Assembly (NCBI RefSeq): GCF_002127325.2
Contig: NC_035434.2
Location: forward strand, 76,949,343 to 77,013,342
Length of the DNA: 64,000 nucleotides
From: Helianthus annuus
Taxonomy: Eukaryota > Streptophyta > Magnoliopsida > Asterales > Asteraceae
Direction of reading: 5' to 3'
The position numbers and the translations under genes were made by a program. This document shows positions 1-64,000 of the stretch, in pieces (position 1 is the stretch's first letter; the number at the start of each line of letters is the position of its first letter). A model generated the notes under the pieces. That model did not search any database, was not told the origin of the DNA, and worked only from the letters and a program-made list of their open reading frames with translations.

Positions 1-525
1 GATTGCCGGCATAAAACCTCGGGAGCTAACAATCGCAGATGCCTTGTTCTTCTATTGCTTCAAATATCAGGATACAATGCAGGATATGATGCGGATCAAC
101 TAGGTGTTACAATGAGATTTGAGTACAAGTGTTTGTGTGTAGTGATTGCTAGTAGCTAGAGAGCAAATTAAGCGAAAGAGAGTGTGTGACTTAATCTGAT
201 CCGATCAATCTAGTTATAGTTAAACGAAAACAACTAACTATCCTAATAAACCAGGATGCTTCGAATATTCCTCAAGTGAACGTTGTAGTCCACTTCTTCC
301 GGGTTCAATGTCTCTCATATAACTGGTTTGCCCGAGTCTTAAGGAGAAGAGGTTCACTTGACCGTTAGAAACTTGCACCCTCTAATTTGCATGTGGTTAA
401 ATCAGTCATTACCAGGATATCACATCAGGATGTTACCAATATCCTGATCCGGTATCCTGATCACAAATAAACAATCAAAAGCAGAATATTAGTCAGGATA
501 TATGTTCAGAAAATGGCCCATAACA
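1..525 (-). repeat. Element A: 3' LTR, cut by window edge
   Basis: Matches 20904-21427 nearly base for base, so it is the downstream LTR of a minus-strand element. On the minus strand it starts TGTTATGGGCC at 525. The outer end lies left of the window, so the left target duplication cannot be read. The TATA-like stretch that is clean in the 5' copy (ctatttatag) reads ctagttatag here. Confidence 0.93.
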
Positions 526-545
526 ATTGTCCCCAAAATATATCT
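526..545 (-). promoter_or_regulatory. Element A polypurine tract
   Basis: On the minus strand the bases just before the 3' LTR read ATTTTGGGGACAAT and are followed by the LTR start TGTTATGG. The short G-run beside the LTR is where plus-strand DNA priming is expected. It is a modest tract, identified mainly by position. Confidence 0.6.
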
Positions 546-1352
546 GTTGGTATACCAATCTAACGGATATATTTTAAAAATTTATCTCGTAGACCGAGGC
601 AATTAATATGACGGGACTCTTGAAGTGACAAGGTGCAACTTCCCACGCGATAAATACTCAATGGCTATCTATGAAGCCACTATATCTTCTCTCTTCCTCG
701 TTGATATTCATCCACTCGACCCAGAAATCCCAGGTATTTTCTCTCTTCTTTCTATTTTCTATTTTTCCTTGCTAAGATCCCCCATGGCCAGCCGAACAAG
801 ATCCCACACAGCAGACTCCGTCCCTACCTTTGAAGACCAACGTCTTCTCATAGAGCCTGAAAAAGAGGTCTGCTCGTTTGATAATGCCGACATCGCCGCC
901 CTTCGAGCCTCCGGTGCTTTTCCGGCTGAGGCAATCATACGTCCGTTCGATCGAGAGGTCCGATCGGATGCTTCTTCCAACGAATGGGTGTGCTTTCTAG
1001 CTTACCCTTTTTCCATAGGGCTCCGATATCCTTTTCCGACGTTTATCTCCCACTTTTTTTGAACTCACTGGCCTTAGCTATGCCCAAACCATGCCTATGG
1101 TTTGGCGTGTGCTCGTTACCTTGGATCAGATCAGGTCTCGTCATTCCCCTAACCTTTGCATTGAGGATCTTCCCGTTGCATACCGTCTTCGTTCTCACGG
1201 CAACAGCCGCTTTCTTCTTTTCTCCACTTCCAAGAACCCCCTTATCCTCAAGGCCACAAAGAATGAGGATAAATGGCAACGGAAATTCTTTTTCATAAAA
1301 AGGGATTCTATCACTAAGGGTTTTGACCTTCCGGTGAAGTGGTTGACCTCTG

Positions 1353-1433
1353 GTAGGATTTAGGGTTTTAGGAATATCCCCAAGGTTATCTTGAAACTGT
1401 ATCCTAAATTTGACATTTTTAATTCCCTTGCAG
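1353..1433 (+). other. Predicted intron 1 of antisense ORF
   Basis: Donor TCTG|GTAGG and acceptor CCCTTGCAG|CAAAC bound 81 bases with in-frame stops. Both sides are in phase 1, so removal joins the two reading frames cleanly. Confidence 0.68.
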
Positions 1434-1571
1434 CAAACTTCAAAGAGCTAGCCCCTCCGTCTGCAGAATCAGAGCAAAGGATCAAAGATATCTACCGGCT
1501 CCCGGAGAGTGAAAGAACCTTTTCCCTGTCCTTCGCTAGTTCAAGTCAAAGATCAAGTTCCGAAATGTCTG

Positions 1572-1644
1572 GTAAGTATATTTATGTGTATTAAATCAAT
1601 TATAATTTATATCTATTCAAGAGTTAAGAGTTCCTCCCTTGTAG
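1572..1644 (+). other. Predicted intron 2 of antisense ORF
   Basis: Strong donor G|GTAAGTATA and acceptor TCCCTTGTAG|TGCCAG; 73 bases, A/T rich, phase 1. Splicing moves from the frame ending ...EMS into the frame PVINLEGF. Confidence 0.72.
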
Positions 1645-1925
1645 TGCCAGTCATCAATCTCGAGGGTTTCCAACTTGACGAGTTGAACAGTTACTCCGCC
1701 CCTATGCAAGTCAAGCAAGAAGTTAACCCCAAACCAGCAGTCACATCCAAGCCTACCAGTTCCAAATCTGTCGTTGTCCCCAAGCCATCTACTGCTTCAA
1801 AGCCACGCGGCTCTAGTTCTCGTAAAAGGAAGGAACCAGACTCTCCTGCAGCTTCGGATGTCTTCCCTTTTGAGAATCATGGGTTCTCAGAATCCAGTAA
1901 GTTCATGACTGGCTTTCTCAACTAG

Positions 1926-2011
1926 GTAGGTACCTTCAACTTATATCCTGCACATATATGCCGAATATATATTTTGAACATACATACTGACATTTGTTTA
2001 CTTGATTACAG
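1926..2011 (+). other. Predicted intron 3 of antisense ORF
   Basis: Donor TAG|GTAGGTACC and acceptor TTGATTACAG|GGCC; 86 bases, phase 0. The last exon codon before it is now a TAG stop. Confidence 0.62.
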
Positions 2012-2572
2012 GGCCTTAAGCGGCTAGTGTTCCTTTATGAGGATTCATGCAGGCTGAACAAGATGTTAGAGGCCAAACTGAAAAAGGCTGAAACCACTAT
2101 CGCGGACCAAGCAGCAATTGCCACTGCCAAGTCAGAGCATTATGAGGCCAAGTACAAAGCCATGACCCAGGAGCACCAAGCCGCCATCAAGAAGATCACT
2201 CATGAGGCTTAAGCCAACTCTGATGCTGCCCAAGTCCAACACCAGCAAGATATGGTTACATATCGGGAAGGCCTCAAGAACTCTGTGGTCGTTTCCCTCC
2301 TTCAGGCTAGATTGAAAATGGCCTATGAGGCTAAGGCCTTGGGGTTTGAATGCCCCTCATGGAATGTTGAGGCTTGGGAGGCGAAACTGAGGGATCTTGG
2401 CGGCAATCCTGTGGAGCATCCTACGAAACCTGTTGCTGGAGAACCTGCTAAAGTGGCCGAGAATGTGGTTGATGCCAATGTGGATGCTGGGAATGATGCT
2501 GGCGGTGATGCCAGAGGTGATGTTGAAGCGGATGCCGAGGAAGCGATGATTGAAGAAGGTGCTGCCCCTTAA

Positions 2573-4133
2573 GTGCAGCGATGTGGGCGATGATGGATGT
2601 ATGTGCCAAGGCCGGAGCCCACTTTTTAAAGTTTGATGGTTGCAGTTTGTCGAACAATTTCTGTTTCCTGTCTTTGAACAATTTACATTTTCTTCACTTA
2701 AAACAATATGATGGCCAAAGGTGGATGGGTCCTGGGTTTCAGGATGAAGCCCTTGGTCATCGGTTAGTATAACTCGTTTTGAACAGTACAACGGTTGGAG
2801 GCGGATGGATCTCGGTTTGAGATGAAACCTTCAACCGTTGTTTAAATATGGTAAGGAACCTATTGTGCTTTTGGTGGATGGGCCTCGGTTTGAGGTGAAA
2901 CCAAAAGCACAACTTTTGACATGTTAATAATATAACCTTCTTTTGACTTACCTGTTGTTGCCTTTTAAATTTTTTGTTATGCATTGTTTAGTTTAAACTT
3001 CAGTATCCCAAAATTAGTGCCATTATTCTTTGAAAATATCTTGATCAGTAATCTCAATAATATCCCATGAAGACTTTTCGTTTAATAGGGTTTTCAAAAG
3101 TCAAATAAATTTTATAAAGAGAAAAGGACAGTTTATTTTACAAAGTCCATTTTGATAATACTTGTTTGACTAGAGTTTTAGTTTTTAACCCAAGTAATAT
3201 ATCCCAAACATTCTAGCCAAATATCCTGAATCATATTCTGAGAACATATTTTGAGAATATATCCTAAAAATATATCCCAATCAGGATATATAAGCCTTAA
3301 AAATTCAAATAACTTATGTAAGGTTCACAAAGGAAAGATCATACCAGGAATAGAGTGTAACCTTAGTACCGAACTTCAACCCTTTTGCAACTCCTTCAAC
3401 TAAGATGTCCCCAGTCTTAGTATACCAGGCTCAAATTTGATTCTTTTAGCCTTACATAATCGCCTTAGGAGGACTGTCCCCTATGCATAAAGTCTTCGAA
3501 TACTTAGAAATCTTTTGAACATTAGTTTCAATCATCTGAACAGTTCTTATGTTACAGGGGGTAAACCCTAAAGTGTACTGGAGATAATTCCTTTTTATCC
3601 TGGGGATAAACCCATAGATAAACTCCAAGACTTAGAAAGGTGAAAACCTTTAAACCTTAGAGAGTATGAAAATACCCTTTAGCGAGAGAGAGAGAGGGTG
3701 ATCAATCCTCATATACCGTTAGGATCCAGGATATAGCCAACAATAACGAAATTGTCAGCCACTTTTACATGGACTGGTCCCGCTATCTTAAACTGTCCCT
3801 GGATAACTTGCGCTCCAGGCGGGGTGTTTAAACCCAATTCGAGAGAAAGGTGAATACCTTTAAACCTGTGAAGGGATCAAGATCCCTTAAACGTGAGAGC
3901 GGGGGCCAATCCTCTAATCTTTCGAAGTATCCTGAATGTGTATCCTAAATGTGTATCCTGAATGTGTATACTGCAAAACAACAATAAGCTAACGTGGATG
4001 TTAGCCTGGCTAACACCCCTCCGATGCTTAAGTCAGTAATGGGTTCAAAACAATAAATAAAATTTTAAACATATTAAAAAAATAGAATCCATACCATCCT
4101 GAGTTAGAATTCAAATTCCAAACTCACTTGAAA
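2573..4133. other. Element A spacer between antisense ORF and integrase
   Basis: Noncoding on both strands apart from chance ORFs. It holds the hairpin array at 2710-2912, a GA-rich run near 3680-3697, and many copies of the words TATCCTGA and ATATCC (for example 3210-3290 and 3925-3970). The pol reading frame enters from the right and ends at about 4134. Confidence 0.6.
2710..2912. repeat. Three tandem two-stem hairpins with different stems and a common core
   Basis: Unit 1: outer arms 2710-2721/2750-2761, inner arms TCCTG (2730) and CAGGA (2740). Unit 2: outer arms 2788-2801/2828-2841 (14 pairs, one G-U), inner arms ATCTC and GAGAT. Unit 3: outer arms 2863-2875/2900-2912 (13 perfect pairs), inner arms CCTC and GAGG. 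Every apical loop is GGTTT. Each unit keeps an unpaired GGATGG on one side and GAA on the other. Stem sequences are unrelated between units yet complementary within each. The array lies in the 3' untranslated side of the antisense ORF, and also in the genomic RNA of A on the other strand. Confidence 0.85.
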
Positions 4134-5325
4134 TAAAGTTTCAAATGTATAGCATTCTAGGATCTTGGTAACATATCCCCATCCATATTCTTGATTCGGT
4201 ATGCTCCTTTTCTTGATTCCGATTCAATTTCGTAGGGTCCTTCCCATTTCGGAGCCAACTTTCCATCTGCAGGATTATTAGTATTCATCAGAAAAGCCTT
4301 TCTCAATACCCAGTCTCCAACCTGGAACCTTCTAGTCCTTATATTCTCGTTATATGCTTTAGATATCCTTTGTTGATATGCTGCCACCCTTAGTCTTGCT
4401 ACGTCTCTTGTCTCATCAATAGTATCCAATTCCTGGCACAGGACTTCAGGATTCTGCTCAGGATCCCGGAGGCTGGATCTTGCTGTAGGTATTACCATTT
4501 CTGTCGGGATTACCACTTCTGCTCCAAATACCAAGGAAAACGGGGTTTGGCCAGTTGCACTTTTCACCGTCGTTCTATCAGCCCATAAAGCAAAGGGTAG
4601 TTCTTCTGCTCATCTTCCGTTCTTAGCTCCAAGCTTTTTCTTCAAATTGTTGACAATTATCTTGTTTGAGGATTCTGCTTGTCCATTTGCTTGAGGATGT
4701 ACTGGTGTGGATGTGATCATTTTGATTCCCCAACTCTTGCAAAAGTCAGAAGTCCTTTTACTTATAAATTGAGATCCATTGTCACAAATTATCTCAGCTG
4801 GTACACCAAGCCTAGTCAGGGTATTCCTTTTTATGAAGGATACCACTTCTTGATCTCTAACTTCAACAAATGCTTCAGCTTCAACCCACTTAGAGAAATA
4901 ATCAGTCATCGCCAACATGAAGACTTTTCCTCCTGGAGCCTTCGGCAATTTTCCTACTATATCCATTCCCCACTTCATGAATGGCCAAGGGGAAGCTATA
5001 GGATAAAGTGGCTCAGCCGGCTGATGCAATATATTACTATGTCTTTGACATGCATCACATCTTCGAGCGTATTCTGCAGCATCTTTTCTCATCATCGGCC
5101 AATAATATCCTGTTCTTAATACCTTTGAGAACAACGACCTGCCCCCAGCATAGTTACCACAATCCCCTTCGTGTATATCCTGAAGCACTTCTTTGGTTTC
5201 GGGATCTTCCAAGCACCTCAGATATGGTCCTGCAATAGATTTCTTATACAAAAGATTATTTATAATAGTGAATCGTGATACCTTCATTCTAAAGGCCTTA
5301 GGATTCTCATCCTTTGGATGTGTCC
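4134..5325 (-). pseudogene. Element A integrase
   Basis: C-terminal part of the Tat-type pol. N-terminal zinc finger (about 5040-5175) has the CDACQRH cysteines, but the second histidine of the HHCC set reads Tyr (CGNYAGG). The catalytic core follows, with Asp in GMDIVGK, Asp in CDNGSQF and Glu in NGQAESS; then a C-terminal region with GPYEIES. Stops interrupt it: TGA at 4610-4612 and TAG at 4157-4159, both where Trp fits the family. The frame continues to a TGA at about 4134. It is out of frame with RT (frameshift near 5310-5325). Non-functional as it stands. Confidence 0.88.
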
Positions 5326-7383
5326 TTCCTTGAGATATCTCATGATCGGAGCCGTCCAGGATTTAGGATCCTCTTCAGGATACTCAGCACCAGGATCCCG
5401 AACACTGACTACTTCCTTATCCTGAGGATCTGTCGCAGGATACAGGATATGTGATATTGGTATTTGGGTCCCTTTTGGTATCCTGACTGATGATCCTAGA
5501 TTCGCCAACGCATCAACCTCAGCGTTATCCTCTCTGGGTACCTGTTCAAGTGTGAAAACACCGAAATATCCAGCTAATTTTTTGACAATTTCAAGATATT
5601 CAATTAACTTCTCACCTTTAACCGCATAGGATCCATTAAAATGATTAGTAATTAACAAAGAATCAACATATACTTGCAAACTTTTGATATTCATGCTTTT
5701 AGCCAATTCTAATCCTGCAATTAAAGCTTCATAGTCTGCTTCATTATTGGTGGCAGGAAACTCACATCTAATAGCCTGGGGTAATATGTCCCCCTGTGGC
5801 GATTTTAGTAGTATACCCAAACCTACACCTCTTACATTAGACGCACCATCAGTATATAATGTCCAGGATTCTAGATTTTCTCCTAGCTGTTGTACTTCTA
5901 GGTCTACTTCATTTTGAATATCACTACTGAAATCAGCCACAAAGTCAGCTAGAGCCTGAGACTTTATGGCATTTCTAGGTTCATATACTAGATCATAGGC
6001 ACTTAATTTCACTGACCACTTTGCCATCCTACCTGACATCTCGAGTTTCCTAAGCACATTTTTTATAGGATAGTTGGTTTTAACATGAATCCTATGTGTT
6101 TTAAAATAATGTCTAAGCTTCGTTGATGCCATAACTAGGGCTAATATCAATTTTTCTAAATGAGAATATCTAGTTTTAGCATCTAATAAACTTTTACTAA
6201 CGTAATAGACAGGATACTGCTGACCTTCATGATCCTTTACAAGGACGGCACTTACTGCATTCCCTGATACTGCAAGATACAGGGATAATGGTTCACCATC
6301 CTCAGGCTTCATCAATAGAGGTGCGGTTGAAAGATACCTTTTCAAATCCTGCAAGGTTGTTTCATGCTTCTCGCCCCATTCGAATTTCTTATTCTTCTTC
6401 AGGATATCAAAAAACTCCTTGCATTTTTCCGAGGATCTTGAGATAAATCTGTTTACTGCTTCTACTCGCCCTGTTAATCGTTGAACATCCTTCATATTTG
6501 AAGGTGACTTAATATCCAGGATAGCTTTAATCTGCTCGGGGCTTGCCTCTATCCCTCTTTTCGTCACCATGTATCCTAGAAACTTTCCTGCTCCCACTCC
6601 AAAATAGCATTTAGCAGGATTCAATTTCATGTTGTACTGGTCCAAGATATCAAATGCTCCCTTAATATCCTGGAGGTGATCCTCAGCCTTCTTGGATTTT
6701 ACTACCATATCATCGATGTATACTTCCATGGTGTCCCCCAGTTTGTCTTTAAACATCATGTTCACCAGCCTTTGGTATGTTGCACCTGCCTTTTTTAAAC
6801 CAAAAGGCATAGCAGTATAACAATAAATACCTGTTCGTGTCATGAAGGCAGTATCCTCCTGATCCGAGGGTTCCATCTGGATCATCTGAAATCCTGAAGA
6901 GGCATCCATGAAGGTTAACATCACGTGGCTAGCGGTAGCATCTACCATTGAATCAATATGAGGTAGAGGAAACGGGTCTTTCGGACAAGCTTTGTTCAAG
7001 TCTGTGTAATCCACACATACTCTCCATTTCCCGTTTTTCTTTTGCACCACAACTACATTAGCCAGCCATTTAGGAAACTTTACTTCCCTAATCATCTTGC
7101 TTTTTAGTAGTCTTTCAACTTCCTCTTGGATGATCACATTTCGCTCCGGAGCAAATTTCCTTCTTTTTTGTTGGACAGGCTTGAATGACCTGTCAATACC
7201 GAGCTTATGTGTTATAATATCCTTGGAAATACCTGTCATATCCTCATGCTTCCATGCGAATGTTGACATCATGCATTTCAAAAAGTTAGTCAATTGATTT
7301 TCAATATCCTGAGGGATATTGGTTCCTACGAGCACCAAGATATCTGGGTTATCCTGATCCAGGATAATTTTCTTTACATCCTG
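5284..7383 (-). pseudogene. Element A reverse transcriptase plus two RNase H domains
   Basis: A 684-residue open stretch (5284-7338) and its upstream extension. RT shows CVDYTDLN, MPFGLKKAGATYQR and the catalytic YIDDM (6706-6720). The first RNase H (about 5950-6290) has the fold-typical YYVSKSL and ALADFVADF, but the usual first Asp is missing (LYLAVSGN). A second, archaeal-like RNase H follows (LYTDGASN at about 5835-5862, then NNEADYEAL and VDSLL), as expected for the Tat lineage. It carries only a -1-type shift at its integrase end. Confidence 0.9.
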
Positions 7384-7716
7384 CTAAGAAGCCTCCACAA
7401 TATCCTGGGTCCGCATCTTTAATTGCTATGTTGCACTAGGCTTCATCGAGGACTTCATCGAAGAAGAATAGCACTCTTTTGCTTCTTGCTGGTCGCTTTC
7501 CACTTTTACTACTCCCCAAGGGGTAGGTATCTTGATGCATTGATGATAGGTTGATGGCACAGCTTTCATATCATGAATCCAAGGCCTTCCTAATATAATA
7601 TTATAGCAGGATAGGGAGTCCATGACATAGAAGCGCTGCATTGAATTGACCCCTTCAACATATACATGCAATTTTATCTCCCCTACGGTATTCCTGACTT
7701 CCCCACTGAAACCGAC
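7384..7716 (-). pseudogene. Element A protease, C-terminal part (left of insertion B)
   Basis: Reads through CYNIILGRPWIHDMKAVPS, typical of the end of Tat-type protease. TAG stops lie at 7426-7428 and 7384-7386. The first half of the domain is at 18620-18720. Removing B and one CCGAC copy restores one continuous reading frame across the junction, which confirms the insertion point. Confidence 0.88.
7712..7716. repeat. Target-site duplication of B, left copy (CCGAC)
   Basis: CCGAC directly precedes the TGTGACACC start of the B 5' LTR and recurs at 18615-18619 after its 3' LTR. Confidence 0.95.
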
Positions 7717-8389
7717 TGTGACACCCCAGGAAAAACCAGGAAACCAACGCAACTTAACCAGCTTCCTCAGTAAGCACGAGCTAAATTTCGGGACGAAATT
7801 TTCTTAACAGGGGGAGAACGTGACAACCCTCAAAATTCCATGTATTCCGTACAATTTATTATTGATAATTAAAGTGCTTGACGACTGTGTGGAATTACTT
7901 AACTGCTTTCTGATATCTGTGATATGATTACATGTGCTTGTTAACATACTAGTAGTATGCAGAAAAGTCACTAAATAGTCCGTTATAATTTCCTAAGTGT
8001 TAGAAATTAAAAGTGTTACAAAAATATACATAAAAGACACTTTACGGATTAATTAAACACTTTAACGGAACAGTATCAAACCGAACAACCGGACCTTACC
8101 CGGAACACAAAAACATTGTCAATAACATTGTTTATCCTTTTCTGAGCCAGTTAGGGTCCCCGAACACCCTAACACCCGTTATAATACATAACACACTAGT
8201 AATTAGTTTAAACTTCTAACTAAACCAACTACCACTTAGCTATTTGATTGAAATCCAACCAATTACCCCCCCCCCCAAACCGAACGGTTCCCCTAGGGGA
8301 CACACACCACACAACTTTGATTATTTTATTAAATCTTGCCTAAAATCTAGAAGACACATTGTTTGATGGACAATACACCCATTTTGGAC

Positions 8390-8398
8390 TATATATTT
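8390..8398 (+). promoter_or_regulatory. Element B TATA box (5' LTR)
   Basis: GGACTATATATTTGC is followed about 30-50 bases later by a CA-rich start region and a CT-rich leader (8441-8465). The second LTR has the same site at 16246-16254. If transcription starts near 8420-8430, most of this LTR is transcribed. Confidence 0.55.
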
Positions 8399-9804
8399 GC
8401 TTAAAGGTTAACACTTCATTCACATAAACACACTTCACAAATTGCTCTCTCTCTCTCCCTCTTCTCCTTGTGTAATCGGCAGCCATCACTACCCACCATA
8501 GCACCACCATCAAGCCACTTTCTAACCATTTTCTACATACACAAAGGTGCTAGAGATCATACGAGGAGACTCGGTGCTTTCGGAATCTCAAGAACCTCTC
8601 TACGTTGCTTTTATCCACCTTGTTTTCGCTTTGATTCTTCCCTAGCCTTGAGCTTGTTGTAAGTGCTCCTAAACACTCCCTTGATCTTGTTTAAAGTGGT
8701 TAATAAGTGATTTAATGGCTAAAAACCAAGAACACACAAGATCATAACTTAAAGACTTGAAAATAAGATGAATATGTTGGATAAAGAGTAGATGTGTGTG
8801 TAAATCATGTAGATCTTGTGTTGTTATGATTCTTGTTGATTTCATGATGATTTTTCTGGTTAATATTGATGTTTGATGCTGTTGTGATCACTAAACATGT
8901 TAACGGAATTAATCGAACACAAATTAAAGAGTTAAAAACTGAAACAGAAAGCTGTTTGGTTTTTACAGGCAACTTCAGTTGGCTATAACAGGACCATAAC
9001 TTAACGAAAAATATATTTTCTGAAGTCTAGATTTATATACTATGAAATACGGTTCTAATGGCACCTGAATCGTAATTTTTGGACTTCGTTTACTATTTCT
9101 AAAGACCCGATTTGTAACAGCAGCTAGAGCTGCATTTTTACTGCAGAAAATGGGCGATATGTTTTCAGTCATAACTTGAGTTCTGTGTCGAATCAGTCCA
9201 TGAAATCTGTACAATAGATGGACACTGATGTCGTAGTAATTGTCCCACTGGAATTTCGTCAATCCGAGATACAATGAATTGTTAGTGAATTATTCCGCGG
9301 GCTGCAGTCAGAAAATAATGAATCTGATTGCAGTCCGGAAAATGATTTTTAATAAAATATTGGTGATGAATTAGATCCCGAGATTTTTACACAATAATAT
9401 CTGGGTCGTTTAGCATCTTCTGTAAGAATTTGGGAATTTTTGAAATAAGCTAACTATTTTATTAAAATGCTCGAAAACAGCCCAGTTTCGGATAATTAAG
9501 TTGAAACGACATAAGTAGTGATTTGCGTGTCTAAATGTCGAATATGTTATCTGTGAATGATCTAACATGTTATGTGTCGATAAAAGTGTTATGTGTGATG
9601 TCATATGTTATTTGTGAGCGGGAATGGATGGGGAGTTTATATAGGCATAAACCGCTAAAGTAATGCATGCTGTGTGATAGATACGTGTAGGAACTTTGTG
9701 CTCTATTTGAAAACCACTAAATGATTAACTGGTAATTATATTAGGACGTGATTGACTGACCTCGACTGTTAGCTATATTTGAGAATCTAACCGAGCAAAC
9801 CAAG

Positions 9805-10439
9805 GTGAGTTCACACACTTTCTAAGGCATGGGATTCCCGGTGGTTTGGGAATAGGTTAAAGAATTAGAACGGAATCTACATATCTTGCTTAGGTAGGAT
9901 ATGTACGGCCATCCTCCTCGGGTAGGATGCCAGTATTAATCCTGCGTATTCTCTTTGGGAGAACTACGTACGTTCGTCCTCCTTGTGTAGGACAACAACC
10001 TTAAACTTACTAGACAAAACTCTGTCATAAGTCCCTCATTTTATATCGACTTAATCGCCGAGGCCAATGGCGAGCGGGTCATAAGTTAATAGCGCTATTA
10101 GGTTTAATAAACCTCACACCGTGCCAGTCGGACGGGCGTGTACTAATGGACTATAGCAAACCATCATTGATGATGGACACTGATGTAGGGCACAACTTAC
10201 TTGCGTAGTAGTCGATATCATACGGTCTAGTAGTTCACATGGGGAAGCCCCCACTAATTATAAATATGGTCTGGGTAATAAAGAATGAACTGGTTAATCT
10301 TACTTTCAACTACGGGGTAACCCCCACGGCAATTACGCCAACGAAAGACAAACCACGTTTTCAGAAACAACTTAAAACTAAACAACCAAACATGAACTCA
10401 CTCAACTTTGTTGTTGACTCGTTGTTACATGCCTTACAG
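9805..10439 (+). other. Candidate leader intron in B 5' LTR
   Basis: Donor CCAAG|GTGAGTTC and acceptor ACATGCCTTACAG|GTCG. The equivalent sites exist in the 3' LTR (17655-18287), in D (28688-29124, 36065-36500) and in F (48413-48887). A stronger upstream donor (GTAAGTGC near 8656) could extend the intron. Confidence 0.42.
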
Positions 10440-10769
10440 GTCGCTAAATGCTTGGAGCTTGCACGAGGAAGGAGTCGTTGTGGTGTACGGACTGTTATGT
10501 CCCGTGCTTAATATTTAAATCCTTATGAACTTATTAAATCTACGTTTGAATTTTAAACTTATGGACTATGAACTTATATTTTGGTATCACGTAGTATGCT
10601 TCCGCTGTTTATTTTGAACATGGTTAACTAGCTCTTGGTCACCAATTATATTGTAGTTGGTTTTATTTACTTAATTAAGATGTTCAATATGATTGGTGGC
10701 TCGATCCTGGTCACATCACGCCTCCAAGCGGTGGTACTCCGCATGGTGGATTTTGGGGGTGTGACAGAT

Positions 10770-10782
10770 TGGTATCAGAGCC
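10770..10782 (+). promoter_or_regulatory. Element B primer-binding site
   Basis: TGGTATCAGAGCC, three bases after the LTR, complementary to the 3' end of plant initiator tRNA-Met (established for many plant LTR elements). Confidence 0.92.
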
Positions 10783-11059
10783 ATTGGTTATAGTGAACTT
10801 TGTTTTAAAAAGGGAAAAGTTTTTGATAAGACCAGACGGTACAGTGCTCAACCATCCACAACGACGCTTCACTCCACGTGCAAGACTCGACACCATAGGT
10901 GGTATGATTTATGTTATATTGTCGGTTAGATAGTTTACACTGTGCATTAGTTAACGTGATAATGCTATTTGAACCTTGTGTGCTTACTCTCTTCTGTCAC
11001 CCCACACTTACGCACGTTGCGATACCTTTCTTACCTGTGTTCCCCTCGATGTGAAGATC

Positions 11060-14000
11060 ATGAGTGGGCGTCTCAACATGACCCAGGGTCAGCTGACGAC
11101 CTTGATTAACGAACGGATTGCTGAAGCCTTAGCAACCCAATCAGGGAGTCAACCCATGCACACCCAATCCCGCATGGGCACCTTCAGGGCGTTCTTGGAG
11201 TGTAAACCTCCCACTTTCGATGGCACTAGAGGGACAATCGACCTTCTACACTTGATCCGAAGAATCGAATATACGTTCGAAGAAAGTGAAAGTCCTGCTG
11301 GCAAACGAGTAGAGTACGCTACTGTCATGTTGCAAGGGAAAGCGTATTCTTGGTGGAACGCACAAGTTCAGATGCTCGGGCTGGCAGACGTGAATGCCAC
11401 CCTCTGGAGCGACTTCAAGGATTTGATTAAGGAAGAATTATGCCACCTGGACGACATTCTGAAACTTGAAATAGAGTATTATGGTTTGAAAATGGAAGGA
11501 TCAGAGATTGAGGCGTACACAAAGAGGTCCAACGACTTGGCTGCCTTATGTCCTAACATGTCACAACCCATATCTAGGCGAATCAAGCTATACCTCAGAG
11601 GCTTAGTCCCGGAAATCCAAGGGCCTGTGAGTGCGGCCAACCTTCCCACAATCCAGCAAGTCGTTCGTTTGGCGCACCAACTCACTGATCAGGCGGTGGA
11701 AGAGGGAAAGTTGCGCAAGCGTAGCTCTTCTAATTCAAATTCTCTTAATAGTAACAAGTATATTTGGGGTGAGCACCAAGGTGAGGGTCCTAGCTCTATA
11801 CGACGGAAACCGCACAGGAAACTCGGGCTGAACTACCAAAATCAGGGGGGATACCTAGGGAATAAACCGAGATGCCGCAAGTGCCAACGGCACCACAGCG
11901 GGTCATGTGCGGAATCGTGTTGTCATCGGTGCAAGAAGTTGGGACATATGGCTAGAGACTGTAGGAGCCCATATCCTGCAAACCGGAACCAACGGCAACA
12001 CCAGCAGGGTAATGAGAGATGTTACCAGTGCGGTGCTGAGAGTCACTTCAAGAGGAACTGTCCGCAGATGAGACAGAATCGTGACAACAGCGGCAACGAG
12101 GTCAACGGGAACAATAAAAGAGACAATCAGGATAACCGCAGGACTGGTAAGCATGAGCTTCTGAATGGACAAGAGGAAGAGGGAAACAACCTCAACGTTG
12201 TGGCAGGTAAGTTCCTACCAGACAATTTCTTTGTTTCTATTTTAGTTAATTCGGGTACAGATATGTGTTCCTAAGAGTTAGTCAGGTGCTTAAGTGTACC
12301 CCATTACCCTTAAAACACCAAACATGTTGTAGAACTAGCTAATGGTGAAAGTCTTAAGGGCACACATGCAGTTAAGGGTTGTAACCCCGCCTTAGCTGGT
12401 CAGACCCTCTCTATCGACCTCATTCCTATGGTTCTGGGTAGTTTTGACGTTGTCATTGGGATGGATTGGTTATTTCGACACTAAGCGGAGATTATTTGCA
12501 AGGAGAAAATCGTCCGTATCCCTCGTTCTGATAAAGAACCCCTCGTGATTTGTGGCGACAAGAGTGGTGCTGTTGTAGGCATCATCTCTTTCCTTCAGGC
12601 CCAGAAGTGTTTGCGAAAGGGCCACACCGCTATTCTAGCCCTCGTTTCCGATGCATCCGCGGAAGAAAGGTAGATAGAAGACATTCCTATTGTGCGCGAC
12701 TTTCCCGAGGTATTTCCTGAGGAATTACCTGGTCTTCCGCCTCATCGCTAAGTTGAATTTCAAATCGAGCTAACTCCTGGAGCAGCGCCCATAGCTCGAG
12801 CACCTTATCGTCTAGCTCCATCAGAACTCGAAGAACTATCTATGCAACTACAAGAACTCTTGGAAAAGGGTTTCATACATCCTAGCTCTTCGACATGGGA
12901 AGCTCCAGTGTTATTCGTAAAGAAGAAAGACGGTACCTTCAGAATGTGTATTGACTACCGCGAACTCAACAAGGTGACCGTGAAGAATCGTTATCCTCTT
13001 CCACGCATTGATGACTTGTTCGACCAGTTGCAAGGGTCGAGCTTCTATTCTAAGATTGACCTAAGGTCAGGCTACCATCAGCTGAGAGTCCGAGAGGAGG
13101 ACGTCTCCAAAACAGCATTCAGAACTCGTTACGGCCATTACGAGTTTCTAGTTATGCCTTTCGGATTAACGAATGCACCTGCAGTCTTCATGGATCCCAT
13201 GAACCGAGTGTGCAAGCCCTAGCTGGATAAGTTTGTCATAGTGTTCATCGACGACATCCTGATCTATTCTAAGAGTCAGGAGGAACACGAGCAACACCTG
13301 AGGCTTATTCTGGAACTTCTTCGAAAAGAGCGGTTGTATGCCAAGTTTTCGAAATGTGACTTCTGGCTTCGCGAAGTCCATTTTCTGGGCCATGTGGTAA
13401 ACAAGGATGGGATTCATGTTGATCCATCCAAGGTTGACTCGATCAAGAACTGGCCTGCACCCCGTACGCCAACAGAAATCCGCCAATTCTTGGGTTTGGC
13501 AGGGTATTACAGAAGGTTTGTCAAGGATTTCTCCAAGATTGCGCAACCTCTCACTTCACTGACTTAGAAGGGTGTCACCTATCGTTGGGGTGATGCACAG
13601 GAGTCCGCATTTCAACACTTGAAAGATAGACTTTGTAGCGCACCTATCCTCTCATTGCCCGAAGGCACAGAAGATTTTGTGGTTTATTGCGACGCTTCCA
13701 TCTAAGGACTTGGTTGTATGTTAATGCAACGTGACAAGGTCAATGCCTACGCATCGCGCCAACTTAAGGTTCACGAAAGGAACTACACTACACACGACTT
13801 GGAATTAGGAGCAGTTGTTTTCACGCTTAAGATATGGAGACATTACCTGTACGGTACCAAGTGCACCACTTACACCGATCACAGGAGTCTCGAGCATATC
13901 TTCAAGCAAAAGGAGTTAAACATGCGTCAACGCCGATGGGTCGAACTCTTGAACGATTATGAATGCGCGATCAAGTATCATCCGGGCAAAGCCAATGTTG

Positions 14001-15664
14001 TGGCTGACGCCCTCAGTCGAAAGGATACTATACCCAAGCGTGTACGTGCTTTACAGCTTACCATCCAATCCAACCTTCCCGCTCAGATTCGCGATGCTCA
14101 GGTTGAGGCATTGAAAGCAGAGAACATCAGGGCTGAGTCCCTACGAGGATCGAGGCAACAGATAGAACAAAAGGAAAACGGTGCCTACTATGTTAACAGA
14201 CGCATCTGGGTTCCACTATACGGAGACTTACGCGAGCTTGTGATGGATGAAGCACATAAGTCTCGTTATTCAGTACATCCTGGTTCGGGTAAGATGTACC
14301 ACGACCTAAAGACTACATACTGGTGGCCTGGTATGAAAGCCAGCATAGCAACCTACGTCAGCAAATGTTTGACTTGTGCGAGAGTCAAGGTCGAATACTA
14401 GAAACCATCAGGTCCACTCCAACAACCAGAGATACCTAAATGGAAATGGGAGCAAATTTCCATGGATTTCGTTACTGGCCTGCCCAGATCTCAACGCAGG
14501 AATGATACCATTTGGGTGATCGTGGATCGACTGACCACGTCTGCACATTTTCTGCCTATCAAGGAAACGGATAAGTTTTCTACCCTAGCAGACATCTACC
14601 TGAAGGAAGTGGTATCAAGGCACGGAGTGCCAACCTCCATCATTTCTGATCGTGACGCACGTTTTACCTCTGAACTGTGGCAAGCTAGGGACAAGTCTTT
14701 TGGCTCAAGTTTAGATATGAGCACCGCTTATCACCCACAGACGGATGGGCAATCTGAACGCACCATCCAGACCCTTGAAGACATGCTTAGGGCATGTGTA
14801 ATCGAATTTGGTAACGGATGGGAAAAGCATCTCTCGTTAGTGGAGTTCTCATATAACAACAGCTACCACACCAGCATCCAGGCCACTCCGTTCGAGGCAT
14901 TATATGGAGGCAAGTGCCGATCACCTCTCTGTTGGGCAGAAGTTGGTGACAGCCAAATCACTGGCCCAGAACTCGTAATAGATACGACCGAGAAGATTGC
15001 TCAGATACGACAACGAATGGCGGCAGCTCGTGACCGTCAGAAAAGCTATGCTAATAAGCGAAGAAAGCCACTCGAGTTCCAGGTTGGGGATCGGGTGCTA
15101 CTCAAAGTCTCACCATGGAAAGGTGTAGTTCGTTTTGGCAAACGAGGCAAGCTCAACCCGCTTTATGTCGGACCGTTCGAGATCATTGAGAAAATTGGCA
15201 AAGTCGCTTACAGGCTGAATCTACCGACAGAACTCAGCGGAGTTCACAATGTTTTCCATGTGTCGAATCTGAAGAAGTGTCTGTCAGATGAGACCCTCAT
15301 AGTTCCCTTAAAGGAGCTCACTATCGACGACCAGCTGTGATTCGTCGAGGAACCAGTAGAGATTACGGATCGAGATGTTAAAATTCTCAAGCGTACCAGG
15401 ATACCTCTTGTCCGAGTTTGTTGGGATTCCCGTCGTGGCCCAGAGTATACCTGGGAACGAGAAGACCAAATGAAACTCAAGTATCCCCAGTTGTTTAAGA
15501 AAAGTGCAACCACTACTAAGACTGAAGCTACTGCAGAATTTCGGGACGAAATTCCAAAACAACGGGGGGATGATGTGACACCCCAGGAAAAACTAGGAAA
15601 CCAACGCAACCTAACCAGCTTCCTCAGTAACCACGAGCTAAATTTCGGGATGAAATTTTCTTAA
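11060..15664 (+). pseudogene. Element B gag-pol polyprotein with ten nonsense codons
   Basis: A single frame of about 1535 codons. Gag starts MSGRLNMTQ and has two zinc knuckles (HRCKKLGHMARDC, YQCGAESHFKRNC). The protease motif is NSGTD instead of DSGAD, so the catalytic Asp is lost. RT has CIDYRELN and [10 protein letters not shown]; then RNase H, an integrase zinc finger and core, GPFEII, and a chromodomain-like C-terminus (about 15340-15480). Stops at 12272, 12311, 12482, 12671, 12749, 13220, 13565, 13703, 14399 and 15338. Most replace codons that are Gln or similar in D. The frame crosses the polypurine tract and ends 91 bases inside the 3' LTR. Confidence 0.93.
15537..15573 (+). promoter_or_regulatory. 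Element B used polypurine module (stem + G-run)
   Basis: Inverted repeat AATTTCGGGACGAAATT (15537-15553), then AACGGGGGGATGA directly before the 3' LTR at 15574. This is the upstream of two such modules. Confidence 0.8.
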
Positions 15665-18614
15665 CAGGGGGAGAATGTGACAACCCTCAAAATTCCATGT
15701 ATTCCGTACAATTTATTATTGATAATTAAAGTGCTTGACGACTGTGTGGAATTACTTAACTGCTTTCTGATATCTGTGATATGCTTACATGTGCTTGTTA
15801 ACATACTAGTAGTATGCAGAAAAGTCACTAAATAGTCCGTTATAATTTCCTAAGTGTTAGAAATTAAAAGTGTTACAAAATATACATAAAAGACACTTTA
15901 TGGATTAATTAAATACTTTAACAGAACAGTATCAAACCGAACAACCGGACCTTACCTGAAACACAAAAATATTGTCAATAACATTGTTTATCCTTTTCTG
16001 AGCCAGTTAGGGTCCCCGAACACCCTAACACCCGTTATAATACATAACACACTAGTAATTAGTTTAAACTCCTAACTAAACCAACTACCACTTAGCTATT
16101 TGATTGAAATCCAACCAATTACCCCCCCCCCCTAACCGAACGGTTCCCCGAGGGGACACACACCACACAACTTTGATTATTTTATTACATCTTGCCTAAA
16201 ATCTAGAAGACACATTGTTTGAAGGACAATACACCCATTTTGGACTATATATTTGCTTAAAGGTTAACACTTCATTCACATAAACACACTTCACAAATTG
16301 CTCTCTCTCTCCCTCTTCTCCTTGTGTAATCGGCAGCCATCACTACCCACCATAGCACCACCATCAAGCCACTTTCTAACCATTTTCTACATACACAAAG
16401 GTGCTAGAGATCATACGAGGAGACTCGGTGCTTTCGGAATCTCAAGAACCTCTCTACGTTGCTTTTATCCACCTTGTTTTCGCTTTGATTCTTCCCTAGC
16501 CTTGAGCTAGTTGTAAGTGCTCCTAAACACTCCCTTGATCTTGTTTAAAGTGGTTAATAAGTGATTTAATGGCTAAAAACCAAGAACACACAAGATCATA
16601 ACTTAAAGACTTGAAAATAAGATGAATATATTGGATAAAGAGTAGATGTGTGTGTAAATCATGTAGATCTTGTGTTGTTATGATTCTTGTTGATTTCATG
16701 ATGATTTTTCTGGTTAATATTGATGTTTGATGTTGTTGTGATCACTAAACATGTTAACGGAATTAATCGAACACAAATTAAAGAGTTAAAAACTGAAACA
16801 GAAAGCTCTTTGGTTTTTACAGGCAACTTCAGTTGGCTGTAACAGGACCATAACTTAATGAAAAATGTATTTTCTGAAGTCTAGATTTATGTACTATGAA
16901 ATACGGTTCTGCACCGGAATCGTAATTTTTGGACTTCGTTTACTATTTTTAAAGACCCGATTTGTAACAGCAGCTAGAGCTGCATTTTTACTGCAGAAAA
17001 TGGGCGATATGTTCTCAGTCATAACTTGAGTTCTGTGTCGAATCAGTCCATGAAATCTGTACAATAGATGGACACTGATGTCGTAGTAATTGTCCCACTG
17101 GGATTTCGTCAATCCGACATACAATGAATTGTTAGTGAATTATTCCGCGGGCTGCAGTCAGAAAATAATGAATCTGATTGCAGTCCGGAAAATGATTTTT
17201 AATAAAATATTGGTGATGAATTAGATCACGAGATTTTTTCACAATATTATTTGGATCATTTAGCATCTTCTGTAAAAATTTGGAAATTTTTGAAATAAGA
17301 TAACTATTTTATTAAAATGCTCGAAAACAGCCCAGTTTCGGATAATTAAGTTGAAACAACATAAGTAGTGATTTGCGTGTCTAAATGTCGAATATGTTAT
17401 CTGTGAATGATCTAACATATTATGTGTCGATAAAAGTGTTATGTGTGATGTCGTATGTTATTCGTGAGCGGGAATGGATGGGGAGTTTATATGGGCATAA
17501 ACCGCTAAAGTAATGCGTGCTGTGTGATAGATACGTGTAGGAACTTTGTGCTCTATTTGAAAACCACTAAATGATTAACAGGTAACTATATTAGGACGTG
17601 ATTGACCGACCTCGACTGTTAGCTATATTTGAGAATCTAACCGAGCAAACCAAGGTGAGTTCACACACTTTCTAAGGCATGGGATTCCCGGTGGTTTGGG
17701 AATGGGTTAAAGAATTAGAACGGAATCTACATATCTTGCTTAGGTAGGATATGTACGGTCATCCTCCTCGGGTAGGATGCCAGTATTAATCCTGCGTATT
17801 CTCATTGGGAGAACTACGTACGTTCGTCCTCCTAATGTAGGACAACAACCTTAAACTTACTAGACAAAACTCTATCATAAGTCCCTCATTTTATATCAAC
17901 TTAATCTCCGAGGCCAATGGCGAGCGGGTCATTAGTTAATAGCGCTATTAGGTTTAACAAACCTCACACCGTGCCAGTCGGACGGGCGTGTACTAATGGA
18001 CTATGGCAAATCATCAGATGATGGACACTGATGTAGGGCACAACTTACTTGCGTAGTAGTCGATATCATACGGTCTAGTAGTTCACATGGGGAAGCCCCC
18101 ACTAATTATAAATATGGTCTGGGTAATAAAGAATGATCTGGTTAATCTTACTTTCAACTACGGGGTAACCCCCACGGCAATTACGCCAACGAAAGACAAA
18201 CCACGTTTTCAGAACCAACTTAAAACTAAACAACCAAACGTGAACTCACTCAACTTTGTTGTTGACTCGTTGTTACATGCCTTACAGGTCGCTAAATGCT
18301 TGGAGCTTACACGAGGAAGGAGTCGTTGTGGTGTACGGATTGTTATGTCCTGTGCTTAATATTTAAATCCTTATGAACTTATTAAATCTACGTTTGAATT
18401 TTAAACTTATGGACTATGAACTTATATTTTGGTATCACGTAGTATGCTTCCGCTGTTTATTTTGAACATGGTTAACTAGCTCTTGGTCACCAATTATATT
18501 GTAGTTGGTTTTATTTACTTAATTAAGATGTTCAATATGATTAGTGGCTCGATCCTGGTCACGTCACGCCTCCAAGCGGTGGTACTCTGCATGGTGGATT
18601 TTGGGGGTGTGACA
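15574..18614 (+). repeat. Element B 3' LTR
   Basis: Second copy of 7717-10766, ending GGGGGTGTGACA. It contains a second stem and G-run (15641-15675) followed by TGTGACAACCC at 15676, the alternative LTR start used by D. Confidence 0.95.
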
Positions 18615-18619
18615 CCGAC
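18615..18619. repeat. Target-site duplication of B, right copy (CCGAC)
   Basis: Matches 7712-7716 exactly. The A protease frame resumes from here. Confidence 0.95.
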
Positions 18620-19555
18620 GAGCACAGTGGATTTCAATGTAATATCCTTCGGGGATACATTCATCCTCTTCAATGTTTCCAGTTGAATTATATTGACGGA
18701 GCTGCCGTTATCTACCAGTATCCTACGTACAAAATGGTTAGCTACATATAATGTGATTACTAGAGCATCATGGTGAGGATCCTGAACAGTATCCCTGTCA
18801 TCACTATCAAAAGTGATCACTTTGTCAGTTGTAAAGGTCGTCATCCTGGTCGACTTTTCTCCTCTTTCGGCTTTAGCCTCCTTTGCATGTCTCTTGGCCG
18901 CAGAATATGAAGTCCCACAAATGTCAGATCCTCCTGAAATAAAGTTAATTATCTTAGCATCTGCAGGAGGTGATGCTGCTCGTTCGGGATCCTTCTCAGG
19001 ATCTTGTCCTTTATTCTTCTTTTTTCCCAGTAGATCCTTCAGATACCCCTTGCTTAGGAGGTAGCTTATTTCTTTCCTTAGAGCGATGCAATCCTCAGTG
19101 ACATGTCTGAAATCCTCGTGGAAGGCACACCATTTGGATTTATCCTTCCAATCAGCTTTTTGTTGATTCTTCCGAGGCCACCTGGCTTTGTCTCCTAAAC
19201 CCTGCATAGCATACATCAGTTCAGGTATATTAACAGAAAAACAGTATTCAGATAATTCAGGATATTCTTCAGGATCCTCGTCTTCTACAGCATTCACTTT
19301 CTTGCTGTCATTTCTGCCATATGGCTTAGAGCGATATGGTTTATACAAGGATTTTGATTTCCTATTGGTCGACTCATAGGTTGTAGATGAATTCATCCTC
19401 TCTTGCATCTTTTTATCATCCTCCAACCAAATATATCTCAGAGCCCTGTTGCGAGCTTCGTCCAGATTTCTGCAGGGATTCATTACAAGATCCTGGTAAA
19501 ATTGAGAATCCTTTTGCAACCCCATCTTGAAAGCTTGCACAGCATTGCAACATCA
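18620..19555 (-). pseudogene. Element A gag C-terminal part and protease N-terminal part
   Basis: Minus-strand frame from about 19540. It has a basic/charged gag region, a CAFHEDFRHVTEDC segment in place of a classical zinc knuckle (typical of Tat gag), an Asp/Glu/Lys-rich linker and the protease active site LVDNGSS (18697-18714). The frame is continuous with 7716 once B is removed. A 1-base deletion near 19546-19549 separates it from upstream gag. Confidence 0.87.
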
Positions 19556-20619
19556 AGATGCGGGATATCTAAGGATTCCCGACTAAATTTATTCATATAA
19601 TCCCTCAAGGATTCCTGGGGTCCTTGAGTTATCCTGTAAAGATCACTGGTTAGTTTCTCAAAACTTCGGCTGCAGGAAAATTGACTATTAAATAAATTAA
19701 CCAAATGAGCAAATGAAGTAATTGAGTGAGGAGGAACGTTTAAGAGCCATTTTAAAGATGATCCTATTAAGGTAGAACCAAAACCCTTGCATAAGCATGC
19801 TTCTTTGAGATCTGATGGAATAGGGTTGATTTCCATCCTTTCCCTATACTAGGCAATATGCTCTTCAGGATCCGTAGTTCTGTCGTAGAGTTTCATGTTG
19901 GGGGTCTGAAATCCTTTTGGGATTTCAGCATCACAAATAGGATGCGCAAACCGGGATATCCTGTGGCTGTCCTGGGATACTTCTGGTATTGGCTAGACCA
20001 CCCCAGGCACACTGGATATCATGTCCTTTAACTTCTGAAGCTCCCTAGATAGTGCTGACGTCATACCTGCATCCTTCAAAGATCCAACACCGTTAGTGGC
20101 AAGAGTATTATTATTAGATACATTACTGATCTGAGGATTCTTGCCATATCCTGAAGCATATCCTGAGCTTCTCACAGTTGATACTCTTACTGAAGAGGGT
20201 ATCTTAGGAGTATGATTCTGGGAATGGCTAGGCACAATATTTCCCCGGTTATCCTCAGTATAGACTGCAGAACTGAAGTTCAAAGCCCTGGGCTGCAAGG
20301 GAGTGATAGTATCTTCAACAGGCCTGCTCGAGCCGGATTTCATGAGTTGTATTTCTCTCATCAGCATTTGATTAGTTTCCTGCTGCTGCCTCATCTGTTC
20401 CTGTACACTACCAAACAAATTTAGAATTTCCTCATTAGAAGCTAAAACAGGACCAGATCCCTGGATATTGCGAGCGGGGATAACATCCCAGGCCACATGA
20501 ATTTCAGTTCCTTGGGAAGAGGCTTGAGATCTCGGAGGAGGTGGTGGAAGCACCAAACCAATTGTTGCAGAGGTTGTAGCAGACACAGTGGAAGAGCTCA
20601 TGTTTGATCTCAAGGCCAT
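19546..20619 (-). pseudogene. Element A gag N-terminal part
   Basis: Likely start is the ATG at 20617-20619 (MALRSNMSSS), since reading further upstream runs into the primer site. A Pro/Ser-rich head and a Gln-rich helix (about 20370-20440) lead to the retrotransposon gag core (GSSLKWLLNVPPHSITSF). TAG stops at 19993-19995 and 19849-19851, plus a frameshift near 19546, make it non-functional. Confidence 0.82.
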
Positions 20620-20702
20620 TGTAAATACTGTAGCGAAAAGTTTTGAAAATAGAAAACCAAGTAACGATTTTGCAAAAGCTTTTAGTAGAAATAGCACCAC
20701 TT

Positions 20703-20720
20703 GCCCCACGGTGGGCGCCA
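20703..20720 (-). promoter_or_regulatory. Element A primer-binding site
   Basis: Minus strand TGGCGCCCACCGTGGGGC, three bases from the LTR end. It is unlike the initiator-Met site of the other elements and of the TGGCGCC class common in Tat/Athila elements. I do not assign the tRNA. Confidence 0.8.
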
Positions 20721-20723
20721 AAT

Positions 20724-21427
20724 TGTTTTGGTCAAAAATTACCGAAACAATTAAGTGATCAAATTTGTTTAGTGAGGTAGTGTGCTAGAAATGCGTGTTA
20801 AAAATATTCAAGTTAAGTTATTTGCTAGAACAGTTTCAAGATACGGCTCAGGATATAGAGCTAGATCGCCGGCATAAAACCTCGGGAGCCCTTGATCAAT
20901 CTAGATCGCCGGCATAAAACCTCGGGAGCTGACAATCACAGCTGCCTTGTTCTTCTATTGCTTTAAATATCAGGATACAGTGCAGGATATGATGCGGATC
21001 AACTAGGTGTTACAATGGGATTTGAGTACAAGTGTTTGTGTGTAGTGATTGCTAGTAGCTACAGAGCAAAGTGAGCGAAAGAGAGTGTGTGACTTAATCT
21101 GATCCGGTCAATCTATTTATAGTTAAACGAAAACAACTAACTATCCTAATAAACCGGGATGCTTCGAATATTCCTCAAGTGAATGTTGTAGTCCACTTCT
21201 TCTGGGTTCAATGTCTCTCATATAACTGGTTTGCCCGAGTCTTAAGGAGAAGAGGTCTACTTGACCGTTAGAAACTTGCACCCTCTAATCTGCACGTGGT
21301 TAAATCAGTCATTACCAGGATATCGCATCAGGATTTACCAATATCCTGATCCGGTATCCTGATCACAAATAAACAATCAAAAGCAGAATATTAGTCAGGA
21401 TATATGTTTAGAAAATGGCCCATAACA
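20724..21427 (-). repeat. Element A 5' LTR
   Basis: 704 bp, TGTTATGGGCC to CCAAAACA on the minus strand. A segment GATCGCCGGCATAAAACC is tandemly duplicated (about 20866 and 20904, 38-bp period). TATCCTGA words cluster near 21340-21365. TATA box at 21113-21122. Confidence 0.95.
21113..21122 (-). promoter_or_regulatory. Element A TATA box
   Basis: Minus strand CTATAAATAG inside the 5' LTR, a good plant TATA consensus. The 3' copy of the LTR has lost it. Confidence 0.5.
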
Positions 21428-22840
21428 GTAACATTTGTTAATTTAGGGTGTCATATTTTGTTTAGTATAGTATATGCTGGTGATGCATATGTGTAATAAC
21501 GATTGTTCTTCGGATTATGTGATTCCTTATGATAAGGGTGTTATATTTACTTGTTGTTATACAAAAGTTGTGTGATAGTGTGTTAATGTTGGTAATGCAC
21601 CTGTGTATTAATAAAAAAACAATAAACATGGTAGTAATGAATATATGTATATTTTAAGATATTGTATATTTGTTTCATATGATATTACGTATGTGGTACC
21701 CTATTATGTATGGGGTACCACATTACAAATGTTGATGTATATGTAAAGGAACGGTTTATATGTAGGTAAAATATTCATGTATGCACATGTGCATTGGTAG
21801 AAACAATAACAATTTGAGTGATAAAAAAAGTATCACCCGTGCAAGTGCAATCATAAATAGTGCAAGTGCAATCATAAACAGTGCAAGTGCAATTATAAAC
21901 ATCGGAATTTGTAATCATAATATAGGAATACATAGTTTAAATGATGTTTAACCGAGTAGTTCAAAGTAAACGAGTAGTTCAACGTAAACGTGTAGGTCAA
22001 ATTGAATGTAAACAGTAATTCAACATAATCAAAATGAACGCAGGCGTTTCAAATTAAGTATAAACAACAGTTCAACGTAGGTGAGCAACTTGAATGTAAA
22101 CAGTTTAGATTAAATGTAAAACGAATAATAAAACAAAATGATCAATATTTTGACAACGAACTTAATCAAATTTTTGATGGTTGGGTGCATTATGACGTCT
22201 GGATAAACGTCTAAGGGGCTGTTCATGTACATTTGTATGTGAAGGGTCTTCAGAATCATCATATGTATCTACATTAGTATCATTATCATCATCAGAATAA
22301 GAATTGGTTTCATCGTTTAGGGGGGTACGGAATTCCAGCAGTAATGGTAGCAGCTTCATTGTGTATGAATGTTCCTGAAAATATAGAAAGAATGTTAAAA
22401 AGTGAATAAAGAAATGGTAAAAAGTGATATTTAATAAGGTAAATGTTATGTGTAAGAATGTTGTATAAATGATAAACAGATTATTGGCGATGATTATAGG
22501 ATAATGGTAACGTGCTGCACATGTGCAGGATGTAGATTATTGGTGATGGTTATAGGGTAATGGTAAAGTGCTGCACATGTACAGGATGGTGTATTTATAC
22601 AAGAATTGCGTCTGACACTCGAATTGCATCAGCAGTTCTCAATTCTCAAGCATTAGCAGTTCTCTGTATTTCGTCTTCGTCTCGATTACATCAGTAGCGA
22701 TAACGATACACCATAAATCGTTCGTCATATCGATTTTACCATCAAACATTTCAAAATTCGTCATATAATTAAGGGTAGTGCTCCAAAATTCATATTATAA
22801 TCGGTATTATTACAGTAAGAACATAATCATATATCATATA
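21428..22840. other. Flanking DNA right of A, unassigned
   Basis: AT-rich, no convincing gene. It holds three copies of AGTGCAAGTGCAATCATAAA at 21838-21900 and a set of loose repeats around GTAGTTCAA(A/C)GTAAACG (21950-22090). A 65-residue ORF on the minus strand (22162-22359) is listed separately. Confidence 0.5.
22162..22359 (-). other. Small ORF, hypothetical
   Basis: 65 codons with an acidic Asp/Ser-rich middle and a basic end (LRRLSRRHN). An acceptor-like TATATTTTCAG lies just upstream (about 22376-22386), so it could be the last exon of a dead gene or a copia linker fragment. I do not recognise it and cannot show that it is coding. Confidence 0.15.
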
Positions 22841-24359
22841 CTAGTCTAAGAACCCACGAATTTCGCGGGTGGCTTAACACAAACATTTTATTATTTATTA
22901 GTGTTACATAAACTTTAAAAAGTTATTTTTATCAAATGAAGAGCAGCTGATAGAATACCCTATGGAACTACTAAGCCAATGTACACAGAATCAGTCATCA
23001 GATCTGGATAATTTGGTGCATATGTCTTGGTGATCAAAAATAAAAAAAAAATACTTAAGCAAAATAAAGAATATCACAAGAATCTCCTAAGTTTAAAGGT
23101 AAAACAAAATGAGATTCCATCATTAATGGAGGGTAACATGGGCAAAAATTGTCTATAGGGGTGTCTAACTTTGAGCAACATAATTATCCAATCACCTAAA
23201 CTAACTAAGACTTTTAATTGCAGCAGTAGACATTTACAGAAGTGTTCATACACGATTACCTTGGAGAATCAAACATATTTATTTCCCTAATCATTGTTGG
23301 TACAAAAAACTACTTACCATTGCTCCAAATCTGGTAATTTAACACCAATTAACCAGTAATACAGTCCTGCATCAAGTTGATCCAATCACTCAACCTAACT
23401 AAGACTTCTAATTACAGCAGTAGATGTCTACAGGGGTGTTTATCTCCCTTATCATTGTTCTTACGAAAACTACTTATTAATTAACCAAATCTAGTATCAC
23501 AAGAATTAGCAAATTACTATTTTGACCACAGGTGCACCAAGGCCAATGCTTTTGTCAAAACGGTTCATTTTAGATGGGTCAAAAGAAATGATCAAATTAC
23601 CAAATTAGCCTATTTCAAAAAAGTATATTTACCAAGACAATGAACTACCAACCTAAGTATTAATATTTTAGCCCAATCCATTCATAATCGAGTATTCCAT
23701 TCGTAATTAGGGAAACACGATCAGAATCATCGAGGAGTGTGGCACAATTAGGGTTCCAGGAGGAACAATGGTAGGAGGAATGACTAGATTAGGGTTACAG
23801 GAGGAACAAAGTACGAGGAGGATCAATAGATGTATGAGGATCGATACCTGATGAATCAGAAGATGCTATATGCCACTGTAAACACTGTGCCGACTGCCAC
23901 CACCGTGAAATATGTGAACGTCAACTACCTCTCTGCCATGAAAACCACCATGAACGCCTCTACTCCGCCGTGAAACCACCGTGAATGTGTCTCTGCCACT
24001 TGTGAAAACTGTGAATTGATGAAACCTCTTGAAACCCTAAAATGGAGAACAGTGACAAAAAAAGGAATGCGTGTGTTTTATATTAAACATATTATAATTA
24101 CAAAATTGCCATGTGTTCACACTGGTTCTCGCGGTTCTCGCAATAAAGGGTGGTTCCTAACGGATCCTTCTCCTATATATATACATATATATATATATAT
24201 ATAACACGGGTTCAATGAAGAATATATATATATATATATATAACACTGGTTCAATGAAGAACACTAAAAAAGCGGGAAAACAAAGGGAATCGACTCAAAG
24301 AAACTCCAATTAGACTTATTCCAGTATTCCCTATTGAACCTCCCTGTATATATAGAGGA
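22841..24359 (-). mobile_element. Possible non-autonomous Helitron
   Basis: On the minus strand a hairpin CCCGCGAA/TTCGTGGG (22851-22868) is followed by CTAG at 22844-22841 and then T, the expected Helitron 3' end. A TC start preceded by A fits at 24359. The 5' end is uncertain: another motif of the same style lies near 24180. No helicase gene is seen. Confidence 0.33.
24176..24243. repeat. AT microsatellite with duplicated block
   Basis: Two (AT)n runs surround two copies of AACAC(G/T)GGTTCAATGAAGAA, so a unit of about 42 bp is duplicated in tandem. Confidence 0.8.
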
Positions 24360-24613
24360 TGAGGATCCTAAGAGAAACACTTGCTAATTGAGAAACTTGA
24401 GAAACATTCTGAACTACACATTTTCTCCAAGCCAATTCTTTTTTTTTTACTTCTATTCGCACGTTTTTAAGAGGTTTTTTTTAATATGTATATAATCAAT
24501 TTTTAAACAATACATATGTGTATAGTATGAAACGTATATATCCTTGACCTAAGAAGTGTAGGAAACCGAGTCCAACGAACGAACTCCGATTGAGGTCATT
24601 CACCAGAAACTCC

Positions 24614-24780
24614 AAACCCTAAAGCTACACCATATGCTAAAACCTAAAAACTAAACTATAAACCATAAACCCAAAATACTAATGCTAAAACCTAAACCCT
24701 AAAGCTAAACCCTAAATACCAATGCTAAACTCTAAAGCTAAACCCTAAATACCAATGCCAAAACCTAAAGCTAAAACTAA
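24614..24780 (+). repeat. Degenerate telomere-like repeats
   Basis: Many copies of AAACCCTAAA-type words alternating with AAAGCT and AATACCAATG spacers. The plant telomere unit is CCCTAAA, but these copies are interrupted and short, so an ancient interstitial repeat or simple drift is more likely than a telomere. Confidence 0.6.
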
Positions 24781-24792
24781 ATCTTTTCTCTA

Positions 24793-24801
24793 AAAAATAA
24801 A
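24793..24801. repeat. 9-bp target duplication of MITE, left
   Basis: AAAAATAAA, repeated at 46759-46767 immediately after the other terminal inverted repeat. Confidence 0.85.
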
Positions 24802-25089
24802 GGGTTATTGGATTTTATCACCACTAATTATTGGCTATTGGCAGCTGTCACCCCCAACTATCACTTTGACGCCCACCACCCCCCAACTTAACACTTATTG
24901 TGTTCTGTCACCACGTCGTTAACTGATTACTAACTTTTGATCATGTAACTATACATTTGGTGTGTCCTAAGATCCCTAACACCTTCCTACGATCTCTATG
25001 ACACCCCCAAAAGTATAGTAACAGGATCAAAAGTTAGTGATCAGTTAGCGATGTGGTGGTAGAACACACTAAGTGTTAAGTTGGGGGTG

Positions 25090-25094
25090 ACGGG
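25090..25094. repeat. Target duplication of C, left (ACGGG)
   Basis: Pairs with ATGGG at 40987-40991; the one difference is a CG-to-TG change. Confidence 0.8.
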
Positions 25095-25546
25095 TGTTGG
25101 TGCATATGTCTGTTGACTTCGTCTTGTATCGAGTCTTGTATTAGTCTAGATAGATCAGGGCACGAAAAACGAGAAATGTGTAGAAAAGACCATTTCGCAC
25201 GAAATGGTATGTGACCATTTCGCACGAAATGAGGTGTTGATTTCGCACGAAATGGAGAGAAGTCCATTCCGTACAAAATGCCATTTCGCATGAAGCTGTT
25301 CTGTGTGAAATAAGCAGTCTATATATAGGTGCTTTGGGTTTGTCATTTGTAACGATTAGATTCCGGTAGCGAAGCTCTGCCGAAGTGTCTCCAACATTGT
25401 AAAACGATCTGATATCAATACAGAGACAGTTTAAAGTGATTTCTTGTGCAAACTAGCTGAAATAACTCCGATACATCTGTTCCCGCCTTTTGTATTGGAC
25501 GAGATCTCTTCTGAATGACTCGTTTCGGTCTGTAAACGATCCTACA
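25095..25546 (+). repeat. Element C 5' LTR
   Basis: Contains the word CATTTCGCACGAAATG several times and a TATA box (25320-25327). It is 25 bp longer than the 3' copy because that copy lost one unit between direct repeats of GACCATTTCGCACGAAATG. Confidence 0.94.
25320..25327 (+). promoter_or_regulatory. Element C TATA box
   Basis: CTATATATAGG in the 5' LTR, conserved in the 3' LTR near 40752-40760. Confidence 0.6.
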
Positions 25547-25548
25547 AG

Positions 25549-25560
25549 TGGTATCAGAGC
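25549..25560 (+). promoter_or_regulatory. Element C primer-binding site
   Basis: TGGTATCAGAGC two bases after the LTR; initiator tRNA-Met type. Confidence 0.9.
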
Positions 25561-25764
25561 TCAGGAGGAAGATTTCTTACCATTTCAGCTGCTAATTCTG
25601 ATTTCTACACCTTCTTTTCAAAATTAAAAAGTTTTCACGGATAAAATGGCTTGATTTTGAAACATAACATGCAAAATACTGTTTTAACAAAGCCTTGAAA
25701 GAATCAGACCTTAAATCGGCTTAAAACTTGATCGATTTTAGCAAAAACAGTTCGAAAGTGTGAC

Positions 25765-26030
25765 GTCATCTCCATTTCGCACGAAATGGGATATCAGATC
25801 GTTTGACTTTGCAGGCTTTTCATACGAAATAGCATTCATTTCGCACGAAATAGCTATCATTTCGTTCCAACTGTCATTTCGTTTGAAACAGAACTCATTT
25901 CGCACGAATTGAGTGTTGTGGATCCATTTTGTTTGAATTTGTATTCCATTTCGCACGGAAAGGGTCATTTCGTTTGAAAGGTGCATTCCATGTGAAAGTG
26001 TTCATTTCGCTTGAATCATTTCGTTTGAAA
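25765..26030 (+). repeat. Element C leader array of ATTTCGCACGAAAT / ATTTCGTTTGAAA words
   Basis: At least ten diverged copies between primer site and gag, many palindromic (CATTTCG-CA-CGAAATG). The same words occur in the LTR. Spacers are unrelated. Confidence 0.8.
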
Positions 26031-27169
26031 GACAAAGTTTGTGATATTTTGAAAATCGAATCATGGAGAACGAGTATTACAATGCCTTTGCTAGTCCGAT
26101 GACTATTACTCAGAATACAATGCTAGAAAATGAGACGGGGATAACGCAAAAACTGCCTAAGCTTATGAGTATTGAGGAGTATAGTGGATGGTCCGAACGT
26201 TTTGAGAATTGGGTTCAAGCATATTATCTAGATGCATGGGATTATACTGAATTTCGATACGTTAGACCGGTTAAGGATAATGGAAGGAAGGTTGATATTA
26301 AAGATCTAAGTGTCTCTTGCAGCAAGCTATTAAGGATGAAATCTTGATCTTACTACAACACAACGGTAGTGCACAATCAATATGGAAAGAACTGAAATCA
26401 AAGTTTGTTGGCAGTAAAGAGATGATCAAGAACAAAACGTCGCTTATGAAGAAAGAATTTGATTTATTTCGTGGATTAAGAAATGAAAGCACCAAGCAAA
26501 TTATAGAAAGATATTGCAATCTTGTGAAGAATATGAAAAGATTGAGCATCAATAAAGAAAAAGATGAATTGATTGAAAAGTTGGCCGATGCATTGCTACA
26601 TGATGTTTGGGGCACATATCTTATGATGTTGAGAAATAAACCTGATTTTGACAATTTATCGCTGAGTGATTTTATCAAACAACTTGAAGCTCAAGAGATG
26701 GAACATAGAAAGATAGCGAGAATGAAGAACTATGATGGCGAACAAGACATTGGTGTGTATTACAAAGGTGGTGTTAGTGATAAGACTAACATTGCACCAA
26801 AGATTGAAACAGCTTTCAATGCAAAGAGTTCTTCTGAAAGTTCATCTCAAGGATCAAGTAGCAAAACTGGATTTTCTCCATATCCATCATTTGGTCCACA
26901 TTTTTATGCAACAAAGAGTGGGAAAGTACTTCAATGCAACATTGCTTTAAATCTTGAGAATGATCAAAATTACTCGGAAGAAGTTGCAAAAAGTCAAATG
27001 TCTTTGTTAGTAACTATGTTAGAGTCGTATGGGAGTTTAGTTACTGAGGAGATGGAATTGATGGATATAAAGTGGTGTTTGGCGAGCGTGTTGAGAAGAG
27101 CTGAAAAGTTTAAACAAATTACAGGAAGAGATGATTTTCTTGATGCAAATGTTTCTACTTTAGGATTTG

Positions 27170-27174
27170 ATAAA
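27170..27174. repeat. Target duplication of D, left (ATAAA)
   Basis: Repeated exactly at 36788-36792. Removing D restores the gag frame GFDKSKVTCF of element C. Confidence 0.95.
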
Positions 27175-28121
27175 TGTGACAACTCGAGTTTCCAAGATTT
27201 CCAGTGTCGTACTATTGCACGTTAATTGTTTGGATTGTTTGTTTTCACAACTTGGTTGTTCGCAACTGTGCACGTATTGTGATGTATATGATTTATATGG
27301 TGTGGGGATTTAGTGTGTATGTAATATATGTTTTGTTTAATAGCGTGCCTAATATCAACAAACTTAGAATCTATGAAATCACCCTCATGAAAACACTTTC
27401 TGGTGAAAACACAATATGTGTTTTCGTCCAAAAATGCCCAACGAAATTAAGTTGGGCTTTGGCCGAATAGCTTTTAGTTTTAAATGTTAGCTTCCAAACT
27501 ATACGAACAGTTTTTGCAATCGGCAAACCCTAGAGTCCTTGTTTTCTGTGTGACGGCAACAATTCTTTTCGTGAAGCTTTTCCTTATTCCTTCTCTATTT
27601 TCGGTTAGTATGATGTTTCATGTATTGAATGAAATTCCCTTCTATCGCATGCCTAGTTGTACTGATTTTTGATTACTGATTATGTTGTATGATATCTCTT
27701 ATATATGTTATCTGTCTACATGATATATCGGTGGTTGCTTGTGATCCGATCTAAATGCGTAAACTATATTGTTGATATGATGTGTTGCTTTGGATACCGT
27801 CATGTAGATGGGATTATGTAATCAACCATGGGCGCCTGATGTTGATGATTTCGTATGTTAACTGTTATATATATTGGTTAATAATATCGATCGTGTGTGC
27901 CTGTTATGATAGAATAATGATTGCAAACTGATTGTATAAACTGCTAGAATCTGGTTAGGGTTGTTGCTGTAATACGTAACTGCTGTTGATGATGATTGAG
28001 ATCAGCGAAATCACAGACACCACAAAAACACAAGGGTCAGACGAAAACCCTTTGTGTTTTCGTCACACCTCATGTTCAACCAAACCCCCCCCCCCCACAA
28101 AATCCCTGTTCTCAACGAAAA

Positions 28122-28310
28122 CACATAAGTGTTTTCGGCCCAAGTAATGATTTCGGCCCAATTGTGTTTTCGGCCCAACAAGTGTTTTCGTTCTACAGTG
28201 TTTTCGCCCAAGAGAGTTTTCGGCCCATATAGTGATTTCGGCCCAAACAGTTTTCGGCTCAATGTGTTTTCGGCCCAAGCTTGGTTTTCGCCCACTAAGT
28301 GATTTCGTCT
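28122..28310 (+). repeat. Word array in D LTR (GTTTTCGGCCCAA)
   Basis: About eleven copies of GTGTTTTCGGCCCAA / GTGATTTCGGCCCAA with short variable spacers; the same array is at 35500-35690 in the 3' LTR. The ORFs it creates on both strands are by-products. Confidence 0.85.
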
Positions 28311-28687
28311 AATGATCTGTGACTAGTATATTACTCGTTAACTCCATTAGTGTTTAACTTTGTTAAGTAAACGTGTAACTCTGTTATGCATGCCATCTCG
28401 GTTAAGTTTGTTAAGTATGCCATCACAGTTAGTTTATTAGCTCTGTTAAAGAGTAACCATGTTAGAATAAATTATGAAAGACCGTTATGTGAAACATGAA
28501 ATTGTATGCACATGATTAACTGTTTGTGCTGTATGATGATTAACTGTCAAACACACTCTGTGATATTACTGCGATGCTAGTTACATGTGAAACATTACGA
28601 ACGTGAACTGATTGAGTATACGTGCACTATAGGACGTGACTGATTATTTGTGAGCTTGCATTCCTTTAGCGTACCGAGCAAACCAAG

Positions 28688-29124
28688 GTGAGTTCACACA
28701 GCCAAGGCATGGGTTCCCGGGTGGGAATGGGATTTGATGAATTGTTGTACATACTCAGCTGATAGAACCTAACAATAAGATACGACTAGACTAGCAACAC
28801 TTACTAAACTGATCTTCGCACACCTGCCAAGGGTTGGCCGCGATATTATGACTGACTTCGCACACCTGCCTTAGGAAGGCCGCGAACTGAACTTACTGAT
28901 CTTCGCACACCTGCCTGGTAGGCCGCGATACAAATAAACCTAGTCTAGAATACTTGGGAGGAACATCCCCTAACATCTTCGCATACCTGCCTGGGAGGCC
29001 GCGATGGAATTATGATACATGACATAAACGAACGAACATACTATTACTCACACTATACTATTACTGAACTGTTAACTGTGAACTCGCTCAACTAGATGTT
29101 GACTCTCTGCTGCATGCCTTGCAG
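28688..29124 (+). other. Candidate leader intron in D 5' LTR
   Basis: Donor AACCAAG|GTGAGTTCAC, acceptor GCATGCCTTGCAG|GACC; it encloses the CTTCGCACACCTGCC array. Same positions in the 3' LTR: 36065-36500. Confidence 0.42.
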
Positions 29125-29414
29125 GACCTTAGGTACTTATGGAGCTTGCACAAGGAGGAGCAGGTCGTTGTGGGATTCGGATCGTAGACTTTATGCTAAA
29201 CAATTGAACTTATAACTTTACTTTGGATTTTCATTATTACGCTTCCGCTATTGATACTATGTTTGGTTTAGAACATCAATTGTATTGAATTGGGTTTTAC
29301 AAACTACCTTATTTATATTATGCTATGTTCAATATGATTGATGGCTTGATCCTGGTCATGTCACGCCTCCAAGCGGTGGTACTCCGCGTGTGGATTTTTG
29401 GAGGTGTGACAGAT

Positions 29415-29427
29415 TGGTATCAGAGCC
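29415..29427 (+). promoter_or_regulatory. Element D primer-binding site
   Basis: TGGTATCAGAGCC, three bases after the LTR; initiator tRNA-Met type. Confidence 0.92.
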
Positions 29428-29819
29428 ATTGGTTATAGAGAACTCGGTTTTAATATGGGAAAACGTTTTTATTAAAACCAGACAAACCAGAACAGTGCTC
29501 TCAACGATCCACAACGACGCTTCGCTCCGCGTGCAAGACTCGACATCCTAGGTAATAAGTTTTATGTTTATTACCTGCTTGCTAGAATTGCATAGAACTT
29601 TGCTCGTAGTATGCTTACCTTACTTTTGCTCACTACTTGTTATTGCCTAAGAACCTCTATGTGCTCACACTCTTCTGTCATCGCTCTATTCGCGAACCTC
29701 TCTAACTCATGTTGCATTTGCTATGAAGATCATGTCTGGACGAATTAACATGACTCAAGCCCAGCTAGAGGCTCTCGTTCAAGCTCAAGTTGCTGCGGCA
29801 CTTGCAGCTGCTCAAGCAG

Positions 29820-29909
29820 GTAGTATACCCTGCAGTATAGACACTCACTAGGATCTTTAGATCCTACATTAACTCTCGTATTTAACTTTGTCCTATTCGT
29901 ACACAATAG
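29820..29909 (+). other. Candidate intron in gag of D
   Basis: AAGCAG|GTAGTATAC ... TACACAATAG|GTCAAC, 90 bases, phase 1. Splicing joins AAQAG to QHAQQP; unspliced RNA meets a TAG after about 39 codons. B has no insert here. Confidence 0.5.
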
Positions 29910-32900
29910 GTCAACACGCGCAGCAGCCTGTCTGCACTTTCAAGAACTTCATGGACTGTCGTCCAAGCACTTTCAGTGGCACCGAGGGGGCAGTGGGACT
30001 CCTCCATTGGTTTGAGAAGCTAGAGTCAGTGTTTGAAATGTGCGAATGCCCTGAGGCACGCAGGGTCAAGTATGCCACTGGCACGTTGGAAGGGATTGCG
30101 CTCACCTGGTGGAACGCGCAAGTATAGATCCTAGGGTTGGCAGCTGCTAACGCCACACCTTGGGAGGATTTCAAGGAATTGATTAAGCGTGAGTATTGCA
30201 CACGAGACGACATCCACAAGCTGGAGAATGAGCTATACCACTTAAAGATGACGGGGTCAGAGATAGAGGCTTACACGAAACGATCAAATGAACTGGCCAT
30301 CTTATGTCCAACGATGGTGGACCCCCTAGTTAAACGTATTGAGTTGTATCTCAAGGGGCTTGCGCCAGAGATTCAGAGCCATGTGACGTCGGCTAACCTC
30401 AACAATATCCAAGACATTCAGCGTCTTGCTCACCGACTCATCGATCAAGCAGTGGATCAGAACAAGCTGCCAAAACGCATCGGTGCTACCACTACTGCCA
30501 CTACTACTCCAGCTACTACTTCTGCCACACCCAGCGAGAACAAAAGGAAGTGGGATGGGGATTCCAGCAGGGGATCAGTATCTGTTCAGTCCCAAACACA
30601 GCAGCGTCGCACCAACGACTACCAGAGTCCGAATCAGCAGTCATCGGGCAGTCAGGGGCAGAGTGGATATAGGGGAACTCACCCGTGGTGTAACAGGTGC
30701 AACAAACACCATAGTGGAAGATGTCGCAGGGAATGTTGTCAAAGATGCCTCAAGCCGGGTCATGAGGCTAAGGATTGTAGAAGCTCACGGCCAGCAAATC
30801 AGAACCAGCAACTCCCACCGCCAGCTCCTCAGAACCCACAGCAGCAGCAGCCACAACGTGGAAACCGGGGATGTTTCCAGTGTGGGGCTGAAGGTCACTA
30901 CAAACGTGATTGCCCTCAACTTAACCAGAACCAGAATCGCAACAACAACAATCAGGGCAATGGGAACAATAACAACAACAACGGGGGAAACAACAACAAC
31001 AATGGCAACGAAGCTCGGGGTCGTGCTTTTGTGCTAGGTCGGGGTGACGCAGTGAATGATCCCAATGTGGTTATGGGTAAGTTTCTTCTCAACGATATTT
31101 ATGTTACTGTCTTATTTGATTCGGGTGCTGATATAAGCTATATGTCTTTGAAAATGAGTAAATTGCTAAAACGTACACCAACACCCCTAAACACCAAACA
31201 CGTCGTAGAACTAGCAAATGGTAAAAATGTAGAAGCCGCTCACGTAATCAAGGGTTGTAGCATCGTTCTAGCTGGTCAGACCTTCTCGATTGATCTTATA
31301 CCCATGGTTTTGGGTAGTTTCGACGTTGTCATCGGTATGGATTGGTTATCCCAACATCACGCAGAGATTTTATGCAAGGAAAAGGTCATCCGTATTCCTC
31401 GCTCTAGTCAGGAACCTCTCGAAGTTCAAGGCGACAAGAGTGGTGCTGTGGTTGGCATCATCTCTTTCTTAAAAGCGCAGAAATGTTTACGAAAGGGGCA
31501 CACTGCAATCCTGGCACTTGTCACTGACGCATCAGCAAAGGAAAAGAAGCTGGAGGATATTCCGGTTGTACGTGACTTTCCTCAGGTGTTTCCTGAAGAT
31601 TTACCCGGTTTACCGCCTCATCGCCAAGTCGAATTCCAGATTGAGTTAGCTCCTGGAGCAGCACCAATAGCTCGTGCACCGTATCGTTTAGCTCCAACCG
31701 AACTGGAAGAACTGTCAAAGCAACTACAAGAGCTCTTAGAAAAGGGCTTTATTCGTCCAAGCTCTTCGCCTTGGGGAGCTCCAGTGTTATTTGTGAAGAA
31801 GAAAGACGGTACGTTCAGAATGTGCATTGACTACCGTGAACTTAACAAGGTCACATTGAAGAACCGTTATCCTCTTCCACGCATTGACGATTTATTCGAC
31901 CAGTTGCAAGGGTCGAGTTACTACTCCAAGATTGACCTAAGGTCTGGTTATCATCAGCTGAGAGTCCGGGATGAGGACGTCTCCAAAACCGCATTCAGAA
32001 CTCACTACGGTCACTACGAGTTTCTTGTCATGCCATTCGGGCTTACGAACGCGCCTGCAGTCTTCATGGATCTTATGAACAGGGTGTGTAAACCCTATCT
32101 TGACAAGTTCGTCATTGTTTTCATCGACGACATTCTGATATACTCCAAGAGTCAGGAGGAACACGAGCAGCATCTACGATTGATTTTGGAACTCCTTCGA
32201 AAGGAACAACTGTACGCCAAATTCTCGAAATGTGACTTCTGGCTTCGTGAAGTCCACTTTTTAGGCCATGTGGTGAACAGGGATGGGATTCATGTCGACC
32301 CATCCAAGGTAGATTCGATCAGGAACTGGCCTGCACCGCGTACACCAACGGAAATACGCCAATTCTTGGGTCTGGCGGGTTACTACAGACGGTTTATCAA
32401 AGACTTCTCTAAGATTGCACAGCCGCTTACATTACTGACACAGAAGGGTGTCACCTATCGTTGGGGAAATTCCCAGGAAACCGCTTTTCAGTACCTAAAG
32501 GATAGGCTTTGCAGCGCACCTATTCTCTCATTCCAGAGGGCACGGATGATTTTGTGGTCTATTGTGATGCGTCGATACAGGGGCTTGGTTGTGTATTGAT
32601 GCAGCGGGATAAAGTTATTGCCTACGCTTCGCGACAACTCAAGATTCACGAACGGAACTACACGACGCACGATTTAGAGCTGGGAGCTGTTGTTTTCGCG
32701 CTTAAGATATGGCGACACTACCTGTACGGTACCAGGTGCACGATTTACACCGATCACAGGAGTCTCGAGCATATTCTTAAGCAAAAGGATTTGAACATGC
32801 GTCAACGGAGATGGGTTGAACTACTGAACGACTACGAATGCGCCATCAAGTACCATCCAGGCAAAGCCAATGTGGTGGCTGACGCTCTCAGCCGGAAAGA

Positions 32901-34414
32901 CACTCTACCTAGGCGCGTACGAGCTTTGCAGCTCACTATTCAGTCCAGTCTTCCTGCACAGATACGAACTGCTCAGATCGAAGCATTGAAACCCGAAAAC
33001 GTCAAGGCTGAAGCCTTACGCGGCTCAAGGCAACGAATGGAACAAAAGGAAGACGGCGCCTACTATGTAACGGGGCGTATTTGGGTCCCACTTTTTGGCG
33101 GTTTACGCAAGCTGGTAATGGACGAAGCTCACAAGTCTCGCTACTCGGTACATCCAGGGTCGGATAAAATGTACCACGATCTCAAAACAACATACTGGTG
33201 GCCTAGTATGAAGGCCCACATCGCTACTTACGTCGGCAAGTGTTTGACATGTGCAAAAGTCAAGGTGGAATATCAGAAACCAGCGGGTCTACTTCAGCAA
33301 CCCAAGATACCGCAATGGAAATGGGAAGAAATTTCCATGGATTTCGTTACAGGCCTACCCAGATCCCAGTGCGGGAATGATACCATATGGGTGATCGTGG
33401 ATCGACTCACCAAGTCTGCACACTTTCTGGCTATAAAGGAAACGGATAAGTTCTCCACTCTCGCAGACGTTTATCTTAAGGAAGTTGTTTCGAGGCACGG
33501 GGTGCCCACCTCCATCATTTCGGATCAGGATGCACGATTCACGTCAGAGCTATGGCAAGCGATGCATAAATCTTTCGGCTCACGGTTAGACATGAGCACA
33601 GCGTATCACCCTCAGACGGATGGGCAGTCTGAGCGAATGATTCAAACTCTTGAAGACATGCTTCGGGCATGTGTTATTGACTTCGGCAACGGCTGGGAAA
33701 AACATCTCCCTCTGGTGGAGTTTTCATATAAAAACAGCTATCACACCAGCATTCAAGCCGCTCCATTCGAGGCATTGTACGGGCGTAAATGTCGGTCACC
33801 TCTCTGTTGGGCAGAGGTGGGGGATAGTCAGATTACGGGTCCAGAGATTGTAGTGGACGCCACGGAAAAGATTGCGCAAATACGACAACGCATGGCGGCA
33901 GCACGCGGCCGTCAGAAAGCATACGCGGATAAGCGTAGGAAACCGTTGGAATTTCAGGTCGGGGACCGGGTTTTACTTAAAGTCTCACCCTGGAAGGGTG
34001 TGGTTCGTTTTGGCAAACGGGGCAAACTAAATCCGCGGTATGTCGGACCATTTGAAATCGTTGAGAAAATAGGCAAAGTGGCCTACAAGCTAAACCTACC
34101 AGCTGAACTCGGTGCAGTTCACAATGTATTTCACGTGTCGAATCTGAAGAAGTGCCTGTCAGATGAGACCCTCATAGTTCCTTTCAAGGAACTCACTATC
34201 GATGAGCGGTTGCAGTTCGTCGAGGAGCCAGTTGAAATCACGGACCGGGATGTTAAGGTCCTCAAAAACAAGAGAATCCCTCTTGTTCGAGTTCGTTGGA
34301 ACTCCCGTCGTGGCCCAGAGTACACCTGGGAACGCGAAGACCTTATGACAGAAAAGTATCCCCAGTTATTCGAAAACCGTGCAACCACTACTGAGGCTGA
34401 AGCTACTACTACAG

Positions 34415-34451
34415 AATTTCGGGACGAAATTCCAAATCAACGGGGGGATGA
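34415..34451 (+). other. Unused upstream polypurine module in D
   Basis: AATTTCGGGACGAAATT (34415-34431), then CAACGGGGGGATGA and TGTGACACC at 34452. The matching module is the one B used as its LTR border; here it lies inside the coding region. Confidence 0.75.
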
Positions 34452-34516
34452 TGTGACACCCCAGGAAAACCAGTGAACGATACAACTTACCTAGCTTCCT
34501 CAGTGAGTGCGTACCA

Positions 34517-34552
34517 AATTTCGGGACGAAATTTCTTCCAAGTTGGGGATAA
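34517..34552 (+). promoter_or_regulatory. Element D used polypurine module
   Basis: AATTTCGGGACGAAATT (34517-34533), then AGTTGGGGATAA immediately before the 3' LTR at 34553. Confidence 0.8.
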
Positions 34553-36787
34553 TGTGACAACTTGAGTTTCCAAGATTTCCAGTGTCGTACTATTGCACGT
34601 TAATTGTTTGGATTGTTTGTTTTCACAACTTGGTTGTTCGCAACTGTGCACGTATTGTGATGTGTATGATTTATATGGTGTGGGGATTTAGTGTGTATGT
34701 AATATATGTTTTGTTTAATAGCGTGCCTAATATCAACAAACTTAGAATCTATGAAATCACCCTCATGAAAACACTTTCTGGTGAAAACACAATATGTGTT
34801 TTCGTCCAAAAATGCCCAACGAAATCAAGTTGGGCTTTGGCCGAATAGCTTTTAGTTTTAAATGTTAGCTTCCAAACTATACGAACAGTTTTTGCAATCG
34901 GCAAACCCTAGAGTCCTTGTTTTCTGTGTGACGGCAACAATTCTTTTCGTGAAGCTTTTCCTTATTCCTTCTCTATTTTCGGTTAGTATGATGTTTCATG
35001 TATTGAATGAAATTCCCTTCTATCGCATGCCTAGTTGTACTGATTTTTGATTACTGATTATGTTGTATGATATCTCTTATATATGTTATCTGTCTACATG
35101 ATATATCGGTGGTTGCTTGTGATCCGATCTAAATGCGTAAACTATATTGTTGATATGATGTGTTGCTTTGGATACAGTCATGTAGATGGGATTATGTAAT
35201 CAACCATGGGCGCCTGATGTTGATGATTTCGTATGTTAACTGTTATATATATTGGTTAATAATATCGATCGTGTGTGCCTGTTATGATAGAATAATGATT
35301 GCAAACTGATTGTATAAACTGCTAGAATCTGGTTAGGGTTGTTGCTATAATACGTAACTGCTGTTGATGATGATTGAGATCAGCGAAATCACAGACACCA
35401 CAAAAACACAAGGGTCAGACAAAAACCCTTTGTGTTTTCGTCACACCTCATGTTCAACCAAACCCCCCCCCCCACGAAATCCCTGTTCTCAACGAAAACA
35501 CATAAGTGTTTTCGGCCCAAGTTATGATTTCGGCCCAATTGTGTTTTCGGCCCAACAAGTGTTTTCGTTCTACAGTGTTTTCGCCCAAGAGAGTTTTCGG
35601 CCCATATAGTGATTTCGGCCCAAACAGTTTTCGGCTCAATGTGTTTTCGGCCCAAGCTTGGTTTTCGCCCACTAAGTGATTTCGTCTAATGATCTGTGAC
35701 TAGTATATTACTCGTTAACTCCATTAGTGTTTAACTTTGTTAAGTAAACGTGTAACTCTGTTATGCATGCCATCTCGGTTAAGTTTGTTAAGTATGCCAT
35801 CACCGTTAGTTTATTATCTCTGTTAAAGAGTAACCATGTTAGAATAAATTATGAAAGACCGTTATGTGAAACATGAAATTGTATGCACATGATTAACTGT
35901 TTGTGCTGTATGATGATTAACTGTCAAACACACTCTGTGATATTACTGCGATGCTAGTTACATGTGAAACATTACGAACGTGAACTGATTGAGTATACGT
36001 GCACTATAGGACGTGACTGATTATTTGTGAGCTTGCATTCCTTTAGCATACCGAGCAAACCAAGGTGAGTTCACACAGCCAAGGCATGGGTTCCCGGGTG
36101 GGAATGGGATTTGATGAATTGTTGTACATACTCAGCTGATAGAACCTAACGATAAGATACGACTAGACTAGTAACACTTACTGAACTGATCTTCGCACAC
36201 CTGCCAAGGGTTGGCCGCGATATTATGACTGACTTCGCACACCTGCCTTAGGAAGGCCGCGAACTGAACTTACTGATCTTCGCGCACCTGCCTGGTAGGC
36301 CGCATACAAATAAACCTAGTCTAGAATACTTGGGAGGAACATCCCCTAACATCTTCGCATACCTGCCTGGGAGGCCGCGATGGAATTATGATACATGACA
36401 TAAACGAACGAACATACTATTACTCACACTATACTATTACTGAACTGTTAACTGTGAACTCGCTCAACTAGATGTTGACTCTCTGCTGCATGCCTTGCAG
36501 GACCTTAGGTACTTATGGAGCTTGCACAAGGAGGAGCAGGTCGTTGTGGGATTCGGATCGTAGACTTTATGCTAAACAATAGAACTTATAACTTTACTTT
36601 GGATTTTCATTATTACGCTTCCGCTATTGATACTATGTTTGGTTTAGAACATCAATTGTATTGAATTGGGTTTTACAAACTACCTTATTTATATTATGCT
36701 ATGTTCAATATGATTGATGGCTTGATCCTGGTCATGTCACGCCTCCAAGCGGTGGTACTCCGCGTGTGGATTTTTGGGGGTGTGACA
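34553..36787 (+). repeat. Element D 3' LTR
   Basis: Near-identical copy of 27175-29411, ending GGGGGTGTGACA before ATAAA. Confidence 0.95.
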
Positions 36788-38569
36788 ATAAATCTAAAGT
36801 TACTTGTTTTCGTTGAAGGGAAAAAGGGCATTTCAAGCGTGAATGTACAAACCGCGAAGCAAATGGAGCTCAAAATCCTTTCAACAACAATGATTATTAT
36901 CGGAAAGCGATCTATCATCAAGTTGCTCAACAACCTTATCAACAACAAGAACCATAAACTGCACATGCTAAGAAGGCAATAGAAGAGTCATCAAAGAGAG
37001 CTTGTCTGGTGAATCAAGATGATGAAAGATCGTCAAAAGGATTTAGTTGGGATAAATATATTTCAGCTGATAGTAAAGCATGTCTGGTAGATCAAGGTGA
37101 TGAAAGATTGCCAGAAGGTTTTAGCTGGGACAATTACTATCCAGATAAAGAATTCTTGGCTAAAGCTTTTGTTGCTAAAATTGATGAAGATGATGAAGAT
37201 GATTATTGGGCAGAAAGTATGAAAAAACACTTAAAGTATCTAGCCGAGAGAGATGTTGAGAGAGATGCTGAAAATGCTCGAATGGCAAAGGAAAAAGAGG
37301 CTAAACAACAAGATGATAGTGATGATGATTATTATGCAGAAAAAATGAGAGAGCATTTAAAATTTGTAGCTGAGAAAGATGCAAAAAGAAGGAAAGGTAA
37401 GAATGATGAAGAAGAAGTCCGAGTGATAAAGGTCAAAGAAGTTCCAGCTTTCAAAGTTGATGAGGAAGCTATTGCAGAAAAGACACCTGAAATCTGTGAA
37501 AATTGTGAGACCGTAAAAAAACAAAACAGCGAGTTGATTCATACCATGAACAGGTTGAAAGAATCGTATGATGTTCTGAACAAAGCAATGAATCAATACA
37601 ATGAATCAAGTAGTGAACAATCAACTGCTTTGAAGACATTCCAAGGAGCGTTCATGTCAAAGCAGTCAGGCATCAATCATTACATTAATAAATGTGCTGA
37701 ACTTGAACAAAAGTTGGGAACTCAGAGAATAGAGACTGAAAGAGTTGAAAGATTATTGAGAAGTTACTCATGTGCTTCTTATGTTATTGACAGGATTTAC
37801 CCCACCGTTGAAGGCATGAAGGCATTTGAAGAAGTCACATCTGAAGTGAAGATTTCTGAAACAAAAGAATAAACTGAAATGAAAAATTCTGGAACCAGTT
37901 CGAAGGAAAAAAGAAAAAAGCTCATTCTGGAAGCAATCAAACAAAGATTTCCTTACTAAGAAGCAAGAAGGAATGAAGAATGGAGCAGTTCAGAAGAAGA
38001 AGGAGACAAGAACCTGTTTTCAATGCAAAACAATTGGTCACATTGCCAAAAATTGTCCAAAGGCAATTCAAACAAAACAGGGAGTCTCTGATAAATTGAA
38101 AGAAACGATAGTTGAGAATGAATCACTAACCAAACCTTTTAAAATTTTCAAAAATTCAAAGTAGGAGGTTGGTGAATGTTCAAAGAGTGTTCACAAAAGA
38201 AAAGCAAAGCTTAACAACAAAAAATGGGTTGTTAAGAAATCTGATGATAGTTTTAGCAATGAATCTGACTCGTCAAAGTCAGAAGAGCCACAGGTTGAGC
38301 TAAAAAGTGAAAATTCAGTGCCGCCATTGGATGATGAAAATTTTCCACCATTGCGGGCTGAGAATTTAAAATCAAAAGTTGGCAAAGCTGAGATTTCAAA
38401 TCAATTCTTCTCTGAAAAGAAAGAATTTGATGTTGAGAAAGCCTTTAATCCCACAGTTCAAAGTATTTTTGGAAAAATGATTGACGGGAAGGTCAAAGGG
38501 GTTAAAGAATTTTATGAGAAGAAAACGATGAAACCAGATGAAGATGGTTTATCCCAGATTAGTAACTAG

Positions 38570-40559
38570 GATAGAACTTATTATGACTAAGTCTCTGGAC
38601 TTGCCGGAGCTCCCAAGTTGGTAATCGTGGAGCAGGAATCGGCATCATTCTTGAGTATATTTGTTTGAGTAAGATTTACAAGTGGTAGAAACGTGGGTTT
38701 TCACCTGCAAATGGTTAGTCAAGGTCATTAAGTTGAACTTGATTTAACTTTCATTTAAATTATTGAGAAAACAAAGTGATGAAGTTATCCCCTAACCTAC
38801 AAATGGTTTGTGAAAATCGACAAAACTAATTTTCCGGAAAAACCATTTTGATTAAAACAAACTTAAGTGTTTTGAAATCATAATGGGAAAATAGTTTGTT
38901 GATAGGGGGAGTTCTGATTGTTTATGCCAAGTGGATGGCGAATTGAAGCAATTCACAACAGTTGTCACTTTATGTGTACAGTTTGTTTTCAAATTTTTCT
39001 TTAAAAAGTTTTTGAATTTTAGGGGAGTAAGAAATTTTTCAGAAAATCCAAAAACATTAGAAAATTTGAAAAATCCAAAAACATTGGAAAACTAAAAATG
39101 AGTTTTGTTGTGAAAAAGAGGAAATGATAGTACATCAGTGGACTATCACAGCACACTAAAGAATTGGAAAGTCAAATGTGATAAACGATCTCACTATGGA
39201 TGTGCCAGTAGGTTTTTATACATTCAGTAGATTGTTTTCGAGATATAAACCTAAAATCAAATACTTACTTATCTCGTGGGGAACATCTGTCGGATATATG
39301 GGTAACCCCTGAAATCTTGTTTGAAGGGCTTTCTATTTCTGACATACTAGGTCTTTATGTGTGGTGATATCTGGGGTATTATACCAGGACTTCTGATTTT
39401 GCGGGAGCAATAGCCTAGTCCTCGTATAATACTTTACACAACTTTAATACTAAAGCCAACCCTCAGCATAAAAAATGATGAAACATTGAAAAATGCTAAT
39501 CATGTGCTGTTGAAGAAAAGATCCCCAAACGGGACACACCTAAAGTCAAGCCATCATCTCTTTATCTGAACGGAAGTTCTAACCTAAGCTCTCATGGTTT
39601 CACATTTACCCGATTACAGATATCATTAGTGTACATTCACCTGTAAGACTGAATATAGAAGTCTGGATACGGGAGTATATTCTGAAGTGGGACATGCGAA
39701 TAAGTTTAAGTTCTTAAAACATTAATCTCGTATCTCGAAACAGTTGAACTTCGTGTGAAAATTTAAGTGGATCAGTATACTGACAATCTACGTGAATCGT
39801 TTGTTTCATAAACTGATATGATCCTCTTACACGAACTCACAAAAATATTGTCTGTAAATATTTCTTTACTGTATTTCATTAAAATCAAAAATCCAAAAAG
39901 ATTTTAAGAGTGTTTTAGCGTAAACTTTTGAAAATACAAAAATATTTTCGACAACTGATGTTTGAAAAGCTGATGTTCAAAATTCCAAGTGGTGAACATG
40001 ATGAACAGGTTTGGCTGAGTTTATTTAAAAAAAAATGTTATTCTTACAAGAGGTCATCAGAGATTAAATCATTCTGAACGATACCTGCAATGTGGTTTCT
40101 AAATTTGTAAAATTTTAAATTTGAGAAATTTATTGTGAGGAAGAGAATGTGCAGGAATGAAGTTTGGAAGAGCCAGGTCCTGATTCCTGAGGATCCTGTG
40201 GTTACAAAGAGCCTGACTGCGATCCCAGCTTATCGAAAGGGGGAGTCTGAAGACTATAATGAGGGAGTGGTTAGAGCCAGTGTTAAATCCTGAGATCCAT
40301 GCAAGATGCTGATGCTGAAAAAGGATAGAGCCAGGATTAAGATTCTGGGAAAAAGAATTAAGAGTTCTAATCAAGAGAATTAGAAAACTCAAGAGCCAGA
40401 TCACCATCCAAGGGGGAGATTAGCTAATGAAGAAAAGAGAAAGAGATTGATAGAGGATGCTTACAATGGAGAATCTTTGAAAAAAGCAAGAAGACTGATA
40501 AAGATTGAAGATTTCAAAGACTCGACATCGAAGACTTCGTCAACATCCAAGGGGGAGTC
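38570..40559 (+). other. Element C 3' noncoding block (pol missing)
   Basis: No pol motif in any frame. It keeps blocks shared with E and G: AATTTTCCGGAAAAACC (about 38828), AAATGATAGTACATCAG (about 39122), the hairpin at 39376-39432, GACTGAATA...GATACGGGAGTATAT (about 39650), GATATGATCCTCTTACACG (about 39817), and GGGGGAGTC boxes at 40239 and 40551. Confidence 0.75.
39376..39432 (+). ncRNA. Conserved hairpin in 3' block of C
   Basis: Arms GTATTATACCAGGACT (39376-39391) and AGTCCTCGTATAATAC (39417-39432): 15 pairs and one C-C mismatch. Same structure at 45172-45227 (E) and 50980-51035 (G) with compensatory changes. It is a structural RNA element of the retrotransposon transcript, not a separate gene. 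Confidence 0.7.
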
Positions 40560-40986
40560 TGTTGGTGCATATGTCTGTCGACTTCGTCTTGTATCGAGTC
40601 TTGTATTAGTCTAGATAGATCAGGGCACAAAAAATGAGAAATATGTAGAAAAGACCATTTCACACAAAATGAGGTGTTGATTTCGCACGAATTGGAGAGA
40701 AGTCCATTCCCTACAAAATGCCGTTTCGCATGAAGTTGTTCCGTGCGAAATGAGCACTCTATATATAGGTGCTTTGGGTTTGTCATTTGTAACGATTAGA
40801 TTCCGGTAGCGAAGCTCTGCCGAAGTGTCTCCAGCATTGTAAAACGATCTGATATCAATAGAGAGACAGTTTAAAGTAATTTCTTGTGCAAACTAGCTTA
40901 AATAACTCTGATACATCTGTTTCCGCCTTTTGTATTGGACGAGATCTCTTCTGAACGACTCGTTTGGGTCTGCAAACGATCCTACA
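40560..40986 (+). repeat. Element C 3' LTR
   Basis: Preceded by CATCCAAGGGGGAGTC (polypurine tract). Ends CGATCCTACA, then ATGGG. Confidence 0.94.
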
Positions 40987-41043
40987 ATGGGCGTCAAAGT
41001 GATAGTTGGGGGTGGCAGCGGCCAATAGCCAGTAGTTGGGGGT

Positions 41044-41499
41044 TGTTGATGCACGAAATGTCTGTTGACTTCGTCTACATCAAGTCTTAGGTCTAGATAG
41101 GTCAACATAGGGTCTAGAATGTCAAAATCATGAAATTATGTTATAGGTTCGCTTATGTGAACATGTGTTTGTAAGAGGTCCGCTCATAGGGTCTTATACA
41201 GGTTCGCTTATGTGTCAATTCAGGTAGGTTCGCTCTTGTGTCAACCTGGTAGGTTCGCTTTTATGTCAGTCTGTATAAGCGAACCTCTAGCACTATATAT
41301 ACCTGATGTTGTTGGTCATTTGAGCGGATCTAGACCATTGCTTGTGGAACGGAACTCTGTCAAATTGTAATCAGAAAGCAATAAAAGAGAAGAAATTAGA
41401 AAGGAATAGCTGTTGTAACTTCATATATACTGATTCCGCCTTTATATACGAAGATGAACTGTCTCGGCTGACTTTTCAGGTCGGAACAACGGTCCAACA
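41044..41499 (+). repeat. Element E 5' LTR
   Basis: Contains repeated GGTTCGCTTATGTG words, one inverted copy (AAGCGAACCT), and a TATATATA box at 41294-41301. Confidence 0.94.
41294..41301 (+). promoter_or_regulatory. Element E TATA box
   Basis: CACTATATATACC, present in both LTRs (second copy near 46530). Confidence 0.6.
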
Positions 41500-41501
41500 A
41501 G

Positions 41502-41513
41502 TGGTATCAGAGC
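41502..41513 (+). promoter_or_regulatory. Element E primer-binding site
   Basis: TGGTATCAGAGC two bases after the LTR; initiator tRNA-Met type. Confidence 0.9.
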
Positions 41514-41724
41514 TCAGGACGAGTAGTTCATACTACTACAGCTTGATTCTACCGAATTCTCTGATTTCTACTCTTTTTCTTTGATACTTTTTCGATTTGA
41601 AGTGGTTCCTACGGTTGAAATTGTCTGATTTTTTAGTATTACGTGCGGAACATACAATTAACAAACCCTAGAAAGTTTTAGGTTAAAACTCGGCTTAAAA
41701 ATGGTTAAAATTGGGTAAATTATG

Positions 41725-42192
41725 AGATCCGCTTTTACGGACTTCGAGAGATTCGCTCAAAAGACACAACAGATTCGCTCGAAATTACCTAGATCCGCTC
41801 GAAAATCATAAGGTTCGCTCATGAGATTCGCTCGAAACTGTCTAGTTCCGCTTATCTGAACTGTGTAGATCCGCTCATTCAGACAAGTAGAGATCCGCTC
41901 GAACGAACATATTAGGTCCGCTTATTCAAACCTGTAGATCTGCTTGAACAGACACTTACTAGGTTCGCTTATCTGGATATAGTTAGATCCGCTCAAGCAG
42001 ACACTTACCAGGTTCGCTCGAAAGGACATCAAGTAGATCCGCTCAAACGTGCAATTTAGATCCGCTTATTTGGTTCAACAAGAGATTCGCTTATTCATAC
42101 ATTGAGCAGATTCGCTTATTAGTACAGTTTAGGTTCGCTTATTCTGTCAAGTTGTTGGTCCGCTCATTTGTCCAAGTTTTGGTTTCGCTCGA
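41725..42192 (+). repeat. Element E leader array of (A/G)GNTCCGCTC / GGTTCGCTTA words
   Basis: More than twenty copies of a 9-10 base word, such as AGATCCGCTC and AGGTTCGCTTAT, about 20-25 bases apart. It lies between the primer site and gag, and the same word occurs in both LTRs and in the G LTR. Confidence 0.85.
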
Positions 42193-42251
42193 GTGTTCAT
42201 TGTGATTGTTATTTTGAGTGATCTTGTTTGATTGTACAAAACTTGGCAAAA

Positions 42252-44414
42252 ATGTTTGACGAACAAGAAAACAAAAATCTTGAAAATTTGAATAACTTGA
42301 CTAAAGAAGCTTGGTATGAGATGAAATATGGTAAGGATGTTTATATAAAAAGATACGAAAATTTCTTGTGTATGAAGAATGAATCGATGGAGATGTTGAA
42401 AGAAAGGTTTTATGAGTTAATCATCAAATTAGAAAAACATAAGGTTTGGCATTCAAATGATGAAAGAATTTTAAAATTTGTTGATGCTTTACCTTTGGAG
42501 TGGGATAAATTTGTCAATGGACTGAAACGGGATTCTAGTCTATCACGTTTTGATTTAAGAAGTTTCATCAATACAATAACAAATCATCAGTTTCATGAAA
42601 ATGCAGATAAATGGAAGTTATTGGATGAAATAAAAGAAGAATCAGGAAAGATAGATTTGAATGTAATCTTTGAAATGAGAAAACGAATCGATGTGTGTCT
42701 TGCAGCAAAAAATAATATGAGATAAGATATTAAGAGGGGTTGTTATATTGATGAAAGTTCGAATCCTCTTGATTTTGTTAAAATTTTTTTTGCAGGTACA
42801 TACAAGATGGAAATAAAGAAAGAAGCTGATGATGGAAAGATGAATGGAAATTGCTCAAATTGTGAAAAATCAGAAACAGACAGTGTGAAACTCTTGAAGG
42901 ATGTGCAGAGTTTGACATTGGAAAACGATACTCTGAAGATCAAGAAGAAGGCTGATAATGAACGGATTTTGGAGTTATGCATGAACTATGAAAAGCTAAA
43001 ATCTGAAAATGATAAACTGTTGAATGATTTAAACAGTTTAACATCAGAAAACAAAACTTTGAAAGAAAATGAAAAGGTTTTTGAAATCAAAAGAAAATCT
43101 TCAGAAGATGAAGATTTTTGAATAAAACTGGAAAACAAGAATCTAAAAGAGAATGAAACAAGATTTCAAGAACAGTTAAAAGTCGTAGAAAATGAAAAAT
43201 CTGTTCTTGAAAATCTTAAAATTGAAAATGAAAAATCAATCAAGTCTCATCTTGAAAGAATATCTCAGCTTGAAAATGAAGCTGAGAATTCAAGAATCAA
43301 GATTGATGAACTTGAAAAGAAGTTGAAAGGTTTTGTGACATCATCAGATAGTTTGAATTTTCCCTGTCCAAAACCGATCAATTCTGTTCCAATAAGTGAC
43401 AAGGTCACAAATTTTGACAAAGTCAAAATTGAAGATTGTGATGAAATATCTGATGATGAAAAAGAGAAGAAAAGAAAAATATTTTTAGATTTACAAGAAA
43501 AATTTCAAAAGACTATTTTGCAATCTACTGAAATAGGTGAATGCTCAAAGCAAAAACCTGTTAAGAAGAATGCAGAACAGAAACAAAAAATTAAAAATGA
43601 GAAAAATGTTCAAAAAGATAATAAAAGTTTATCAGATCGATCATCCAATCAAAATAAAAAATCACAAAAATTTAAAAATGAAAACTTACAAAATGTTGGT
43701 AATAAGTGGTGCAGGTTTGACCATAGTGCTTCAAAGCCAAATCCAATCTTTCGAAGGAGTGATGACTACCACAAAGCCATACAATGCTATGATCTGAGCG
43801 TTTGGTGTGAATGTGGTACATGGTATGATAACAGGGTGTGTTACAACTATGCTTATCAAGGACACATCGCTGTTAACTGCCAAAGATGGAATTATGAGAC
43901 GAGAAGATGCTTTAACTGTCAAATCAGAGGCCACATTGCCAGAGATTGCCCAAGGAGATCGATGGGAAGATCGAGGGTTGAATCTCAAAGAACGGCAAAG
44001 AAACCAGTCAACGTCAAGCCCAAAGAACGGAAGGTTCAAGAACCTAAAGTTCAGGAAACAAAAGTAAAACTTTCTCAGGGGCAAAAAGACAGACTGCGAA
44101 AGAAGAGGAAGAAGGCCAGAGAATATCTGGAAAGGATTTTGTCCTCGGGTTCACCAGTTGGTTCAAATAAAAGTTCTGATGAAACAATTCACTCGATTGC
44201 AAAGTCAAGCAAGGTGAATTCATCAAATACAAATTTGAGGACAAAAGAGAAAAAGGAGAAAAAGAAAAGTGTCGGCGATGAATCTGACAAGTCAAAGTCA
44301 GACAAGCCACACTCAGGCAATGATTCTGGTGTGTCAAAACCAGAAGAGCCTTTTGTTGAGGTAAAAACCGTCAAACCCAAGGCTGGTCAGGCTTGGGTAG
44401 ATCTGTTCAAATGA
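42252..44414 (+). pseudogene. Element E gag-like protein
   Basis: One frame of 721 codons with two stops (TAA 42723, TGA 43119). It starts MFDEQENKN, which lacks the usual first ~100 residues of a UBN2-type gag; the rest of that core is present (FYELIIKLEKHKVWH, FVDALPLEWDKFV). A long coiled coil rich in Lys, Glu and Asn follows (about 42807-43330), then a basic stretch and two zinc knuckles. The first reads CYNYAYQGHIAVNC (second Cys is Tyr); the second, CFNCQIRGHIARDC, is intact. The tail is Lys/Ser rich and ends QAWVDLFK. No protease or pol follows. Confidence 0.82.
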
Positions 44415-46279
44415 AAAACCCTAACTTGCCGGAGTTCCCAGGTTGGTAAGTGTGGAATAGGTATCGGCACATTTCTTGAGAAATTCACAGGTTGGTAACT
44501 GTGATATTTCGAATTACAAAAGACTAATCAAGGACATTAAGTTGTACTTGATTTCTCTTTCCGTCAAGTAATTAAAGGAAAACAATGTGATGAAAGAACC
44601 CCGAATTTGTGAAATGACACACAAAACTAATTTTCCGGAAAAACCATTTTGATTAAAACAAACTTAAGTGTTTTGAAATCTAAATGGGAAAATAGTTTGT
44701 TGTCAGGGGGAGTTCTGATTGTTTATGCCAAATGAATGGCGAATTGAAGTGATTTGATATCAGTTTGTCATTTTATTTGTACAGTTTTCAAATTTTCCTT
44801 GAAAATCAAAATTGAAACATATTTTGATTTTAGGGGGAAAAAATTTAACAAAAAATTAGAAAATTTGAAAATGTAAAAAAACATTGAAAAATTAAAAATG
44901 AGTTTTGGTGCAAATAGGGGAAATGATAGTACATCAGCTAGACTGGCATAGTACGCTAAAGATTTGTAATGTATAAATGCAATTAAGCAGTCTCGCTAAA
45001 GATGTGTCGATAGGTTTTCACATAATTAGTAGATCAGTTTGGGATATAAACATAAATTTCACTTGCGTCTACGTGGGGAACACCTCCAGGATATATAGGT
45101 AACCCCTGAAATCCTGTTTGAAGGGTCCCATATTCTGAGATACTAGGTCTTTATACTCAGTGATATCTGGGGTATTATTCCGGGACTTCTGCTGTATGGA
45201 AGTACTGACCTAGTCCCCGGATAATACTTTCTGCAAAAAGCTTTGAAATACAAGCTCGCCCTTAGCAATTTGATTAAACAATAAAATTGATAATCTTTGT
45301 TGTTGTAACAAAAGATCCTCTAAAGGGGACCCACTTAAAGTCGAAGCCGTCATCTCTCTGCGTATATAGAAGTATCGACCTGAGCTCTCACGGCCCTCAC
45401 ACATAACCCCTTAACATATATCAGCTGTGGTATATTCACCTGTAAGACTGAATACTGGGGTCTGGATACGGGAGTATATACTGAGGTGGGACACATGTAG
45501 ATGTTTAAGTTCTAAAACACTAAATCTGTATCCCGAACAGGTTGAACATTTTGTGAGAATTTAAGTGGATCAATATATCGACGATCAACGCGAACTGTTT
45601 AAAAGCTTAAAATGAAATAACAGCTTAACGGTGCTAGTGTCTAGTCGATAGCTGATATGATCCTCTTACACGAACTCACAAAAATATTATCTGTATATAT
45701 TTGTTTACTGCATTTCATTCATAAACAAAAAATCCAAAAAGATTTTTGACCAACTGATGTTGAAGAGCTGACATTCAAAATTCGAGTGCTAAACATGATG
45801 AACAGGATTGGGAAATTTTTTTGAAAATTCTTTGAATGACATATATAAATGGTTTGTAAGATTGTGTGACTAGTTAATCAAGGTCATTTATTTGAACTAG
45901 ATGTAAGTAATATGTTTGTTGAAAATGATGTCTACCAGTAAGTTTACTAAATTCAGTTGTCATAAATTTGTAAAACTTATGTTACGGTAGAGAATGTGCA
46001 GGTTAAACAGGTTTGAACTTCATTATTCCCAACGGAAGCTAACTGTCAAAACTTGAACCATATATCTCAGATTCTAGCATATTGAGAGGGGGAGTCAATG
46101 AAAGGGGGAGTCTGGATCAACAGTCAAAAGGGAAGACGAAAGTCAGAGTCAGGTAATGATCCTAAAACTTGTGAAGAAAGATTGAATAATGTAAAGACAG
46201 AGAGTCGGAGAAAAAACTAAGACCGAAGACTCAGGAGCTGAAGACTGCTGAAGACTACGTCAACATCCAAGGGGGAGTC
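44415..46279 (+). other. Element E 3' noncoding block (pol missing)
   Basis: Begins CTTGCCGGAGTTCCCAGG and parallels 38570-40559: CCGGAAAAACC block (about 44632), TTTAGGGGG (about 44830), AAATGATAGTACATCAG (about 44922), hairpin 45172-45227, GATCCTCTAAAGGGGAC, and GGGGGAGTC boxes at 46088, 46104 and 46271. Confidence 0.75.
45172..45227 (+). ncRNA. Conserved hairpin in 3' block of E
   Basis: Arms GTATTATTCCGGGACT (45172-45187) and AGTCCCCGGATAATAC (45212-45227), with one C-C mismatch at the same place as in C and G and a G-U at position 8. Loop about 24 bases. Confidence 0.7.
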
Positions 46280-46735
46280 TGTTAGTGCACAGAATGTCTG
46301 TTGACTTCGTCTACATCAAGTCTTAGGTCTAGATAGGTCAACATAGGGTCTAGAACGTCAAAATCATGAAATTATGTTATAGGTTCGCTTATGTGAACAT
46401 GTGTTTGTAAGAGGTCCGCTCATAGGGTCTTATACAGGTTCGCTTATGTGTCAATTCAGGTAGGTTCGCTCTTGTGTCAACCTGGTAGGTTCGCTTTTAT
46501 GTCAGTCCGTATAAGCGAACCTCTAGCACTATATATACCTGATGTTGTTGGTCATTTGAGCGGATCTAGACCATTGCTTGTGGAACGGAACTCTGTTAAA
46601 TTGTAATCAGAAAGCAATAAAAGAGAAGAAATTAGAAAGGAATAGCTGTTGTAACTTAATATATACTGATTCCGCCTTTATATACGAAGATGAACTGTCT
46701 CGGCTGACTTTTTGGGTCGGAACAACGGTCCAACA
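46280..46735 (+). repeat. Element E 3' LTR
   Basis: Same length as the 5' copy, with a few substitutions. Preceded by CATCCAAGGGGGAGTC. Confidence 0.94.
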
Positions 46736-46767
46736 GGGGTGATAAAATCCAATAACCCAAAAATAAA

Positions 46768-46986
46768 TGTACAAAACTTATGTTTCAATTTTAAACACGT
46801 ATATACATATATGTATAGTTTAAAGATTGACAAGTACACATGTGTATACATCTAAAAACCTGTCAGAAAAAGCTTCGATTTAAAAAAATTCTGTTTATTT
46901 TACATTTTTTGTTAGGGAAAATGTGTGATCCAGGATGCTTCTCAAGTTTCTCCATTAGTCTAGTGCTTCTCACAAGATCCTATCTC

Positions 46987-47021
<35 letters not shown>

Positions 47022-47043
47022 ATATATATATATAGAGAGAGTG
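46768..47043. other. Right flank of MITE: inverted match to 24345-24560 and CT/TA microsatellite
   Basis: Inverse of 46932-46952 reads GAGAAACTTGAGAAGCATCCT, close to 24390-24410; further similarity covers the neighbouring ACACATTTT and (TA)n. (CT)n then (TA)n then (GA)n at about 46985-47042 adjoins the start of F. No gene. Confidence 0.6.
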
Positions 47044-47754
47044 TGTGACAACCCGTAACTTCAGGTTAATGCTTTAACTTAACTCAATTAAGTTGGTCAC
47101 ACAATCTTTAACATTGCATGGAACTATGCATTACTTTATGCATTATTTGACGTACATGAGAACTTTGTGTCTTGACTGTAAATTATATGTGGTGTGTGTG
47201 TTTTATGTAAAAGATGATGCTTAGGGGTGTTTAGTGTTAATAATGAAAGATAAAACAAAACCTCTCAACCCTAATCATCCTCACCAATTCCAATCATACG
47301 GCAGTTGCAAGTTCTCTAATCATTTAGGGTTTCACCAACCTCTAAACTCTTGATCTTTGATCTCTCAATCTTTCCAGATCAAACCCCACGTCAAATCTAA
47401 GGTAATGTTTACATCATACGTTGTTATTCTTATTCAATTGATCTCATGCAAACCCTAGTTCTCCAAACAATGATTATGTGATTAGTTGATCTTTTAGATT
47501 GTTTGTAAGATGATTTATAATTGTCTGATGATTTGCCTGTGATCAGGATCAATTCACATGCTAGAATAGTTAAACTTTTGGTTGATTCGTATGGAAGAAT
47601 AGGGTTTTGATCATACTGATTTATTGTAACTGTTGCATCAGAAACTATAATTTGGCTTGTTGATTCGGTGTGTTGTTGTTTGGAGTTAACAGTCCGGGCA
47701 TTGTGAAGTCACAAAGTCCGATGAATGTGATTATGAGAGTCAGGGTTTTAAACC

Positions 47755-48140
47755 TTACATGGGGTCCGAGTTTTATTGATGAAACACATGGTCCGAATTA
47801 TAGTAATGAAGCATGGTCCGAATTTTAGTAATGAAGCATGGTCCGAGTTTTAGGATGATGTATGGTCCGAGTTTTATGCTTGATGTTGGTCCGAGTTTTA
47901 TGCTTGATGGTTGGTCCGAGTTTTGTGCCAAGGACTAGATATCCGAGTTTTAGGGTTAGCATGGGGGGGGGGGACCGAGTTTGTAACATGGACAAGAGGG
48001 GAGTCCGAGTTTTTGAGAGGATGCTTAGTCCGAGTTTGATATGTGTGCGTGTAGTCCGAATTTCATGTATATATAAGTGCCTGAGTTTATTGTAAACACC
48101 AGTATTAGAGCTTAATGTTAACACTAGGGATCCGAGTTTA
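47755..48140 (+). repeat. Word array in F LTR (GGTCCGAGTTTTA)
   Basis: About 13 diverged copies at spacings of roughly 20-35 bases, including a G8 run at 47967-47974. Confidence 0.8.
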
Positions 48141-48412
48141 CTTATAATGCTAAGTTCAAAACCCTGTATGAGGAACACCTTGCATGCCACTGTATGTTAC
48201 TGTATGTTACTGTATGTATGTGCAATCTATGTCATGTCAATCTGTAAACAATTATCACACGGAACACAGTTGTTTGGACATCAAGGAATTGTAAACCTTA
48301 ATTGAACGTAAACACTTACATTGAGTTTATGTGCAATGTACCTTAGGTCGCGTGTAATGGACCTAACTATTAATTAACACTAGAAGCACAATAACAAACC
48401 GAGCAAACCAAG

Positions 48413-48887
48413 GTAAGTTCACACTCTTACTAAGGCATGGGATTCCCGGGGTAGGGAATGGGATTGATTGATTGATTGTACTTACATGGTTGTGGGAATT
48501 ACGTACTACTGACCTCATTTGGGAAAGGTCACTTATAGATACTGCTAGACTAGTGATACATGGGGAAGCCCCCACTACTCTTCGCACACATGCCTGTAAT
48601 GGCCGCGATACTGATACTGATCTTCGCACACATGCCTGGAATGGCCGCGATACTGATACTAAACTTCGCACACATGCTTGGAGGGCAGCGATACAAATAA
48701 AACTAATCTACAATACATGGGAAACCCCCACTAATCTTCGCAAACATGCCTGGAGGGCCGCGATGTAATTGTAAACGATATATGGTTTACTAAACATGCA
48801 AACGTTTTACGAAATGAATACTATTACTAAACAACCCACCGTGAACTCGCTCAACTAGTTGATGACTCTCTGTTACATGCCTTACAG
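48413..48887 (+). other. Candidate leader intron in F LTR
   Basis: Donor AACCAAG|GTAAGTTCAC and acceptor ACATGCCTTACAG|GTCG, in the same place as in B and D. Another donor-like CTAAG|GTAATG is near 47401. Confidence 0.42.
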
Positions 48888-49185
48888 GTCGTTAGGTACA
48901 CTTGGAGCTTGCACTGGGAGGCGCGGTCGTTGTGGACAAGGATCGTGAATGCTTTGGTTAAACATTTTGACATTACATATTCATACTTATGTTGGGTTTA
49001 TTTTTATGCATCCGCTAAACATTGATATCGCACTTATGTTATGAACACCTTTCATATTGGTTTGGTTGAATTACATTTACTTTTACTTATTACTTATATG
49101 TTCAATATGATTGGTGGCTTGATCCTGGTCAGTCTCGCTCCCAAGCGGTGATACTCCGCGGGTGGATTTTGGGGGTGTGACAGAT

Positions 49186-49198
49186 TGGTATCAGAGCC
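49186..49198 (+). promoter_or_regulatory. Element F primer-binding site and leader start
   Basis: TGGTATCAGAGCC. The leader to 49329 matches those of B and D (CAACGACGCTTCGCTCC) and is then interrupted by G. Confidence 0.9.
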
Positions 49199-49329
49199 AT
49201 TGGTTATAGAGAACTCGGTTTTAATAAGGGGAAAATGTTTTTTATTAAAACCAGACCATAACCTGTACAGTGCTCGACGATCCACAACGACGCTTCGCTC
49301 CACGTGCAAGACTCAACACTATAGGTACT

Positions 49330-49779
49330 TGTTGGACCTTGTTCCGACCCTAAACAGTCAGTTGAGATAGTTCATCTTCACGTATAAAGGCGGAATCAGT
49401 ATATGTGAAGTAATACAACTTTTCCTTTCCAATTTCCTTTGTTTTATTGCTTTCTGAAATGAATTTGACAGAGTTTCGTTCCACAAGCAAACATACATGT
49501 CCGCTCAAATGACCATCACATCAGGTATATATAGGATTTAGTGGTTCGCTCATATGGACTGCCATATGAGCGGGCCTACTACTTTGACTAAAAAGCGAAC
49601 CCACCTGAAGCACTAAAAGCGAACCTATTAAGACCCTAAGAGCGGACCTACAACTATCATGTACATAAAAGCGAATCTACATCTTAAAAACATGTTTTTG
49701 ACTATCTAGACCCTCTGTTGACCTATCTTGACTTAAGACTTCACGTAGACGTAGTCAACAGACATTCCATGTATCAACA
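49330..49779 (-). repeat. Element G 3' LTR (minus-strand copia)
   Basis: 450 bp, TGTTGATAC...CCAACA on the minus strand, clearly related to the E LTR, with the same TTCGCTT words. The adjacent GACTCCCCC (49780-49788) is the polypurine tract read on the other strand. It interrupts the leader of F. Confidence 0.9.
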
Positions 49780-51396
49780 GACTCCCCCTTGGATGTTGAC
49801 GTAGTCTTCAGCAGTCTCCAGCTCCTGAGTCATCGGTCTTGATCTTTTCTCCATCTCTGTCTTCTCTTCATAATCACTTTATCTTCACATGTTCAGAATT
49901 ACAACCTGACTTCATCTTTAGACTTCCCTATAGCTGTTGATCCAGACTCCCCCTTTCACAGACTCCCCTTCTTAGTATGCTGGGATCTGAGGCCTTGTTC
50001 TGGTTCAAGCTTTGACAATTAGCTTCCGTTGGGAATAATGAAGACCAAACCTGTTACTCAACCAATAACATTACACTTCTATCTTTTCAAACAATAATTC
50101 ACAAACACAATCAGCTTTAGAAATCCACTCAAGTATTCAGGTCCAAGTTAATGACCCTGATCACTTGATTAAACTACCAAGTTCAATTTAATGACCCTGG
50201 TTGATCATTTGACGAATCAAACTGATTTTAAAAATATTTTCTCATTTTCTAGAAACAATGTAACAAGCATCAACTTAATGAACTTGTTTTAACTTTGAAA
50301 ACATCTTTCAAACACCATCAAAGTAAGCTCTCCTCATTCTTCAGCTCAGAATCTCCTGCATTTGCTTCATCTTTCTAGAATCCGACAATCAACTTTCCAC
50401 TCTGGTTTGTCTAAAATAAAGCAGATATGTAAGATCTTTTTGGATTTTAAGGTGATCTAGACTAAGAAATGAAATACAGAAAACTTAAATTGCAGAAAGT
50501 AAACTATTTACAAACTTATTTTTGGCGAGCGTGTCAGGGAATCATATCAGCTTTTTAGACAAATTACTAGTACCGTTAAGCTACATTACATATTCAAAAT
50601 TAAACACTTCACCTCGATTGTTGATATACTGATCCATCTTAAATTCTCACACAAATTTCAATCTATTCAGGATACGATTTAGATGTTTTATGAACTTAGC
50701 TCAATTCATGTGTCCCAACTCTTTGAATATACTCCCGTATCCAGAATCCCAGATATTCAATCTTACAGGTGAGTATACCACAGATGATATCTGTTAGAGG
50801 TTAAATGCGAGGGCCGTGAGAGCTCAGGTCGATACTTCCGTATACGTAGAGAGATGACGGCTTCGACTTTCTGGTGTGTCCCCTTTAGAGGATCTTTTAG
50901 TTACAACAACAGCGACTATCAATTTTATTGTTTCATCAGCTTGCTGAGGGCGATGCTATGTTTCAAGCATTTGCAGAAAGTATTATTCGGGGACTAGGTT
51001 AGTACTTCCATATGGCAGAAGTCCCGGAATAATACCCCAGATATCACTGAGTATAAAGACCTAGTATCTCAGAATATGAGACCTTTCAAACGAGATTTCA
51101 GGGGTTACCTATATATCCAAGTAGTGTTCCCCATGAATTTCACAAGTTTGAAATTTTAAGTTTATATCCCGAATAAATCTATTAAATGTGCGAAAACCTA
51201 TCGACACATCATTAGTGAGACTGTTTAACTCATTTTATCTTTCAAAATCTTTAGCATACTGTAATTGTCTAGCCGATGTACTATCATTTTACCTATATAC
51301 ACAAGCTCTTTTTCAAATTTATCATGTTTTTGTATTTTTGCATTTTTTACTGTTTTTGTATTTTCTGAAAAATATACTATATTCAACTATCTCCCC
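49780..51396 (-). other. Element G 3' noncoding block
   Basis: Lies between the pol stop and the LTR. It matches the 3' blocks of E and C in order: TTTAGGGGGAGATAG beside the pol stop, AAATGATAGTACATCGG, hairpin 50980-51035, GATACGGGAGTATATTC, then GGGGGAGTC boxes at 49945-49953 and 49780-49788 with a shorter one at 49961. No ORF of note. Confidence 0.78.
50980..51035 (-). ncRNA. Conserved hairpin in 3' block of G
   Basis: Arms GTATTATTCGGGGACT (50980-50995, plus strand) and AGTCCCGGAATAATAC (51020-51035). Position 8 is a U-A pair here, A-U in C, U-G in E. Confidence 0.7.
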
Positions 51397-52055
51397 CTAA
51401 ATACCAAAACATGTAAAAAATCGACAAACCATTGCAGATTGTTTCTCGTCTTCATCCGCAACAGTACTCTCACCAACGCTCACAATTCCATCTGACACCG
51501 AAAGCAATTTCATACCATTAAGTTTTAACAAAAATTGAAACCGATTTTTATCAAAAGCTTTGGTATGCAAATCAGCTTTTTGTTCGTCAGTGTGGATTTT
51601 CTTAATTCGTATCAACTTTTTCTCGAAACAATCGCGAATAAAGTGATGACGAAGCTCTATATGTTTAGTTTTAGCATGATGTACTGGATTTTTAGTTCTA
51701 TTTATTGCGGCCTCATTATCAACAAACAGAGGTGTGTTGAGAAACTGCAAACCATAGTCGCGCATCTGTTGCTGTATCCACAGGATCTGAGAGCAGCAAC
51801 TACTAGCAGAAACGTACTCCGCTTCACATGTAGATAGCGCCACAGACGTTTGTTTCTTACACTGCCAGGTAACCAATCTAGGTCCAAAGAACTGGCATCC
51901 TGCAGTGGTTGATTTGTTATTGACTTTGCAGCTTCCGAAATCCGAATCGGAATACCCTTCGAGCGTAAAATCGCCTTTTCTAGGATACCACAACCCCAAT
52001 GTGGGTGTTCCTTTCAAGTAGCGGAATATCCTCTTGACAATGATCATGTGCGAAG
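51397..52055 (-). pseudogene. Element G copia RT end and RNase H (5' part cut off by H)
   Basis: Reads VKRIFRYLKGTPTLGLWYP (end of copia RT), then RNase H with GYSDSDFGSC, ALSTCEAEYVSAS, VDNEAAI, KTKHIELRHHFIRD and a C-terminal KADLHTKAF. This is typical of Ty1/copia. The frame is open from the H insertion point to the stop at 51397, so this fragment is not obviously damaged; the rest of pol should continue right of H. It shows that G, unlike C and E, has pol. Confidence 0.9.
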
Positions 52056-52304
52056 TGTCACACCCCGACTGCGTGTAACATGCAACCGCGGCGGAAAACG
52101 TCGGGGAGTGTTGTGGACAGAATTAATTGTTATACAACCATGGAAATTAAAGTTACACTTTATTTATCAAACACGGGTGTTACATTGTCTTAAAAGGAAG
52201 TACAGAATTCAAAACATAGTTATACTAGTTCTATCTTCATTTTTTTTAGTCTCTAAGGCACAGGTCCGCCCTAGTATCGTGATCAACAACTTATGGAACA
52301 GCTC

Positions 52305-53796
52305 CTGAAAACACATGTGAAAGTAGGTACGTCAGCATAAAAATGCCTGTGAGATACATAGGTTTTATGAAAGTGGGATTCATGACTTGAGTTTTAAAGA
52401 AATGTTTAATAACAGTCAGTCATGAACCTTGTAATTTGTCTCGCTTTGTAAACCATTTGAAAAACGATAATATCAGATGATATGTATAGATGAACGTAAG
52501 GTTAAATGAATAACCTAGTAAAATGAGTTGAATAAGATAAGTTGTTTTGTAAGACAATGTTTTATGAAAGGTATGTTATTTGTATAAAATATTATATGTC
52601 TAAACTGAAATGATTTAGATAACGCTAAGATATGTAATATTATACAAACATTTGTATATAGGAAGTACCAGTGGCGTATCCACCATGTTTGCATCATATT
52701 ACATACTCCACGTTACTCAAACCATTTACCCAAACCATCCACCATGTAAGATTGTTCTTGCATAACTCAATTGTCAAGTGTTATTGTGTAAATCATGTCA
52801 AATGTCTATGTTCGATGTAAACCACCAAATGTGTATGTCAATGTCAACGTGTTTATGTTCAATGTAAATCATGTAATGTGTATCCCGAAATGCGTCATGT
52901 ACAGTAAGCGAAATGTATCAACTTAAACCATATGTAAAATGCACAAAACAAGTCGTTGAAGTAAAACATGGTTTAAATCAACGATATGTTCTGTGGAAAA
53001 TGCATGCTCTATTGATATTAACATTTATGCGGTATTGTGAAATATGCATACATCCAAGCCTTGAGACTGTGGCGATAAAACCTTAAACAAATTAAAGGTT
53101 TATCTAAGTTATGTATATCGAATTCGGTCATTCCTTACAATCCTATCAAACCCAGGATTTCAGGAATGGGAGTTGTCAATTCCTATGGTACCACTACCTA
53201 CTAACGAACGGCGTAGCTAATGTTAATGAATGTATTGTTCCATGTTAAAAAAAAAACCAAATGTCATAACAAAATGAAGGCATGTGATGTAAACAATTGT
53301 ACTAAGTATGCTAAGTAAACATACGAAGCAGAAATGTTCATGTAAATCAATGTGCCCATATGCTGAGTAAACATATGCAGCAGAAATGTTCATGTAAATC
53401 AATGTGTCCATATGCTGAGTAAACATATGTAACAGAAATGTTCATGTAAATCAATGTGCCCATATGCTGAGTAAACATATGCAGCAGAAATGTTCATGTA
53501 AATCAATGTGTCCATATGCTGAGTAAACATATGCAACAGAAATGTTCATGTAAATCAATGTGTCCATATGCTGAGTAAACATATGCAACAGGAATGTAAT
53601 GTAAATCAATGTACCAAGTACGCACACAATGGGCATACATAGCATGAAATGTAATGAAATCGTGTACTATAATGTACTAACAACATAGCAGGCATATGAT
53701 GTGAAAACACGGAAAGCATGAATGTAACAGATAGGCACATGTGTTTCACCCCAAAACAGTTTAGAAAACAGTAAAAGAGGGGTTCAATGTACTCAC
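52305..53796 (-). other. Candidate leader intron in H LTR
   Basis: Minus strand donor ATCTCAG|GTGAGTACAT and acceptor GTGTTTTCAG|GAGCTG. It encloses the 52-bp repeats. Same sites at 61185-62671 in the 5' LTR. Confidence 0.38.
53309..53600 (-). repeat. 52-bp tandem repeats in H 3' LTR
   Basis: Unit contains TGCTGAGTAAACATATGCA and AATGTTCATGTAAATCAATG. Exact 52-base period at 53361, 53413, 53465, 53517 and 53569, after one diverged first unit. The small minus-strand ORFs here are translations of this repeat. Confidence 0.93.
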
Positions 53797-55777
53797 CTGA
53801 GATTGCTTTGTAGTTCTTGTATAATAACCAAATAATGCTAGAGATCACGGAATATCAAACGGCACCTAATAGGTAGCTATGTTAATATACCGGACCAAAA
53901 TCGGAAGGATCGGATAGTATGCGGGTTCGTAAACCAAACGAGTATGGAGACTCGTGAAATATGGTTTAACAAAGCCTACATACTAAAATGAAACCTAACC
54001 TAAGTGCTTACGATCCATTTCGACCCATTTAGGTAGCTTATGCTACCTTTACGCGTCGTTCGCGTAGAACGCGTTTGGAATGCCTAACATTGTGACCACA
54101 AGGCATAACCTCGGAAGGTTATAGCTATGGTCACCTAATGTGTTTGGTCGGATCCGAACGATCGACCAAATGGGTCGGGTTCGAAAGTATAAGCGATGGT
54201 TTAGATCGCTTACCCTTACGACCCTATATAAGCACTATACTAAGAGTGACAAGCTAAGCATGTTAGAACATGCTTAACTAAGTTTAGAAAACAGGTTTGG
54301 CATCAAAACAAACGGCTTTGATGCTCACGAGTAGTTTGGTTACAAAATATGCAAGAATGCACATTTTGGCCGAAACTACGACTCGTCACTGAGCCTAGAT
54401 AACGTGGTAATCAGTAGGTATAGTCACTACGGACTATAACCATCGTGATCACGCTCACGTTATGAAGTTCCATGAACTTCGTGTTGACCATAGGCTGGTC
54501 AATGAAGAAAGTCAACAAAACGTTGACTTTCGGACTCGAAAAGCGAATAAAAGAACGAAAGAAGACTTACGGAGGGTCCCCGAATGCTAATCTAGATCAA
54601 AGAGCTCAGGTATGAAGCAATGGCATCAACTTAGAGCATTTTGATCAGATTTGTGTGGGTTTTACATCAAGGGGGTATTTATAGGAAAAGTAAACCCGTT
54701 AGGATCGTTTCTTGAATATCGTGCCACGATCTTCAGCGTACACTTGTCACAAAGTTGTGGTGGCTCAAAATGACCCTTGGCTTCTGAATTGGTGAAAGGG
54801 CATTGCCCTTTGGTGTGTTTGAAAGGCCAGATGTGCAAGAAAGACAAAAATTTGGTTACTGGAAGTGCCATGCGGCCCGCATCAGGATATGAAGAAACTC
54901 AGGCGGGCCGCCTGGGCCTGTCTGATCTGCATATACTTTCAAAAATGGCAGTTTTGGTCCCTGTTGCGTATTTAAGCCATTTCCGACACTTCTAAGGCCC
55001 GTAAAGCCAACTTTAAGGCCCTAAAATGATGCCTAAACATTGTGGACATGAAACATGCTCAAAAATGTTCCGGATGTTGGTTCGTTTGGTCGTACGATCG
55101 CGATGTTCGGTTAATTACGACGGAATGCGCATAAGTGCGGAAAATGATCCAAATGACGCGACGAATGGATTTTTCACATGCCAAACAAGAAGGCATAATA
55201 TAAGGATGCTTACATAAATTTTTGGATGTCCATATGTATTCAGAACGTAAGTTATGCGCGAAAGTGCAAACTTGTGCACTTTTTGACACTTTTAGTCCCT
55301 GAATGATCCAAAAGTTTGTTTTAGCATACCAAACTTCTCAAAGCCTATTTCTAAGCTATGTAAAGGATATTTATGGTATGTTTAACTCATGGACATGTTC
55401 CGGAATGTTCGTTATAGTTCGAATTGACATACTTTCGCAGTTTGTCAAGTTTAGTCCCTGTAAGCGAATTAACTTGTTTTTGCCATACCAAAGCCTTCAA
55501 AACTTATTTCTAAGTTATGTAAAGGTTATTTAAGGTATGTTGAGTATATGTTGATGTTCCGGAGTATTTTTCGTATTAAACTGAGCACGTTTAAGCACCA
55601 GTTAGCGTATAACTCTCCAGAAAGCGATGTAGAGTTTGAAATTGAACAAAAGTCAAAACATGAAAAATGTAAAACACAACCAAACAAACATTGGGATAAA
55701 ATAACATTGTTTTATTGATAACTGAACTGTTCACAATGATTACAAGCACAAATGTTACAGTCTCCGCTACTTGTGGA

Positions 55778-55794
55778 AATTTCGTCCCGAAATT
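55778..55794 (-). promoter_or_regulatory. Stem and polypurine module of H
   Basis: AATTTCGGGACGAAATT on the minus strand overlaps the pol stop codon and is followed by AGTAGCGGAGAC and the LTR start at 55759. Only one module is seen, unlike B and D. Confidence 0.7.
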
Positions 55795-58700
55795 TATTTA
55801 TAGGAAACTCGTGGAAAAAGATGCGGATATTTTGCCTTCATTTGATCTTCACGTTCCCAAGTAAACTCGGGTCCACGTTTAGATTCCCAGCGAACCTTGA
55901 CCAAAGGAATGCGCTTGTGTTTAAGCCACTTGACTTCACGTTCCATGATTTCCACTAGTTTCTCAACAAATTTCAGAGTTTTATCAACACGAATTTCGTC
56001 AAGTGGTATGCGGAGGTTCTCATCAGCTAAACACCTCTTGAGATTGGACACGTGGAAGGTTGGATGAACATTTCCAAGTTCAGGAGGTAACTCAAGTCTG
56101 TAGGCTACCTTACCGATTCTTTCGACGATCTTGAATGGTCCAAAGTATCTAGGTGCAAGTTTTCCTTTCTTTCCAAATCTGATCACACCTTTCCAAGGTG
56201 AGACCTTAAGTAATACACGATCACCGACTTGAAAATCCAAGGGCTTGCGTTTTAGGTCCGCGTAACTCTTTTGACGGCTTCTAGCTGTCTGAAGGTTATC
56301 ATAAACTTTCTTTACCTTATCTGTTGTCTCTAAAATGAGGGCAGGTCCAGTAAGTTGAGCCTCGCCAATCTCATTCCAGCAGACTGGTGAACGACATTTT
56401 CGACCATAGAGAGCCTCGAAAGGAGCCATGTTGATGCTGGAGTGATAACTGTTGTTGTAGGAGAATTCAATCAACGGGAGATGTGAATCCCAACTACCAC
56501 CAAAATCGATCACACAAGCTCTAAGCATATCCTCCAGTGTTTGGATTGTTCTTTCAGATTGACCATCCATTTGCGGATGATAAGCTGTGCTCAGATTAAG
56601 TTGGGACCCCATAGCAGATTGCATGGTTCTCCAAAAATGAGAAGTGAAACGAGCATCTCTGTCAGAAATGATGTTCAAAGGAACACCATGTCGAGCTACA
56701 ATTTCATCCACGTAGATTTGAGCAAGTTTGTCAGCAGAAAAATCCTCACGGATTGGCAAGAAATGTGCTGACTTTGTAAGACGATCAACGACTACCCAGA
56801 TGGCATCGTGACCTTTCTTTGTGCGCGGGAGTTTGGTAATGAGATCCATAGTAATGTTTTCCCATTTCCAAACTGGGAGATCTGGTTGCTCCAATAAACC
56901 AGAAGGACGCTGATGTTCAGCCTTAACCTTAAGACAAGTAAGGCATTTTGATACATATAAGGCAATGTCTTTCTTCATACCAGGCCACCAATACTGAATA
57001 CGAAGATCCTTATACATCTTATCTGAGCCAGGATGAATAGAATAACGAGACTTATGGGCATCATCCATAAGCAAGGTACGAAGATTATCTTGGCTTGGGA
57101 CCCACAAACGGTCCATGAAGTAATACGATCCATTGTCCTTCAGCTCTAGAGCAGGAGTTATGTGATAAGGAAATTCCTTATCCATTAAACCTTGTGAAAC
57201 ACAAGCTTGTTGAGCCTGAGATATACGGGCTTGGATATCAGTTTGAATAACAGATTGGACACGTACACAATGAAGCTTAGTACGTTCCTTGCGACTTAAA
57301 GCATCGGCTACGACATTCGCCTTACGGGGATGGTAGCGAATCTCGCAGTCGTAGTCGTTTAGAAGTTCAACCCAACGTCGTTGTCTCATGTTGAGTTCTT
57401 TCTGATTGAAGATGTGCTGAAGACTTTTGTGGTCAGTGAAAACCACACATTTTGTACCGTACAAATAGTGTCTCCAGATTTTGAGAGCGAAGACAACTGC
57501 ACCCAACTCAAGATCATGAGTGGTGTAGTTCTTCTCATGAATCCTCAACTGCCTTGATGCGTATGCTATGACTTTGTTTCTTTGCATCAGGACGCAGCCA
57601 AGACCTAATTTAGATGCGTCGCAATAAATGACGAAATCATCATTGCCCTCGGGCAAAGTTAAGACAGGCGCGTCGCAAAGCTTTTGTTTCAAAGTCATAA
57701 ACGCTTCCTCTTGTTTGACTCCCCAATCAAATGGCTTGTTCTTCTGAGTTAGAGCAGTTAGAGGAACTGCAATCTTTGAGAAGTTCTCAATGAAGTGGCG
57801 GTAATAACCCGCTAGACCAAGAAAAGAACGAACTTCAGTAGGAGTAGTAGGTGTATCCCAATCCTTAATCGCACTGATCTTGGAGGGATCTACATGAATA
57901 CCTTGTTCGTTGACAATGTGTCCTAAGAATTGAACTTCTTTAAGCCAGAATTCACACTTGGAGAATTTGGCGAAAAGCTGCTCTTTCTTTAGGAGTTCCA
58001 ACGTAAGACGAAGATGTTGTTCATGATCAGCTCGCATCTTGGAATAAATTAAAATGTCATCAATGAAAACGATGATGAACTTATCCAAATAAGGCTTGCA
58101 GACCCTATTCATCAAGTCCATGAAAACAGCAGGAGCATTAGTCAAACCGAATGGCATGACTGTGAACTCATAATGCCCATAACGAGTACGGAACGCTGTC
58201 TTGGGAATATCTACTTCATGCACACGGAGTTGATGATATCCAGATCGCAGATCAATCTTCGAAAAATAAGAAGCGCCTTGCAATTGATCAAAGAGATCAT
58301 CGATGCGAGGTAGGGGATATCGATTCTTGATGGTGAGCTTGTTAAGCTCACGATAATCGATACACATCCTAAAAGATCCATCTTTCTTCTTGACAAAAAG
58401 AACGGGAGCACCCCAAGGTGAAAAGCTAGGATGGATAAAACCTTTGTCAGAGAGCTCCTGAAGCTGCTTAGATAACTCTTGCATCTCTGATGGTGCAAGA
58501 CGATATGGAGCTCTGGCAATGGGAATTGCACCAGGTACGAGATCAATACGGAACTCGACTTGGCGTGCTGGAGGTAGACCAGGTAACTCTTCAGGAAAGA
58601 CTTCAGAATAATCCCGAACGACAGGAATATCTGAAATAGTCTTACCCTTGCCTTTATCTGCTGTAACATGTGCTAAGAAAGCCACATATTTCTTCCGTAG

Positions 58701-60332
58701 ATACTTCCGTGCTTTAAAACAAGACATAAGTTTGAGACCACCGGCAGGCTTCTCACCACAAACCTGTAGGATCTCGTCTGTCGACAGCGGCACACGAACA
58801 ATCTTCTCAGAACAAACTATCTCTGCGCGATGCTTAGGTAACCAATCCATACCCACAATAACATCGAAGCTTCCAAGTTGCATTGGCGTGAGGTCAATAG
58901 GAAAAATATGGTCGTTAAGGTTCAACTGGCAGTTGCGTAGAACAGAACTAAGAACAATGGGTTCACCACTGGCAACCTCTACTGTCAAAGGTTTACCTAG
59001 TTTCGTTCTAGACACGCGAAGCATTGGCTCAAAAGACAATGACACAAAACTCTTGTCGGCACCCGAATCAAAAAGAACAGATGCTGGCTGATTATTAATA
59101 AAGAACGTACCGTTCACCACTTCATTGTCTGCTTGTGCCTCTTGTGCATTCATGTTGAAGACTCGACCTCGAGCCTGTGCCTGATTCTGGTTTGCATTCT
59201 GGTTCTGGTTGGCTAGTCTTGGACACCGATTTCTGTAGTGTGTCAGATCCCCACAGTTATAACAAGCACCTGGTGGGTATTGTGGTCGTGCAGCTTGACC
59301 CCGTTGCTGCGCAAGAGGCTGAGCAAATTGTTGAGCCGGGTTCTGAACTACGCGATTTTGAGCAAACCGACAGACATTGGCAAGATGACCTGACTTCCCA
59401 CAGTTTGTACAGAAATGGCACTGATGTTGCGGCTGATGGTGACTGTTGCATTGATTACACAAAGGTGCACTTCCTGAATAGGGCTTCTTTGCTGGAGGCT
59501 GGACGGGAGCTGTCTGGTTAGCTTGGGCAGTGACAGCATAGTTTTGGGAAGCCTTACGCTTCTTTGCCCTTTTTGATGAACCAGACTCCTTTCCATTCTT
59601 GTTTTGACCTTCCTTGCTATCTTCCTTGTCAGACGACTGTTTCTTGCCCTTGTCACCCTTTCTCTGTAATTTATTCTTTCGAATCTGCGACTCAGTCAGT
59701 GTTGTTAATAACTCGATTGCCTGACGGAGTGTGGTAGGGTTGCTACCAGTAAGGATGTCTTGTACCGAGTCAGGCAGGCCGCCGATGTACCTTTCGATAG
59801 CCTTATTGAGTGGGGTAACCATAGTCGGGCAAAGCAGACTCAACTCCTCAAACCTATCAGTATAAGCCCTGTGCTCGCCACTATCTTGCTTCAAAACATC
59901 AAATTCTTTCTCCAACGCTCGTTACTCATGACGAGGACAAAACTCCCTCATCATAAGAGCTCTCGGTTCAGCCCATGTCTGATCTAGAGCAACTTCTGCA
60001 CCTTGATCTCTCATAACCCCGTTCCACCACGTAAGAGCCCTCTTCTGAAACACACTCGAAGAAAACTCGACCTTGCGATTGTCAGGACACTGCACATGAC
60101 GGAAAGTGTTCTCGATGCTCTCGAACCACTGAAGAAGCCCAGTTGCTCCCTCAGAACCACTAAACTTGAGTGGCTTAGCCGAGTTAAAATCCTTGTATTT
60201 GCATGTACCATTGTTGTTGTTGTTGGCCTGGTTCCATTGAGCAAAGAGATTTGGGAATTGAGCAGCCATCTGCTGTGCAATAATTTCTGCCAGCTTGGCA
60301 GTAGCTATCTGGTTGTCGCGTCGAGGAGGCAT
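55794..60332 (-). pseudogene. Element H gag-pol polyprotein, intact but for one stop
   Basis: About 1512 codons from MPPRRDNQ. Gag core (residues ~60-200), two zinc knuckles ([14 protein letters not shown] ~297-312; [14 protein letters not shown] ~357-370), protease LFDSGADKS (~417-430), RT with CIDYRELN (~656) and FIDD (~755), RNase H starting [10 protein letters not shown] (~904), integrase HHCC finger (~1090-1130) and core with Asp in TMDLITK (~1163), DRDARF (~1220) and Glu in GQSERT. Then [10 protein letters not shown] and a chromodomain-like end (~1462-1495). The only break is TAA at 59922-59924 (codon 137). Start chosen because MPPRR is the family's usual beginning; an upstream in-frame Met adds hydrophobic residues. 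All catalytic residues look present. Confidence 0.95.
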
Positions 60333-60915
60333 TCTAGAAGAGAAAAACATGAAATGAAACGAGTGAGATGATTGGATGAAGAGAATGAGATGAAGCAAAA
60401 TCAACAAAAGCAAAGATGGCGGTTATGCATCGCAAAGCAAACAAGCGACATGAAATGTCTAGTCAAAGTAAATGGGTCAGAATTAGTGTATCGCGAAGAC
60501 ATGCTCGCCTATAAGTGAACACTCACCCCAAGAGTTCCCAGGTAAGAGTGACTGGTCCAATTATGTGGATTTGTACGAACACTCTAGCCTTAGACAGAAA
60601 ACCCAGGGTACAGGCATTCACTCTTCCAGTTCGCACGTGTTCACACTATTAACCCAAAACTTTGACGGGATTTTTGAAATCCAAAGAGGTTCAAAACCAT
60701 ATAACAGAGGGTTCAAAACCTAGTAATCAATCATCCTCGAACAGATGATTAATTTTCAAAGCGGATTCGGAACCGAAGTTCTCGATGTGGTTATCACCTA
60801 AGGATAGGTGATGTGCATGTTTTAAACTCTAAACACAAGATAACTTGTGTTAGGGTCCTAGAAAGTTATAGTCTAGGTCAAAGCATTACTAATAACCTAA
60901 TTCCCTATAACCATT
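60333..60915 (-). other. Element H leader
   Basis: Noncoding region between primer site and gag, no long ORF. TTCAAAACC words recur near 60690-60720. Confidence 0.6.
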
Positions 60916-60928
60916 GGCTCTGATACCA
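60916..60928 (-). promoter_or_regulatory. Element H primer-binding site
   Basis: Minus strand TGGTATCAGAGCC, seven bases from the LTR (three in B, D, F); initiator tRNA-Met type. Confidence 0.9.
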
Positions 60929-60935
60929 ACTCTTC

Positions 60936-63900
60936 TGTCACACCCCGACCGCGTGTAACATGCAACCACGGCGGAAAACGTCGGGGAGTGTTGTGGCCAG
61001 AATTAATTGTTATACAACCATGGAAATTAAAGTTACACTTTATTTATCAAACACGGGTGTTACATTGTCTTAAAAGGAAGTACAGAATTCAAAACATAGT
61101 TATACTAGTTCTATCTTCATTTTTTTTAGTCTCTAAAGCACAGGTCCGCACTAGTATCGTGATAAACATCTTATGGAACAGCTCCTGAAAACACATGTGA
61201 AAGTAGGTACGTCAGCATAAAAATGCCTGTGAGATACATAGGTTTTGTGAAAGTGGGATTCATGACTTGAGTTTTAAAGAAATGTTTAATAACAGTCAGT
61301 CATGAACCTTGTAATTTGTCTCGCTTTGTAAACCATTTGAAAAACGATTATATCAGATGATATGTATAGATGAACGTAAGGTTAAATGAATAACCTAGTA
61401 AAATGAGTTGAATAAGATAAGTTGTTTTGTAAGACAATGTTTTATGAAATGTATGTTATTTGTATAAAATGTTATATGTCTAAACTGAAATGATTTAGAT
61501 AACGCTAAGATATGTAATATTATACAAACATTTGTATATAGGAAGTACCAGTGGCGTATCCACCATGTTTGCATCATATTACATACTCCACGTTACTCAA
61601 ACCATTTACCCAAACCATCCACCATGTAAGATTGTTCTTGTATAACTCAATTGTCAAGTGTTATTGTGTAAATCATGTCAAATGTCTATGTTCAATGTAA
61701 ACCACCAAATGTGTATGTCAATGTCAACGTGTTTATGTTCAATGTAAATCATGTAATGTATATCCCGAAATGTATCATGTACGGTAAGCGAAATGTATCA
61801 ACTTAAACCATATGTAAAATGCACAAAACAAGTCGTTGAAATAAAACGTGGTTTAAATCAACGATATGTTCTGTGGAAAAATGCATGCTCTATTGATATT
61901 AACATTTATGTGGTATTATGAAATATGCATACATCCAAGCCTTGAGACTGTGGCGATAAACCCTTAAACAAATTAAAGGTTTATCTAAGTTATGTATATC
62001 GAATTCGGTCATTCCTTACAATCCTATCAAACCCAGGATTTCAGGAACGAGAGTTGTCAATTCCTATGGTACCACTACCTACTAACGAACGGCGTAGCTA
62101 ATGTTAATGAATGTATTCCATGTTAAACAAACCAAATGTCATAACAAAATGAAGGCATGTGACGTAAACAATTGTACTAAGTATGCTAAGTAAACATACG
62201 AAGCAGAAATGTTCATGTAAATCAATGTGCCCATATGCTGAGTAAACATATGCAACAGAAATGTTCATGTAAATCAATGTGTCCATATGCTGAGTAAACA
62301 TATGTAACAGAAATGTTCATGTAAATCAATGTGCCCATATGCTGAGTAAACATATGCAGCAGAAATGTTCATGTAAATCAATGTGTCCACATGCTGAGTA
62401 AACATATGCAACAGAAATGTTCATGTAAATCAATGTGTCCATATGCTGAGTAAACATATGCAACAGGAATGTAATGTAAATCAATGTACTAAGTACGCAC
62501 ACAATGGGCATACATAGCATGAAATGTAATGAAATCGTGTACTATAATGTACTAACAACATAGCAGGCATATGATATGAAAACATGGAAAGCATGAATGT
62601 AACAGATAGGCACATGTGTTTCACCCAAAAACAGTTTAGAAAACAGTAAAAGAGGGGTTCAATGTACTCACCTGAGATTGCTTTGTAGTTCTTGTATAAT
62701 AACCAAATAATGCTAGAGATCACGGAATATCAAATGGCACCTAATAGGTAGCTATGTTAATATACCGGACCAAAATCGGAAGGATCGGATAGTATGCGGG
62801 TTCGTAAACCAAACGAGTATGGAGACTCGTGAAATATGGTTTAACAAAGCCTACATACTAAAATGAAACCTAACCTAAGTGCTTACGATCCATTTCGACC
62901 CGTTTAGGTAGCTTATGCTACCTTTACGCGTCGTTCGCGTAGAACGCCTTTGGAACGCCTAACATCGTGACCACAAGGCATAACCTCGGAAGGTTATAGC
63001 TATGGTCACCTAATGTGTTTGGTCGGATCCTAACGATCGACCAAATGGGTCGGGTTCGAAAGTATAAGTGATGGTTTAGATCGCTTACCTTACGACCCTA
63101 TATAAGCACTATACTAAGAGTGACGAGCTAAGCATGTTAGAACATGCTTAACTAAGTTTAGAAAACAGGTTTGGCATCAAAACAAATGGCTTTGATGCTC
63201 ACGAGTAGTTTGGTTACAAAATATGCAAGAATACACATTTTGGCCGAAACTACGACTCGTCACTGAGCCTAGATAACGTGGTAATCAGTAGGTATAGTCA
63301 CTACGGACTATAACCATCGTGATCACGCTCACGTTATGAAGTTCCATGAACTTCGTGTTGACCATAGGCTGGTCAATGCAGAAAGTCAACAAAACGTTGA
63401 CTTTCGGACTCGAAAAGCGAATAAAAGAACGAAAGAAGACTTACGGAGGGTCCCCGAATGCTAATCTAGATCAAAGAGCTCAGGTATGAAGCAATGGCAT
63501 CAACTTAGAGCATTTTGATCAGATTTGTGTGGGTTTTACATCAAAGGGGGGGTATTTATAGGAAAAGTAAAGCCGTTAGGATCGTTTCTTGAATATCATG
63601 CCACGATCTTGAGCGTACACTTGTCACAAAGTTGTGGTGGCTCAAAATGACCCTTGGCTTCTGAATTGGTGAAAGGGCATTGCCCTTTGGTGTGTTTGAA
63701 AGGCCAGATTTACAAGAAAGACAAAAATTTGGTTACTGGAAGTGCCATGCGGCCCGCATCAGGATATGCAGAAACTCAGGCGGGCATCCTGGGCCTGTCT
63801 GATCTGCATATACTTTCAAAAATGGCAGTTTTGGTCCTGTTGCGTATTTAAGCCATTTCCGACACTTCTAAAGCCCGTAAAGCCAACTTTAAGGCCCTAA

Positions 63901-64000
63901 GATGATGCCTAAACATTGTGGACATGAAACATGCTCAAAAATGTTCCGGATGTTGGTTCGTTTGGCCGTACGATCGCGATGTTCGGTAAATTACGACGGA
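60936..64000 (-). repeat. Element H 5' LTR, cut by window end
   Basis: Matches 52056 to about 55125. It has the same six 52-bp units (62184-62480) and the same candidate splice sites. About 640 bp, including the U3 start, lie outside. Confidence 0.94.

Follow-up and report, generated by a model that had tools for sequence, protein, structure and literature searches.

Antisense genes are widespread in Retand retrotransposons and their function is unknown (PMC11963269, PMC7264820). In the survey by Vicient 2025 (PMC11963269), antisense open reading frames bearing the TRP28 domain are reported for 97% of Retand clusters, the sole exceptions being two Helianthus clusters, and clusters 4 and 5 of Helianthus annuus are given as being without TRP28. 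Tandem arrays are described there in the POL-3'LTR region of about half of the recently active Retand elements, and the terms 'hairpin', 'secondary structure', 'stem-loop' and 'inverted repeat' have no occurrence in the main text of that paper. The antisense gene of Grande is transcribed from its own promoter, and in maize Grande and, at a weak level, in Silene Retand the matching region is reported to give antisense transcripts (PMC7264820). No report of hairpins in Tat elements of the kind described below was found in the open-access titles and abstract openings of the best-ranked papers.

A stretch of 64,000 nucleotides of Helianthus annuus DNA (hereafter the window), plant DNA rich in Ty3-type retrotransposons, was analysed here, and an array of three hairpins was found in it that has the appearance of a structured RNA element not described before. 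The evidence on the hairpins comes from these three units, in one decayed element copy within the window.

Hairpin architecture and paired changes

The tandem hairpins are located on the + strand at 2710-2761, 2788-2841 and 2863-2912, and each folds into a stem, an internal loop, a second stem and a terminal loop, which bears out the three hairpins proposed in the initial annotation for 2710-2912 and sets the exact borders of the units. In unit 1, the outer arms (2710-2722 and 2749-2761) are paired at 12 of 13 positions with one A.C mismatch, and enclose GGATGG (2723-2728) opposite GAA (2746-2748), an inner stem (2729-2734 and 2740-2745) and the loop GGTTT (2735-2739). Unit 2 consists of outer arms at 2788-2802 and 2827-2841 (14 of 15 positions paired, with a C.A mismatch beside the loop), GGATGG at 2803-2808, GAA at 2824-2826, an inner stem at 2809-2813 and 2819-2823, and GGTTT at 2814-2818. 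Unit 3 has outer arms at 2863-2875 and 2900-2912 that are free of mismatches (13/13 Watson-Crick), with GGATGG at 2876-2881, GAA at 2897-2899, an inner stem at 2882-2886 and 2892-2896, and GGTTT at 2887-2891. The outer stems are thus 13, 15 and 13 positions long and the inner stems 6, 5 and 5 bp, and the expectation that every arm pairs with its own partner with at most one mismatch held, the numbers being 1, 1 and 0 in units 1, 2 and 3. The 30-nt core of the units is a direct repeat. GGATGG, GGTTT and GAA are identical in all three units and the inner stems differ yet pair, in agreement with the first reading of the sequence; that GGATGG is constant was likewise correct, but it is not a bulge, since GGATGG and GAA together form a 6 x 3 internal loop. 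The pair of the inner stem that adjoins this loop is R-U in every unit on the + strand.

Duplex energies of arms with their own partners (-15.9, -23.0 and -18.1) were set against those of the six crossed combinations, which ranged from -8.8 to -2.7. In a sequence alignment of the three units, standard pairs occupied 54 of 56 pair cells and both sides had changed in 12 of 20 pairs, as expected from the earlier proposal of covariation within one molecule. Neither value was equalled in any of 500 shuffles, a contrast that is partly built in because the structure was derived from the same three sequences, and slid registers left only 25-53% of the cells paired. Compared pairwise, units 1 and 2 differ on both sides in 6 of the 13 outer pairs, five of these six being standard in both units; unit 3 differs from unit 2 on both sides in 8 of 13, all eight standard in both, and from unit 1 also in 8 of 13. 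The hypergeometric probability for the coincidence of changes across the two sides of the stem was 0.086 (units 1 and 2), 0.035 (1 and 3) and 0.007 (2 and 3). For units 1 and 2 alone, equal pairing was kept in 11% of random placements, and the coincidence of two-sided changes between these two units is weak and not striking.

Relationship of the three units

When the 13-nt outer arms of units 1 and 2 were compared in a fixed register, 6 and 5 identities, 7 and 8 transitions and no transversions were counted, so that all 15 differences at the 26 sites are transitions. The 13 nt upstream of the arms contain 8 identities, 4 transitions and 1 transversion, and the 13 nt downstream just 5 identities, 2 transitions and 6 transversions. 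Purine/pyrimidine (R/Y) identity over the 5' arm and its upstream flank was 25/26, a value matched by 1 of 1,000,000 shuffles; it was 22/23 without GGY (8 of 1,000,000 shuffles) and 10/10 for the ten arm positions beyond GGY (818 of 100,000 shuffles). This transition/transversion test was picked after the outcome of the global alignments was known: by global alignment score, the arms of units 1 and 2, and likewise those of units 2 and 3, did no better than shuffles, and for units 1 and 3 the 5' and 3' arms stood at 4.6% and 20% of shuffles, respectively.

In a local alignment of 2694-2784 with 2774-2859, 56 identities, 22 transitions, 8 transversions and 5 gap columns were obtained, which marks an apparent decayed tandem duplication (2694-2859, + strand) comprising units 1 and 2 with their flanks; neither this duplication nor the hairpin array was reported by Tandem Repeats Finder. 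Nearly all differences in the arms and the upstream flank are transitions, which gives units 1 and 2 the look of old tandem duplicates. As transitions alone separate their arms, a change from A-U to G-C can pass through G-U. Compared with either of the other units, unit 3 carries 7 transversions in each 13-nt arm, yet it pairs at 13 of 13 positions, and its stem was either replaced in a single step or altered through many paired steps. The description of the outer arms as sharing almost no sequence therefore fits unit 3 and fails for units 1 and 2.

Fold energies and strand

On the + strand, units 1, 2 and 3 folded with minimum free energies of -25.5, -26.2 and -25.7 kcal/mol and z-scores of -3.59, -4.94 and -5.26, with 1, 0 and 0 of 200 shuffles folding equally well. 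On the - strand the z-scores were better in all three units (-3.79, -6.65 and -6.80), and the energy was lower on the + strand in all three. Standard cells numbered 54 of 56 on the + strand versus 51 of 56 on the - strand; the wobble cells are five G.U and two A.C on the + strand and the reverse on the other, which is a small count. For the 438-nt region 2573-3010, z was -1.69 on the + strand (6 of 100 shuffles as good) and -2.90 on the - strand (0 of 100), and the centroid fold of the entire region retained all three hairpins. The evidence on the acting strand is thus mixed: the wobble count, the lower energies and the place behind an antisense stop codon favour the + strand, and the z-scores of the three units and of the 438-nt region favour the - strand. 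The + strand is also the first cDNA strand of the host element, and the hairpins may therefore have a role in single-stranded DNA.

A fold scan of 6,394 windows of 60 nt on both strands placed unit 3 at rank 11 (-) and 17 (+), unit 2 at rank 32 (-) and 78 (+), and unit 1 at rank 470 (+) and 645 (-). Inverted repeats with 12-nt arms number 15 in the window, two of them being units 2 and 3. Stable hairpins are common in the window, and the distinguishing feature of the array is its repeated core, stability alone being unexceptional. Hairpins with z-scores beyond those of the reported units were recorded at 25181-25300, 27401-27460, 34781-34840, 52941-53000 and 61821-61880, all five in segments present twice in the window. 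The top of the scan, 40101-40160 on the - strand (z -25 at -0.4 kcal/mol), is an artefact, its shuffles hardly folding at all.

Host element and antisense gene

Reverse transcriptase, RNase H and a second RNase H (RVT_3) are encoded on the - strand in the frame 5284-7338 and integrase (PF17921, PF00665) in the frame 4610-5287, the domain order on that strand being RVT_1 and RT_RNaseH, then Integrase_H2C2 and rve. RVT_3 (PF13456) was matched at residues 506-614 with E 2.9e-13; a second, archaeal-type RNase H behind the first is a mark of the Tat lineage. Among the 120 integrase homologues listed, of 437 in all, the top named ones are from Mikania micrantha, and those that follow include Silene, Chenopodium, Helianthus and Bidens. 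A partial 3' LTR lies at 1-525 (-), with its inner edge TGTTATGGGCC (minus strand) at 525, and is 95.8% identical to 20904-21427, a stretch that we assign to the 5' LTR. The POL-3'LTR region measures about 4.1 kb, counted from 4610, where the integrase frame ends, to the LTR edge at 525. Given the second RNase H and this long region, the host fits a minus-strand Ty3 element of Tat/Retand type, so that the placement of the hairpins in a Tat retrotransposon by the initial annotation is supported by these minus-strand domains.

At the place expected for gag and protease, minus-strand frames were found at 18515-19540 and 19993-20721, and no gag or protease family was matched in them. A nested LTR element at 7717-18614, with LTR copies at 7717-10766 and 15574-18614 that are 97.4% identical, was apparently inserted between the 18.6-21.4 kb part and the reverse transcriptase of the hairpin-bearing element. 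Repeats with units of 13 nt and 18 nt form short arrays at 3221-3262, 3927-3973 and 4483-4521, in the stretch that separates the hairpins from the end of the integrase frame. Elsewhere in the window, a repeated 3-kb segment (52056-55124 and 60936-64000) flanks a minus-strand pol frame of 1373 aa (55794-59915), and arrays of a 52-nt tandem repeat lie inside both of its copies, at 53146-53653 and 62073-62528.

A decayed antisense gene extends over 784-2572 on the + strand, with exon 1 at 784-1571 and one or more later exons reaching the stop codon at 2570-2572. The frames on either side of a 73-nt GT-AG intron (1572-1644) are in phase once it is removed, and a second intron, its borders not sharply placed, is likely before 2012. 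Two lesions mark the decay: the reading frame changes between 1059 and 1061, and a stop codon interrupts it at 2210-2212. For exon 1, 30 homologues at E <= 0.01 were obtained among 32 candidates of 0.55 to 1.75 times the exon length, all 30 being Helianthus hypothetical proteins; together with the integrase homologues they point to a sunflower or a close relative as the probable host. The TRP28 domain (PF04195) was not matched at E up to 10 in six pieces of the gene searched separately; as breaks interrupt the gene, a weak TRP28 domain cut by one of them may have escaped this piecewise search.

The three hairpins occupy the interval 138-340 nt downstream of this gene's stop codon and are therefore probably within its 3' UTR. 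The presumed 3' UTR (2573-3010, +; its end is a prediction) contains all three hairpins together with AATAAT at 2926 and TTTTGT/TTGTTT at 2972 and 2984, motifs that resemble plant poly(A) signals. The relevance of an antisense transcript, which had been suggested beforehand, gains weight from a gene with an in-phase intron that ends 138 nt before the hairpins.

Searches for related sequences and known RNA classes

A covariance model of the three units, run over the whole window with filters off, returned the three units on the + strand (E 3.1e-16 or better) and the reverse strands of the same units (E 0.0045 to 0.44); it gave no fourth unit in the window, the next match being at E 0.7. No Rfam family was matched in the window at the gathering score, and at E up to 10 five matches fell in 2600-3000, the best at E 1.7 and all below the gathering score. 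The DNA collections compared were viral, bacterial, archaeal and plasmid records. The core pattern was matched once each in 53 stretches of viral contigs, four of which passed at least 9 outer pairs or an energy below -20, and none of these four had the three-part fold by reading. A stricter core pattern matched six bacterial stretches among genome contigs, none with the fold, and the plasmid search for relatives of the hairpins returned ten weak matches (E 3 to 9). In the integrase search of viral contigs, the pattern matched nine stretches, none of which encodes a relative. A 75-aa chance reading frame through units 2 and 3, used as a protein query, gave no candidate.

Known RNA classes were also considered. 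The core of the hammerhead ribozyme is built of three stems around CUGANGA and GAAA with a UH cleavage site; each unit here has only two stems and by reading is without stem I, C3, U4, A9, H17 and a cleavage site, and no hammerhead family was among the five Rfam matches up to E 10. A tRNA or tRNA-like gene was rejected by ARAGORN, which found none in 2500-3100, and a kink-turn was set aside by reading, as its tandem G.A pairs could not be placed.

Discussion

The reading we favour, tentatively and a little short of an even chance, is that the hairpins are an array of structured RNA modules in the 3' UTR of the antisense mRNA, kept for pairing and bound by a protein that recognises the core. 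In each unit, a long stem would present two invariant parts, the purine-rich internal loop GGAUGG/GAA and the pentaloop GGUUU, the sequence of the stem being free to vary provided that pairing holds and that of the loops being fixed. It is because constant unpaired residues sit on exchangeable stems that a protein-bound RNA is proposed, and the presence of three copies suggests multivalent binding. We infer that the region is transcribed, that the + strand acts as RNA, and that a protein, either the element's own antisense product or an RNA-binding protein of the host, would bind the antisense mRNA through the unpaired core; bound copies might then affect the stability, export or 3' end of this mRNA. 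GGUUU and GAA(A) could also form pairs that bridge the internal loop, perhaps giving a compact fold, judged by reading only. A narrower form, in which the element's own protein binds the multi-copy module in the 3' UTR of its own mRNA in a Rev/RRE-like or autoregulatory antisense circuit, with stems selected for pairing only, appears improbable.

How such stems could arise is the point at which the main competing reading, one free of selected function, comes in. Template switching from a small core hairpin, in the course of replication or reverse transcription, would rewrite one arm as the complement of the other, so that perfect stems of arbitrary sequence arise or are repaired in single events, and the core-proximal GG/CC is indeed constant while the distal arm of unit 3 is unrelated and yet perfect, as a self-priming hairpin would give. 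Template switching is frequent in retroelements. That it can make perfect stems in one event, with the loop retained, is described in PMC8794818. Against this stand the transition-only arms of units 1 and 2, which are not rewritten stems, the constant loops, which it leaves unexplained, and the asymmetric GGATGG/GAA loop, which is kept in all three units and would have been copied away by priming from the inner stem; as the loop is kept, priming would have to start outside it each time. We regard template switching alone as a possible account, though an unlikely one; both processes may also operate, with template switching repairing the stems and selection keeping the loops.

Readings in which the molecule is another one fare less well. 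The hairpin region belongs to the genomic RNA, and in the sense orientation (minus strand, loop AAACC) it could serve as a signal for packaging, dimerisation or nuclear retention between pol and the 3' LTR, for which the better z-scores of the three units and the 438-nt region speak; the somewhat worse pairing on that strand (51/56 vs 54/56), the higher energy in every unit and the usual position of packaging signals near the 5' end make this quite unlikely. At the level of DNA, the directly repeated core could form three iteron-like sites of 30 nt for the antisense protein, or the hairpins could form cruciforms that lie between pol and the antisense gene and terminate the transcription converging there. 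For related elements, PMC11963269 predicts DNA binding by the TRP28 proteins, but the domain was not detected in the pieces of the antisense gene, and binding to the core needs no pairing of arms with their own partners, which is nevertheless what the arms do, so that this reading is very doubtful. Chance, or a low level of folding in a decayed tandem repeat whose structure is not kept, would profit from stable hairpins not being rare in the window; it is hardly credible beside the absence of any shuffle in 500 that matched the pairing or the covariation, the pairing of arms with their own partners only, and the wholly Watson-Crick outer stem of unit 3.

If the preferred reading of a protein-bound module is right, the RNA behind the antisense gene could serve as a well-defined bait with which to capture the protein, and would allow regulation of the antisense mRNA to be tested. 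On a small scale, the array further provides a natural experiment in which stepwise compensatory change can be weighed against repair of stems by template switching. Since Tandem Repeats Finder misses it, arrays with drifting stems and kept structure may be under-counted.

Structured RNAs placed 3' of pol, with bound unpaired residues and freer stems, are known as the CTE of Mason-Pfizer monkey virus and the RRE of HIV. The hairpins would resemble these in their place 3' of pol and in the pattern of a bound core, by description alone; CTE and RRE act in sense RNA, unlike the antisense 3' UTR reading preferred here. The GAUG before and GAA after the stem of each unit recall the hammerhead core; plant retrozymes with such ribozymes are the subject of PMC4918200. 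Domain insertions of enod40 that derive from transposable elements are likewise plant stem-loops tied to tandem repeats, and no shared sequence or structure is apparent from their description in the accessible text of PMC10578108. The closest relatives by setting are the Retand elements of PMC11963269, which are like the host in element type, region and antisense gene, and the Helianthus annuus clusters 4 and 5 among them share the lack of TRP28 with the gene pieces searched here; their arrays were found with Tandem Repeats Finder, a program that the hairpin array escapes. The array is best seen as a new RNA motif in a familiar type of location.
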